Source: a virus. Taken from it: 49,240 nt of DNA. This document shows positions 1-49,240 of the stretch, piece by piece. The translations under genes and the position numbers were made by a program. The first letter of the stretch is position 1. Each line of letters opens with the position of its first letter. Under the pieces are notes generated by a model. The model made no database searches. It was not told the origin of the DNA and was given only the letters and a program-made list of their open reading frames with translations. The DNA is taken from positions 1 to 49,240 of IMG/VR virus record IMGVR_UViG_3300046002_002531, one strand, 5' to 3'.

Positions 1-175
1 CTGAGGTAAATGTAAATAAATCGAGTATTGCATACACTCCACAAAATTGCAAGCAATGTGATTCTTGATTTACAATTAACTTAATATCTGTATGTTCGTG
101 ATCACGGCAGAATTTAATAAATGGAGTAATATTGTGCAACTGATCATTTTCTAATTGTAGTGTATACGTATTCAT
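1..175 (-). CDS. Partial hypothetical protein (N-terminal 58 residues)
   Basis: An open frame begins with ATG at 175-173 and runs without a stop to the left edge, so only about 58 residues are visible. It begins MNTYTLQLENDQLHNITPF and includes several Cys/His residues (FCRDHEHTD, SHCLQFCG). The start overlaps the stop of the upstream SGNH-like gene by an ATGA junction, which is the same coupling used between the next genes and supports it as real. I do not recognise the family. It is the last visible member of the minus-strand block that follows the tail fibres. Confidence 0.55.
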   Translation of the reverse strand, partial: MNTYTLQLENDQLHNITPFIKFCRDHEHTDIKLIVNQESHCLQFCGVYAILDLFTFTS

Positions 176-1044
176 TGCAGTTGCTCTAATAGATAATCAG
201 CCCATACTCGATGACCTTCAGCAAGTGGATGATTGATTCCTCTAAAATAACAGGAGTCTGATACTAATTGTTTTCGTGTCATTGCTGATTCAGTTAATCC
301 ACACATCCACTGCAATAATAAAGTTCGATCTATATCTGGTTTAAATCCAGTAATGATTCCGGGCAGTTTGTCCAATACCCAATGCGACATAATATAACAA
401 TGACCGAGATATTCTTGATTAATTATTTGTTCGCTGTATACCTGCAGCCAACTTTTAGATAAGATTGTTATAGCTGGATTCATGCCAATAGGATCAACAA
501 AGTTAGTACCCACTATTACTTTAACGTGTTGATATTTTGCAGCTAATTCAACTATTGAATCCTGTTGTAGTCCATTATGATATTTTATAATAGAATCAAA
601 CTTATCAACTGAATCAAATGTTTGGTTACTAAACCACGTGACATAATCGTTGTGTTTGTCAAACGGTCCATCGAATGTTCGACATGCTTCGGTAAATGTG
701 CATATGATTATAATATTAGTATAATCCAATTGCGGAATAAGGGTGTCTAATTCTGTTATTTTATTAATTATATATAAATTACAAGTACCACTCTGTCCCA
801 GGCTTAAGAAGTCGGCACCCAAGTTAGATGCAACGATGTTTCCATACATCTTGTCTAATCTTTCCTGAGACATTGCATAATCATCTAGACAAATATCAGC
901 ACCAAATGTCCAGCTGTCACCAATGGTAACCACTAATGTATTTGAATTTCGATCAATGAAATTATATGGATAAACAGGATAAGTTCGCCAAACTTCTGGG
1001 ATATATGAAAAATACTTTACTAAATTAGTATCGTGTAATCTCAT
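172..1044 (-). CDS. SGNH/GDSL hydrolase-like protein
   Basis: A 290-residue protein with the block I nucleophile motif of SGNH hydrolases, TIGDSWTFG, at residues 40-48 (candidate Ser44). A block II-like LGQSGTCN follows at 82-89, then a hydrophobic strand (IIIICTF), and near the C-terminus NHPLAEGH (271-278), which resembles block V and supplies a candidate His272. The Asp expected three residues before that His is a Gly here, so activity is uncertain. The family hydrolyses esters, often acyl or acetyl groups on carbohydrates. The gene is coupled by ATGA overlaps to genes on both sides and sits in a block with glycosyltransferase-like genes just after the tail fibres, so a role in trimming or modifying surface sugars is a reasonable inference. 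The substrate is unknown. Confidence 0.6.
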   Translation of the reverse strand: MRLHDTNLVKYFSYIPEVWRTYPVYPYNFIDRNSNTLVVTIGDSWTFGADICLDDYAMSQERLDKMYGNIVASNLGADFLSLGQSGTCNLYIINKITELDTLIPQLDYTNIIIICTFTEACRTFDGPFDKHNDYVTWFSNQTFDSVDKFDSIIKYHNGLQQDSIVELAAKYQHVKVIVGTNFVDPIGMNPAITILSKSWLQVYSEQIINQEYLGHCYIMSHWVLDKLPGIITGFKPDIDRTLLLQWMCGLTESAMTRKQLVSDSCYFRGINHPLAEGHRVWADYLLEQLQ

Positions 1045-1937
1045 TCTCTCGACATTATACCTTTGTTCTTAAATACGCTCTTGTAGTGATGTTTGAAAAA
1101 TCTACTCTGCGCCGCTGTAAAATGCGGAGCAGGCAATCCTAATTTTACACTTAATGTATGTGACATTTCGTTACATTCTTCTACTAGATTTAATACTTTG
1201 TTTTGCTCCCAGATACGATTCAGTGCATCAAAGTCCTGTACTTCTCTGTAGTCCCAATCCGTAATCATGGTCATATATGTGCCTAGTTTAGCACCATACA
1301 TAGCCCAGTCACCATTCTCTACATCCATGCCCACATTGTGCCATATGCTCAAGTGATCATAGTTGCGTGCGTGTACACGTCGCTCAAATTCACCAAGGCT
1401 TGGCTTTGTGCCACGATCCAAGCACATCTTAACACCTTCACGGAATCCAGCTCGCCAGGCTTGATATGAACTTTGATTTGGGTATGTTGTACTGTAGCAA
1501 TCATTCATTGCCCAATAGCGTGGGTCAAAGCAAAACTCGATAGCTGTATCATCTGCACCATCACTGGCTTCGTGTGTGCGCATGTTGTTGACAAAGTCCT
1601 TGGTCCAACAACTCATGCCACCATTGCCGTACATAAGTCCGTTGATGTGATTACGAGCCTTCCAACGGAATACTACATCTCGATTGGTATCATCCAGTGT
1701 AAGTTGCAGGTTGAAGAATTCTGGATCGGGCAAGTTATCGCCATCTATTAATACAAAGCGTTCGGTGTCGCTGGCAGCCGCCGCGGCTTTGTGGGCAGCA
1801 TCACTGCCCTTAACCCCATCTACACGTTTAGCCCACGGAACCATGTTTTGAATCTTGATCCAAAATTCTTCTTTCTTAGGTTCATCGTAGCTTAGATAGA
1901 TGCAGGCTAAATCTGCTATATCAACGATTTGTGTCAT
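1041..1937 (-). CDS. Glycosyltransferase-like protein (GT-A fold, DGDN motif)
   Basis: A 298-residue protein with a nucleotide-sugar transferase layout: an N-terminal strand (CIYLSYDEP), then at about residues 62-69 the segment FVLIDGDN, which looks like the metal-binding DxD motif of GT-A enzymes. Downstream come NGGMSCWTKDF and W/H-rich segments (HLSIWHNVG, WAMYGAKLG) that may shape the acceptor site. Similar proteins are common in T4-like phages of aquatic bacteria and are usually annotated as glycosyltransferases or hypothetical. The stop overlaps the next gene through ATGA, and the 5' end overlaps the preceding small gene by 17 bp. A short AGGAT lies upstream of the ATG. Donor and acceptor cannot be deduced. 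Confidence 0.55.
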   Translation of the reverse strand: MTQIVDIADLACIYLSYDEPKKEEFWIKIQNMVPWAKRVDGVKGSDAAHKAAAAASDTERFVLIDGDNLPDPEFFNLQLTLDDTNRDVVFRWKARNHINGLMYGNGGMSCWTKDFVNNMRTHEASDGADDTAIEFCFDPRYWAMNDCYSTTYPNQSSYQAWRAGFREGVKMCLDRGTKPSLGEFERRVHARNYDHLSIWHNVGMDVENGDWAMYGAKLGTYMTMITDWDYREVQDFDALNRIWEQNKVLNLVEECNEMSHTLSVKLGLPAPHFTAAQSRFFKHHYKSVFKNKGIMSRE

Positions 1938-2271
1938 AGTATTCTATATCCTGATAGGTGTCAGTTGGTTCTATTAGTATTCCTGCATGTTTCTTTACTG
2001 TGGCGTAGCCAGTGGTACTACTAGCTAATTGTACACGATAACCAGGGTTGTTGTCAATCTTTTTCAGCTTATTATCTACAATTGTATAACGGAAATAGTT
2101 GTCATATTCATCTCGACTAACAACAATATAGTTAGTATCCGTTGGGTGATTGATCATTGTACACATTGTAATGATTCCAAGTTCATCATAGTGCAATCTA
2201 TATTCTTTAACTTCTTCTACAATGGGTTTGAGCATGGCCAATGCTTTTTCAAATTCACTTAAAGAGTTCAT
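1921..2271 (-). CDS. Hypothetical protein, small
   Basis: A protein of about 116 residues of unknown function. I place the start at the second ATG (2271): an AAGGAG ribosome-binding site lies seven bases upstream of it, while the first ATG at 2277 is only one base from that site. The sequence begins with an amphipathic helix (SLSEFEKALAMLKPIVEEV) followed by strand-rich segments (YIVVSRDEYDNYFRYTIV). No catalytic motif or membrane segment is seen. It lies inside the glycosyltransferase-like block, with overlaps at both ends, and is probably co-translated with it. Confidence 0.6.
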   Translation of the reverse strand: MNSLSEFEKALAMLKPIVEEVKEYRLHYDELGIITMCTMINHPTDTNYIVVSRDEYDNYFRYTIVDNKLKKIDNNPGYRVQLASSTTGYATVKKHAGILIEPTDTYQDIEYYDTNR

Positions 2272-3112
2272 GTTCATACTCCTTGATTAATTCAGGTGTT
2301 ACCCAGGACTTTTCATGATAGTGTATGGGGTGATATTGATTGGTGTTGGCAATACGTATCATTGGTAAGTCTGTTTCGCATACAACTAACTCAGGCCAGG
2401 GTGTACTGGTCCATGCGTTAATTGCCGGCTTCATATGTACAAAATTAATAAAATCTAAGCTGGGCAATGTGCAATCTTCTACACCAAGTAACTTTGCAGT
2501 TAGAGCATAAACAACATCGGTAGTAGGATTATCATCGCGACAGTTAAGTAATACGTTGTCACGTAGATAGGCCCAATTTTTAAATATTTGTTCTGCTAAC
2601 ATAAAGAATTCAGTGGCTTCACGACTGTATCTAAAATACATTAGCCCGTTGTAAGTATCGGGCAATTCATTATCGTCGAATAACTTTCTGTATTCTCGTG
2701 ATGCGCTTAACTCTTGCTGATAATCTCTACATCCTGTGCTTAGTACAACATTCTTTAATCTAAAAGCAGTCCACCAATGCGCAATACTTCTAGTGAATAC
2801 AATGTCACTTTCGAGTTTAATTGTTTCTTTGAATGGTGTGAGATAAAATGCCTGCCATTCATTTGATAACTTCCAAGTTTCGTCTTGGGCTAGGTCATTG
2901 TCAATAGTAACTACATAATCAAACACCTTTCGATGTTGTTCTGTTACCTGTTCAAGTGTATTCTTATCAACTGCTACTGCGTACGAACTGCCAGGCATGG
3001 TCAGTTTAATACTCATTGCTTGTACGTAAGCAAGCTGTAAGTAATCAACCTCTGCTGTATTCTGCGCAATGGTCATAAACCCCTGCTGTGCTTGATGTGG
3101 TGTTATGCGCAT
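2255..3112 (-). CDS. GT-A-like putative glycosyltransferase, paralogue 1
   Basis: A 285-residue protein that aligns in outline with its upstream neighbour (3103-3879). Both begin with a short strand followed by NTA-VDY, then a charged helix, then the segment 'L(T/S)P(F/Y)(K/D)ETI-L-SD' carrying an acidic pair (KLESDIVF here), in the position of the DxD motif of GT8-type transferases. Downstream, GLMYFRYSREATEFF and YALTAKLLG resemble acceptor-side helices of such enzymes. The first acidic residue of DxD is Glu here. The start codon lies inside the 3' end of the upstream gene with about ten bases of overlap, indicating translational coupling. Fold assignment is moderate; substrate is unknown. 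Confidence 0.5.
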   Translation of the reverse strand: MRITPHQAQQGFMTIAQNTAEVDYLQLAYVQAMSIKLTMPGSSYAVAVDKNTLEQVTEQHRKVFDYVVTIDNDLAQDETWKLSNEWQAFYLTPFKETIKLESDIVFTRSIAHWWTAFRLKNVVLSTGCRDYQQELSASREYRKLFDDNELPDTYNGLMYFRYSREATEFFMLAEQIFKNWAYLRDNVLLNCRDDNPTTDVVYALTAKLLGVEDCTLPSLDFINFVHMKPAINAWTSTPWPELVVCETDLPMIRIANTNQYHPIHYHEKSWVTPELIKEYEHELFK

Positions 3113-3879
3113 ACTGTGTCCACCAATTGATCAAACTTTTCACTAAGCAAATAATCTTTATCCATTACGTGTATGTTTTGCAGGGCAATGACATGTGCAG
3201 AATTTTCTTCGCGTATAATCATCTTTTCGCCTGTTATTTCAATGTTTTTAATTAGTTTATCCAAGGTTAACATGGTAAAAGGTATACTTTGTGTAGTGTT
3301 AGTAGTGTACCCATTAATAATGTTGTTGGCAATGGCAAACGCATAATCATTGCGGAAATTACGTTCTCTTAAGTGATATAGTTTTTGATAGTAAGCATAG
3401 TTACGTTCGATACGACCAACTAGATCAAATAACATTTGTGTTTTATCTGTACGCTTAAATGTTATAGCAGTGGCCCATACATAATCTAAACTTAACTGAC
3501 CCATGTTGCCCGACATTGACTGTTGAGGGCTTTGGTTGTAGTGCATTAACTTATAATCGACAGTGGTTTCGAGTATGGTTAATAAACTTGTATCTAACTG
3601 TAGGTAGTCACTGTCAAGTAAGATAGTTTCATCATAGGGACTAAGTTCGTACGCACGATATCTGCCACCGTTCTTCCATTCTGTGCCGCCAGCATGGCCG
3701 GTGCGATAGTTACTTAAACTAGGTACGCCCGGATCTGTGATAATGGTAGTAGGTAAGTTTAGAGTATGTTTAATTAAACGTGCGGCCTGCTCAGCGATTC
3801 GAACATAATCGACTGTGGCAGTGTTAACAGCAAATAATACAACACCTTTAGACTTTGCGGGCACGTCGGATTTCGTCAT
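3103..3879 (-). CDS. GT-A-like putative glycosyltransferase, paralogue 2
   Basis: A 258-residue protein with a Rossmann-like start (GVVLFAVNTATVDYVRIAEQ) and the segment SPYDETILLDSDYLQLD at about residues 77-93. That segment is a textbook-looking DxD motif (DSD) at the end of a hydrophobic strand, as in glycogenin/GT8-like enzymes. The following helices (FRNDYAFAIANNII) also fit that fold. It is paralogous to the downstream gene, so the pair arose by duplication. It overlaps the preceding small gene by about 30 bases. Position directly after the fibre genes suggests modification of fibres or of host surface sugars, which is inference. Confidence 0.55.
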   Translation of the reverse strand: MTKSDVPAKSKGVVLFAVNTATVDYVRIAEQAARLIKHTLNLPTTIITDPGVPSLSNYRTGHAGGTEWKNGGRYRAYELSPYDETILLDSDYLQLDTSLLTILETTVDYKLMHYNQSPQQSMSGNMGQLSLDYVWATAITFKRTDKTQMLFDLVGRIERNYAYYQKLYHLRERNFRNDYAFAIANNIINGYTTNTTQSIPFTMLTLDKLIKNIEITGEKMIIREENSAHVIALQNIHVMDKDYLLSEKFDQLVDTVCA

Positions 3880-4165
3880 ATTGAATATGCCATTCGTTCA
3901 TAACTTGTTGATAGTGTTGCCGACACAATTCTAAAAATGCTAGTCGTTGTATTTCTATAGGATTTTCGTAGGTATCTTCAAGATATAAAGTATCAGCAGT
4001 CCAAGTTGATAGGAATGCTATAAGTTCCGGTGTTACTTTAAAGAGTCCATTGTTATACGGAACATGTAAATCCGTTTGTATTTTTTCTTTAAGTATGCGT
4101 TTGTTGGTTTGATAATCCGTTGCTTGTTTAATTTGAGCAACTAGTTGAGTAATTTCTGTTGTCAT
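3848..4165 (-). CDS. Hypothetical protein, first gene after terminator
   Basis: About 105 residues beginning MTTEITQLVAQIKQ, mostly helical and charged, with a Trp/Tyr-rich middle (FLSTWTADTLYLED) and a helical C-terminus. The frame can be extended to a TTG at 4198, but that would start inside the terminator hairpin and add a hydrophobic stretch with no ribosome-binding site, so I prefer ATG at 4165. It is the first gene of the glycosyltransferase-like block and overlaps the next gene. I do not recognise the family. A tail-assembly-helper role would fit its place next to fibres but nothing in the sequence shows it. Confidence 0.55.
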   Translation of the reverse strand: MTTEITQLVAQIKQATDYQTNKRILKEKIQTDLHVPYNNGLFKVTPELIAFLSTWTADTLYLEDTYENPIEIQRLAFLELCRQHYQQVMNEWHIQYDEIRRARKV

Positions 4166-4181
4166 AATAGTAATTAGCCAT

Positions 4182-4212
4182 AAAAATAGGTAAGTCAAAA
4201 TAACTTACCTAT
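4182..4212 (-). terminator. Rho-independent terminator (minus strand)
   Basis: A perfect 10-bp inverted repeat (arms 4186-4195 and 4203-4212, ATAGGTAAGT/ACTTACCTAT) with a seven-base loop. On the minus strand the second arm runs directly into TTTTA. It lies 30 bp after the stop of the fibre-like gene at 4242, so it should end the long baseplate/fibre transcript and separate it from the sugar-modification block. Confidence 0.75.
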
Positions 4213-4241
4213 AGTATAAGACATTTGTATTAAGTTGTCAA

Positions 4242-5183
4242 CTATGAAATGGTTGGTGTACCCCATGAGTTAGTTGTTAAGTATGTTGATTCTGGGAATA
4301 CAATATCAACTGCCATTCTGTAGGTTAAACTTAATGTATCATCCCAAGTTTTGTCAGCAACAGTGAACACAGTGCGGAAAACTACGTTTAATCCGTTTGA
4401 GCCGTTAGTAGTGTCACTACTGCTTGTATACACTTGTAAATACCCAGTGCTTGCTGTGTAACTTGCTGTGGTATCAGTTACTTGCACTATAGTAGCCGGT
4501 GTGTTAAGTACGTTAGTTCTATAACCAAGTGCTGTATTGTTGGTATTTAAGGTAATACCAGACCCAGTGCGACCAGTGTTTGTAGTATTTTTAAATCCAA
4601 CGCCGCCCAAACCAGTTACTAGTCTAGCAAAACTGTTTTCTGCTCCACTATCAGCTGAGTTAACTGTACTTAATCTTAAATTTAATTGTCCACCTGCATT
4701 AAAGAAATAACGTGCTGCATCCGCACTAGCAAAAGTTACCACACGATTCACTGTATAACTACTTAAACCAGTTGTACTAGATACAGTTGCATCAAAGTTA
4801 GCACCAGTAGTTGTAGCACCTTGCGCACTGTATAAAGCCGCATTTGTATTAATTGTTGTCACCGCAGTTGCTACGTTGGCAAAATATGTAATAGTCTGTC
4901 CAGCAGTATAGTTACCACTTAATTGTGCACCTGCACCACTTTGATGTCCCAATGCGCCATTAAGTAGTGTTAGTAATCCACTCCATTGTGTGGCTGTTAC
5001 TGTTCCAGCGGCAGAGACTGTATTGATTGCACTAATAGTCTGTCCGTATCCTGTGGCACCTGTGCCTACACCCATAACATACGCAATGTTTTTAGTAACA
5101 TTGGTATAGGTACCTTGAGTGCCGCCCCATGCTAGATAGTTATAGTCTGTAGCTTGTATTAAGCCAGCCGATGCGTATGCCAT
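4242..5183 (-). CDS. Virion structural / tail fibre-like protein
   Basis: A 313-residue protein rich in Thr, Ser, Ala, Gly and Asn and almost free of Cys and charged clusters, typical of beta-rich phage appendage proteins. It begins MAYASAGLIQATDYNYLAWG, an N-terminal pattern seen in virion structural proteins of aquatic T4-like phages. The C-terminal third (FRTVFTVADKTWDDTLSLTY) alternates polar and hydrophobic residues as in beta-sandwich tips. It has its own late-promoter-like motif (5214-5222) and an AAGGAAAT ribosome-binding site, and is followed by the terminator at 4182-4212. It is probably a distal fibre or adhesin component; an exact T4 counterpart cannot be assigned. Confidence 0.6.
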   Translation of the reverse strand: MAYASAGLIQATDYNYLAWGGTQGTYTNVTKNIAYVMGVGTGATGYGQTISAINTVSAAGTVTATQWSGLLTLLNGALGHQSGAGAQLSGNYTAGQTITYFANVATAVTTINTNAALYSAQGATTTGANFDATVSSTTGLSSYTVNRVVTFASADAARYFFNAGGQLNLRLSTVNSADSGAENSFARLVTGLGGVGFKNTTNTGRTGSGITLNTNNTALGYRTNVLNTPATIVQVTDTTASYTASTGYLQVYTSSSDTTNGSNGLNVVFRTVFTVADKTWDDTLSLTYRMAVDIVFPESTYLTTNSWGTPTIS

Positions 5184-5213
5184 TCTTATTTCCTTAACTG
5201 TTTACACTTTATG

Positions 5214-5222
5214 TATTTATTA
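5214..5222 (-). promoter_or_regulatory. T4-type late promoter motif (TAATAAATA)
   Basis: On the minus strand TAATAAATACAT lies about 30 bp upstream of the ATG at 5183. It matches the T4 late consensus TATAAATA at seven of eight positions and shares the trailing ACA with other copies in the window. Confidence 0.55.
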
Positions 5223-5240
5223 TAATATATTATTAAAAAA

Positions 5241-5248
5241 TATTTATA
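5241..5248 (-). promoter_or_regulatory. Exact TATAAATA late promoter motif
   Basis: On the minus strand this reads TATAAATA, an exact T4 late consensus. It directly follows the stop codon of the fibre gene at 5251-6516 and would add a second start site about 20 bp upstream of the copy at 5214-5222. Confidence 0.5.
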
Positions 5249-5250
5249 TA

Positions 5251-6516
5251 CTAATTTAATGCTACCCACGCAGAACCGGTATATCCATAAAATGTTGTGC
5301 CAGCAGTTACAAATACTTGCATGCCTGCTGTAGGTGAAGTTATTGCTGCATCACGTGCAACAGTTGTTGCATATACAGCATTTTTTACGTAGCCGCTGGC
5401 AGTTACGTTGGTTGCCGTTACATTTCCTGTTAAATTACCTGTTACATTACCTGTTAAATTACCTGTTACATTACCTGTTAATGTAGTAACATACATGTTA
5501 GCAAATTTAGTGCCACTTGCACCAATATTAATTGTATTAGTTGCGTTTGGTAATATATGGTTTGATGCAATAGTAATGCCTTGACTTAATGTATAGCCAG
5601 TTGTAGTTAAATTACCAGTAACACTTGCTGTACCTTGTGCAACTAAACTGCCAGGTAAGGTAACTGCGGCCGTTGTACCGTTAATGCCGATGGCTTTGGT
5701 ATTTACACCACCTTTATTAACCCATAAATTCAAATCACCATTATTTGTTACATTAGTTAAACTAACAGTACCACTAAGAGTGCGAACTTCTAAATCACTA
5801 CTTACATTCAATCCTGCGGCTACGGTTAAATTCCCAGTAGCTGTGGCATCAATATCACTGCGTAAGTATGATGAAACACCATTAAGTGTCAGAGCACTAC
5901 TAGCATTACCGGTAAATTGTACTCCAGTCAATGAAGTTGAACTAATTAGATTTAATCCTGGTTTAAGGGTAGTGAATCCAGTAATTGATGTTTGGGGTGT
6001 AAATTCACTATCTTTACTCAATACAGCAATCACAGTGTTTGAAATATAAAATTTAACAACCACATGGCTAATCGAACTGCTGTCTAAGATTGTTTCAACT
6101 AGTGCGCCCGATGTTCCTACTGCCGATGTATATGCTGGTCCGATGGCTACCCATTCTATTCCGCTCCATACCTTGAGTTGTGAAACAATAGTGTCCCACC
6201 ATAAATCGCCAACATAGTTATCCACTGGAGTTGTAGAACTACTTGTACTTGCTGTAAGTGCTTTCCACAAAGAATTTCTACGTAATTTAATTATTTTATT
6301 AGTAGAATCATACCATAGTTGACCATCAAGACTGTATGACGGCTCGGATGTGTTTGCAAAATTTTCAAGTAACTTAACATAATTTTCATTAAGGAACAAC
6401 CCGTATCCGGCATAGTTTTTACCGATTAAAGTTAAACTAGTAACGGTATTATTAATCGTACCATCCGTAATACGTGTAAGTGTTGCGCCGGCTGTTGTGG
6501 TTACTGTATATGACAT
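5251..6516 (-). CDS. Tail fibre protein with TGN repeats
   Basis: A 421-residue fibre-like protein. The N-terminal 230 residues match the neighbouring gene (6549-7916) block by block: NYVKLLENFA, LDGQLWYD, GDLWWDT, a short GPAYTS linker, SKDSEFTP--SITGFTTLKPGLNL. This domain is typical of tail fibres of T4-like aquatic phages. The middle is a low-complexity beta-helical region, then a run of NVTG/NLTG repeats encoded by 12-bp DNA repeats (5419-5486). The C-terminus (MQVFVTAGTTFYGYTGSAWVALN) is a small tip domain common on fibres. It probably attaches to the baseplate by the N-terminus and contacts the host through the C-terminal tip. A late-promoter motif lies at 6537-6544. Confidence 0.75.
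   Translation of the reverse strand: MSYTVTTTAGATLTRITDGTINNTVTSLTLIGKNYAGYGLFLNENYVKLLENFANTSEPSYSLDGQLWYDSTNKIIKLRRNSLWKALTASTSSSTTPVDNYVGDLWWDTIVSQLKVWSGIEWVAIGPAYTSAVGTSGALVETILDSSSISHVVVKFYISNTVIAVLSKDSEFTPQTSITGFTTLKPGLNLISSTSLTGVQFTGNASSALTLNGVSSYLRSDIDATATGNLTVAAGLNVSSDLEVRTLSGTVSLTNVTNNGDLNLWVNKGGVNTKAIGINGTTAAVTLPGSLVAQGTASVTGNLTTTGYTLSQGITIASNHILPNATNTINIGASGTKFANMYVTTLTGNVTGNLTGNVTGNLTGNVTATNVTASGYVKNAVYATTVARDAAITSPTAGMQVFVTAGTTFYGYTGSAWVALN
5419..5486 (-). repeat. 12-bp tandem repeat within fibre gene
   Basis: About five and a half in-frame copies of a 12-bp unit alternating TACATTACCTGT and TAAATTACCTGT (plus-strand reading), which encode alternating TGNV and TGNL. Because the unit is a multiple of three, slippage would change fibre length without breaking the frame. 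Confidence 0.8.
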
Positions 6517-6536
6517 TATCTTTACCTATTATGTAT

Positions 6537-6544
6537 TATTTATC
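6537..6544 (-). promoter_or_regulatory. Late promoter motif (GATAAATA)
   Basis: On the minus strand GATAAATAATACATA lies in the 32-bp gap upstream of the fibre gene whose ATG is at 6516. It is one base from the T4 late consensus. Confidence 0.5.
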
Positions 6545-6548
6545 TGTT

Positions 6549-7916
6549 CTAAGCTGTGTATTGGAACCAAAAATCGCCATCGTGTGATCCAGTGTCATTG
6601 ACTCCGAGCTCAGGTGCATCTGTACTAACAAATTTAGCACTGCCGTCCCACCATGCTCCGGCTGTTCTTACATATTGTGTAGTTGCAACTGCAGCATTAC
6701 CTGTACTGGTATATGTCTGTGCCTGCGTTGCTGCTGTTGCACCCGCGAGTAAATTTACACCACTTGCACTAGCAGTCATTACACTAGTGCCATCTATTGC
6801 TAAATTTGCACTACCTGTTCCACTATCAATAATTTCTAAGAAACTATTAGCTTGATATATTTTATTTTTTAAGAAACCAGAATTATTAACGACAAATTCT
6901 GTAGTAGCAATCGCAGTATTTGCTGTTGATGCTGGCATAGTAATTGCAGTTGATACTCCTGTTAAAGTTGCATCAACAAAACTACTGTCAACGTAATTTT
7001 TTGTAGCAACACCCAATGTTGTAGTTGGGTCAGCAGCCACTTCAACGACTCCGGTTGCACCATTAACTGTTAGATACGTTGTACTGTTTGTAACTAGATT
7101 AATATCACCGTCGGAATTATTTGTTATCGATGCATCTACACCAGATACAGATAATGTTAAATCTAATCCTGCACCAATAGTAATGCCACTATCATTTACA
7201 ATACGTAGATTACCAGTAGTACTATTGTTAATATCTGTACGGAAATAGTTACTAGCAATAACACCACCTAAGTAACTAGCATTATTAGCAGTACCCCAAA
7301 GTGTTTGAGTACTACGTAAATTGTGTCCAGTTTTAATAGAGGTAAAGCCAGTAATCGCAGTTCCTGGAGTAAATTCACTATCTTGGCTGATAATTGCTGT
7401 GCGGGTGCCATCTATGTATAATGATACAACATTATGAATTGCAGAACCAGTGTCTGTAATTTGTTCCCACAATGCACCACTCTTGCCGTTTACTTTGCTC
7501 CATACTGGGCCAACTAATTTCCAGCCATCGACATCATACGGAGTTGTGCCATCATATACGTATAGTTGTTCAGCATAGGTATCCCACCATATGTCGCCTG
7601 CGACTACTGTCGATGGTGCACCAACTATATCACTATTCTGCGCAGTGGCACTACTGATAATTTTAAAATATGTACCAGTGTATACTTTTAATAATTTAGC
7701 CGATGTGTCCCACCACAATTGCCCACTTAATGGATTGCTTGGTTCAATGTCATAGGCAAAATTTTCAAGTAATGATACTAGGTTATCAGTCATTATCTGA
7801 CCGTAGTTACTGTAGTTACGACCAACTAATGTTAAACTAGTCTGCGCAGTATCTACAGTACCATCTAGGATAGTACCAAGTGTTGTTCCGTTTGTTTTTC
7901 TTATTATATACGCCAT
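6549..7916 (-). CDS. Tail fibre protein, paralogue
   Basis: A 455-residue fibre-like protein. Residues 1-230 hold the shared domain: NLVSLLENFAYDIEPSNPLSGQ, DIWWDTYAEQLYVYDG, SGALWEQITD, ISQDSEFTPGTAITGFTSIK. Then comes a variable beta-rich shaft, with LGVATKNYVDSSFVDATLTG and ATTEFV motifs; 'TT-FV--N' segments of this kind occur in many phage fibre shafts. A TTQYVRTAGAWWDGSAKFVS tip precedes a short tail ending FWFQYTA. The ATG follows AGGATAATAAA, 13 bp after the preceding gene, with no promoter of its own visible, so it is probably co-transcribed. The C-terminal half differs completely from its paralogue, as expected for receptor-binding parts under selection. Confidence 0.75.
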   Translation of the reverse strand: MAYIIRKTNGTTLGTILDGTVDTAQTSLTLVGRNYSNYGQIMTDNLVSLLENFAYDIEPSNPLSGQLWWDTSAKLLKVYTGTYFKIISSATAQNSDIVGAPSTVVAGDIWWDTYAEQLYVYDGTTPYDVDGWKLVGPVWSKVNGKSGALWEQITDTGSAIHNVVSLYIDGTRTAIISQDSEFTPGTAITGFTSIKTGHNLRSTQTLWGTANNASYLGGVIASNYFRTDINNSTTGNLRIVNDSGITIGAGLDLTLSVSGVDASITNNSDGDINLVTNSTTYLTVNGATGVVEVAADPTTTLGVATKNYVDSSFVDATLTGVSTAITMPASTANTAIATTEFVVNNSGFLKNKIYQANSFLEIIDSGTGSANLAIDGTSVMTASASGVNLLAGATAATQAQTYTSTGNAAVATTQYVRTAGAWWDGSAKFVSTDAPELGVNDTGSHDGDFWFQYTA

Positions 7917-7929
7917 TTTATTATCCTAG

Positions 7930-8604
7930 TTATGCAGTAGTACTTAAATTAGTCAGTGTTTGTATGCGCACCGTGTAATCAATTTGAATCAATCTGTTTA
8001 AGGATTTTTGCACCGGACTAAAAATCACGTGTGTCAATAGTTTACCAAGTCCTTCACCCGACGATGTAAATCCTTTTAGGCCCAGTTCGTCAAAGACAAA
8101 TTGACCGTTCAAGTCTTGACTGTTGTCAAACACAGCTTGACCGCTAGGCTCGCCGTAGTCTAATAAACAACTTACAATAATGTCACTATAGATCTGTCCA
8201 GGAGTGTGTATAATTACCATTTTATTACGCAATGGGTCACCGTTGGCAGCATTTGTGTCATCGATAATCTTAAAATATTGTGGACTATACAAGTCAGCAT
8301 TTTGTACGTTGGTGTTTGTAGGCAAGTATGTAATAACACCAGTGGGGTCAACTGTAGTACCGCCATTACCAAAATGCATTTCAGTAATAAATTGTGTGCC
8401 TTTATTACTTAAACTTTGTGCAATTGCTTCACTCATATTTTCATAATGAATAGCGTTGCGTTTGTTTACGTACACTTCATTAGTCTCAGGATCAAATATC
8501 TTAATATGACCTTGAAGGTGTATACCACCACGCTCATCAGGTTGTTTAGCTGGTGCAGTAGTTGTTTGTGTTTTCATTGTTAAATCTTGCATTTTTTTAT
8601 CCAT
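7930..8604 (-). CDS. Baseplate/virion structural protein in gp8 position
   Basis: A protein of up to 224 residues. After a disordered N-terminus (KTQTTTAPAKQPDERGG) the conserved part begins: HLQGHIKIFDPETNEV, then KRNAIHYENMSEAIAQSL, then EMHFGNGGTTVDPTG. This arrangement recurs in virion proteins of T4-like aquatic phages. It sits between the giant gp7-position gene and the fibres, where T4 carries gp8 to gp11, so a role in joining fibres to the baseplate wedge is likely but inferred. The annotated ATG (8604) lies only five bases from a late-promoter motif (8609-8617). The next in-frame ATG (8592), preceded by GGATAAAAAA, may be the true start. Confidence 0.6.
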   Translation of the reverse strand: MDKKMQDLTMKTQTTTAPAKQPDERGGIHLQGHIKIFDPETNEVYVNKRNAIHYENMSEAIAQSLSNKGTQFITEMHFGNGGTTVDPTGVITYLPTNTNVQNADLYSPQYFKIIDDTNAANGDPLRNKMVIIHTPGQIYSDIIVSCLLDYGEPSGQAVFDNSQDLNGQFVFDELGLKGFTSSGEGLGKLLTHVIFSPVQKSLNRLIQIDYTVRIQTLTNLSTTA

Positions 8605-8608
8605 ATAC

Positions 8609-8617
8609 TTATTTATT
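8609..8617 (-). promoter_or_regulatory. Late promoter motif (AATAAATAA)
   Basis: On the minus strand AATAAATAA lies between the giant gene and the gp8-position gene. If transcription starts about six bases past the motif, as in T4, the message begins near 8603, which favours translation from ATG 8592 rather than 8604. Confidence 0.45.
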
Positions 8618-8653
8618 TCAATCCTACTAACAGTTATTGTATTTACCGTATAC

Positions 8654-11600
8654 TTAAGGTGCGATTAATGTTGCTGTGCTAGCTTTTAAGAATGTCACTT
8701 GCTCAGTTGTTGCTCCATTAAATCCTGTCCCATCTGTTGCTACTCCGCTACCTAAATTATACCATACGTTGGTTGTATGCAATGATATATTAGCTACAAT
8801 AGTTACGTTACCGTTGCTATCAACAAATGGGTTGCCAGCATCGTTTCTACCAACCGGCACAATACTTAATGGATACACATTACCTGTGCTTGTTCCATTT
8901 ATTATTATCGCTGAACTAAGTGATACATTGCTAGTTATTGTAGTTGGATAGATTGCAACATTAGATCCATTAATTGCAATATTACTACCAGCTTTACCAG
9001 TAGTTAATGTTGTAATTCCATAGTAACTTAATGAAATGTTGCTAACATTAGCACCGCTTGTTAATACTGTTAAATTAGCACCAGTCGATGATTGTGTTAT
9101 ATAATCACCAGCAGTTACAGTAACATTTCCACTTAGAGCTACATCATTATTTTGATATGTTAGACTATTTGTATTATTGCGTATAACCAACAACACTCTT
9201 GCAACTGAATCAATACCAGCTACTGTCATCGACGCACCAGATACAGATTGTGTTATTACATCACCAACATTGGCACTTACGTTACCAGTTAATGAAAGAT
9301 AGTACGAACGAGTTGTTGTTACCGTATATGGTGTAATTGTGCTAAGTGAAATATTAGAAACTACATTTGGCACAAGTTGATCAATGCTACCATCAGTTAT
9401 AAGTGTTCCAGCAGTGTAAAGTGCTGGTGTACCTGTACCTTGTGTGCCTCGACGTATTTGCCCAAGTGTATTTGTTAATAGATTACGTGTGTAATAAGTT
9501 ATACGTTCACCATTAATAAATATCACGCCAGGGATAGCAATTTGTCCTAATCCTACTGTGTCGATAAATGGTGCAGTTAACTTACTTGCATCTGCCACAA
9601 CAATTGTAGTGTCGGTTATTGCTAAATTAGAAGCAAGTGTTGTTGCATGTGCATCAGCAATACGTAAATAACTTTCTTCACGCATCATATTACTAAACAT
9701 TCTATAGGCAATTACATCAACATTACCGTTAATTTTAGTATAGACCTGCATGTCTAGTGTGTCAAATACAATACCAGGAACCATTTCTTCTGGAGCATGT
9801 GAACTGTATGCATCAACATACGCACCACCGACAACATCGATATCTTCAGCACGTGTACCAAGAGCTAAATCGGTATAGTTACTCTGTATAATTGTGTCAA
9901 CAGCAGCATCATCTAGCATAGGCAAGCCGTCAACATCGTATTGAATATTATCAAACAAGCCGTTATCAAATGGTGTTGCTCCATCAAATTCCGGAGCTTG
10001 ATTAAATTCGATTCCTTGTACTTGTACCCCCGGATAATCAATGCCGCGTAGTAATTGCCCCATATTTCTATAAGATGCAATTAGAACATTGCCCTGAGTT
10101 TGTGTTTGGGGGCGTTCTAATTTTAATGCTGTCAGATTAGTTGCCTGTGGGTAAACGCTAGTAGTTGTGATTGTTGAATTATCAACAATACTAATAACAT
10201 CGGTTAAATTAAACTCATGCTCAGTTAAGTATGCGCCTACACGATATGCATTGGTTATATTTCCAAATATTGCAGGCAGAGTTGTGAGGATCTGTACATT
10301 AGCTGTTACAAATACATTTGCCCAATATGATGTAGCAACATTGCTAGTAACATTATATATGTTTGATACCCTGGTTTGAGTTAAATAATCACCGACGTTG
10401 GCAGAGATATTACCACTTAATAATAATATTCCAGATACTGCTTCAGTGATTATTGTTGCATTAGCAGAATTACTGCTAATAGTCATATTTTTATGCAATC
10501 CAGGAGTGGCTGTTACAAATAATACATTGGAGTTTGTGACAGAGGCCGCGATTGTAATATCTTTATTAATCGTTTCGATTGCAGGCATGGCAGCAGTTGG
10601 TTCGTAGTATCCTACAATACGATCATTTGCATTGGTAAAATTAGCCGAACTGTATCGTGTATAATCCTCAGTGTGTACAAACGTAGATCCCGATGTTATG
10701 TTTGCATTTACTATAAATGCATGACGAACAGCACCGGCCAGTGAACCCACATGAGTTACAATATCACCAGCAGTATAAGCAGTGTTAGCGGCCCATTCCT
10801 GCACAGAACTAGTGTAACTAACTCTATCAAATTTTAATGTTGTATTAACACTTCTAACTTGTTTGTTTTTAAGTATTGCATACGCAGTTGCAGGTATAGT
10901 GCATCCACCATTAATAATCACGGTCGGTGTTATATAATATCCACTGCCAGATGTTAAAAGTTCAATGCTAGTTACTGCGCCTGAGTCAAAATCAATAATT
11001 GCACGGGCAGTTGCGCCTGTGGCTGCAAGTCCACCATCGACAATAGTAACTATCGGTTCTGATGTGTAGCCACTTCCACCGTATTCTACTACGATACTTT
11101 CAACACGATGATTTCTATTTGCATACCATTGATTGTATGTGTCAGTTTGCCATAGAGCCTCGTCTTTGATTACATCTTCACCACTAGGGCTACGGAATAT
11201 TTTAGTATCCGTATCGTAATATGGAGATAGATCGAAGTCAGTTACACTGCCTGCAAATTCATCAGTACTGTCATAGTTAATAGAGTATTCACGTATTTTA
11301 GTTGAATACGGTTTAACCTCAGTAATATAACTTTCATAATACGTTTGATTATCTTTAATATAATTAGGATATTGTAATAGTGAACGCAATTTATGCGATA
11401 CACTAATAAAACTAGTTTTAAATATCCAGTCAACATATTTTTGTTCATTGAATAGATAGTTAATCATTACAAAGAATAATTTATTAAATTCTGTGTCTAA
11501 CTCGCCAACAAAAATATCATCTTTAAGTGCAGTAATTATATAACGAATTTCAGTAGTTGGGGTTTTATTGTTAACAAAATTACCATTTGATGTTTTTAAT

Positions 11601-14600
11601 TGAATAGTTCCGTCTTGTATACCGACTACATCAAATTGATTATTGCCATTGAGAACAAGTAAATTCCATCCGCGATTGACTCCGTTGGCAACTCTGACTA
11701 AAACATCATCGCCGACTGCTACTGGTAATTTTAATGCATCAGTTAATGTGTCAACTACATATTCAAGTTGAGTATCTGTACCATAACCGGGCGCATACCA
11801 ATCAACATAATCCCAATACAAGTCGGTTTTGTAACTTTGTGTTCTAATAGCGGTCCAAGTTTTATCCGCAGACAATTCATATAATACCCATAAATTATCC
11901 TGGGTAGTATCTTGATTTACTAAAACTTTGTATCCTGCGGTTAATAATGCCACATCGAGATAATCTAATTCTATTTCTGTTTCAATTTTTAAATCGTACT
12001 CTCCCAATTTAAAACTAGGCTCTGCTTCAGCTGAACTAATAGTAGTTAGGTCACAGTTTCTTGTAATCGGTTTAGTTATCAAAATACTGTTAGCATATTC
12101 TACTAAGTTAGCATAGGCAGCAATTCTGTCAGCAAATATAGCCTGACGTGGTCTTGTGCCTAAGCCAAATTTATCAGCAACGCTTAGTGTTGGGTCAGGC
12201 ACCTCTGCACCCAGTATATCGATACCAGCCAGACTATCAATTAATTTATTAATAATCTTAGGAGATATTATACTATCTGCATTTCCTTTTTGTACTAGTT
12301 CATATTCACTATGAATAATATTAGTATTCTTAACTGTATTATAGTCAAGGTGCAATATAGTAGTTTGCGCAGACAGATAATCAGCTACATTATATACAAC
12401 AACTGAATTATTCTGTATAACTGCCGCATACGGAATGCCTTGATTTTTTGGATTTTGTATTATATCCTGTATTGATGTTGTGGTCAATTGTCTAGTTTCG
12501 TTAGTTGGATCAACAGTTGTTTTATCTTTGACCCAGTAGAAATATTTAATACTAATAATGTTAGTAACTTGATCAACATAAACAAGTTCAACATAAGCAC
12601 TATCATCGGCATATTTAGGCACGCCATCACCACCGTTGGCAACATAAGCACTAGGTAGATATATACTTTCTACCCACTCTAACACTTCCACAGTTGATCC
12701 AGGGAATAAATTACCCCAATTAATACTGCGATATGTTAATGTATCTTGCTCATAATCTATGTAACTAAGTTGACTTAGATTCCACCACACTTCACCAACT
12801 TGAGTAGTACTCCAGAATATATTATCGTTTAGGCTAACTGCGGTGTTTGTTCCGCGATTGTATATTGCCGGATCATAGCCAGTTTTGTATGATATTTCCT
12901 GATCTGCACGACCGAGGATTTTGCCTTTGGCAGGATCAATGAATTCCAATGATGTTAAAATAGTATTTGTTAAATTACTGTATAGATACATTCTAGTAAC
13001 TGATTCGATGTCTACACGTGGCTCTTGATATCTAATTAAACTCCAACCACGACGACCAGTCGGATTGTTAAACAAGTAGATACTGCCACCATTTTCTATA
13101 GTAGTATCATCAGTTGGTGCACTTACTACAATATGTCCACCGATTACATCAAATGCCGCGCCAAATCCGTCGCCTGAGTTTAAATCTGTTGGATCGAGTT
13201 GTTGACAGAATGCATAACGTCCTGGATTCTCAACATGGTCACGTGGGTCATCATATAATTCATATGTGTAAACACTACCACTTGCTTTAACTTCGTCTAA
13301 TAGTGCTGTAGAATCATCATCGAGTGTTGTGTTAATATTGTGCAGTGTGCTAGTTGAATCTAATAGATATTGTTCTGGATTTACTATTAATTCGTTATAG
13401 GTTAGACTGGTTGGGTCAGTGTCAATAATATATTCAGGTGCGTTAGGATATAATAAGTCTGTATGCGCATCAAATGTAGCATAATGTTTTGTTGTTCCAC
13501 GTTCACTACTAATAACCAGCATGTATGCATTGCGAGCCAAGATAACTTTAGTACCAAAATATTCATTGTTACTACGATATGGGTTAACAATAATCTGCAT
13601 GAACGCAAATATAGCCAAGCCTGCATCTTCATACACTGTACCACTGCCTGATAAGACACGTAAGCGATTTTTAGCTACAGTTTTATCACTGTCTAATCTT
13701 AAGTATCCATTTTCATTAACTGCGGTGATACCTAATAGGTTAGCATCATTAATATCTTCGATTAAACTATCTAAACTTGTACCAGTCACAGTAATTTGGA
13801 AGTTATCTAGTCGAATTGTATTGCCTGGAGTAAACGTTGGATTTTGTGTATAGCCTGTGTTAGTACCGTACAAGGTTCCTCTGTTATGGAATTTCCATAC
13901 TGCACCAGTATTGTAAATTGTACCGGCATTATAATAAGGAGCACCAATATAGAATGCGCAGTTGTTTGAACAGATAGTCAGGGCTGTACCAAATCGTGCA
14001 CCTTCTTGAATAGCATTTAGACTACCATCTAAACTGTCAATGCCAATCAATCTTTCTAATAGAGTAAATTCATTTGTTTCAACATTGACAACTTTACCAA
14101 CACCTAATGGAACATTTAATGTAACTGTATTAGTTCCCGGGGTTGCAGTATATTCGCTGCGAGGCAATTCAATTCCGTCAACAGTTACTTTATACACAGG
14201 TGCAATTGTTTCTACTGTGGTATACACTGTACCAGTTGTACTGGTAAATGCTTCGATAACACGATCGTATGCGTATACTGCGCCGGCTTCATCGAGCAAG
14301 TCGCCACTAGAGCCAATTACACTGTCAGCTGGTGCGCCAACACCAAGTTGTGCACCGTTTAAACTAGCATCAATACAAAAACCAAATTCACTGCCCGCCG
14401 GTCCGTTAATAGTTTTAACTAATGTGTAGTACGGACCTTGTGAAATTGTTAGTGTACCATTAACATTTCCAGATATAAATGTTATAGTTGTGCCAGATAA
14501 TGTGTAATCAATATTTGGAATGTATGTACGTGTTGAGCTAGTCACAACTAGTGCATTTGCATCATTAGTAACTTCGGGTGTAAATGGTACTGTTATTGTA

Positions 14601-17600
14601 GATACAGAACCAGATGTAGTAACATTTCCCGTAGCTTTAGTTACAAAGCGTTGTAAGCCATATACATACACTTTTGGAGTTGCTTCGTACGGAGCGCCAA
14701 CATACAACCAGTGGCCTAACTCATCAAACGCAAAGCCATAGCCAAACTGTCCATCGACAGCACTAACATTGCCTGTAATAACCTGTCCTCTATTCCATAC
14801 AGTTTCGCCTTCAAGTTTATTATAGGTATAGATTAAACCAACATTAGCGGCGCCGCCGGCACCAGAACTTGTTGGTGCGTTAACTGCTAACGTTTCTCTT
14901 CCGGCAACTCCATCATCAATGAACGGATCAACTGCTGTATCAATGTGCGAACCGTAAGTAAATGTATTTGCACCATCAGGTGTTATAGTTGTCGATTCAG
15001 TATAGACATTTGAAGTATTTTTATCAAATACATTTACTGCACCTGTGTTAGTAGAAACAGATAAGTTTGCATACAAAGTGGTACCGACAAAAATAGTTTG
15101 CTCGATGTTGTCAATCATTTTTAATGCTTGACCGTAGCCTATGTTTGCAGAATATTCATTATTAGTTGTTAATGAAGATACTGTAGTGTTTGCTGGAAAT
15201 ATATTATTAGTACTAACTATCTGACTTGTGCTTACATTAGATGCATTACTACTAGTAAGGAAATTTGATATAATGCCCACTGCATTACCTGTAATAGTTG
15301 TGATATTAGTCACAGCATTTCCGCCAATGGTTAATGTACTAGTTGCATTGGCCAGTGCCACATTACTAAATGTAATGTACATATCATTGGTTTTAACTAG
15401 ACGTTGATCCATTTCCCATGGGTGTGTTTTTTCGTATACTTTCCATGTACCGCTTGGTTGCGTACCAAATGGCTGGCCTTGTACAGCATTAGTTTCCGCA
15501 TCTTCATCGATCCAAATCTTTTCACCGACTTTCCATTGATGCGGCGGCGTATATAAACGTGCAGTTTCCATGTAGTTAAAACGTACACTGTCTAGAATAA
15601 ACAACATGCCGTCGCCATCTAAGGTAGTTAGTTGTGAAGTGTCACCTGCGTATCTGACTAATATGTTATCAAGGTCTATTACACTGTCGACTTGATAGAA
15701 GCCGTCGAACTCAGTGGCAAAACTACGAACTAAAAATATGTCGCCAGCAACCAATCCATGAGGATTAGTGGTGGTAAATGTTACATATCCATCTAACGAG
15801 TTAGCCACTGATGTAACTGTATTATCAGTTTCTGTTACTCGATATACATTCCAGTTTTGCGAAAAGTCTTTTGCACACCATATAGTATAGCCAGTACCGA
15901 TTGCAGATAATTGATTGTTCAAATCAGTGAAGTTGGCTAGATCAAATATAGTAGTATCAACATCATCGATATTTACATATCCAGCAGTAGTGATATCGTT
16001 ATTGTAATCACTTTGTGCATCTCTATCTAATGCAATAATTCCGTTATACTGCTCGGTTGATTTATATAATTGTGATTTGTTAAATGTAGTTACACCGTCA
16101 CTGCTGGAATCAGTTACAAATGTAGCAGTTGCAGGATTAACTGAAAATGCTTTTTCATCGAGTGCAATTTCCACGTATGGGTTTGTATCTAATGCACCAT
16201 ATTCGCCCACACGTATTGCCCATTCTTCATAGAAATTTATGGCACTGCTTAAATTATTAAATTCTGCACTGGTCAATTGATTAATTGCATTAGCAGAACC
16301 TTTTTGTTTAATGAATCCTTTGTATAATTCAATTTGTGTCGTATCACTTAAACCAAGATCTGACAGATATTGACGTGTTTTAAATCCAATTAATCCATGG
16401 CTGTAGTTGATTTGATCCGCATCTTTAAAATTTGTATATGAATCATAATATACCTGAGATTTAGCAGCAATGGTGGCAAAGTTTGGCAATAGCCCTTTTT
16501 TAATTTCACTTGCGGCAATTTGTTTCCAATAAGCAAAGGCAAATTCAGCATTAGTTGTTTGAGTAACATTATTCAATGCAACATAATATTGATTTTTATA
16601 TTGTACTAGGTCACCTTTTAAATAATCTTTATTACTGGACCACGCATCTATGTTGCCAGAATTGTAGATGAAGCCTGGCGCACTTAAACTGCCATCCCAG
16701 TCTGCGGTTTTTTGTCCAATCAATTTTAACCTGTATTGTCTATTACCAAGTTCAGGTTTGTAAATGATATCATTAAACACTGTGGTGTTATCAAAAATTA
16801 ACACATGCTCGTATTGTACTAGATTTAATTCAATATAGCCAATAACTGCATCATTGGTCAATGTTAATTTAAATGCAGTTGGGCTACGTAACACATTGTA
16901 ATTTGTAGTTTTAACCAAGGCAAAATTTTGATCTAATACTTTTGAACCATGCTGACTATCAGTAATTGCATCAGTGATTGCACCAACTGTAACTGCATTT
17001 ATTGTGTTAGCCACCGGTGATAATACTAAGATACTGCCCGGTGCCCAACCTTGCTGTGCCCAGAATAAGAATTCTTTAGTTGATAGTTTCCAGTTGCGTG
17101 TTTCGCCTAGTTGTTCATCTGTGTCATTGAAGGTAAAACCCTGCGCCATTAAATATCTTTCGTAGCTAATTAAGAAATCAGCTATTTGTTGTTGGCTATT
17201 AAACTCATACCCATAAGGTACGGTTAATTTTAAGTTTTGATAATCTTTAAACACTGTTACTGAATTAGTTAATACAGTAATTTTGTATGCATTTGAATTT
17301 ATCACACTTGGAATAATAGTAAAGTACGGGTTAGCTAAATTATACCCACGTACACTATAGCCATTTGTGGTCTTTTCAATAATCACACCACTGTAGACTA
17401 GTTTGTCAACAGGCGTCGATTTATACAAATGTACATTATAATTTTCATTTGGTACAATAATACTATCATTTGTACTGGTCGGTGAACTTTGTTCTGCTAA
17501 AATTTGTAGATATTTTTGATCACTAAATCCGGCCAGTTTATATGCAAGATTAATTTGATAATGTGATATCAGCGGAGTAATAACAGTAGCAGGATCTACA

Positions 17601-20600
17601 CCTTGATGTATTAAAAAGTCAGCAATCCAGTTTATATAACCGGCGGTTCTAACCACAGTGCCAGCTGATGTGTCACCATTGAATGTCAGTGATGTTTGTT
17701 TAATGTGATCATTGGTATCAGTTACATATTGCTCCAACATAGTATTTTTTGAATAACGTGACACATCCATTAATAGACTAAAATACTTGGCTGGTTTAGC
17801 CAATGCCAGTGCTTGTTGTACAGCAAACGCAAAGTCACTGCTGTGGCGCCACGCTGTTTCGACCGGTCCCTGTTGTCCTACTGCCCATGCAGTTGCCGCA
17901 TGAGTAGCATTAAATGATGCAGTCATTATTGCTGCCGGACTTAATAAAAATCCGTTTGCATCAACTGGTATAACTTCTGACAATCCAGGGCGTGCAAAGG
18001 TTGTATCTATACCTGCGCGAGTACCTTGTTTAATCAATCCAGCTTCTAGGTCGTCCCATAGTAATTTATTGCCGCCAGTATAAGGTGCAGGACCGTATTC
18101 TTCTACCCACCATGATGGCATGGTAGAGAAACCCAACATCTCCCACGGAGTTAAATGCGGACGTAATGTATCATAGAAATATTGATAGCATGCTCTCCAA
18201 CTACCTGGTAATGCTTCACTATCAATTCGATCCACAAAACGGCTGTAATTCCATGTAAAGGGATCATTGCTGTCAAATGTGTCGTTGACTGTGAAATCAA
18301 TTTTATTATTGCCTATCCATATAAGGAAATTCTTAGACGTTAATTGATTTATTTCATTTATCGAATAATCATTATTTCTAAATTTACCCGGCATTACGTT
18401 ATAAATGTCTTGATAGCTACCGATATCACGCAGCGTGATGTTATTGTATATACGTTTTTCTAACTCTAATAAAAATTCATCTCTATAATCATCAAATGCT
18501 GGTGTTATGCTACCGTCGTGGCCGCGAATAACATTAATGGATGTACGATAGGTATCGTCTAAAAAGATCTCAGGAATAAATTTAGGATATAACCCTAACT
18601 TAGTTGGAGTTTCTGGTACATAAGATCCATTAGTATCTGCATATTCTACAATTTTAACATTGTCATCAACTTCCAAAGTAACAGTGTCGGTAAACGTTAT
18701 TGCTGGACGATCTGTATCAAATGTATAATCTATATCTATTATTAACTGTACATCATTTAAATAAACAAGTACTGCTTTATTACTTAATGCACGGGCATCG
18801 AATGTTGTAGTAATTTCATATGAACGAACCAATGGGTCAAATATTGTATAGCCCACGCCATTGACAATATTTTTTAATGTACCATACGGTATCATGTCAC
18901 TGTAATACCAAGGGAACGTACTGTTTTTAATCTTATTAATTTCGGTTATGATTAAATCAACACTGGCCACAGGATCAGTCGGTTGTATGCCAGACAAAGT
19001 TACACTTAACTCTAAAAATTTATTTTTAAATCTAGCATATTCTTGCTGTGCGTAACGAACGGCGTCAATAAAGTTTGTGCTGTCATTTACTAAAAATAAT
19101 GCTGCATTCGATAAAGGTGCACTGTGTTGTAATATGGTGCCGCCTTGTGATTTAATCTCAATATCTCTAAGATTACTATCACTGAGTACATCACCCACTA
19201 ACTCTGTACTATTTTGACTTAGTTCCACTAGGTGATTTCTGATTTGACCCAATGTCAATGTTGATAAATCAGTATTTTGTGCATTGAGCTCTAGATTTTT
19301 TGGTATCTGGTATTGCCCAAGCGCACTTACTTCATTACTATAGACTAGAATGTCGATCTTATCACCTATAGTAGGTGCAGTGGATAATGTCAATGCTCCA
19401 TTTGTTAAAGTCCATTGAGATGTTTTTAAGAATACATTATTTTTATAAACTTTAACATATGGTATCGTAACTGCATCTGGTACAGTGACATCAATTTTAA
19501 ATGGACTATTAATACCATCGTATACATAGGTAATCAATTGATATTGATTATTTTTTTCAGTAACTGTATTCCAATTATTTTTTGGTAGTGATGTGTATCT
19601 ATCTACTATTTGATGTAGGAACCCTGTGGCAATTCGTTCAGTAAGTTGAGTTTGATTAGCTACATAACTAAACGTATCAGTATCAAAGTAATTGATGAAT
19701 TCAATATTTCCCTGAGTTTGGAATGATGTGTAAGTCAGCGGAAAGGCCAATACTGAATCAGAAATAGTGCCGGTACTTGATCTGTTGTAGCCAAATAATC
19801 GTGTGCCGGTAAACGTACTCAACGGATAAAGCGAAAAACTCTGTTCAGCACTATCGTACATGTCAAATAACGGATCTTGTTGTAGGCTAGTTTTTTGCTG
19901 ACTAGCTATCCAAGTATCACCATTGTACCACCACTGAGTGCCTTTGTAAACACCATCAGTTATAACTACAGAATCGTAAGTTTCAACTGCACCATCGGCA
20001 GCTGGATTTAAATTTATATATTTGGGCCCAGTTAATAATCCTTCACCATCAATTGCAGTTTGCACTAAATTAAGTACAAAAATTTTATTACGAACCAACG
20101 GATCAACATCGTTGGCAAATATAACTCGCATGCCATCAAATAATGTGACTCCAAACGCTACAGAAAATACCTGTCCATTCAAATTATTAAATGCATCTTG
20201 TGTTGTAGTATCTAATATATCAACTGGTGCTTTTCCAATCCTGCCGTAATTGAACAATTGCAGGTCTGATTCAAACTGTACAATTGGACGACGTGCGCGA
20301 AGGTCTTGGTCAAATATATATTGTTCATTGTTATAGGTAGCAGTGGCAGTGATTATATCTCGATGGAACCATCGATTATTTCTCGACCATGCATTTAAAT
20401 CTACACTAGCTCTGTTAATGGTAATATATTCTGGATACACAGTGTCTCGACGTGTATTGATTACTGATGTTCCGCTGGCAATGCCTGTTCCAGTTATAGC
20501 CGATCCATTTACTATTGAAGATACATCGCTCAATGTAACAATGTACAAAGATCCAACTGTAACTTCATAATATACTTCAACTTCAATAGTGCCAATGTTA

Positions 20601-22168
20601 ATAACAGTACCTGCAGGGATTACATCTGTAGTAACTGCACTTAAACTAATTCTATTCAATGGATAATTAGTGATAATCTCATCATTGTAGGGTTCAGGTG
20701 TAACTAATAATGTTGTATCAACTAATTGTATGCCTGTAGCAGACCCTACTCCTTCTACATAATATTCCTTATCCTGATATGTTGCTGGGATAGCATCAGT
20801 ACCAAATCTTATTTTCAATCCGCTAGTAAATACCACTCCATTGGGACTGGTGTATGTAGTTTTTCCTAAAATATCATTTTCAACATCTATAGACCAGCCA
20901 GCGATATCAACTAGTTTAATTGTACCATAGATAGACGGATTGTTACCATCTTGAAAGTACAAAGTATCTTGTATACTTGATATCACAGGAACAACATGAA
21001 AAAATCCATCATAATCTTTAAAGAATTCTTTATTGGCATTAACTACACCAGATCTGATATAGACCTTTTCGTTGATTTGTACATCTTGTACACAGGCCAA
21101 TCGAATTAATGGATCGTTGATATCACCACTGTCTGCAAATTGTACACGCCAAACTCCGTAACGTTGTGCCTCGGGTATTACCTCGCCGGCATTATAGCCA
21201 GACACAATATCACCGTTGCCATCGTAAACATTAGGTACAGTCCATGCTTCTTCACCACGGTTTGTTAATAAATTTTGATCAATGAATATTGCAGTTTTAC
21301 CGTTGAGTTGAGTAGCAACACCTGCATAGCCTGGAAACGCAGCAAGGAATTGACTAACAGTATGATTTTGTATATCAGCATAGGCAAGAGGCACTGCGTA
21401 CTCTACGTTGGCCACTACATTCATTAACACATATCTGTCTTGGGCACTTGCCTGCGGCACATTAAATGTAATTGTACCCGAGTCTGCACCGTTGTTAATA
21501 ACTCCGAATACATCACGTGTACTAACTGTCGGAGTTGCATTTACTAGACCATCTACACCTAATTCAGTTTGTATCCAGAATTGATTACCCAATTGATCAA
21601 CTTCAAATGTGTATCGGCCACCACGTGCTAGAGTAAGAGTATTTTTTGTCGGGCTAGTAGATGTAAACTCGTAACGAGACGAACTTACATTACGAACAAC
21701 ATTATAGGTTTTTTCTAAATCAACTCCGCTGGTGTTAACATCAACAGCGTTTGGACCATCTGCAAGCCAGTAGTATTGACTAAAATTAATAAATTTATCA
21801 AATGATATTTGTGGGTCAAAGCTATAATATTCGTCGTCAAATAATCTATCATGGTTTGCAGTTAGCCCACCATAATATTCAATTTTGTTTAACAGATCAG
21901 TATAACTGGCAAAAAATGTAATTTCTTGTCGATCATTGCGAACAACAATACCTGGTTCAAGTTGATACTTTTGTCTTTCAGCTGAATTTTCGATTACATA
22001 GCTGTCTTTACTTTTATAAGTTGGAGCAAATGTTCTTCCGATATAGCCGTGTATATTTCTTAAATTTGGCTCAGTTACTAACTGATCCATTGTTGCCGAC
22101 AAAAACTTATTGTTAGTATCGGTTTGAAATATGGTAGGAAGAAAATTTGAAGTCTTTTTTGTCGCCAT
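8654..22168 (-). CDS. Giant (4504 aa) baseplate-associated structural protein, gp7 position
   Basis: One unbroken frame of 13.5 kb. The N-terminus (FLPTIFQTDTNNKFLSATMD, then FDPQISFDKFINFSQYYWLA) is conserved in very long structural proteins of T4-like environmental phages. Its place immediately after gp6 is that of T4 gp7, the wedge protein of about 1030 residues, so it is more than four times longer. Visible modules: a chitin-binding-like (CBM5/12-type) motif near residues 1840-1886; seven FG-GAP-like units near 2340-3050 that could close an integrin-type beta-propeller; a duplicated YGGSGYTSEPIVTI / SGSGYYITPTVIINGG segment near 3688-3755; a second CBM5/12-like motif near 3790-3840; and three 'LSGNVxxxxGDYITQ' units in the last 600 residues. 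A CTTAAATAC late-type motif precedes it. It is probably a baseplate protein with a long outward adhesive arm; the gp7 homology itself is inferred from position. Confidence 0.75.
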   Translation of the reverse strand: MATKKTSNFLPTIFQTDTNNKFLSATMDQLVTEPNLRNIHGYIGRTFAPTYKSKDSYVIENSAERQKYQLEPGIVVRNDRQEITFFASYTDLLNKIEYYGGLTANHDRLFDDEYYSFDPQISFDKFINFSQYYWLADGPNAVDVNTSGVDLEKTYNVVRNVSSSRYEFTSTSPTKNTLTLARGGRYTFEVDQLGNQFWIQTELGVDGLVNATPTVSTRDVFGVINNGADSGTITFNVPQASAQDRYVLMNVVANVEYAVPLAYADIQNHTVSQFLAAFPGYAGVATQLNGKTAIFIDQNLLTNRGEEAWTVPNVYDGNGDIVSGYNAGEVIPEAQRYGVWRVQFADSGDINDPLIRLACVQDVQINEKVYIRSGVVNANKEFFKDYDGFFHVVPVISSIQDTLYFQDGNNPSIYGTIKLVDIAGWSIDVENDILGKTTYTSPNGVVFTSGLKIRFGTDAIPATYQDKEYYVEGVGSATGIQLVDTTLLVTPEPYNDEIITNYPLNRISLSAVTTDVIPAGTVINIGTIEVEVYYEVTVGSLYIVTLSDVSSIVNGSAITGTGIASGTSVINTRRDTVYPEYITINRASVDLNAWSRNNRWFHRDIITATATYNNEQYIFDQDLRARRPIVQFESDLQLFNYGRIGKAPVDILDTTTQDAFNNLNGQVFSVAFGVTLFDGMRVIFANDVDPLVRNKIFVLNLVQTAIDGEGLLTGPKYINLNPAADGAVETYDSVVITDGVYKGTQWWYNGDTWIASQQKTSLQQDPLFDMYDSAEQSFSLYPLSTFTGTRLFGYNRSSTGTISDSVLAFPLTYTSFQTQGNIEFINYFDTDTFSYVANQTQLTERIATGFLHQIVDRYTSLPKNNWNTVTEKNNQYQLITYVYDGINSPFKIDVTVPDAVTIPYVKVYKNNVFLKTSQWTLTNGALTLSTAPTIGDKIDILVYSNEVSALGQYQIPKNLELNAQNTDLSTLTLGQIRNHLVELSQNSTELVGDVLSDSNLRDIEIKSQGGTILQHSAPLSNAALFLVNDSTNFIDAVRYAQQEYARFKNKFLELSVTLSGIQPTDPVASVDLIITEINKIKNSTFPWYYSDMIPYGTLKNIVNGVGYTIFDPLVRSYEITTTFDARALSNKAVLVYLNDVQLIIDIDYTFDTDRPAITFTDTVTLEVDDNVKIVEYADTNGSYVPETPTKLGLYPKFIPEIFLDDTYRTSINVIRGHDGSITPAFDDYRDEFLLELEKRIYNNITLRDIGSYQDIYNVMPGKFRNNDYSINEINQLTSKNFLIWIGNNKIDFTVNDTFDSNDPFTWNYSRFVDRIDSEALPGSWRACYQYFYDTLRPHLTPWEMLGFSTMPSWWVEEYGPAPYTGGNKLLWDDLEAGLIKQGTRAGIDTTFARPGLSEVIPVDANGFLLSPAAIMTASFNATHAATAWAVGQQGPVETAWRHSSDFAFAVQQALALAKPAKYFSLLMDVSRYSKNTMLEQYVTDTNDHIKQTSLTFNGDTSAGTVVRTAGYINWIADFLIHQGVDPATVITPLISHYQINLAYKLAGFSDQKYLQILAEQSSPTSTNDSIIVPNENYNVHLYKSTPVDKLVYSGVIIEKTTNGYSVRGYNLANPYFTIIPSVINSNAYKITVLTNSVTVFKDYQNLKLTVPYGYEFNSQQQIADFLISYERYLMAQGFTFNDTDEQLGETRNWKLSTKEFLFWAQQGWAPGSILVLSPVANTINAVTVGAITDAITDSQHGSKVLDQNFALVKTTNYNVLRSPTAFKLTLTNDAVIGYIELNLVQYEHVLIFDNTTVFNDIIYKPELGNRQYRLKLIGQKTADWDGSLSAPGFIYNSGNIDAWSSNKDYLKGDLVQYKNQYYVALNNVTQTTNAEFAFAYWKQIAASEIKKGLLPNFATIAAKSQVYYDSYTNFKDADQINYSHGLIGFKTRQYLSDLGLSDTTQIELYKGFIKQKGSANAINQLTSAEFNNLSSAINFYEEWAIRVGEYGALDTNPYVEIALDEKAFSVNPATATFVTDSSSDGVTTFNKSQLYKSTEQYNGIIALDRDAQSDYNNDITTAGYVNIDDVDTTIFDLANFTDLNNQLSAIGTGYTIWCAKDFSQNWNVYRVTETDNTVTSVANSLDGYVTFTTTNPHGLVAGDIFLVRSFATEFDGFYQVDSVIDLDNILVRYAGDTSQLTTLDGDGMLFILDSVRFNYMETARLYTPPHQWKVGEKIWIDEDAETNAVQGQPFGTQPSGTWKVYEKTHPWEMDQRLVKTNDMYITFSNVALANATSTLTIGGNAVTNITTITGNAVGIISNFLTSSNASNVSTSQIVSTNNIFPANTTVSSLTTNNEYSANIGYGQALKMIDNIEQTIFVGTTLYANLSVSTNTGAVNVFDKNTSNVYTESTTITPDGANTFTYGSHIDTAVDPFIDDGVAGRETLAVNAPTSSGAGGAANVGLIYTYNKLEGETVWNRGQVITGNVSAVDGQFGYGFAFDELGHWLYVGAPYEATPKVYVYGLQRFVTKATGNVTTSGSVSTITVPFTPEVTNDANALVVTSSTRTYIPNIDYTLSGTTITFISGNVNGTLTISQGPYYTLVKTINGPAGSEFGFCIDASLNGAQLGVGAPADSVIGSSGDLLDEAGAVYAYDRVIEAFTSTTGTVYTTVETIAPVYKVTVDGIELPRSEYTATPGTNTVTLNVPLGVGKVVNVETNEFTLLERLIGIDSLDGSLNAIQEGARFGTALTICSNNCAFYIGAPYYNAGTIYNTGAVWKFHNRGTLYGTNTGYTQNPTFTPGNTIRLDNFQITVTGTSLDSLIEDINDANLLGITAVNENGYLRLDSDKTVAKNRLRVLSGSGTVYEDAGLAIFAFMQIIVNPYRSNNEYFGTKVILARNAYMLVISSERGTTKHYATFDAHTDLLYPNAPEYIIDTDPTSLTYNELIVNPEQYLLDSTSTLHNINTTLDDDSTALLDEVKASGSVYTYELYDDPRDHVENPGRYAFCQQLDPTDLNSGDGFGAAFDVIGGHIVVSAPTDDTTIENGGSIYLFNNPTGRRGWSLIRYQEPRVDIESVTRMYLYSNLTNTILTSLEFIDPAKGKILGRADQEISYKTGYDPAIYNRGTNTAVSLNDNIFWSTTQVGEVWWNLSQLSYIDYEQDTLTYRSINWGNLFPGSTVEVLEWVESIYLPSAYVANGGDGVPKYADDSAYVELVYVDQVTNIISIKYFYWVKDKTTVDPTNETRQLTTTSIQDIIQNPKNQGIPYAAVIQNNSVVVYNVADYLSAQTTILHLDYNTVKNTNIIHSEYELVQKGNADSIISPKIINKLIDSLAGIDILGAEVPDPTLSVADKFGLGTRPRQAIFADRIAAYANLVEYANSILITKPITRNCDLTTISSAEAEPSFKLGEYDLKIETEIELDYLDVALLTAGYKVLVNQDTTQDNLWVLYELSADKTWTAIRTQSYKTDLYWDYVDWYAPGYGTDTQLEYVVDTLTDALKLPVAVGDDVLVRVANGVNRGWNLLVLNGNNQFDVVGIQDGTIQLKTSNGNFVNNKTPTTEIRYIITALKDDIFVGELDTEFNKLFFVMINYLFNEQKYVDWIFKTSFISVSHKLRSLLQYPNYIKDNQTYYESYITEVKPYSTKIREYSINYDSTDEFAGSVTDFDLSPYYDTDTKIFRSPSGEDVIKDEALWQTDTYNQWYANRNHRVESIVVEYGGSGYTSEPIVTIVDGGLAATGATARAIIDFDSGAVTSIELLTSGSGYYITPTVIINGGCTIPATAYAILKNKQVRSVNTTLKFDRVSYTSSVQEWAANTAYTAGDIVTHVGSLAGAVRHAFIVNANITSGSTFVHTEDYTRYSSANFTNANDRIVGYYEPTAAMPAIETINKDITIAASVTNSNVLFVTATPGLHKNMTISSNSANATIITEAVSGILLLSGNISANVGDYLTQTRVSNIYNVTSNVATSYWANVFVTANVQILTTLPAIFGNITNAYRVGAYLTEHEFNLTDVISIVDNSTITTTSVYPQATNLTALKLERPQTQTQGNVLIASYRNMGQLLRGIDYPGVQVQGIEFNQAPEFDGATPFDNGLFDNIQYDVDGLPMLDDAAVDTIIQSNYTDLALGTRAEDIDVVGGAYVDAYSSHAPEEMVPGIVFDTLDMQVYTKINGNVDVIAYRMFSNMMREESYLRIADAHATTLASNLAITDTTIVVADASKLTAPFIDTVGLGQIAIPGVIFINGERITYYTRNLLTNTLGQIRRGTQGTGTPALYTAGTLITDGSIDQLVPNVVSNISLSTITPYTVTTTRSYYLSLTGNVSANVGDVITQSVSGASMTVAGIDSVARVLLVIRNNTNSLTYQNNDVALSGNVTVTAGDYITQSSTGANLTVLTSGANVSNISLSYYGITTLTTGKAGSNIAINGSNVAIYPTTITSNVSLSSAIIINGTSTGNVYPLSIVPVGRNDAGNPFVDSNGNVTIVANISLHTTNVWYNLGSGVATDGTGFNGATTEQVTFLKASTATLIAP

Positions 22169-22194
22169 GTCGTTATAATCTCAAGTGTTATATA

Positions 22195-22203
22195 GTATTT
22201 AAG
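22195..22203 (-). promoter_or_regulatory. Late promoter-like motif (CTTAAATAC)
   Basis: On the minus strand CTTAAATACTATA overlaps the gp6 stop codon and lies 27-35 bp upstream of the giant gene's ATG (22168). It is a weaker match to TATAAATA, but identical in its TTAAATAC core to the motif before the Hc1-like gene. Confidence 0.4.
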
Positions 22204-25200
22204 CCAATACAGTTTGGTTGATTTGCGCTGCGGTGATTGCACTAATAATCTGTACATTGTCCACAGTTGCAGCACTTACAATAATTTCATTATAGTTTGC
22301 ATTGATTTGTAGTAGGCTACCGAATGTGCCAGTTTCACTCGATGGAACAATAGTGATACTTGCAATATTAGGTGCAAGCACACTATGCAGGTACGCACTC
22401 AATTCACTGAAGTAGAATGTTTCACCAAAGTCCCAGTTAGCTACATCAAAGTAACTGTTAATTGCATCAATGACTTTAGTTTTAATATCATTATCACTGA
22501 CCACTATACTTGTATTTTTTACCACTTTAAATGTTGCCTGTAATGAAATTGCTGCTTTGGCGCCAAATATTGGTTTAAATTTAGCAGGGTTATAAATGAT
22601 AGTATCTGTTAAATTTTTATAATTTTCCAAACTACTAAACTCTGTACTCAATGCATCAACGGTTGGAGCCGTTGGCTCAGCGACTACACCTGTAGTATCC
22701 TGTATCCATGCAGTATAATCAGTGGCGTATTGTTTTGTTAATAGATACAAGTCAATAATATTATTTGGGCTTGGATCGATACGACGATAGTTAGGGCTAT
22801 TATGACGATATTGGAAATATATATCTTGACGACCAACTTTAGCAGTATATCCGGTTACCTCAGATAATACGTAGGTTGCATCAGACTGATAAAATTTATT
22901 CTCAGCTGCAATATAAAATAATTGTCCAATAGGCCAAGTTTGACTAACTGCCTGCGCTGCTATCAGGGTTGCATAAGAGGAATTGATAAGATCGTTGCTG
23001 ACAAGCGTTTGTGTAACAAAATTATCATATCCATAGGTTGCTTGAAAGTATACATATTTGCTATTGCTATCAACATCCGGGCTAACAATTAATTCAAACA
23101 ATTCTGGATTATCTAATATACCATTGGTATCTATATCAGAAAACGTAACTAATATTTTATTAGGATTTTCGTAACCATCAACTTCAATAATATTTTTATA
23201 AATGTACCATGTATAATCCAATGCTAGAGGATTTGAATCATCGGGATTGGCGTTTACCTTTAATACTTTAATGTTATCATGTACAGTAAGACCTGTTTTA
23301 GGGTCAAACACTTTAACTGTATTGTCAAAGTAGAAATTAGTTTCTTTTACACTTTCAAATACATAATTAAGTCCACGATATAGCACAGTGTAAGTTTGTC
23401 CTACTGTTTTAAAACGGATCAACCAACTAGCATCTAAAGCGGCGCCACTGGTATTTCCTGCATCAGTTAGACTAAAATCACCTGTGTTTAAATTACTAGG
23501 TAATATTAATTTCCATGATGTAGTGTCAATATCATAACGCAGACCAAAATCTTGATATGACTGTACATAACCTACTATGCTATCCACTAGCGCAGTTGAA
23601 AATTCAGTATTTAACACCGCATATACTGCAACAGCTATAGCACCATCGGGCACTTGTTCGCCCAGGATAATCGGACCAGAGCCATTGGCTAAATTACCCA
23701 GGCCCCCATTGGTTCCATCACCAACAATCTGTTGAACTGATGCATATATAAAATATTTGTCGCCTGGCTTGCTCGGAGTATCATTATATACAATAGTATT
23801 TCGTGAATCAAAATAGTTGCCAGTGCCTGCTGAGAATTTAATTATAGAACTTTGTTTTATGTATTTGTTATTATTAGCAACTACATCACCAACTTGTAAT
23901 ATGATGTCTGATGCATTAACTAGATAACCAGTCGATCCGTTGGCCACTGTTGTTGAATAATGCCACTGTGTGTCACTGATAACGATAGTAGGATATTTAC
24001 TATAGAAAAAATGTAGTGTTTCTTGTGCTGACGCCACGGGTTTCACTTTGTTATAGATTGCTTTGTAAATATCATTCTTTGTGTTATAATCAAAGGAAAA
24101 CGTACCTACAAACGGATCACGATATAATACACCGTCATCTGCAAAGATGTTAGTACTTGAATATTTTCCAGTTGTATCAATAACATCTAAGTAACGACTA
24201 ATACCAGAACTTGTACGGTTAACTGCTTTAACTTTAAGTATGTTACTGAACAATGTGTAAGGTAAGATGTTGTAATCTTCGCCTGTTACCATACGATCTT
24301 GTGTATAGTATTGTTGAGGTGCTTTCTGACGTATTTCTTCCAGCGATTCACGTGAGCTAGCATTAGCCACAGTGTAGCGCAGGCTAGCACGAATAGTCAA
24401 GGTTTCAACTCTGCCACTACGGCTTGTATAATTAACTGGTACAACTATTCCCTGCATTTCATCTGGGGTGATTTTATAATCAGCACCATTACTCACACGG
24501 TAGTACAGTCTATAATTGCCCTGTGGAATGTTAGCAAAGGCACCATCACCAAATACTAGATCAATTTGATCACTGGCTCTAGTGTTGACTTGGAATATAG
24601 ATTTATTAGTACTTTTATTATAGATAACATTGGTGTTGTTTACTGCTGGAACCTGTGTCCATAAGGCATTTGGCAAGCCCTGTGCATTTAAACTGTATAA
24701 CCATATATCAGTGTTATTGATATTGTCAACATTGACACTATACACACGATTTGGTGTACTTTCTTGGAATGTAAAATCAAGTGATTTTAATTCGCCCTGT
24801 TTGAAGTAGGTAAAGAATCCAGTATTTGCACTGGTATTGCCCAAGTTATCATTTTTGTAAAGTAAATTAAATGGTTGATTTTGACGAGGTGCACTTTCGT
24901 ATATATAAGTTTTACCGGCACTTGTTGGGCTAGTCATTTCAAACTTAGTAGTTGTGCCTTCAATTTTAGTTGTAAAACTGTAGGTTGCAATGATGCTTGA
25001 TACTAAATTTATCTGATATTCGTCATTGATTATACCATTAATCAATTGACTGTTGCTAGGTTTACCTATAGATTGAGCTGACATTAATCCTGCATTGATC
25101 ACCGCGGTAAATTGCTCGTACCAATTGTCATTGGCTGAGTCTGCCCACGAAATTACTAAACCGGATAAATTAATACCGTTACTGTCGTAGACAGTTTCAG

Positions 25201-25576
25201 TTGTACTTACACTGTCAACTTTTAAAAGTCCGCTAGCAGGAATATTACGTTTAGGATTATAAGAAATTAGTTTAGCAAGTTTAAGAATACTGTCACGACG
25301 TTGTGCAGTGTCCATAAAGTTTTCACGAGCATTTAAATCGCCGCGGAATGCTAGACTTTGTCCTAAGAATGCAATTAAATCTATTAGAGCAATGAACTCA
25401 CTTGATTCAATAAAGTCATTGAAATCTTCCGGATAGTATAAGCGCAAATAATCAATCATCGACTTACGAAGTGTTTCATAATCGTAGCTTTGGAAGTCTG
25501 CATTGCGGAAAGTTTGATAGACGCGAGTCCAATCTTCAGCAACTAATAAACCGGTTTGTCTTGTGGTAATAGCCAT
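22199..25576 (-). CDS. gp6: Baseplate wedge subunit gp6
   Basis: A 1125-residue protein whose first 120 residues are a clear gp6 signature: DFNDFIESSEFIALIDLIAF, LGQSLAFRGDLNARENFMDT and AQRRDSILKLAKLISYNPKR. In T4, gp6 dimers form the continuous inner ring of the baseplate that joins neighbouring wedges and changes shape on sheath contraction. T4 gp6 has about 660 residues, so this version is much longer; the extra length lies mainly in the middle (roughly residues 450-900), which is beta-rich and could be an inserted domain. The C-terminal part (AISLQATFKVVKNTSIVVSD, VIDAINSYFDVANWDFGETF) matches the conserved baseplate-J-like end of this family. It lies directly after gp25, as in other T4-like phages, and has a good late promoter and an AGGAAAT site. 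Confidence 0.93.
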   Translation of the reverse strand: MAITTRQTGLLVAEDWTRVYQTFRNADFQSYDYETLRKSMIDYLRLYYPEDFNDFIESSEFIALIDLIAFLGQSLAFRGDLNARENFMDTAQRRDSILKLAKLISYNPKRNIPASGLLKVDSVSTTETVYDSNGINLSGLVISWADSANDNWYEQFTAVINAGLMSAQSIGKPSNSQLINGIINDEYQINLVSSIIATYSFTTKIEGTTTKFEMTSPTSAGKTYIYESAPRQNQPFNLLYKNDNLGNTSANTGFFTYFKQGELKSLDFTFQESTPNRVYSVNVDNINNTDIWLYSLNAQGLPNALWTQVPAVNNTNVIYNKSTNKSIFQVNTRASDQIDLVFGDGAFANIPQGNYRLYYRVSNGADYKITPDEMQGIVVPVNYTSRSGRVETLTIRASLRYTVANASSRESLEEIRQKAPQQYYTQDRMVTGEDYNILPYTLFSNILKVKAVNRTSSGISRYLDVIDTTGKYSSTNIFADDGVLYRDPFVGTFSFDYNTKNDIYKAIYNKVKPVASAQETLHFFYSKYPTIVISDTQWHYSTTVANGSTGYLVNASDIILQVGDVVANNNKYIKQSSIIKFSAGTGNYFDSRNTIVYNDTPSKPGDKYFIYASVQQIVGDGTNGGLGNLANGSGPIILGEQVPDGAIAVAVYAVLNTEFSTALVDSIVGYVQSYQDFGLRYDIDTTSWKLILPSNLNTGDFSLTDAGNTSGAALDASWLIRFKTVGQTYTVLYRGLNYVFESVKETNFYFDNTVKVFDPKTGLTVHDNIKVLKVNANPDDSNPLALDYTWYIYKNIIEVDGYENPNKILVTFSDIDTNGILDNPELFELIVSPDVDSNSKYVYFQATYGYDNFVTQTLVSNDLINSSYATLIAAQAVSQTWPIGQLFYIAAENKFYQSDATYVLSEVTGYTAKVGRQDIYFQYRHNSPNYRRIDPSPNNIIDLYLLTKQYATDYTAWIQDTTGVVAEPTAPTVDALSTEFSSLENYKNLTDTIIYNPAKFKPIFGAKAAISLQATFKVVKNTSIVVSDNDIKTKVIDAINSYFDVANWDFGETFYFSELSAYLHSVLAPNIASITIVPSSETGTFGSLLQINANYNEIIVSAATVDNVQIISAITAAQINQTVLA

Positions 25577-25596
25577 ACTAATTTCCTGTTATAATG

Positions 25597-25604
25597 TATT
25601 TATT
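25597..25604 (-). promoter_or_regulatory. Late promoter motif (AATAAATA)
   Basis: On the minus strand AATAAATACATTATAA lies 20-30 bp upstream of the gp6 ATG (25576) and is followed by an AGGAAAT ribosome-binding site. Confidence 0.6.
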
Positions 25605-25627
25605 TAAGGAAAAAAGTACGTAGTTTA

Positions 25628-26005
25628 TTAGTTTGCGGTAAGTGTTCTGCTTTGATTGTTGAATCTTAGATTCATTAGATTTGTTTGATTTGTCTGTAGA
25701 TAGCGTAGTTCAAGTTCGATTTGAATGCCTGTTTCATACTCAGTAACAATAACATTATCGATCGACACACGTGGGTCATAGGCAGCAATTGCTTTAATGT
25801 CGGCTATGATAGCACTTTTAAGTTCAGGAGTAAACGGATCATATAAGACGTTCCATATAATAGTGCCAAAATTAGGATTCATCAGCTTCTCACCTTTGCG
25901 GATTTGAAAGTGATTGATTAAATCTTGTTTAATTAACTCAAAGTCAGTTAGACGAAACTTTTTATTTCTGCCTACTGTTGAGAAACCTTTATATAAAATA
26001 GCCAT
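25628..26005 (-). CDS. gp25: Baseplate wedge subunit gp25
   Basis: A 125-residue protein of the gp25/GpW-like family, the usual size. The diagnostic segment is QIRKGEKLMNPNFGTIIWNV at about residues 37-56, where family members have G-E-(R/K)-x(3)-P-x-F-G, followed by LYDPFTPELKSAI. In T4, gp25 sits at the top of the wedge next to the hub and is thought to trigger the first layer of the sheath. It is flanked by gp5 and gp6. The ATG follows AGGATAAATATTATT, so the usual late-promoter string GATAAATA is only five bases from the start codon. Confidence 0.92.
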   Translation of the reverse strand: MAILYKGFSTVGRNKKFRLTDFELIKQDLINHFQIRKGEKLMNPNFGTIIWNVLYDPFTPELKSAIIADIKAIAAYDPRVSIDNVIVTEYETGIQIELELRYLQTNQTNLMNLRFNNQSRTLTAN

Positions 26006-26010
26006 AATAA

Positions 26011-26018
26011 TATTTATC
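26011..26018 (-). promoter_or_regulatory. GATAAATA motif abutting gp25 start
   Basis: On the minus strand GATAAATA ends five bases before the gp25 ATG. As a late promoter it would give a nearly leaderless message, so it may instead be a coincidental part of the translation start region (AGGATAAATATT). Confidence 0.3.
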
Positions 26019-26024
26019 CTAGGG

Positions 26025-28163
26025 TTATGTGGATTTAATTGGTTGATCTAGTGTGGCCATTTTTGGTCCTAGTACTGCAACAGCATATTTGCCTTTGGCA
26101 AAATAATTGTCGCCGGTAGTACCAAAAGCATCTGTTTTACCACTACCGCCGCGCCATTGTTTAGCACCGCCAGCGCCTAGTAGGTGACTTACTGCTAATA
26201 ATCCCGCTACATCTTCGAGAGGAGTATCTTTAGTCACAGTACCAATATTACATAATGTTTTGTAGTTGCGTTTGGTATAAGCACACATCTCAGCTTCTTG
26301 TATGGCTGGACTGTTTAGGAATTTTTCTAAGCTATCAATGCCGTCTTTGCCAATCCAGTTATTTGGGTTGCGTAACTGTGCATTACTACCGCAGGACATT
26401 TTAACATGTTTGGCATCCTGTAATGCAGGATATCCAAATTGATATTTCCCCACGAACCCGATACTATTGATACATCGATATCCGCTTTCACCGTTTGCTT
26501 GTCCACCACGTCCGGGAGATCCGCTTTCGCTTTTACCTATAACTGCATAGTACGCTGTCATTTGTGCAGAAGTTAGACCGCCAATTGAACAGTCAGTGGT
26601 AGGTTGATTTCGTAGATCAACTTCGGTGGCTGGATTTTTAACTCCTATGCCGGCGGCTGTTTTAGTTGCATCAGTCTTACCTGTATATGTTTCAGCAGGT
26701 TGTTGTCCAATTGATTCTGCCGCTGCAAACGGCAATGGCGCACTTCGTCTATATGGTTCGTGCGTAGGAGCAACTGTGACTATCGAAGATAAACTACCGG
26801 TGCTGGTATATAAGCCAACTGTTGAATTAAGTACCACATCCGACAAATTATTAATTTGTATTTCTTTTGGCTTATTAACTGACTGTGCGCCGCCGCTGTT
26901 TTGTTTTATCAATTCACCAGTGTGAGCAATATCTCCGGCTGCCTTCATTGATATACTTGCGGCGTCGATGTTAACAGGTGAATCACTTTGTAGTCCTATA
27001 GTACCGTTCGCTCCAACAGTAACTACTCCAGTAGACAACATGTTAAAACTACCACAGTCAATTTGAAATTTACTGCCTGATTTCATGTTTATTTTATTAG
27101 CGGCATTAAGGTTTATATTATTGTCTGAATGTAAATTAATAGACCCTTCACTTCTTACATTAAACCCATTATTTGTATAGATATTGACCGCACCGTCTTT
27201 AGTTAATTCGACCCAGCTTGTACCATCACTATGCGAGATATACAAAGTATTGTCAGTCGCAGTGTCATTCATCATTATCTGATGACCACCAGCAGTACGC
27301 AATCTTACTAATTGATTTTCACCCGTTACAGCACCGTCATCCATGACAAACGTGTGGCCGCCTACACGAGTTGAAAAACGATAATCGTCTTCAGTTAAGG
27401 TTCCGGCTTTTTGTTTGGCAAGATATGCTTCGCGATTATTAGCCGGATCATCTGCATACGGTCGGCCAGGTGTGCTAATACCAAAAACATTACTGGGGCT
27501 CTCACGTTGGCTACTACTGGTAATTGTGCCGCGAGCAGTATCTCTATCTAACCCTTGTGTTTTTAATATACTATATTGTTGTTCATGTATTGGTTTAGGA
27601 TTGTCAATAAAGTTTGGATTTGATCTAGCTGTAAGATCATTTTCGTTATACTCTGCTACTGGAGCAGTAATCCCATTTTGATATGATTTTTTAGTATCTG
27701 CCGATGCGCCCGATGTATCAATCTTATTACTGCTGGCTAAACCAGGCATCATGTGTCTACTGACATGCGAGTTAACACAGGCAATAAAATATCCACGTAA
27801 CGGGTCACCTGCGATGAATATTACGATTACTTCAACACCGATGTCAGGTGGCACCATCCACATACCGTAGGTATGTGGAACATTTACAAATTTATTATCA
27901 CTATTGGGTTTGTTTGCATATTTTGATGCGATATCAGTTGTGCCCATAAACGGACTAGCATAGCTAACTGTGCGCCAATTTGATGGTGCATCTGGGTCGC
28001 CACCTAAATCCGGAACCCATACTTGTAGTCGGCCGGCACGTGTTGGGTCAAGATTGTTTTTAACAATACCAATGTATGGGTGCGGGTCAACTCTAGTGGC
28101 GGCAGCATCTTCTCTGCGCAGATGCTTAACTACTTTACTACCGACTCTGTGATCTATTGCCAT
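26025..28163 (-). CDS. gp5: Baseplate hub spike gp5 with C-terminal muramidase-like domain
   Basis: A 712-residue spike protein. Residues about 20-130 are the gp5 OB-fold (PYIGIVKNNLDPTRAGRLQV, PDIGVEVIVIFIAGDPLRGY). Around residues 270-420 lies a triple-stranded beta-helix of short repeats (GSINLHSDNNINLNAANKIN) like VgrG and gp5C, the membrane-piercing needle. Residues about 530-690 form a lysozyme-like domain: a candidate catalytic Glu in IGKSESGS, then GFVGKYQFGYPAL, which matches the G-x-YQ segment of goose-type/SLT folds, and GLLAVSHLLGAGGA. It should cut peptidoglycan during infection. In T4 the lysozyme lies between OB-fold and needle; here it is at the C-terminus, so the architecture differs. 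An AAGGAAAG site precedes the ATG. Confidence 0.88.
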   Translation of the reverse strand: MAIDHRVGSKVVKHLRREDAAATRVDPHPYIGIVKNNLDPTRAGRLQVWVPDLGGDPDAPSNWRTVSYASPFMGTTDIASKYANKPNSDNKFVNVPHTYGMWMVPPDIGVEVIVIFIAGDPLRGYFIACVNSHVSRHMMPGLASSNKIDTSGASADTKKSYQNGITAPVAEYNENDLTARSNPNFIDNPKPIHEQQYSILKTQGLDRDTARGTITSSSQRESPSNVFGISTPGRPYADDPANNREAYLAKQKAGTLTEDDYRFSTRVGGHTFVMDDGAVTGENQLVRLRTAGGHQIMMNDTATDNTLYISHSDGTSWVELTKDGAVNIYTNNGFNVRSEGSINLHSDNNINLNAANKINMKSGSKFQIDCGSFNMLSTGVVTVGANGTIGLQSDSPVNIDAASISMKAAGDIAHTGELIKQNSGGAQSVNKPKEIQINNLSDVVLNSTVGLYTSTGSLSSIVTVAPTHEPYRRSAPLPFAAAESIGQQPAETYTGKTDATKTAAGIGVKNPATEVDLRNQPTTDCSIGGLTSAQMTAYYAVIGKSESGSPGRGGQANGESGYRCINSIGFVGKYQFGYPALQDAKHVKMSCGSNAQLRNPNNWIGKDGIDSLEKFLNSPAIQEAEMCAYTKRNYKTLCNIGTVTKDTPLEDVAGLLAVSHLLGAGGAKQWRGGSGKTDAFGTTGDNYFAKGKYAVAVLGPKMATLDQPIKST

Positions 28164-28185
28164 TTATTACTTTCCTTATTTTTGA

Positions 28186-31100
28186 TTAAGCCGCTCTTGT
28201 ATATGCATCTAATGCGTTAACGTATGCAGTTTGTGCGGCTTTATTGGCTGCATCTAAAGGTGCATACTTAGCTTGTGCAGTTGCTAACTGATTCTGTGCT
28301 AGAGCCAAGGATTGTTGATTATTAGCAATTAATGGGTCAGCTTCGGCTTGTGTTAATACTCCCCGTGCTACTCTGTCGGGATATCTATCAAGGTTAGCAC
28401 GTATAGTCTCAATTCTAGATTCAATTTGCGCAACTGCATCTAACGCAGCATTTGCTGCAGATTGTGCCTGATCTCTTGCGGCTCTGGCTTGATCTGATGT
28501 AGCTTTTAATGCTAATTTCTCTGCACTTGGTGGAACTGGGCTCGGTATTGCTACTGGTTCTGTTTGTGTAGTTATTGCAGTCTCTGGTGCAGTTGCGTCA
28601 ACTTTGGCTAACGCCTTTTCTTCAGCAGTTTGCACTGGTGGTGTAGTATCTTCGACTGGTGCACTACCCGGTGCTTTATCATCACCGGTTGTTGTTGCAG
28701 TAGATGCAACATTAGCCGCGGCTACATCGGTTGGTGCCGGAGTTACTGCTTCAACTTCACGTTCTTTATTAGCAGTTTTTGAGGGATATTTTGGTTCAAG
28801 TGATGTTTGTCGAGGTAAGCGTACCACATCCAATGTTTGTTCAAATTTTCCGCCGGTGAATGTGCTTTCAACAGTTAATATGCGATACATTCCTGAAAAT
28901 AAACTCGTTGAATATTTAGAATCAAACTTCATCAACCCGGTTGCTTCATCTATATCGCTTGGACTTTTAACTGTTATCTGTACATAGATTTCACCTTGGT
29001 CCATACGTAGACTACCATTGGCAATTAATCGAGGTTCTATTCCTGTTCCATCAACTTGATCCGACAATACAGTCATTTCTGGTGGATAAAAAACATCATC
29101 TTGTTTAATATACTGTGGGTCGCCAATTATTTTTAATTTTGCCTGAAGCATATCGCCACCGGCTGTTGTATACAATGATGCTTCTATATCAGCTAGTGCA
29201 ATTGCTTCAACTGTTACAGCGCCGCCTGTTGATTGTTGTTGTGAATTTAGTACAATCTTTTTCTTGCCCTGAGGCATTACTGCATTAGCATCTCTCGACT
29301 CCGGCGTAATTTTTGCATTAGTAGTTTCATCTATTAATAGATTCTGTGTCTTAGATAAGTTTTCTCTATATGCCGTAACGGCAGTATAATACAGTGCATT
29401 AAATTCAACATTAAAATCAAGTACATCATTGTTTTTTCCAGTGTACCAATAGTTATGTAGTTTACACGGTTCAGTCCACGTTCCCTGCGGTCCTTCACGT
29501 GTTTTTGTATTGTATACTGTATACGGAAGTATATGATAGGTAATTTCACGAGCCCATGTTTCTTGTGTTATATTATATTCACCTAACTTTATGGTCGGCA
29601 CAACCTTATACCATTTCAGCGGCTCATCGGCCTGTGATTCAAGATATTTTTTATATTCTGCATCGTCTTTAAATTTTGAAACTGGTTGTACTTGTCCTTG
29701 TAAGTACTTGGTATGACGCATTGCAAAGGCAATAACTTGATCTATACTTGTACCTGTATTAATTGCAAATACCCGCATACCATGATCCAAATTTCCAGGA
29801 GTGCCCCTAATAGACATTCCGTTTTCTTCGCTGGCCATGGGTGTTTGTGCTGTACTTAATGTTTCAATGTTAAGATTAAATTGAGTGCCACCATCTTTAA
29901 TAATGTCTGGGTGAACTTTAAAGTAGTATTTGTCAGCAACTGTTGTTTTTTCTCTAGCGGCGAGATCTGCATAATATGCACTAATAGCGCCACCATATGA
30001 TTTTACTTTATAGAATGCATCTTTGCCTCTAATAGAATTAGTAGATTCTGCACTTGCATTTCCTATAGCAGTTAACGGAACAACTTCGCCTGTTCCTCCC
30101 CTGACTGTTAGAAGTCCGTTGGCACCCTGTTGAAATTGACCGTTTTTGCCAATTAATCCTTCGCGTTCTTTTTTTGCGTCAGCAAATGCTGTTTCCTCGA
30201 CAGTGCTTTGTAAGAAACTTTCAAGCGTGCCAGCTGTTATTTCAAAGTTTGCTGGCGTAGTAACTGTTGATAGATCATAGGCTGAATGACTATATGGGCA
30301 TGCTTCCATTTGATATTCTGCACCTTTTGCAGATGCTTTTATATCCATTTTTAAAATACGAATAGGTATACGTTTTGTTTGATCGGGGATAATCCCAACA
30401 ATCTCACCAGCGTCGTTCATGCCAAAGAAATCAATCTGTAATAGATATGGCTGTGCTATATAGTTCAACGAACCAATATCAGCACTAAGGTCAAGAATTC
30501 GATTTAATAAGGTAACCCCGTATGGTTCAATAATAGTAAATGTAAAATTAATTGCATTAGTTGAACGTGAACGATCGTTAAGGCCAATTACCGTAGTCAT
30601 ATTAAGATTGTCAAAGTAAAAATCTTCAGCAAAGAATGGTGCACGTTTAAACATTGATGCACCTTCGTCGATGTTATATCTGCCTGCACTGGCTATGATA
30701 ACGCGATTTGATTGGTAATTTTTAACATCGCTAACAATATCATTATATTCTTTAACTGTTAGTAATGCTAAACTTATTCCGTAGGTATAAGACGGGTAGG
30801 CTAGTAACGGATTAGGTATAGGAGCTTTTTTCTTTTTATTATTTGCTGTAGTTGCTTTTGTTGATTCACCACTTGTAACTTCTGATGCAGTTGATGTAGT
30901 AGCATCAGCAACGGTTGCCGGTGACGTATTTGCTATTCTTGCATCTTCAGTTTTTGAAACTGCGGGCACTCTTGATAGTGCTGCATTTTGTTGTGCCCTT
31001 AGTTTTTCGAATTCGTTCTGAAATTGTGTCTGCGTTATCTTCCCGCTTTTTAGATCATTTGCTAGTTTGACTTGATATTGTGTGTATTGCTGATTAATCT

Positions 31101-31305
31101 GCGCTGCTGATCCTGCAGGCGCAGGTGGTGTAGATGCTAATTTATTTGTTACTGTATCTTGTGTCGGAGCTTGTTCTTTTAACAATTGTGCATTTATTTT
31201 TGCGATTCCGGCTTGAAATTGTGCTTGCGTTATAGTGCCAGCAGACAAATCATTTACTAATTTAAGTTGAGCTTGCTGAGCTATTTCAGCTTTTGTAAGT
31301 GCCAT
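28186..31305 (-). CDS. Baseplate hub protein (gp27-like role) with coiled-coil ends
   Basis: A 1039-residue protein between the gp53-like and gp5 genes. The core (residues about 160-850) looks like a tail hub: LLAYPSYTYGISLALLTVKE, FTIIEPYGVTLLNRI, then near the C-terminal side MYRILTVESTFTGGKFEQTL, which resembles the last conserved block of hub proteins that hold the spike. By position it should be the trimeric platform carrying gp5. Both ends are unusual. The N-terminus has two copies of a SHOCT-like helical motif (KLVNDLSAGTITQAQFQAGI at 16-35 and KLANDLKSGKITQTQFQNEF at about 75-95). The C-terminal 180 residues are Ala/Pro-rich and then a long coiled coil (RAARDQAQSAANAALDAVAQ). It is separated by only three bases from the upstream gene. 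Confidence 0.7.
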   Translation of the reverse strand: MALTKAEIAQQAQLKLVNDLSAGTITQAQFQAGIAKINAQLLKEQAPTQDTVTNKLASTPPAPAGSAAQINQQYTQYQVKLANDLKSGKITQTQFQNEFEKLRAQQNAALSRVPAVSKTEDARIANTSPATVADATTSTASEVTSGESTKATTANNKKKKAPIPNPLLAYPSYTYGISLALLTVKEYNDIVSDVKNYQSNRVIIASAGRYNIDEGASMFKRAPFFAEDFYFDNLNMTTVIGLNDRSRSTNAINFTFTIIEPYGVTLLNRILDLSADIGSLNYIAQPYLLQIDFFGMNDAGEIVGIIPDQTKRIPIRILKMDIKASAKGAEYQMEACPYSHSAYDLSTVTTPANFEITAGTLESFLQSTVEETAFADAKKEREGLIGKNGQFQQGANGLLTVRGGTGEVVPLTAIGNASAESTNSIRGKDAFYKVKSYGGAISAYYADLAAREKTTVADKYYFKVHPDIIKDGGTQFNLNIETLSTAQTPMASEENGMSIRGTPGNLDHGMRVFAINTGTSIDQVIAFAMRHTKYLQGQVQPVSKFKDDAEYKKYLESQADEPLKWYKVVPTIKLGEYNITQETWAREITYHILPYTVYNTKTREGPQGTWTEPCKLHNYWYTGKNNDVLDFNVEFNALYYTAVTAYRENLSKTQNLLIDETTNAKITPESRDANAVMPQGKKKIVLNSQQQSTGGAVTVEAIALADIEASLYTTAGGDMLQAKLKIIGDPQYIKQDDVFYPPEMTVLSDQVDGTGIEPRLIANGSLRMDQGEIYVQITVKSPSDIDEATGLMKFDSKYSTSLFSGMYRILTVESTFTGGKFEQTLDVVRLPRQTSLEPKYPSKTANKEREVEAVTPAPTDVAAANVASTATTTGDDKAPGSAPVEDTTPPVQTAEEKALAKVDATAPETAITTQTEPVAIPSPVPPSAEKLALKATSDQARAARDQAQSAANAALDAVAQIESRIETIRANLDRYPDRVARGVLTQAEADPLIANNQQSLALAQNQLATAQAKYAPLDAANKAAQTAYVNALDAYTRAA

Positions 31306-31308
31306 TTA

Positions 31309-31614
31309 CTATAATCCTAATGCCGCAATGATTGTTTCTTTTTTAGGAATGAATATTGTTGTACCTGGCAGGAAATCAAATACCGGGTCCTGTATTGTGT
31401 TTGGATTGCGCATAGCAAACACCCACCACAAGGCACTGTCACCATACAGGTCATATGCCAGCAAGTCTGGACGATATTTGTAGGTTGCAGCAATTCTATA
31501 TACTACATCGGCAGCCAATGCCGGTATATCTCTAAATGTTGTGACATCTAAAAAGAATCCATACGAGTCTGTTTTGCTATATGGACTTGTTTGACTATAG
31601 GTAACCGCTGACAT
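31309..31614 (-). CDS. gp53: Baseplate wedge subunit gp53-like
   Basis: A 101-residue protein. The C-terminal two thirds read VVYRIAATYKYRPDLLAYDL, YGDSALWWVFAMRNPN and PVFDFLPGTTIFIPKKE. This is the gp53/LysM-like pattern: a tail wedge domain that ends in a short 'DF-PGT-I-IP' strand. In T4, gp53 (196 residues) clamps the wedge inner ring before the hub is surrounded, so this is a minimal version. Its ATG overlaps the stop of the preceding gene as TAATG, and the next gene starts three bases after its stop, so the three are translationally coupled. Confidence 0.8.
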   Translation of the reverse strand: MSAVTYSQTSPYSKTDSYGFFLDVTTFRDIPALAADVVYRIAATYKYRPDLLAYDLYGDSALWWVFAMRNPNTIQDPVFDFLPGTTIFIPKKETIIAALGL

Positions 31615-32852
31615 TATAGGAATCCTCCTGTAGTAGCAGTTTGTATTAGTCTGCCTGCGGCAAATGCATCAAGATTAAAGTTATCGTGCAGATTTTTACG
31701 ACTGTATATTGGTTTCAATGTAATTGATATCGTACTTACTGCTGGCACCCTTGTCGACGATGTTACTGTCTTGTAAGATGATACAGTCGATTCAGCAGTG
31801 GCTTTTTTACTACCCCACTGTGGTGCAAATTGCATGCCTTGATTATCAAGTTGATTCACTACACTCATAGGAGTCGAAGGAGTAACAGTTGACTCTGTTA
31901 ATGTAGTTGTTGTTACTGGAATTTGTATATAATCAACTTCGTTTGGCATAGTGTGTGTAAAGTTAGTTATCACACAAGGCACATGTGGGAAATAGTGACT
32001 ACCGTATCCATCCAAGAATACAATTGGCGGTGGATTACCTGCATTTGCTCCACTACCAAAGAACATTTTAGTAGCTGATCTAAAAAAGTAGATAGCCGCT
32101 AGTAAATATTTTCCTTCATCGATGCCTTGTACAGTAAATTCTCCACCGATAGTAATGTCACTTACTTCACTGTTGGTGTAAAATTGTTGTGAATAATTAC
32201 TGTGTACTGGAGTAGTTGGACTGTAATTAGCTACATGCGATACTGTTATAGTCGGTGTATACGGAAATATAACTCCGTTAGTTTCTCTTAACGGAGCCAT
32301 AAGATTATTAGGACTTGCGCCACTTGCTTTGTAAAAGATAGTTGCTTTGTCTGCTAAACTTATGCGTACTCGCCAGTCATCATCCGATGCGGCACCGCTA
32401 GAACTAGCATTTGTATCTTGTATGGCTATTGAAGGATCACTTTTTGTTGCGGCCGCAGCGGCATTATCTGGTAATAGGCTTCGTCTTGCGGCTTCTGATT
32501 CATAGGAGTTGACATCTTTTGATGGATCATGCCCGCCGCCGCTTTCCTCAACTTGATCTCCGTAGAAACCGCCTCTAAAATCTGCGCCCTGATTGTAATT
32601 CTCAGATACTGCAGCTTGGCCGCCAATTGAATCTGTACCAGTTAAGTATGCGCTTGGGTTACTGGGATTATATCCGCCACCACTGCTTAATACTTGTTCG
32701 CCATTATACCCACCGGCAAAACTTGGAGCATAAGCGCCAGTGTAGTTTTGTGGAGCATAAGGATCGTATCCACCATTAGTGGATTCGACTTGACCTGGTA
32801 CATATCCGCCTCTATTGTCGTATACGGGTGCGTCTGTAGGATTTAGAGCCAT
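31614..32852 (-). CDS. Baseplate/tail-tube structural protein (gp48/gp54-like)
   Basis: A 412-residue protein. The first 140 residues are a Gly/Tyr/Asn-rich low-complexity region with four or five imperfect repeats (GGYDPYAPQNYTGAY, GGYNPSNPSAYLTG, GGGHDPSKDVNSYE). The folded part starts at WRVRISLA and continues FPYTPTITVSHVANYSPTTP, NSEVSDITIGGEFTVQGIDE, FFRSATKMFFG and CVITNFTHTMPNEVDYI. This pattern is widespread in T4-like phages and in many is assigned to the tube-initiator/tube-cap proteins, which share the tail-tube fold. It is the first gene of the minus-strand baseplate operon and has its own late promoter. The exact T4 equivalent is not certain. Confidence 0.65.
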   Translation of the reverse strand: MALNPTDAPVYDNRGGYVPGQVESTNGGYDPYAPQNYTGAYAPSFAGGYNGEQVLSSGGGYNPSNPSAYLTGTDSIGGQAAVSENYNQGADFRGGFYGDQVEESGGGHDPSKDVNSYESEAARRSLLPDNAAAAATKSDPSIAIQDTNASSSGAASDDDWRVRISLADKATIFYKASGASPNNLMAPLRETNGVIFPYTPTITVSHVANYSPTTPVHSNYSQQFYTNSEVSDITIGGEFTVQGIDEGKYLLAAIYFFRSATKMFFGSGANAGNPPPIVFLDGYGSHYFPHVPCVITNFTHTMPNEVDYIQIPVTTTTLTESTVTPSTPMSVVNQLDNQGMQFAPQWGSKKATAESTVSSYKTVTSSTRVPAVSTISITLKPIYSRKNLHDNFNLDAFAAGRLIQTATTGGFL

Positions 32853-32875
32853 AATAAAACCTCTGTGTTATAGTG

Positions 32876-32884
32876 TATTTATTA
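32876..32884 (-). promoter_or_regulatory. Late promoter motif (TAATAAATA)
   Basis: On the minus strand TAATAAATACACTATA lies 24-32 bp upstream of ATG 32852 and heads the whole baseplate operon. Its downstream bases (ACACTAT) are the same as those after the portal promoter at 44593. Confidence 0.65.
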
Positions 32885-32926
32885 CCGGAGAAATAGTAGC
32901 AGTTAAAGATTGTCCGCATAAATAGG

Positions 32927-32956
32927 TTGTATAGTGCAATGCTATTATGTTATACT
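32927..32956 (+). promoter_or_regulatory. Sigma70-like promoter before gp55
   Basis: TTGTAT (32927-32932), an 18-bp spacer, and TATACT (32951-32956). The -10 and following bases (TATACTAATTA) are identical to those before gp47. An AAAGGAACC ribosome-binding site follows. It should allow host polymerase to make the late sigma factor before late transcription begins. Confidence 0.55.
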
Positions 32957-32977
32957 AATTAAAAGGAACCAAACACT

Positions 32978-33871
32978 GTGGCTCGTAAAATTAATTATCT
33001 CAACAACAAAGACATATTAAAAGAAATAGCAAAAAGTAAATTAGCATATTGTAGCTTCATTAATAAAGAAGTAACCGTATACGATGCTATTGTATCAAAT
33101 GTTAGTGCAATAAACAAAAAATCCGTAGCAGAAGCAAGAGCAACACGTGCAACTAGGTTAGCTAAAGAAGCACAAGAAGCCGAGCTTTTATTAGGTAACA
33201 AACGCAAATTAGACGAATTTGCAATTCCTGTGGAAAATATTCCAGTAACTGATATTGTATTCCGTGTCATGACATGGGAACATATACCTATCGACGAAGT
33301 TAAACAGAAAAAATCCGATGCCAAAGCTCAAGAAGCTTACGATGAGGATTTATTTGAAACTGAATATGATGAACCGGCAGTTAAGGTCAAAGGTGCTACT
33401 AAGTACGTTAAACTAAACTTTCCCCCATTCTTTCATTATTCAGTAACTGAAGAATTAACTCCTGTTATAGTAGGCAAGAGTCACTGGAAGGGCGATTTAG
33501 AAACTGGTAAATTCAGTAGAGATCACGGTCAGATGACTGCTAAGTTAGCTCATATGTTTGTTAAGCTATGTGAACGTTATGCTACTCGTAGTAACTGGCG
33601 TGGGTACACCTACAATGACGAAATGCGCAGTCAGGCATTATTACAACTAAGTCAAATTGGCCTACAGTTTGACGAAAGTAAATCAGACAATCCGTTTGCC
33701 TATTACACAGCAGCTATCACTAACAGCTTCACCCGTGTGCTAAACATCGAAAAGCGTAATCAAAACATTCGTGATGACATCTTAGAGATGAATAACTTTG
33801 CACCTAGTTATACTAGACAGAATCAAGGCGGTGGTTCGTGGGGTGGTGGCGGACACGGAGCAGATGAGTAA
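32978..33871 (+). CDS. gp55: Late-transcription sigma factor gp55
   Basis: A 297-residue protein with a GTG start, placed after AAAGGAACC. The C-terminal half is a gp55 core: KGDLETGKFSRDHGQMTAKL, then YTYNDEMRSQALLQLSQIGL, then DNPFAYYTAAITNSFTRVLN and IEKRNQNIRDDIL, corresponding to the sigma region 2-like helices that bind RNA polymerase and melt the late promoter. T4 gp55 has 185 residues. The extra 100 or so are N-terminal: a helical, charged region and an acidic segment (EAYDEDLFETEYDEPAVKVK). The C-terminal tail is Gly-rich (QGGGSWGGGGHGADE) rather than the hydrophobic-acidic sliding-clamp motif known from T4. Many TATAAATA-like motifs in this window are its probable targets. The radical SAM gene overlaps its last eight bases. 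Confidence 0.9.
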   Translation: MARKINYLNNKDILKEIAKSKLAYCSFINKEVTVYDAIVSNVSAINKKSVAEARATRATRLAKEAQEAELLLGNKRKLDEFAIPVENIPVTDIVFRVMTWEHIPIDEVKQKKSDAKAQEAYDEDLFETEYDEPAVKVKGATKYVKLNFPPFFHYSVTEELTPVIVGKSHWKGDLETGKFSRDHGQMTAKLAHMFVKLCERYATRSNWRGYTYNDEMRSQALLQLSQIGLQFDESKSDNPFAYYTAAITNSFTRVLNIEKRNQNIRDDILEMNNFAPSYTRQNQGGGSWGGGGHGADE

Positions 33872-35114
33872 AATCATTGAGTTGCATCAACTAATACCAG
33901 AAACGCCTCCGGCAAATTTTTGTATTGCACCCTTTCAAAGTATTAGGCAGAACCCATACGGGCGTAATAGCCCGTGTGCGTTTGGTGCTGGCGAATGGCA
34001 TCACGGTGACCTAACTCCAGAACAACGATGGGACAGTGCAGAACTAAATCAACTTAGGGCAGAATTTATCAACGGTGATCGTCCAAGTGCCTGTCACCGT
34101 TGTTGGGCCGAAGAAGATTCTGGTAAGAAAAGTCTACGTCAGCGACAAATTGAATATTTCCCTAACGATTATGAGGACTTTATTCGTAGTGGTAAATGGC
34201 AACAAGGGCCTAAAACAGCAGTATTTAAAAGTAGTAATGTATGTAATTTAGCCTGTAGAAGTTGCGGAGGGTGGGATACTAATTCATATACACCCGAAGG
34301 ATTATATTATCTTGAAAAATATAAGACTGAAGAGCGATCCAATGGTAAAATTGAACAATGGAATAAATTCATCCCTAAGCTGCCACCTAAGCACATGGAT
34401 TTTAGTCAGTACTATAGTATTGCCCATAATTTAGAAAAAATTGACTTCTTTGGTGGTGATCCGTTCTTGAATACCACGCAGTTAGATCTATTAGAGTACC
34501 TGGTTCAGCAGGGATTAAGCAAGAACATTACTTTGTATTATAGTACCAATTGTACCAATCATCCAACTGAACGATTAAAACGTGCTTGGAATAATTTCAA
34601 ACGTATTGAAATTGCTATGAGTATCGACGGGCTTGAACAAGAATTTGAGTATCTGCGATGGCCAGGTAAATGGGACGAAATGAATCTAGTTGCTGATCAT
34701 ATACTGGGACTTAAAGGTACCATGGATTGCGAAATTTATACCATGGGCTCACTTACTGTTAGTGTATTAAATGCAGGATCCATTGATCGATTGACTGCAT
34801 GGGTTGAAGATAAAATTGGACCTTATTATATTAACATGGTTAACAGTCCGGCTTGGTTAGCAGTACACATTGCACCCGAATCAGTCAAGACTGCTTTAAT
34901 AGCACAGACAAATAATACAGAGTTGCTCGGTTATTTGACTTTACAAGAACATAATCCTATGTTATGGAAACAATTTGTAATATGGACTAAACGGCAGGAC
35001 TTATATCGTGAGCAGAAGTTCGCCGATGCATTTCCGGAATATTTTAAATTAATACAACCTTATTGGGATCCTATTACAGATTTAAGCGAGGATAATTTTC
35101 ATTCCAACAGGTAA
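33864..35114 (+). CDS. Twitch-type radical SAM protein
   Basis: A 416-residue protein starting at the ATG (33864) that overlaps the gp55 stop; GGAG lies just upstream. It carries the radical SAM cluster motif C-x3-C-x2-C at Cys127, Cys131 and Cys134 (NVCNLACRSCGG), which binds a 4Fe-4S cluster that cleaves S-adenosylmethionine. FFGGDPFL near residue 197 is the GGEP-type motif that contacts the SAM amino group. N-terminal cysteines in NFCIAPF, SPCAFG and ACHRCWAEEDSGKKSLRQ recur in the phage twitch-domain subgroup and could hold another metal. Such proteins are frequent in phages of aquatic bacteria, but their substrate is not known. The tight coupling to gp55 suggests expression at the same time. 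Confidence 0.85.
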   Translation: MSKIIELHQLIPETPPANFCIAPFQSIRQNPYGRNSPCAFGAGEWHHGDLTPEQRWDSAELNQLRAEFINGDRPSACHRCWAEEDSGKKSLRQRQIEYFPNDYEDFIRSGKWQQGPKTAVFKSSNVCNLACRSCGGWDTNSYTPEGLYYLEKYKTEERSNGKIEQWNKFIPKLPPKHMDFSQYYSIAHNLEKIDFFGGDPFLNTTQLDLLEYLVQQGLSKNITLYYSTNCTNHPTERLKRAWNNFKRIEIAMSIDGLEQEFEYLRWPGKWDEMNLVADHILGLKGTMDCEIYTMGSLTVSVLNAGSIDRLTAWVEDKIGPYYINMVNSPAWLAVHIAPESVKTALIAQTNNTELLGYLTLQEHNPMLWKQFVIWTKRQDLYREQKFADAFPEYFKLIQPYWDPITDLSEDNFHSNR

Positions 35115-35130
35115 TTTGGCTAACTTTCAC

Positions 35131-35160
35131 TAGACAACTTAAGGTTATTTCACGTATACT
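35131..35160 (+). promoter_or_regulatory. Sigma70-like promoter abutting gp47 start
   Basis: TAGACA (35131-35136), an 18-bp spacer and TATACT (35155-35160). Transcription would begin about 35167, which is the A of the gp47 ATG, so this promoter would give a leaderless message. TATACTAATTA is shared with the gp55 promoter. Confidence 0.55.
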
Positions 35161-35166
35161 AATTAT

Positions 35167-36183
35167 ATGACAAATTTATTTAAAAAAGCAGCAATTCTGA
35201 CTGACATACATTTTGGCTTAAAGTCAAATAGTCAAACACACAACGATGATTGTTTAAACTTTGTTAAGTGGTTTATTAGCAAAGCTAAAGAAGAAGGTTG
35301 TGATGTTTGCTTTATGTTAGGTGATTGGCACAATAACCGCGCGGCAATTAATATCATTACGTTAAACTACAGCCTAACAGCACTTGAGTTGTTGGGCCGA
35401 GCCTTTGAGCGTGTTATATTCATTCCGGGCAATCATGATTTATATTATCGTGACAAGCGTGATATACAGTCAGCTGAATGGGCTAGACATATTCCTAACA
35501 TTGAAATTATCAACGACTTCTATCAAGAGGGCGATGTTAGTATTGTGCCCTGGTTAGTAGGCGACGATCATAAAAAGATTCCTAAGATCAATGCCAAGTA
35601 TATGTTTGGGCATTTTGAATTACCAGGCTATTACATGAATGCTATGGTACAGATGCCAGAACACGGTGAGATTAGACGTGAAGACTTCGGGCACATTGAT
35701 CATGTATACAGTGGGCATTTTCATAAACGTCAAACAGGTAAGAATATTACCTATGTAGGCAATGCGTTTCCGCACAACTATGCAGATGCAGGTGACGATG
35801 AACGTGGCATGATGATATTAGAGTGGGGCAATGAGCCAACGTTTCATGCTTGGCCGGATCAGCCCAAGTATCGTGTTTATAGCCTAAGTAATATTTTAAA
35901 AACACCAGAAACACTACTACAAAAAGGCATGCACTGTCGTGTAAACATCGACGTGGATATTTCGTACGAAGAAGCAACGTTTATTAAAGAAACATTCGTA
36001 GGTACGTATAATCTACGTGAACTTACATTAATCCCAGTCAAGCATACTGACATTGGCACAGATATTATGTTAGGTAATATTCAATTTGAAAGTATCGATA
36101 CTATTGTAACTAGTCAACTAACAGCTATTAACAGTGATCATTATAATCCTAACTTATTGTTAGACATCTACAGGAATCTATGA
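35167..36183 (+). CDS. gp47: Recombination endonuclease subunit gp47 (Mre11-like)
   Basis: A 338-residue metallophosphoesterase with the full Mre11/SbcD/gp47 motif set in order: DIHFG (13-17), MLGDWHNN (about 55-62), PGNHD (about 92-96), FGHFELPG and SGHFHKR. These residues bind two metal ions and give 3'-5' exonuclease and endonuclease activity. With gp46 it resects DNA ends for recombination-dependent replication and host DNA breakdown. Length equals T4 gp47 (339). The partner gene gp46 is separated from it by two unrelated genes. No Shine-Dalgarno sequence is visible upstream of the ATG, in keeping with a possible leaderless transcript. Confidence 0.95.
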   Translation: MTNLFKKAAILTDIHFGLKSNSQTHNDDCLNFVKWFISKAKEEGCDVCFMLGDWHNNRAAINIITLNYSLTALELLGRAFERVIFIPGNHDLYYRDKRDIQSAEWARHIPNIEIINDFYQEGDVSIVPWLVGDDHKKIPKINAKYMFGHFELPGYYMNAMVQMPEHGEIRREDFGHIDHVYSGHFHKRQTGKNITYVGNAFPHNYADAGDDERGMMILEWGNEPTFHAWPDQPKYRVYSLSNILKTPETLLQKGMHCRVNIDVDISYEEATFIKETFVGTYNLRELTLIPVKHTDIGTDIMLGNIQFESIDTIVTSQLTAINSDHYNPNLLLDIYRNL

Positions 36184-37073
36184 GGTTCTGCACCGATAGT
36201 AACGACATTATTTGTATAAGTTACCCTTCTGGTGGGTTTGGAAATTTTCTATACTATATATTAAGTGAATTTGCAGACCAAACAGTTAAATTATCAAATA
36301 ACGAATTAACTTTTAGTCAAGACGGAAACAGTCATAGTATTGTAATGTATACCAATACGTATTTTATGGATCCGACTGAATACCAACTGCACTGCGACAT
36401 TGACCCAAAGAATAATAAAGTAGTAGTCCTGTGCGACAATGGGATCAATAACGACTGTTACGATAAAATAAACTTAACATTTCCAAATGCTAAGATTGTA
36501 CGCATAGTAATCGACCCTGCTGTTAGACCTATAATATATCAAACCTGCATAATCAAAGCTGTATGTCAGGATCTTAATGCCAATCACAGCGAACATGTAC
36601 AAAACAATTGGTCCGATGCCGCAGAAGATTATGCTCAGCGAGAAGATTTTACTTTAATGTATCACAACTGGTCATATGGTTGGGAGCCAACTGAATCAAC
36701 GATCAATTTGAGTTTTGAACAGTTGTTAATATCGCCAATTAATACTATAAAAAAATTAATCAACCAGTTGGGTATGAAACTAATCAATGAAGATAGGTTA
36801 ACATTAGTGTTAGCCGATTGGTTTACAGCTAATTCAAAATATTTTAGTGTATACTTTCATGCCAATTTAATTTTATCTGCATTGGAAAATAACAAAAATA
36901 TTGATATATCTCATATAGTTGATCTACACGAACAGGGATATATTAACTATTGTATAGAAAAACGATATAATATTGAAATTCCAGTATATGACTATCGCAA
37001 TTGGTTTCAGTCTACTGAACAAATACAACAAGCAATTATTAAAATAAATGAAAAAAACCTTATTAGCAATTAG
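36180..37073 (+). CDS. Sulfotransferase-like P-loop protein (putative)
   Basis: A 297-residue protein coupled to gp47 by an ATGA overlap. It begins with a strand and a glycine-rich turn followed by a helix, CISYPSGGFGNFLYYILSEF. This resembles the PAPS-binding loop of sulfotransferases (P-(R/K)-SG-(T/G)-FL). Near residues 175-195 the segment NLSFEQLLISPINTIKKLIN recalls the C-terminal sulfotransferase block in which a 'Y/F-E-L--P----KL' helix precedes the acceptor region. The basic residue usually needed in the loop is not obvious, so catalysis is uncertain. It could equally be a P-loop-related protein of unknown role. Base composition resembles the neighbours, apart from rather many Asn/Ile codons. 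Confidence 0.4.
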   Translation: MRFCTDSNDIICISYPSGGFGNFLYYILSEFADQTVKLSNNELTFSQDGNSHSIVMYTNTYFMDPTEYQLHCDIDPKNNKVVVLCDNGINNDCYDKINLTFPNAKIVRIVIDPAVRPIIYQTCIIKAVCQDLNANHSEHVQNNWSDAAEDYAQREDFTLMYHNWSYGWEPTESTINLSFEQLLISPINTIKKLINQLGMKLINEDRLTLVLADWFTANSKYFSVYFHANLILSALENNKNIDISHIVDLHEQGYINYCIEKRYNIEIPVYDYRNWFQSTEQIQQAIIKINEKNLISN

Positions 37074-37749
37074 TGACGGCAATGGAGTCGACAACGACTT
37101 TAAAAAATGGCCAACGTTATTACAGTTAATGACGTCGGATTCATTACAGATTAAAAATAAATCTGTAATCGGTGCTAGTAATGAGTTGATATTAATGCAG
37201 GTTGCAGAATCAATTGAAACTGAAAATATCGACTGTGCAATTATTCAATGGACTATACCCGCACGAATTGATTTAGTAGCTGATGAATTTTGGCAAGAGC
37301 AGGCAAAGATCGATCCTGTGTATCATTTTAATATTGTGCAATCTAATAATCAAGATTGGTGGGTTACTAGTTCCAGCAACAATCAATATATAAAAGAATA
37401 TCATAATAGATATATTAAAGAATGGCAAGCAACTCAGCGCAGTCAATCGTATATGTTAGCCGCATCAACTCTATTAAAAAATAAAAATATACCTTTTGTG
37501 TTTACTCTAGCATATGACTTTAATTTCGACGGTCCGATGGCCATTGCTGTTAAAAATTTACCTTGGATAGACCAAGATTTAAGTAGCTTTAGATTAATTA
37601 GCACGTACAAAGACCTTGACTCTGGATTGGCACAGCCGCATTCTGCTGTACAACTTGAATGGTTAGATACCATAGTCAAACCTAACTGTGATTTCATTGA
37701 CTATGATCCTAAAAGGTATTATAATATACAAAAGCACCTGACAAAATAA
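37048..37749 (+). CDS. SGNH-like protein with altered nucleophile loop (putative)
   Basis: A 233-residue protein overlapping the previous gene by 26 bp. The N-terminus (TLLAISDGNGVDNDFKKWPT) occupies the place of the GDS loop, with SDG instead of GDS. SVIGASNELIL resembles block II, a hydrophobic strand (IPFVFTLAYDF) follows, and AQPHSAVQLEWLDTIV near the C-terminus resembles block V (His preceding a helix). The order and spacing parallel the gene at 172-1044, and both lie next to possible sugar-modifying genes. The missing canonical serine context suggests a binding or degenerate member, but the family assignment is tentative. Confidence 0.4.
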   Translation: MKKTLLAISDGNGVDNDFKKWPTLLQLMTSDSLQIKNKSVIGASNELILMQVAESIETENIDCAIIQWTIPARIDLVADEFWQEQAKIDPVYHFNIVQSNNQDWWVTSSSNNQYIKEYHNRYIKEWQATQRSQSYMLAASTLLKNKNIPFVFTLAYDFNFDGPMAIAVKNLPWIDQDLSSFRLISTYKDLDSGLAQPHSAVQLEWLDTIVKPNCDFIDYDPKRYYNIQKHLTK

Positions 37750-37762
37750 ATGATGAGAAATT

Positions 37763-39535
37763 ATGACATTTAAAATAAAAAATCTTACAGTCAAGAACTT
37801 CATGAGTGTTGGTAATGCAACACAAGCTGTGGACTTTGACCGCAACGACCTGACATTAGTATTAGGTGTTAACGTTGACTTAGGCGGCGATGATAGTGGC
37901 GCACGTAATGGCACTGGTAAAACAACTATTATCAATGCCTTAAGCTACAGTCTGTTTGGGCAGGCATTAACCAATATCAAACGTGATAATTTAATTAACA
38001 AAACTAACGGTAAGAACATGTTGGTTACTGTTGAATTTGAACATAACGGGCAAGACTATAAGATTGAACGTGGTCGTAAGCCAAACATAATGAAGTTTTA
38101 TGTAGGTGATGAAGAAAAAGAAATTACCGACGAAAGTCAAGGCGATAGTAGAGAAACACAGGCTGAAATTGAACGTTTGTTAAGCATGTCGCACAATATG
38201 TTCAAACACATTGTTGCGCTTAATACCTACACCGAACCATTCCTTAGTCTTAAATCTAACGACCAACGTGAAATTATTGAACAGCTACTTGGTATCACTG
38301 TCTTAAGTGAAAAGGCAGAAAAACTTAAAGAGTTGGGTCGTGCTACTAAGGATGCAATACAGCAAGAAGAGTTCAATATTAAGGCTATAACCGACGCAAA
38401 TGGTCGTATTCAAGAGCAAATTGACAGCTTAAAACGCCGGCAAACTATGTGGACTACCAAGCATGCAGATGACACAGTAAAACTACAAAATGCCCTTACA
38501 GAACTACGTAAAATTGATATTGAACAAGAGCTAGCGGCACACACTGCGCTTACTGCTTACAACCAACAGCGTAAAGACTTAGATGATTTGACCAAGGCCA
38601 TTTTGCGTAGCGAAGCAGATATTGCCCGTGAACAAAAGACTATAGATAAAGTTACTAAAGAAATTGCCGACCTCGAAGCACATACTTGTTATGCTTGCGG
38701 TCAACATTTTCACGATAGCAAACACGAAGAAGTGTTAGCGGCTAAACGTACATCACTCGAAACTGCTACTACACAGTACCAAACTGATCAAACACAATTA
38801 ACGGCGCTGATAGGTGCTAAAACAGAAATTGGTCCTCTTGGTGCGCAACCTCGAGTATATTACGATAAAGAAGCAGATGCGTTTCATCACAAGGGTTCTA
38901 TTACTAGTTTAGAAACACAGTTGGCCGCTAAGGCTACAGAAGTTGATCCATATGATGAACAAATCGAAGAGATGACACAGACTGCATTAGTAGAAACTGA
39001 TTATACTACTATGAACGAGCTAGTTAAGTTAAAAGAACATCAAGACTTCTTGTTGAAACTATTAACTAACAAAGATAGCTTTATTCGTAAACGTATTATT
39101 GATCAAAACTTGTCGCATTTAAACGCACGCCTAAGTCAATACTTAGATCGTATAGGATTGCCACATACAGTAACATTCTTAAACGATTTAAGTGTAGAAA
39201 TTACAGAGTTAGGCCGTGAACTAGACTTTGATAACTTATCACGTGGTGAACGCAATCGCTTGATATTAAGTTTATCGTGGGCATTCCGTGATGTCTGGGA
39301 AAGTTTATACAATCCTATTAACTTATTATTCATTGATGAGCTTATTGACAGCGGCATGGACAGTAGCGGAGTTGAAAGTTCATTGGGTATACTTAAAAAA
39401 ATGTCTAGAGAGCATGAGAAAAGTATTTGGCTTGTTTCGCATAAAGATGAACTTGCGGGGCGAGTTAATAACATTATGACTGTAACCAAAGAAAATGGGT
39501 TTACATCATATAGTACTGACGTAGAAGTAATTTAA
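37763..39535 (+). CDS. gp46: Recombination endonuclease subunit gp46 (Rad50-like ATPase)
   Basis: A 590-residue SMC-type ATPase. The Walker A motif is GARNGTGKTT (46-55). Two coiled-coil arms (about 170-300 and 320-440) flank a zinc-hook CYACG at about 309-313, where two subunits dimerise. The ABC signature LSRGERNRL lies near 491 and Walker B LLFIDEL near 521, followed by a conserved histidine switch (WLVSHKDEL). With gp47 it forms the ATP-driven end-resection complex. Length is close to T4 gp46 (560). A GATGAG sequence upstream of the ATG serves as a weak ribosome-binding site. Confidence 0.95.
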   Translation: MTFKIKNLTVKNFMSVGNATQAVDFDRNDLTLVLGVNVDLGGDDSGARNGTGKTTIINALSYSLFGQALTNIKRDNLINKTNGKNMLVTVEFEHNGQDYKIERGRKPNIMKFYVGDEEKEITDESQGDSRETQAEIERLLSMSHNMFKHIVALNTYTEPFLSLKSNDQREIIEQLLGITVLSEKAEKLKELGRATKDAIQQEEFNIKAITDANGRIQEQIDSLKRRQTMWTTKHADDTVKLQNALTELRKIDIEQELAAHTALTAYNQQRKDLDDLTKAILRSEADIAREQKTIDKVTKEIADLEAHTCYACGQHFHDSKHEEVLAAKRTSLETATTQYQTDQTQLTALIGAKTEIGPLGAQPRVYYDKEADAFHHKGSITSLETQLAAKATEVDPYDEQIEEMTQTALVETDYTTMNELVKLKEHQDFLLKLLTNKDSFIRKRIIDQNLSHLNARLSQYLDRIGLPHTVTFLNDLSVEITELGRELDFDNLSRGERNRLILSLSWAFRDVWESLYNPINLLFIDELIDSGMDSSGVESSLGILKKMSREHEKSIWLVSHKDELAGRVNNIMTVTKENGFTSYSTDVEVI

Positions 39536-39558
39536 TTTTACCATCCAATACAGGGTGG

Positions 39559-39566
39559 TTAAATAC
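39559..39566 (+). promoter_or_regulatory. Late promoter-like motif (TTAAATAC)
   Basis: GGTTAAATACACACAAC lies 25-32 bp upstream of the Hc1-like ATG. The ATACAC extension is shared with the promoters at 44593 (plus) and 32876 (minus), so the Hc1-like protein is probably made late. Confidence 0.45.
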
Positions 39567-39590
39567 ACACAACAACAAGGAGAAGTAAAC

Positions 39591-39776
39591 ATGGCAATTC
39601 ATGATGATATTTTAGCAGCAGTAGAATTATACGTAGCAGAATCAGAAAAATTTGAAGTTAAAGGTGTTAAAGCCGCAGCGGCACGTGCTCGTGGTGCATT
39701 AGGTGACTTGGCTAAATTGGCCAAAGCTCGTCGTGCAGAAATCCAAGAGAAGAAAAATGCAGCGGCTGCAAAATAA
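39591..39776 (+). CDS. Histone H1-like (Hc1-type) basic DNA-binding protein
   Basis: A 61-residue protein; the start is the ATG nine bases after AAGGAG. A short acidic helix (IHDDILAAVELYVAESEKFE) is followed by a strongly basic Ala/Lys/Arg segment (KGVKAAAARARGALGDLAKL, AKARRAEIQEKKNAAAAK). This layout, including 'KG-KAAA-R-R----L-KL-K--R-EIQ', matches bacterial Hc1-like histone H1 homologues, best known from Chlamydia, where they condense the chromosome. Small proteins of this type occur in T4-like phages. It could compact phage or host DNA. It sits between gp46 and a GIY-YIG-like gene, and has a late-type promoter motif. Confidence 0.65.
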   Translation: MAIHDDILAAVELYVAESEKFEVKGVKAAAARARGALGDLAKLAKARRAEIQEKKNAAAAK

Positions 39777-39783
39777 ATAACGT

Positions 39784-40224
39784 ATGACATACGAATATCC
39801 TTGGACGTACAATGGTGTAATATTTGACTCTGAGGATATTGGTGCATACTACGGTTTCATTTATAGAATAACCAACCTTACTAACGGCTACGATTATGTT
39901 GGCCGTAAGTATTTTAAAACTATCAAAAAAAGACCACCGTTAAAAGGCAAGAAGAACAAACGTCTAGAAACAATTGAAACTGATTGGAAAGACTATTGGG
40001 GTTCTTCGAGTCGACTAGTAGCAGATATCCTAGCTTTAGGCAAGGAACAGTTTAAACGCGAAATTATACATCTATGTCTAAGTCGTGGTGAAACTAACTA
40101 CATGGAAGCGCATTATCAATTTATGGAAGAAGTACTGTTGAGAGAAGATAACTACAATGGTATTATACAAATTAAATTAGGCAAGGGTTCCGTAAAAGAT
40201 TTAAAAATTAATAAAACCAGTTGA
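39784..40224 (+). CDS. GIY-YIG-like endonuclease (putative)
   Basis: A 146-residue protein. YYGFIYRITNLTNGYDYVGR (23-42) fits the GIY-YIG module in degenerate form: a first strand with GFIY, and YVG followed by the catalytic-type Arg and then KYF. Downstream, ETDWKDYWGSSSRLVADI, KREIIHLC and a conserved Glu in NYMEAHYQF match the helix carrying the metal-binding Glu. Similar stand-alone proteins occur in T4-like phages as Seg-like or repair-type nucleases. No DNA-binding C-terminal domain is visible, so target choice is unclear. A 13-base palindrome (CGTATG-A-CATACG) covers the start codon. A sigma70-like promoter overlaps the 3' end. Confidence 0.7.
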   Translation: MTYEYPWTYNGVIFDSEDIGAYYGFIYRITNLTNGYDYVGRKYFKTIKKRPPLKGKKNKRLETIETDWKDYWGSSSRLVADILALGKEQFKREIIHLCLSRGETNYMEAHYQFMEEVLLREDNYNGIIQIKLGKGSVKDLKINKTS

Positions 40225-40249
40225 CCAACAACACTAAACGTATTACAAT
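40221..40249 (+). promoter_or_regulatory. Strong sigma70-like promoter for the non-coding region
   Basis: TTGACC (40221-40226), exactly 17 bp, then TACAAT (40244-40249): five of six matches to each consensus hexamer with ideal spacing. The predicted start is near 40256. No downstream gene on this strand exists until 42023, so the promoter points to an RNA product. Confidence 0.6.
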
Positions 40250-40255
40250 AAACAC

Positions 40256-40840
40256 ATAGCTCCTAGACACCAAGTCACTCTCACAGAAACAAATTCCAAC
40301 TCAGCAGTAAATGTAGTTAAAAGCCCTATTGCAGATTAAGTTCTGTATTCAGAGGAGATCGTGCTCGCGTAATGGCCGCACGTGGAACGTGTAGACTAGA
40401 CTACACACTGAATGGCGACCGTGTATTGTGCTATAAAAAGCGAATCAACAATATAAAAATTAGGTGTAAAAACCGAATGATTTGGGCACTGTGAAAAAGA
40501 TACAACCCATATGATGACATAGTTTGGCTAACTACGGATTATGCATCAACCGTCGCAAGAAGCAAGAGTAGGGAGTACAGGGCGACCGCTTCCGTGTAAA
40601 TGAATATAATCTCTTTTAGTTAGTATGATGAAGCACTCGGATGAAGTCGCTCTGTTTTACTTTGCCTGTAATGGGTGAAGTATGACTATAATCTGGATGA
40701 AGCAGTTCTAAAGTCAAAAGCATTACAGTACATATCAAAGTAAATTAGATTAATTAGATTAGAAGAAAAGGCATGAGCGCAAGCGAAATGCGAATGTCTT
40801 TAGACATTCCTTAAATGTACTTAAATGTCTTTTGCTCTTA
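40256..40840 (+). ncRNA. Candidate large structured non-coding RNA
   Basis: About 585 bases with no good gene, bounded by a strong promoter upstream and a region of hairpins downstream. Complementary segments I can see: TTCTG/CAGAG (40341-40345/40350-40354); CGTGC/GCACG (40360-40364/40378-40382); GTGTAG/CTACAC (40389-40394/40401-40406); a possible pseudoknot from GTCGC/GCGAC (40552-40556/40582-40586) crossing GAAGC/GCTTC (40559-40563/40588-40592); CTGTAATG/CATTACAG (40666-40673/40721-40728) enclosing TGACT/AGTCA (40683-40687/40712-40716); GAATGTC/GACATTC (40792-40798/40803-40809); and AGAAAAGGCAT with ATGTCTTTTGCT (40764-40774/40825-40836) closing a domain that contains a GCAA tetraloop. GATGAAG occurs three times. 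I do not recognise an Rfam-like class; large phage RNAs such as GOLLD or ROOL are of similar size. Confidence 0.5.
40372..40494 (+). CDS. Possible 40-residue ORF inside the non-coding region
   Basis: ATG at 40372 opens a 40-codon frame (MAARGTCRLDYTLNGDRVLC at its start) that ends TGA at 40492-40494. It is basic and Cys-containing. GGAG lies 14 bases upstream, too far for a good ribosome-binding site, and the frame runs through two of the predicted stems. I give it low weight and list it only as an alternative reading of this part of the region. Confidence 0.15.
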   Translation: MAARGTCRLDYTLNGDRVLCYKKRINNIKIRCKNRMIWAL

Positions 40841-40873
40841 TAATGACCTTAGCTTACGTATATCATAGTCAAT

Positions 40874-40897
40874 AAAAAAGCACAATAAATGTGCTTT
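40874..40897 (-). terminator. Rho-independent terminator (minus strand)
   Basis: Inverted repeat AAAGCAC (40877-40883) and GTGCTTT (40891-40897) with a seven-base loop. On the minus strand the second arm runs into six Ts. It lies just after the stop of the small gene at 40902 and ends the gp26-like transcript. On the plus strand the T-tract is weak. Confidence 0.75.
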
Positions 40898-40901
40898 AAT
40901 A

Positions 40902-41120
40902 TTAAAAAAACGGGAGGCCACTTTTTTGGGTCGTTTCCATATTATCTTTAATAATCTTTCCGATAATATCTCTTTCTTGCTGTGTTAAAAACATTGCATC
41001 TTCGTAACTTAAACCACCACGCATATACCAACACATACGTAACGCTTCTTCTCTAAAGGCTTTTGACTCTTTATCGTAGGAATCAAGCAATTCTACGATA
41101 GCATCGTTATCTAAGGTCAA
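40902..41120 (-). CDS. Small tail/baseplate assembly partner (gp51-like?)
   Basis: A 72-residue helical protein with a conserved-looking core, MRGGLSYEDAMFLTQQERDI, followed by IGKIIKDNMETTQKSGLPFF. Small proteins with this 'GG--Y-DA--L---ER--I-K-I--N-E-TKKSG-P-F' pattern follow the gp26-like gene in T4-like phages and are thought to help assemble the baseplate hub. The start is a TTG that overlaps the upstream stop as TTGA, with no separate ribosome-binding site, so translation should depend on termination of the gp26-like gene. No ATG gives a sensible full-length product. Function is inferred from context. Confidence 0.6.
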   Translation of the reverse strand: MTLDNDAIVELLDSYDKESKAFREEALRMCWYMRGGLSYEDAMFLTQQERDIIGKIIKDNMETTQKSGLPFF

Positions 41121-41971
41121 AAGCCGCGAGCGAAAAAACTTGCGTAGTCGAAATCAATGGCTAATTTAAATTCTTTTGAACATTCAGTACATACTACATC
41201 AACTGGTTTAATACTAATTGCCTTAGCTAATTCTTCAATTGTCTGTTGTATTGTACGCAACACAGTTGATTCAGAATTTGTGTAGTACTCTCTAATAAAT
41301 TTTGTGTCTGTTACAATATCACCGTCTTCTGTGGTAATAGCTGCTGTGCAATTAGTTATAGTTTCAATGTTTAATTCAACCATCTTACTAATATGTTCGG
41401 TGTATCTAACTTTTCTAACTTCGGCATCAAGATCTGGATCTGCCAGTGTTTGAATTAACTTTTCTTCTTCAAACACAGTGTTACCGGATTTGCTAATTTG
41501 AGCATAGGTCAATGGTTTAAGGCTAACAGATAATCCATCGGGTAGTTCAACAGTTTTTGAATAATCTGGCATCGATACGGAACCTAAGGTAGCAGTTAAG
41601 TCTACATCATAATCGTGTTCTGTTCCACACTCAGGGCAAGTTGATCCGATAGCCATTGTAGGACCGTAACTAGCAATACGGATAGCAATTAATGTAGTGT
41701 CTACATCAACGCTAGGCATATCCCAAGCGTTTTTAATACTTGGACAGCAACTTTGTATAACATCGACTACACTAGTACCACTGATCAGTGCATCTGGTGT
41801 GCGTAGTGTAATTTCATCTCTAGTGGTCATTGGATATACAGGAAGTTCGCCTGTTACAGGTAGTTCCAATGAGCCTTCTTTCCAAAACCGACCTTCACTG
41901 GTTAACTTGATATACAGCGCAGGTTGGCGAAAGTGTTTAGCCAACGGATTTGCGTTATTGATTTGAGCCAT
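41117..41971 (-). CDS. gp26: Baseplate hub assembly protein gp26-like
   Basis: A 284-residue protein of the T4 baseplate-protein family. It begins with a lineage-typical N-terminus (NPLAKHFRQPALYIKLTSEG), followed by LPVYPMTTRDEITLRTPDAL and IQSCCPSIKNAW. Two zinc-finger-like pairs are present: CPECGTEHDYD near residue 115 and CTECSKEFKL near 265, which could together bind one metal. Such proteins act as chaperones of the hub or tail-tube tip and are followed by a small coupled partner, as here; this recalls the paired tail chaperones encoded upstream of tape-measure genes in other tailed phages. It is transcribed divergently from the tape-measure gene from a palindromic late promoter. Confidence 0.7.
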   Translation of the reverse strand: MAQINNANPLAKHFRQPALYIKLTSEGRFWKEGSLELPVTGELPVYPMTTRDEITLRTPDALISGTSVVDVIQSCCPSIKNAWDMPSVDVDTTLIAIRIASYGPTMAIGSTCPECGTEHDYDVDLTATLGSVSMPDYSKTVELPDGLSVSLKPLTYAQISKSGNTVFEEEKLIQTLADPDLDAEVRKVRYTEHISKMVELNIETITNCTAAITTEDGDIVTDTKFIREYYTNSESTVLRTIQQTIEELAKAISIKPVDVVCTECSKEFKLAIDFDYASFFARGF

Positions 41972-42026
41972 GGTTTAATTCCTATAAATATAATTGATAT
42001 ACTATATTTATAGGTTAAAACCATGG
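41968..42026. promoter_or_regulatory. Palindromic bidirectional late promoter
   Basis: Two TATAAATA motifs, plus strand 41983-41990 and minus strand 42005-42012, lie in a perfect 12-base inverted repeat (CCTATAAATATA at 41981-41992, complement at 42003-42014). Both arms continue, with small differences, to CCATGG at both ends, which holds the start codons of the two divergent genes. Each promoter drives the gene on the far side, so the two late transcription complexes would overlap. Confidence 0.75.
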
Positions 42027-44590
42027 ATGAAAAAGAATTAGACCAGAGGATCGAAGCCCTTGCTAATGCATCAGAAAAAGCACGAGCTCAAATGGAGATC
42101 TATGCAGATGTTGCTAAAAAAATGAATCTCTCTGGGGTTGAAGCCAAGAAAAAGATATTAGAGTTAGCAGGTGGTGTTGATAAATTCAATAGTACGATGA
42201 AAAAATCGGCTGTTGAAATCAAAAAATCTATGGATGATCTTAAAAAGAGCATCAACAAAGGCGAAGTTAGTGCCGAAGAATTATCAGACCAATTAAATAC
42301 TCTCAGAGACGAAGTTAATAAAACGTCAGATCAAGGTAAAAAGCAAGCTCTACTTGATGCCAAGGCTGATCTTGAAGCACTAAATGCTCGTAATAAAGCT
42401 CATGCAGCATTAAAAGACAGCATGTGGAACATGGCTGGGGTACTAACTGTTGGTGCCGCTAATGCATTTAAAGGTGCAACTACTACAGCACTACGCGGTG
42501 GTGATTCATTTGACGTAGCTACATCGATGATGACTGCTGGTGTTGATCTAGTTAACACTGCCAATCAAGGTAGCGCAAACGCTTTGAAATCGTTTGGTGC
42601 TGCAACAGCTGGTGCCGGCGGCAATGTAGGTAAATTTGGCATTGGTGCCACAATCGCAGGTGAAGCACTAGGTGCATTAAGCAATACAGTATCCGAACTA
42701 GCTAAAGCAGGTATTGGGTTTATGCTTGCACAAACTAAGGAACTAATCGCTGGGTTCCAATCGATGTCAGCAGTTGGAGCAGTATATAGTGGTGGTATGA
42801 TCAGCATGACCGATACTGCATTAAGTGCCGGTATGAAATTAGAACAGTTTTCTAAAGTAGTTGTTCAAAATAGAGATACTTTTGCAAGATCGGGTCTTGG
42901 AGTAGCAGAAGGCAGTAAACGTATGGCTGCTGCTATGCAAAAAGGCGGCGATGCAGCACGTAACGGAATGTTTGCTCTGGGCATGGGCTTAGAAGAACAA
43001 GCCGATGCGTATGCAACAACAATGGCTATTATGGCTGGTCCTTCGAGAAGACTAAATGCATCAAACGAACAAATAGCAGCACAGACTCAAGAATATGCAA
43101 AAAATATGAAAGTGCTGTCTGATCTAACCGGAGAAGATACAAAATCTAAGCAAGAAAAACTTCGCCAAGATAACGATACATTAGCATTCCAACAGATATT
43201 AGATGGCAAATCGGCTACTGAACAAGCACGCATCAATGATGCGATGATGAACATGAATGCTGATCAGCAACGAGCATTCCGTGAAAATATGATTTACGGT
43301 AGTGTTATTAGTAAAGACCTTGCTATAGCACAAGCAACTAATAGAGGCATTGCTGAGTTTAATACTAAAACATTTAAAGCAGCACAAGATGGCACACTGT
43401 CTGCGGAACAAACAGCTCGATTACAAAAAGACACTATGCAATCGACCCACGATGCTGCAATGGCAAATAAAGGCATGGCAATGGCAACTAGTGCCGATGC
43501 GCAAGCTGCAAGTGCTATAAATTTAAGAGCAACTCAATATTCAGCAAATTTTGCAAAATCCGAAGAAGAAAGAGCTAAAATAGCTGCTGAACAAGCCGCA
43601 GGAGCAAAAGGCGCAGGCGGCGTAGCTGTTGAATTAATGGCACAACAACAAGAAATGGCAGTAAGAATGCAAGCAATTGCATTAACCCATTTAGATTCAT
43701 TTAGTACAGCTCTTCAAGCATCATACGAAGCTGCCTTTAAAGCTGTAGAATCATTAGATAGTTTAGCTACAATGGTTGAAAACAATCCGTGGAAATCTTT
43801 ACTACTTTCATTGGCGGCACCAATTCTTGGAGTGTTGCAACTAGTAGGTCCGTCGTTGCTTAAAGGACTAAAAGGTATGCCAGGTGGTATAGGCGGCCCA
43901 GGCGCAGGTGGATACGATAAAGATGGCCGTTATCGTGATGCCTCGGGTAAATTTGCCAAAGCTCCTACTGCATCATCTGCTCTTAGCAGTGCAAAGACGT
44001 TTGGAAAATTTGGTGGTATTGCTGGTGCAGTATTTGGAACTGCTATGGCCGCAAGTGATATCTACGATACAGAAAATGATGCAACATTAACCAAAGGTCA
44101 AAAACGCGAAAAAGAAGGCGGTATAGTTGGTAGTGCCGCATTAGGCGCCGGTGGAGCTTGGGGTGGTGCCACAGCTGGTGCCGCATTAGGTACACTAGTA
44201 GCAGGACCAGTGGGTACAGTAGTTGGCGGGCTAATAGGCGGAGCATTAGGATACTGGGGTGGTAGTGAAGGTGGCGAGAAATTAGGCAAAGCCATTATGA
44301 AAGACGAGTCTGCTGCAAGCACAGTTGCAGCAGCTGCTACCGGAGCAACTACTCAATCAACTGCACCTAAACCGTTGACTAGTGTGTCAGCACAACAGTT
44401 AGCCGCTGAACAGGCAAAATTACATAGTATACCGGCTACTAATGCTGAAGCACTTAAAAAAGCTATGGAAAAACCTTCTGCTACTGCTAATCCAGCAGAA
44501 CAACAACAAATTACTCTGTTGCAAAGTATTTTAACTACAATGCAAAAAAATAATGCTATATCGTCAGGAATATTGCAGAACAGCTATTAA
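42023..44590 (+). CDS. Tail tape-measure protein
   Basis: An 855-residue protein that starts with about 130 residues of charged coiled coil (ELDQRIEALANASEKARAQM). Ala/Gly-rich helical segments follow, including MWNMAGVLTVGAANAFKG and IGATIAGEALGALSNTVSEL. Hydrophobic stretches lie at about 590-620 (SLLLSLAAPILGVLQLVGPS) and about 705-755 (GIVGSAALGAGGAWGGATAG, ALGTLVAGPVGTVVGGLIGG). This is the usual layout of tape-measure proteins, which set tail length inside the tube and are ejected with the DNA, the hydrophobic parts probably entering the inner membrane. T4 gp29 has 590 residues, so a longer tail is possible. It lies beside the gp26-like assembly genes and upstream of the portal. Confidence 0.8.
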   Translation: MDEKELDQRIEALANASEKARAQMEIYADVAKKMNLSGVEAKKKILELAGGVDKFNSTMKKSAVEIKKSMDDLKKSINKGEVSAEELSDQLNTLRDEVNKTSDQGKKQALLDAKADLEALNARNKAHAALKDSMWNMAGVLTVGAANAFKGATTTALRGGDSFDVATSMMTAGVDLVNTANQGSANALKSFGAATAGAGGNVGKFGIGATIAGEALGALSNTVSELAKAGIGFMLAQTKELIAGFQSMSAVGAVYSGGMISMTDTALSAGMKLEQFSKVVVQNRDTFARSGLGVAEGSKRMAAAMQKGGDAARNGMFALGMGLEEQADAYATTMAIMAGPSRRLNASNEQIAAQTQEYAKNMKVLSDLTGEDTKSKQEKLRQDNDTLAFQQILDGKSATEQARINDAMMNMNADQQRAFRENMIYGSVISKDLAIAQATNRGIAEFNTKTFKAAQDGTLSAEQTARLQKDTMQSTHDAAMANKGMAMATSADAQAASAINLRATQYSANFAKSEEERAKIAAEQAAGAKGAGGVAVELMAQQQEMAVRMQAIALTHLDSFSTALQASYEAAFKAVESLDSLATMVENNPWKSLLLSLAAPILGVLQLVGPSLLKGLKGMPGGIGGPGAGGYDKDGRYRDASGKFAKAPTASSALSSAKTFGKFGGIAGAVFGTAMAASDIYDTENDATLTKGQKREKEGGIVGSAALGAGGAWGGATAGAALGTLVAGPVGTVVGGLIGGALGYWGGSEGGEKLGKAIMKDESAASTVAAAATGATTQSTAPKPLTSVSAQQLAAEQAKLHSIPATNAEALKKAMEKPSATANPAEQQQITLLQSILTTMQKNNAISSGILQNSY

Positions 44591-44592
44591 GC

Positions 44593-44600
44593 TATAAATA
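44593..44600 (+). promoter_or_regulatory. Exact TATAAATA late promoter before portal
   Basis: CTATAAATACACTATCG, an exact T4 late consensus, 25-32 bp upstream of the portal ATG and six bases past the tape-measure stop. AAAGAGAAT serves as the ribosome-binding site. Confidence 0.75.
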
Positions 44601-44624
44601 CACTATCGTAAAGAGAATATAACT

Positions 44625-46340
44625 ATGTCATGGAAAAAGCACTTCCGAACTGCAAACACTGGCGGACAACTAAGTCCAATTAGTGGAATTAACAATTCTG
44701 CAGATCCGAGCTATCGTAACTATCAAAGCCAATTGCCCGAAGTGTATATTGGCCATCCAAATCGTACTGAGCGTTACAATCAGTATGAACAAATGGACAT
44801 GGACAGTGAAGTTAATGCTGCTCTTGATATTATTGCAGAATTCTGCACACAGCCAAATACAGAAAATGGCACAGGCTTTGATTTATTCTTTAAAGAAAAA
44901 CCAACAGACAACGAAGTTAAACTACTTAAAGATCAACTGCTACAATGGGTTAATCTAAATCAATTAAACAAACGTCTATTTAAACTTGTACGTAATACAT
45001 TAAAATATGGTGATCAAGTATTCTTACGTGATCCAGAAACATTTAAATTATACTGGACAGAAATGGGCAGTGTAATCAAAGTTATTGTTAACGAAGCAGA
45101 AGGCAAAGAGCCAGAACAATACGTAATTAAAAATCTTAATCTTAACTTTCAAAACTTAACTGCGACAGCATTAAGCTCGAGCGATACCTACACAAATCAC
45201 CCGCAACAAGGTGGTAGCGGTGGTTCCGGTTCATACGTACAACCAAATGTTCCGTATAGTGGCGGTTCACGCTTTAGTCATGCGCAAAACGAAGCAGTGC
45301 TAGATGCAGAACATGTAGTGCATATTAGTCTAACAGAGGGCTTAGATGTAAACTGGCCTTTTGGTACTAGTATTCTTGAAAGCATATTTAAAATCTTTAA
45401 ACAAAAAGAACTGTTAGAAGACGCTATTATTATCTATCGTGTACAACGTGCACCGGAACGTCGTGTATTTAAAATTGACGTAGGTAATATGCCCACACAC
45501 ATGGCCATGGCCTTTGTGGATCGTATTAAAAATGAAGTACATCAACGTCGTATACCTACACAAACAGGTGGCGGACAAAATATGATGGATGCTACTTACA
45601 ATCCATTAAGCACAAATGAAGACTTTTTCTTTCCAGTAACCGCAGAAGGTCGTGGATCAAGCGTTGAGCCATTACCAGGCGGTAGTAACTTAGGTGAAAT
45701 TACAGACTTACGTTTCTTCACTAACAAAATGTTCCGTGGCTTGCGTATTCCTAGCAGCTATTTGCCCACGGGCAGTGATGACAGTTCATCTACATTTAAC
45801 GACGGTAAGTCGACTACAGCACTAATCCAAGAATGGCGTTTTAATCAATATTGTATGCGTTTACAAACTATGATAGTTGAAAAACTAGACAACGAGTTTA
45901 AAATGTTCATGCGTTGGAGAGGCATTAACATTGATGGTCAGCTATTTGAATTGCGCTTTAATGAACCACAAAACTTTGCCAAATATCGCCAAGCAGAAGT
46001 AGATGCGGCACGTATACAGGCATTTACATCATTGGAGCAAACACCTTATCTAAGTAAACGTTTCCTATTAGAGCGTTATTTAGATCTGAGCGAAGAAGAA
46101 ATGCAACGTAACAGTGATTTATGGGATGAAGAGCATAACGAAACTCCTGGTGTGGCTGATACTGATGCTGGATTACGTGCAGTTGATGTTACACCAGCTG
46201 GAATTGAAAGTGACATGAGTAATTTAGAAATGCCTGATTTAACTGCAGAACCAGCTCCAGGAGTAGAACCAGGTGCATTACCTGCAACAGGAAATCAGCC
46301 AGCAGTACCAGTAACACCTACAGCACCTCCAGGTTTATAA
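44625..46340 (+). CDS. gp20: Portal protein gp20
   Basis: A 571-residue protein, near the 524 of T4 gp20. Conserved portal blocks: YEQMDMDSEVNAALDIIAEF near residue 54, LFKLVRNTLKYGDQVFLRDP near 117, then HISLTEGLDVNWPFGTSILE, KELLEDAIIIYRVQRAPERR and DVGNMPTHMAMAFVDRIKNE, and FFFPVTAEGRGSSVEPLPGG leading to RGLRIPSSYLP. The dodecamer at one capsid vertex starts prohead assembly, is the DNA entry channel and later joins the neck. The C-terminal 70 residues (EPAPGVEPGALPATGNQPAV) are Pro/Ala-rich and probably flexible. It opens the capsid cluster with its own late promoter. Confidence 0.95.
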   Translation: MSWKKHFRTANTGGQLSPISGINNSADPSYRNYQSQLPEVYIGHPNRTERYNQYEQMDMDSEVNAALDIIAEFCTQPNTENGTGFDLFFKEKPTDNEVKLLKDQLLQWVNLNQLNKRLFKLVRNTLKYGDQVFLRDPETFKLYWTEMGSVIKVIVNEAEGKEPEQYVIKNLNLNFQNLTATALSSSDTYTNHPQQGGSGGSGSYVQPNVPYSGGSRFSHAQNEAVLDAEHVVHISLTEGLDVNWPFGTSILESIFKIFKQKELLEDAIIIYRVQRAPERRVFKIDVGNMPTHMAMAFVDRIKNEVHQRRIPTQTGGGQNMMDATYNPLSTNEDFFFPVTAEGRGSSVEPLPGGSNLGEITDLRFFTNKMFRGLRIPSSYLPTGSDDSSSTFNDGKSTTALIQEWRFNQYCMRLQTMIVEKLDNEFKMFMRWRGINIDGQLFELRFNEPQNFAKYRQAEVDAARIQAFTSLEQTPYLSKRFLLERYLDLSEEEMQRNSDLWDEEHNETPGVADTDAGLRAVDVTPAGIESDMSNLEMPDLTAEPAPGVEPGALPATGNQPAVPVTPTAPPGL

Positions 46341-46360
46341 TATTTTAGGTAAATAATATT

Positions 46361-46585
46361 ATGAATCTACTTGAAATATTTAATTCTGAATTAGTGCAAC
46401 AGCACCAGACTGAAAAAGAGGATAACACTCCTTTAAAGTTGTCTGATCTGCGTAAAACTAAATTAACATTAACACAGTTGCATCGTTTACGTATTATGAA
46501 TGATGTACGTAGATTAGAAAAAGAGCAAGATTTAGAACGAGTAAGATCACAATACAAACCGGCGGAAGTTGCTCCACTGGGGTAG
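46361..46585 (+). CDS. Small protein between portal and prohead core genes
   Basis: A 74-residue charged helical protein: NLLEIFNSELVQQHQTEKED, then LRKTKLTLTQLHRLRIMNDV and RRLEKEQDLERVRSQYKPAE. It lies where T4 has the small prohead core proteins gp67/gp68, and its Arg/Lys/Glu-rich helices would suit a core component, but the sequence is too short to assign. AGG lies 15 bases upstream of the ATG and a GTAAATAA string sits just before the start; other small genes here have the same arrangement. Confidence 0.65.
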   Translation: MNLLEIFNSELVQQHQTEKEDNTPLKLSDLRKTKLTLTQLHRLRIMNDVRRLEKEQDLERVRSQYKPAEVAPLG

Positions 46586-46642
46586 TTATCAACAAGAATC
46601 AATCAAAAAACACGCATTTAACTTCAATTTTTCAATAAACCA

Positions 46643-46650
46643 GTAAATAA
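46643..46650 (+). promoter_or_regulatory. Late promoter-like motif (GTAAATAA)
   Basis: CAGTAAATAATATTACAGAG lies 63-70 bp upstream of the prohead-core ATG. A 13-base palindrome, TTACGT-A-ACGTAA (46664-46676), follows in the leader and could be an operator or hairpin. The gap 46586-46712 holds no gene. Confidence 0.35.
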
Positions 46651-46712
46651 TATTACAGAGATATTACGTAACGTAAATCTCACCTAGACAGACACAATTT
46701 AAGGAGTTCTTT

Positions 46713-47501
46713 ATGAACAAGTATGAACAGTTAATAGAACACATCATTAATGATGAAACTGATAAGGCTCGCGAATTATTCCACAACATCGTTGTTGAGA
46801 AATCACGTGACATTTATGAAAGCCTAATCGACGAAACAGATTTAGACGAAGTAGGCGGAAACAAAGTACAAGGTTACATGGATGAAGTTACTATCGATGA
46901 ACAAGGTATCAGCGAAGAAGATGAAGAAGGCGCTGGCGAATTTGAAATGGACAGCGATGACAGCGAAATAGAAAACGATTTCGACAACTCAGGTGATTTA
47001 GATTCACATGAAGAAGAGCACGGCGACGTTGAAACACGTGTTGATGATTTAGAGTCAGCATTAGACGAACTTAAAGCTGAATTTGATGCTTTAATGGCTG
47101 GCGAAGAAAACGAACCAGAGCATGCTGATATGTTTGGCGGCGAAGAAGAAGCGCCAGCTGAATTCATGGAAGCTGAAGAATGTGACACAGAAGAAGACGA
47201 AGAAGAAGAAGTTGAAGAATCTATCGTTCGTGAATATGTAGAAAAAGTAGCTGCTCCATCAAATACTGAAGGTGCTGACAACAAACAATCTACAGTAGCT
47301 AAGAAAAATGATATGGGCGGTTCATCTGCTAACATCGTACGCGGTGGTACAGAGAACGGTGGTACAGTTAAAAAACCAACAGTAAATAACATGGGTAATA
47401 TTAATGTTCCTGGTGGTAAAGCTGGTAATGCATTTGCTAAGAAAGAAAAAGCACCTGCTGCACAAGCACCAACAAGTACAAATAGTCCAGTAGCAAAATA
47501 A
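46713..47501 (+). CDS. Acidic prohead core protein (gp67/gp68-like)
   Basis: A 262-residue protein with a clear AAGGAG site seven bases before the ATG. The first 45 residues form a helix (NKYEQLIEHIINDETDKARE, LFHNIVVEKSRDIYESLIDE), the part that is conserved in related phages. Residues 60-170 are extremely acidic (EEDEEGAGEF, CDTEEDEEEEVEESIV) with a short coiled coil (RVDDLESALDELKAEFDALM). The C-terminus is Lys/Asn/Gly-rich and disordered (KKEKAPAAQAPTSTNSPVAK). Placed between portal and prohead protease, this is expected to be a scaffold-core component that the protease degrades before DNA packaging. T4 gp67/gp68 are shorter, so equivalence is functional rather than demonstrated. Confidence 0.7.
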   Translation: MNKYEQLIEHIINDETDKARELFHNIVVEKSRDIYESLIDETDLDEVGGNKVQGYMDEVTIDEQGISEEDEEGAGEFEMDSDDSEIENDFDNSGDLDSHEEEHGDVETRVDDLESALDELKAEFDALMAGEENEPEHADMFGGEEEAPAEFMEAEECDTEEDEEEEVEESIVREYVEKVAAPSNTEGADNKQSTVAKKNDMGGSSANIVRGGTENGGTVKKPTVNNMGNINVPGGKAGNAFAKKEKAPAAQAPTSTNSPVAK

Positions 47502-47515
47502 TTTAGGATACTACA

Positions 47516-48157
47516 ATGGCTTCATACTTAAAAGAAAACTTAACCTTTGACAATGCTAGAATGGAAATTCTGACAGAAGATAGTCATGACGGTAAAGGTA
47601 AGAATCTTTATATGAAAGGCATATTCATTCAAGGTGGCGTTAAAAACCACAACGAACGAGTGTATCCAGTAAATGAAATTAGCAATGCCGTAACAAACAT
47701 TAATGAACAAATCAAGGGTGGCTACAGCGTCTTAGGCGAAGTAGATCACCCAGATGATTTGAAAATTAATTTGGACCGTGTAAGTCACATGATTACAGAT
47801 ATGTGGATGGACGGTCCTAACGGCTTTGGTAAATTAAAGGTTCTCCCTACTCCAATGGGTAAGTTAGTAGAAACAATGTTGGAAAGTGGAGTTAAACTTG
47901 GTGTTAGTTCTAGAGGTAGCGGCAACGTTAGCGAAAGTAACGGCCAAGTGAGTGACTTTGAAATAGTCACAGTAGATGTAGTTGCGCAACCTAGTGCTCC
48001 TAATGCATACCCAACAGCGATTTACGAAGGACTGTTGAATATGCGTGGCGGACACAAGGTATTCGAAATGGCAAAAGAAGCTAGCGCAGATCAAAAGGTA
48101 CAAAAATATTTAAAAGAGCAGGTTACACGCTTGATTAAAGATTTAAAATTAAAATAG
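47516..48157 (+). CDS. gp21: Prohead core protease gp21
   Basis: A 213-residue serine protease, the T4 gp21 size (212). Catalytic His78 lies in GEVDHPDDL and the nucleophile in GVSSRGSGNV (Ser131/132), the herpes-protease-like arrangement of the phage prohead proteases; the segment FEIVTVDVVAQPSAPNAYPT completes the fold. The enzyme is activated in the assembled prohead and cuts scaffold and capsid proteins after Glu. TTAGGATACTACA precedes the ATG. It lies 14 bp after the acidic core gene and nine bases before the scaffold gene, so all three are in one transcript. Confidence 0.95.
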   Translation: MASYLKENLTFDNARMEILTEDSHDGKGKNLYMKGIFIQGGVKNHNERVYPVNEISNAVTNINEQIKGGYSVLGEVDHPDDLKINLDRVSHMITDMWMDGPNGFGKLKVLPTPMGKLVETMLESGVKLGVSSRGSGNVSESNGQVSDFEIVTVDVVAQPSAPNAYPTAIYEGLLNMRGGHKVFEMAKEASADQKVQKYLKEQVTRLIKDLKLK

Positions 48158-48166
48158 GAGATCAGT

Positions 48167-49240
48167 ATGTTAACAGCTATCAAGCCATTGTTAGATAGTG
48201 GCATCATTAACGAAGATACTCAAGCAGCTATTACCGAAGCTTGGGAATCACAAATTAATGAGGCTCGTGAACAAGTTCGTGCAGAATTGCGCGAAGAGTT
48301 TGCAGGTCGCTACACTCATGACAAACAAGTAATGGTTGAAGCTCTAGACAAAATGGTTACTGAAAGTCTTACTGCCGAACTTAATGAGTTCGCCAATGAG
48401 AAACAAGCTCTTGCAGAAGACCGCGTGAAATTTAAACGTCACATGGTTGAAAGCGCCAGCAAATTTAACAACTTTTTAGTTAATAAATTAGCTGAAGAAA
48501 TCAAAGAATTACGCACAGATCGCAAAGTTCAAAACGAAGCAACTGCTAAGTTAGAAAAATTTGTTATCAAAGCGTTAGCTGAAGAAATCAAAGAGTTCGA
48601 TGCTGACAAGAAAGCAGTTGTTGAAACTAAAGTTAAACTAGTAGCAGAAGCTAAAGAAAAATTAGCAAAACTACAAGAAGCTTTTGTTGCACGTTCAGCT
48701 AAACTTGTTAAAGAATCAGTAGCACAAAATCTAGGCACAGAACTGACCCAATTAAAAGAAGACATCCAAAGTGCTCGTGAGAACATGTTTGGTCGTCGCT
48801 TATTCGAAGCATTTGCTAGCGAATTCTCAGTAACTCATTTAAATGAGAACAAAGAAATTGCTAAATTGCATCAAACTATTGAAGCTGTTAAAGCTGATTT
48901 AGCTGAAAGCAAAAAAGTAATTGCGGAAAAACAAGCATTAGTTGAGTCAAAAAACCGTGAAGTACGTGTAATTACTGAAAGTGTTAACCGTAAGGACACA
49001 CTTAATGGATTACTAAAAACATTAAATAAAGAGAAAGCCGGCGTAATGGCCAGCCTACTCGAAGGTGTGCAAACAGCAAAATTGCAATCTGCATACGACA
49101 AGTATCTACCAGCAGTTTTAAACAATTCACAAGCACCGGTAAAGGCTGAAAAGTCTGTACTAGCTGAGAGTCGTGTAGAAGTAACTGGTGATAAATCTGC
49201 TAAAACAGTAAATTTAGAAACCAACAACAACGTTGTTGAA
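48167..49240 (+). CDS. gp22: Prohead scaffold protein gp22 (C-terminus beyond window)
   Basis: An open frame from ATG 48167, after TAGGAG, to the right edge: 358 residues visible without a stop. T4 gp22 has 269, so this version is longer. The sequence is almost entirely charged helix (QINEAREQVRAELREEFAGR, KFNNFLVNKLAEEIKELRTD, KLEKFVIKALAEEIKEFDAD), with a conserved central ARENMFGRRLFEAFASEFSV. These are the signs of the main scaffold core that fills the prohead and is degraded by gp21. The C-terminal third ends in Ala/Ser/Asn-rich sequence. Major capsid protein gp23 would be expected immediately downstream. Confidence 0.9.
   Translation, partial: MLTAIKPLLDSGIINEDTQAAITEAWESQINEAREQVRAELREEFAGRYTHDKQVMVEALDKMVTESLTAELNEFANEKQALAEDRVKFKRHMVESASKFNNFLVNKLAEEIKELRTDRKVQNEATAKLEKFVIKALAEEIKEFDADKKAVVETKVKLVAEAKEKLAKLQEAFVARSAKLVKESVAQNLGTELTQLKEDIQSARENMFGRRLFEAFASEFSVTHLNENKEIAKLHQTIEAVKADLAESKKVIAEKQALVESKNREVRVITESVNRKDTLNGLLKTLNKEKAGVMASLLEGVQTAKLQSAYDKYLPAVLNNSQAPVKAEKSVLAESRVEVTGDKSAKTVNLETNNNVVE

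What the first reader, a model, noticed from the sequence alone, without database searches (positions are those of the whole stretch)
40225..40901. Candidate new large structured RNA in a phage late-gene region
This is the only long gene-free stretch in a tightly packed 49-kb region. It opens with the best sigma70 promoter in the window (TTGACC-17-TACAAT) and contains many complementary segments, including nested 8-bp and 5-bp helices (40666-40728), a 7-bp hairpin (40792-40809), a closing helix around a multi-hairpin 3' domain (40764-40836), GCAA tetraloops and a possible pseudoknot (40552-40592). It also looks less AT-rich than the neighbouring sequence (not counted). Large phage RNAs such as GOLLD and ROOL have similar size and context, but I do not recognise their motifs.
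Basis: partly seen in the sequence, partly recalled or inferred. Interest (0 to 1): 0.75.

Follow-up and report, generated by a model that had tools for sequence, protein, structure and literature searches.

The report
Large folded RNA of T4-like phages
The gene-free gap makes a conserved folded RNA of about 490 bases that well over a hundred uncultured phage sequences share and that cultured giant phages appear to carry, in a related form, in up to five copies; its job is unknown, but it holds two short sequences that always change together.

Summary
The gap is a real structured-RNA gene. Related sequence lies in 110 of 116 phage loci fetched through flanking genes and in 121 loci fetched by a motif. 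A curated fold of 16 helices is 98.1% paired across 35 sequences, with 300 doubly changed cells against 86 in shuffles. No Rfam family matches the window. In sister phages, however, Rfam's 141-nt Polynucleobacter-1 RNA sits directly 5' of the same core (14 of 14 loci chosen from one clade). That published motif is therefore the first third of a larger RNA with an exchangeable 5' domain. Cultured jumbo phages have a similar RNA in the same gene slot, 4-5 same-strand copies in each of seven genomes examined; homology to it is likely, not proven. Unexpected: two 7-nt repeats flanking a hairpin are identical in 159 of 159 testable RNAs while their sequence changed at least 65 times. No complementary third site was found. 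Function unknown; probably a stand-alone, trans-acting RNA.

The parts
40322..40809 (+). conserved structured RNA (about 490 nt; transcript ends not mapped)
   Evidence: 110 of 116 loci by nhmmer; curated fold 98.1% paired, 34 of 85 pairs with changes on both sides
40322..40413 (+). 5' domain: P1 40331-40334/40343-40346, P2 40347-40352/40408-40413, P3 40360-40364/40378-40382, P4 40389-40394/40401-40406; replaced by Polynucleobacter-1 (RF01718) in sister phages
   Evidence: P2-P4: 15 of 17 pairs with both-side changes; coordinates; RF01718 in sister loci
40463..40509 (+). P5 (40463-40474) and P6 (40482-40509) hairpins
   Evidence: P5 1 of 3 and P6 3 of 5 pairs with both-side changes; P6 only 84.6% paired
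40519..40542 (+). P7 hairpin, 8 bp, loop GCUAACUA
   Evidence: 6 of 8 pairs with both-side changes
40527..40624 (+). candidate long-range pseudoknot: P7 loop 40527-40534 with 40617-40624
   Evidence: 99.3% paired but almost invariant, so neutral on covariation; clade 1 only; not tested in clade 2
   Evidence: covaries across loop types: 116 of 158 own complements, control 57 of 1264
40565..40614 (+). core helices P8 (40565-40568/40611-40614) and P9 (40571-40593)
   Evidence: invariant or nearly so in A1; P8 varies with its partner in the wider A2 alignment, which is one column out of register between clades
40639..40645 (+). twin repeat 1 (GGATGAA; family form xGATyAz)
   Evidence: identical to repeat 2 in 159 of 159 testable RNAs; coordinates
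40655..40685 (+). P11 hairpin, 13 bp, between the twin repeats
   Evidence: 98.9% paired, 2 pairs with both-side and 6 with one-side changes
40695..40701 (+). twin repeat 2 (GGATGAA)
40771..40809 (+). 3' hairpins P12 (40771-40791, GAGCGCAAGCGA apex) and P13 (40792-40809)
39784..40224 (+). SegE-like GIY-YIG nuclease gene, directly upstream
   Evidence: PF19835 E 1.2e-34; upstream in 58 of 62 motif-fetched loci with at least 2.5 kb upstream
40221..40249 (+). promoter-like TTGACC-17-TACAAT; not conserved as the RNA's promoter
40877..40897 (-). terminator-like hairpin, T-run on the minus strand (fits the convergent genes)
40902..41120 (-). convergent small ORF (72 aa)
   Evidence: recurring downstream neighbour, cluster of 74
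41117..41971 (-). T4 gp26-like baseplate gene, convergent
   Evidence: PF12322 E 8.2e-19

Best explanation
SHOWN: the region is the gene of a structured RNA of about 490 nt. It has a variable, exchangeable 5' domain (Polynucleobacter-1 in sister phages) and a conserved 3' core made of a covarying pseudoknot, a long hairpin flanked by two identical 7-nt repeats, and two 3' hairpins. It lies behind a branched-DNA-type nuclease gene and, usually, in front of a convergent gp26 gene of T4-like phages. INFERRED: it acts in trans rather than as an mRNA leader, because in the window and in most relatives the next gene is convergent; it is probably made with the recombination genes (gp46-like and nuclease) upstream, not from a late promoter; and it works as a folded scaffold whose two repeats make the same sequence-specific contact twice, with two copies of one partner or with the complement of each other.
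For: Homologues in 110 of 116 and 121 of 121 loci (the 121 were chosen by a core motif, and some loci come from the same contig). Covariation far above shuffles and slid controls. RF01718 directly 5' of the core in 14 of 14 clade-2 loci (chosen from a clade with 68 of 160 cores) and in 4 of 13 distant or insert-bearing loci. Nuclease gene among the three nearest upstream ORFs in 62 of 62 motif-fetched loci with at least 2.5 kb: 58 SegE-like, 4 of a PD-(D/E)XK cluster of which one member was identified by Pfam. First downstream ORF of 150 aa or more convergent in 83 of 110 loci. Repeats identical in 159 of 159 RNAs, at least 65 mirrored changes, none caught half-way. No TATAAATA motif at the RNA; the 4 in the window lie at starts of other genes.
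Against: No expression data. In 26 of 110 loci the first downstream ORF of 150 aa or more is on the RNA's strand, so cis action on a following gene is not excluded there. The partner of the repeats is not identified: no complement is enriched within -2000 to +1500 (40 own against 44.2 control), and no distant column covaries with them as a partner. In the small set A1 columns next to the repeats do track them (column 548 with y, mutual information 1.00 but pairing in only 0.28; column 507 pairing in 0.89-0.94); in the wider set A2 the best such value falls to 0.26. Hairpin presentation of the repeats is only weakly supported (repeat 1: 61 of 155 with 4 bp or more, shuffled mean 44.4, maximum 56; repeat 2: 40, mean 31.3, maximum 44). 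Three gp26-linked loci (L032, L033, L037) show no recognisable copy. Cultured phages with a SegE-like gene at other places have no such RNA beside it (10 of 10 examined, out of 444 records).
Confidence: 0.53

Rival explanations
1. Ornate structural RNA of the GOLLD/ROOL type: several copies assemble, by loop contacts, into a protein-free multimer; the exchangeable 5' domain and the conserved 3' core divide the work.
For: Size, phage setting and GOLLD's reported layout (universally conserved 3' region, less conserved 5' region; passages of PMC12286853) resemble this RNA; many covarying hairpins and a covarying pseudoknot.
Against: No Rfam match to any family; no tRNAs in the window or in 20 of 20 loci, whereas GOLLD and ROOL often lie near tRNA islands. 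Kissing contacts need complementary loops; here the repeats are identical and no complement was found.
Confidence: 0.3
2. Cis-acting element: a 3' UTR or leader that controls SegE or a following gene, as the 'y' in the 2010 table row of Polynucleobacter-1 may suggest.
For: It follows a same-strand nuclease gene in all 62 motif-fetched loci counted; in 26 of 110 loci a same-strand ORF of 150 aa or more comes next; the 2010 table row reads 'y y ?' (passage of PMC2864571; I take the second column as cis-regulatory from memory).
Against: In 83 of 110 loci the next such ORF is convergent; inserts of about 745 bp separate the RNA from SegE in L053, L054 and L064-L066; in five cultured jumbo phages the nearest gene on the nuclease side, annotated endonuclease VII in four, is on the other strand.
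Confidence: 0.14
3. The twin repeats are kept identical by a copying process in the DNA (template switching around the hairpin), not by function.
For: Repeats flank a stable hairpin; no half-way states in 154 sequences.
Against: Identity is discontinuous. In family B the inner base differs in 8 of 29 copies while flanking bases match in 29 and 28 of 29. In family A the constant CUC/UCU difference sits next to the matched bases, with a matched change beyond it in only one sequence (L022). Copying should level these too.
Confidence: 0.15
4. Decayed protein-coding or homing-endonuclease gene.
For: It sits next to a homing-endonuclease-like gene.
Against: Longest ORF inside is 40 aa; the conserved pairs change on both sides and homologues differ by insertions and deletions.
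Confidence: 0.01

Closest known systems
Polynucleobacter-1 RNA (Rfam RF01718; Weinberg et al. 2010, PMC2864571)
   Same: In sister phages (18 loci found here) it lies directly 5' of the same 3' core and forms the 5' third of the RNA.
   Different: The window's own 5' domain does not match the model even at E 10; the published motif is 141 nt and its table row names Burkholderiales and fresh water/estuary, not phages (passage). The core, the twin repeats and the phage setting are additions of this work as far as the held papers show.
GOLLD and ROOL RNAs
   Same: Large phage RNAs; GOLLD too has a conserved 3' and a variable 5' region (passages).
   Different: No sequence-structure match; no tRNA neighbours.
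Unannotated RNA of cultured jumbo phages (Munch, XbC2, 121Q, GAP32, CBB and others; found here, 'family B')
   Same: Same slot (gp46, nuclease or other gene, RNA, small ORF, gp26, virion protein) and matched twin repeats around a C/G hairpin.
   Different: About 500-740 nt by alignment, 4-5 copies per genome; sequence match only weak: model R1 E 0.024-0.15 on 5 of 29 copies (alignment seen for one), and the same model gave E 0.02-0.03 inside coding DNA elsewhere; nhmmer found nothing in Munch or XbC2.
IS110 bridge RNA (PMC11208160; title and start of abstract seen)
   Same: One RNA with two sequence-specific sites is the analogy.
   Different: No IS110-type recombinase among the 10 window proteins scanned; the match is an idea only.

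Membership tests
Polynucleobacter-1 (RF01718) | window sequence reaches the family's gathering score | tested here: not met
   no hit in the window, none up to E 10 at 39700-41200
Polynucleobacter-1 (RF01718) | sister RNAs with the same 3' core contain RF01718 as their 5' part | tested here: met
   14 of 14 clade-2 loci, 60-121 bits; 4 of 13 distant or insert-bearing loci
GOLLD / ROOL | match to the Rfam covariance model | tested here: not met
   0 matches at gathering among 4227 families; only four chance-level hits of other families at E<=10
GOLLD / ROOL | frequent neighbourhood of tRNA islands (as reported in PMC12286853) | tested here: not met
   no tRNA in the window or in 20 of 20 loci
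GOLLD / ROOL | homo-oligomeric RNA-only cage | not testable with these tools
   needs cryo-EM or mass photometry
tmRNA | tRNA-like domain and tag frame | tested here: not met
   ARAGORN, Rfam
group I / group II intron | match to Rfam intron models | tested here: not met
IS110-type bridge RNA | adjacent IS110 recombinase gene | tested here: not met
   none among 10 window proteins around the RNA; neighbours of other loci were clustered, not all identified
IS110-type bridge RNA | two loops that pair with two DNA sites | tested here: inconclusive
   two matched repeats; loops weakly supported; no DNA target found nearby
family B RNA of cultured jumbo phages | common descent with the window RNA | tested here: inconclusive
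   same slot and repeat layout, weak model score, no nhmmer hit

The most novel reading that the evidence does not exclude
The twin repeats are strand-exchange sites. Identity without any third complementary site means that the complement of one repeat (template DNA, antisense RNA or a copied strand) pairs with the other. The RNA, or its gene, would then carry out or guide a homology-directed exchange - an R-loop, a strand transfer or a bridge-like synapsis - together with the branched-DNA nucleases encoded beside it. In jumbo phages with about five same-strand, evenly spaced copies, each copy would act on its own locus.
Probability: 0.1. Interest if true: 0.9.

Novelty: new variant of a known kind. 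Interest (0 to 1): 0.74.

Why it matters
It turns an orphan 141-nt Rfam motif into the 5' third of a large RNA of T4-like phages. It suggests that cultured phages (121Q, GAP32, CBB, Munch) carry four or five unannotated copies of a related RNA that can be studied at the bench. It also exposes a sharp, testable regularity, two short repeats that change only together, that no known phage RNA class I am aware of (from memory) explains.

Tried and rejected
Coding gene, tRNA/tmRNA, intron and known Rfam families were tested and rejected. Rfam on eight cultured loci gave only weak, unrelated hits. A blastn search of the window RNA against 50,697 phage records gave only chance hits (12 records at E about 8), and one with the L028 RNA gave none.

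RNAalifold's pairing of columns 357-360 with 491-494 and 267-273 with 551-557 was dropped for helices that pair and covary better or fit the wider set.

A third site for the twin repeats was sought as an exact 8-nt complement inside the RNA (0 of 154), as a 7-nt complement nearby (40 own, 44.2 control) and by mutual information; none was found. With G-U allowed, one 10-nt bin at -170 held 18 occurrences; it was not followed up. The regex-free repeat test agreed in direction but was blurred: of 152 sequences 138 share 7 nt or more, and swapped pairs do so in about 43.

Possible second copies found by the model in two IMG/VR contigs (G002, G004) lie, by my reading of L325 and L326, in coding DNA and were rejected. 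L286 in contig G001 shares only the 5' domain (nhmmer 1e-26).

The SegE linkage count of 101 of 106 includes loci fetched with SegE itself. The unbiased figures are 58 of 62 motif-fetched and 10 of 11 gp26-fetched loci.

Rows dropped: 68 of 231 loci as redundant; 3 of 163 for an incomplete core; L113 from the repeat count, because its contig ends before repeat 2; L030 and one more from the pseudoknot count. Five of the 159 repeat pairs (L064, L019, L036, L031, L030) were judged by eye. Alignment A1 holds one sequence from each of 35 of the 52 clusters; A2 holds the window and 57 of the 102 diverse cores. The 231 loci include some contigs fetched twice. Family B was folded without a shuffle control.

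Literature: search listings only for (one search listed 20 of 1,283 papers and 8 of 212,199, so neither says much); passages read in PMC2864571 and PMC12286853. The term Polynucleobacter-1 appeared in one held paper. No listing described this RNA, but most subscription papers are not held.

Full report
What is there. Between a SegE-like GIY-YIG gene (39784-40224, +) and two convergent genes (72-aa ORF 40902-41120, -; T4 gp26-like 41117-41971, -) lies a stretch without any ORF above 40 aa. It matches no Rfam family at gathering and nothing but chance hits at E<=10, contains no tRNA or tmRNA, and folds better than 20 of 20 shuffles (z -2.57).

Relatives. I fetched IMG/VR loci through the gp26-like protein (36 loci) and the SegE-like protein (80 kept of 207); some contigs were fetched by both. 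Iterated nhmmer finds the element in 110 of these 116 loci. Of the six misses, L012 and L061 end within 200 and 19 bases of the gene, L035 was later found by a covariance model (E 0.0013), and L032, L033 and L037 remain without a hit. With one exact-motif match in 84,980 species genomes this looks like a phage family. Of 231 loci, 163 are non-redundant.

Structure. RNAalifold on 35 diverse full-length members gave 81 pairs, 32 with compensatory changes. I curated the fold by hand. On 85 pairs in 16 helices, 98.1% of cells pair (shuffles 88.2), 34 pairs change on both sides (24.1) and 300 cells are doubly changed (86.4 +/- 7.7), with 0 of 500 shuffles reaching these. One measure, further pair types, does not exceed shuffles (72 against 74.4). 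Partners slid by 1-3 columns pair in 31-44% of cells. Of the 42 failures 31 are CUGAC, where only 10 of 41 match exactly.

The link to a known motif. Rfam scans of relatives gave RF01718, Polynucleobacter-1, in L022, L023, L028 and L031 (4 of 13 distant or insert-bearing loci) and in 14 of 14 loci picked from the clade with the CUCGAGG core (core type checked, where 68 of 160 cores are of this type). In each it lies just upstream of the core on the same strand. The published 141-nt motif is thus the 5' part of a larger RNA whose 3' core is shared with the window, while the window's clade has another 5' domain. The 2010 table lists it under Burkholderiales, fresh water/estuary (passage).

Surroundings. 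In motif-fetched loci with at least 2.5 kb upstream, the three nearest upstream ORFs include a SegE-like gene in 58 of 62 cases and a protein of a PD-(D/E)XK cluster in the other 4; one member of that cluster was identified as PF24608 and PHROG 'RusA-like Holliday junction resolvase'. Among gp26-fetched loci it is 10 of 11, with the same substitute in L019. Downstream, a gp26-like gene is among the three nearest ORFs in 44 of 73, and the first ORF of 150 aa or more is convergent in 83 and on the RNA's strand in 26 of 110 loci. Of 444 phage records with a SegE-like gene, ten examined have no RNA beside it. The four TATAAATA motifs in the window sit at gene starts, none at the RNA; 8.5 were expected by chance.

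Cultured jumbo phages. The same gene order in Munch, XbC2, 121Q, GAP32, CBB, SNUABM_44 and Hallingskeid encloses a gap that is unannotated or, in Hallingskeid, filled with small hypothetical ORFs; Munch has one extra gene there. A search with the Munch gap finds 31 phage records and, in seven genomes examined, five same-strand copies in six and four in 121Q. Spacing is more even than random points (CV 0.08-0.17 in the six, P 0.0001-0.0017 each; 121Q 0.26, P 0.026; start points approximate and genomes related, so not independent). RaK2, Phosso, Atu_ph07 and PA5oct had no match. Twenty-nine copies from six genomes align as one structured RNA, 60 of 102 pairs with changes on both sides (no shuffle control). 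Whether this family B descends from the same ancestor as the window RNA is likely but unproven. The covariance model of the core hits 5 of 29 copies over its full length at E 0.024-0.15 (alignment seen for L316), yet the same model gives E 0.02-0.03 within coding DNA elsewhere. The shared slot and the shared twin-repeat layout carry the argument.

The twin repeats. In the window GGATGAA stands at 40639-40645 and again at 40695-40701, on either side of the P11 hairpin. Across the family the form is xGATyAz. In 154 of 160 cores both copies fit this form, and all 154 are identical although each varying position would match by chance in about 77. Of the other six, L113 is cut by its contig end and five keep identity by eye, two of them with wholly different sequences (L019 ACAGAGAG, L030 TGCGAATAG), so 159 of 159 testable; L035 agrees too. 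On one tree built without the repeats, x, y and z changed at least 28, 19 and 18 times (65 in all) among the 154, with no mismatched state seen. Six of ten haplotypes occur in both clades as split by a simple motif. Family B shows the same pattern: one position matches in 29 of 29, another in 28 of 29, an inner one in only 21 of 29, while paralogues in one genome differ from each other, which argues against one genome-wide partner. No third site explains this.

How it works, in my view. Shown: a conserved, structured RNA with a modular 5' end and matched twin repeats. Inferred: it acts in trans, is made with the upstream recombination genes, and uses the repeats to make one contact twice. A GOLLD-like multimer is the closest working analogy. 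The bolder reading, strand exchange between a repeat and the complement of its twin, fits the absence of a third site and the nuclease neighbours but has no direct support. Expression, ends, partners and function were not testable here.

Noticed in passing
L253, L254, L281-L285, L288-L316: Cultured jumbo phages carry 4-5 same-strand, roughly evenly spaced copies of an unannotated structured RNA in seven genomes examined; some records annotate small hypothetical ORFs inside it.
   Followed up: partly
L286:685-780: A 329-kb IMG/VR contig (G001) has a second place with the window RNA's 5' domain but another 3' part, about 181 kb from the main copy.
   Followed up: partly
39784-40224: Many GenBank phage records call this SegE/GIY-YIG family 'NAD synthetase', as does PHROG 447; it looks like a propagated misannotation.
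   Followed up: no
8654-22168 (-): A single ORF of 4504 aa in a phage contig.
   Followed up: no
36180-37070: Sulfotransferase-like protein, just below Pfam's cut-off, in a phage.
   Followed up: no
39555-39773: Small histone-H1-like (Hc1) protein, recurring upstream of SegE.
   Followed up: no
L250:5720-6745: Sinorhizobium phage Phosso has a 1-kb gap at the same place beside a Holliday junction resolvase gene, rich by eye in hairpin-like sequence, without other relatives in the phage set.
   Followed up: no
41983, 42005, 44593, 5241: The only four TATAAATA motifs (T4 late promoter, recalled) all sit at starts of genes, although the count is below chance.
   Followed up: no
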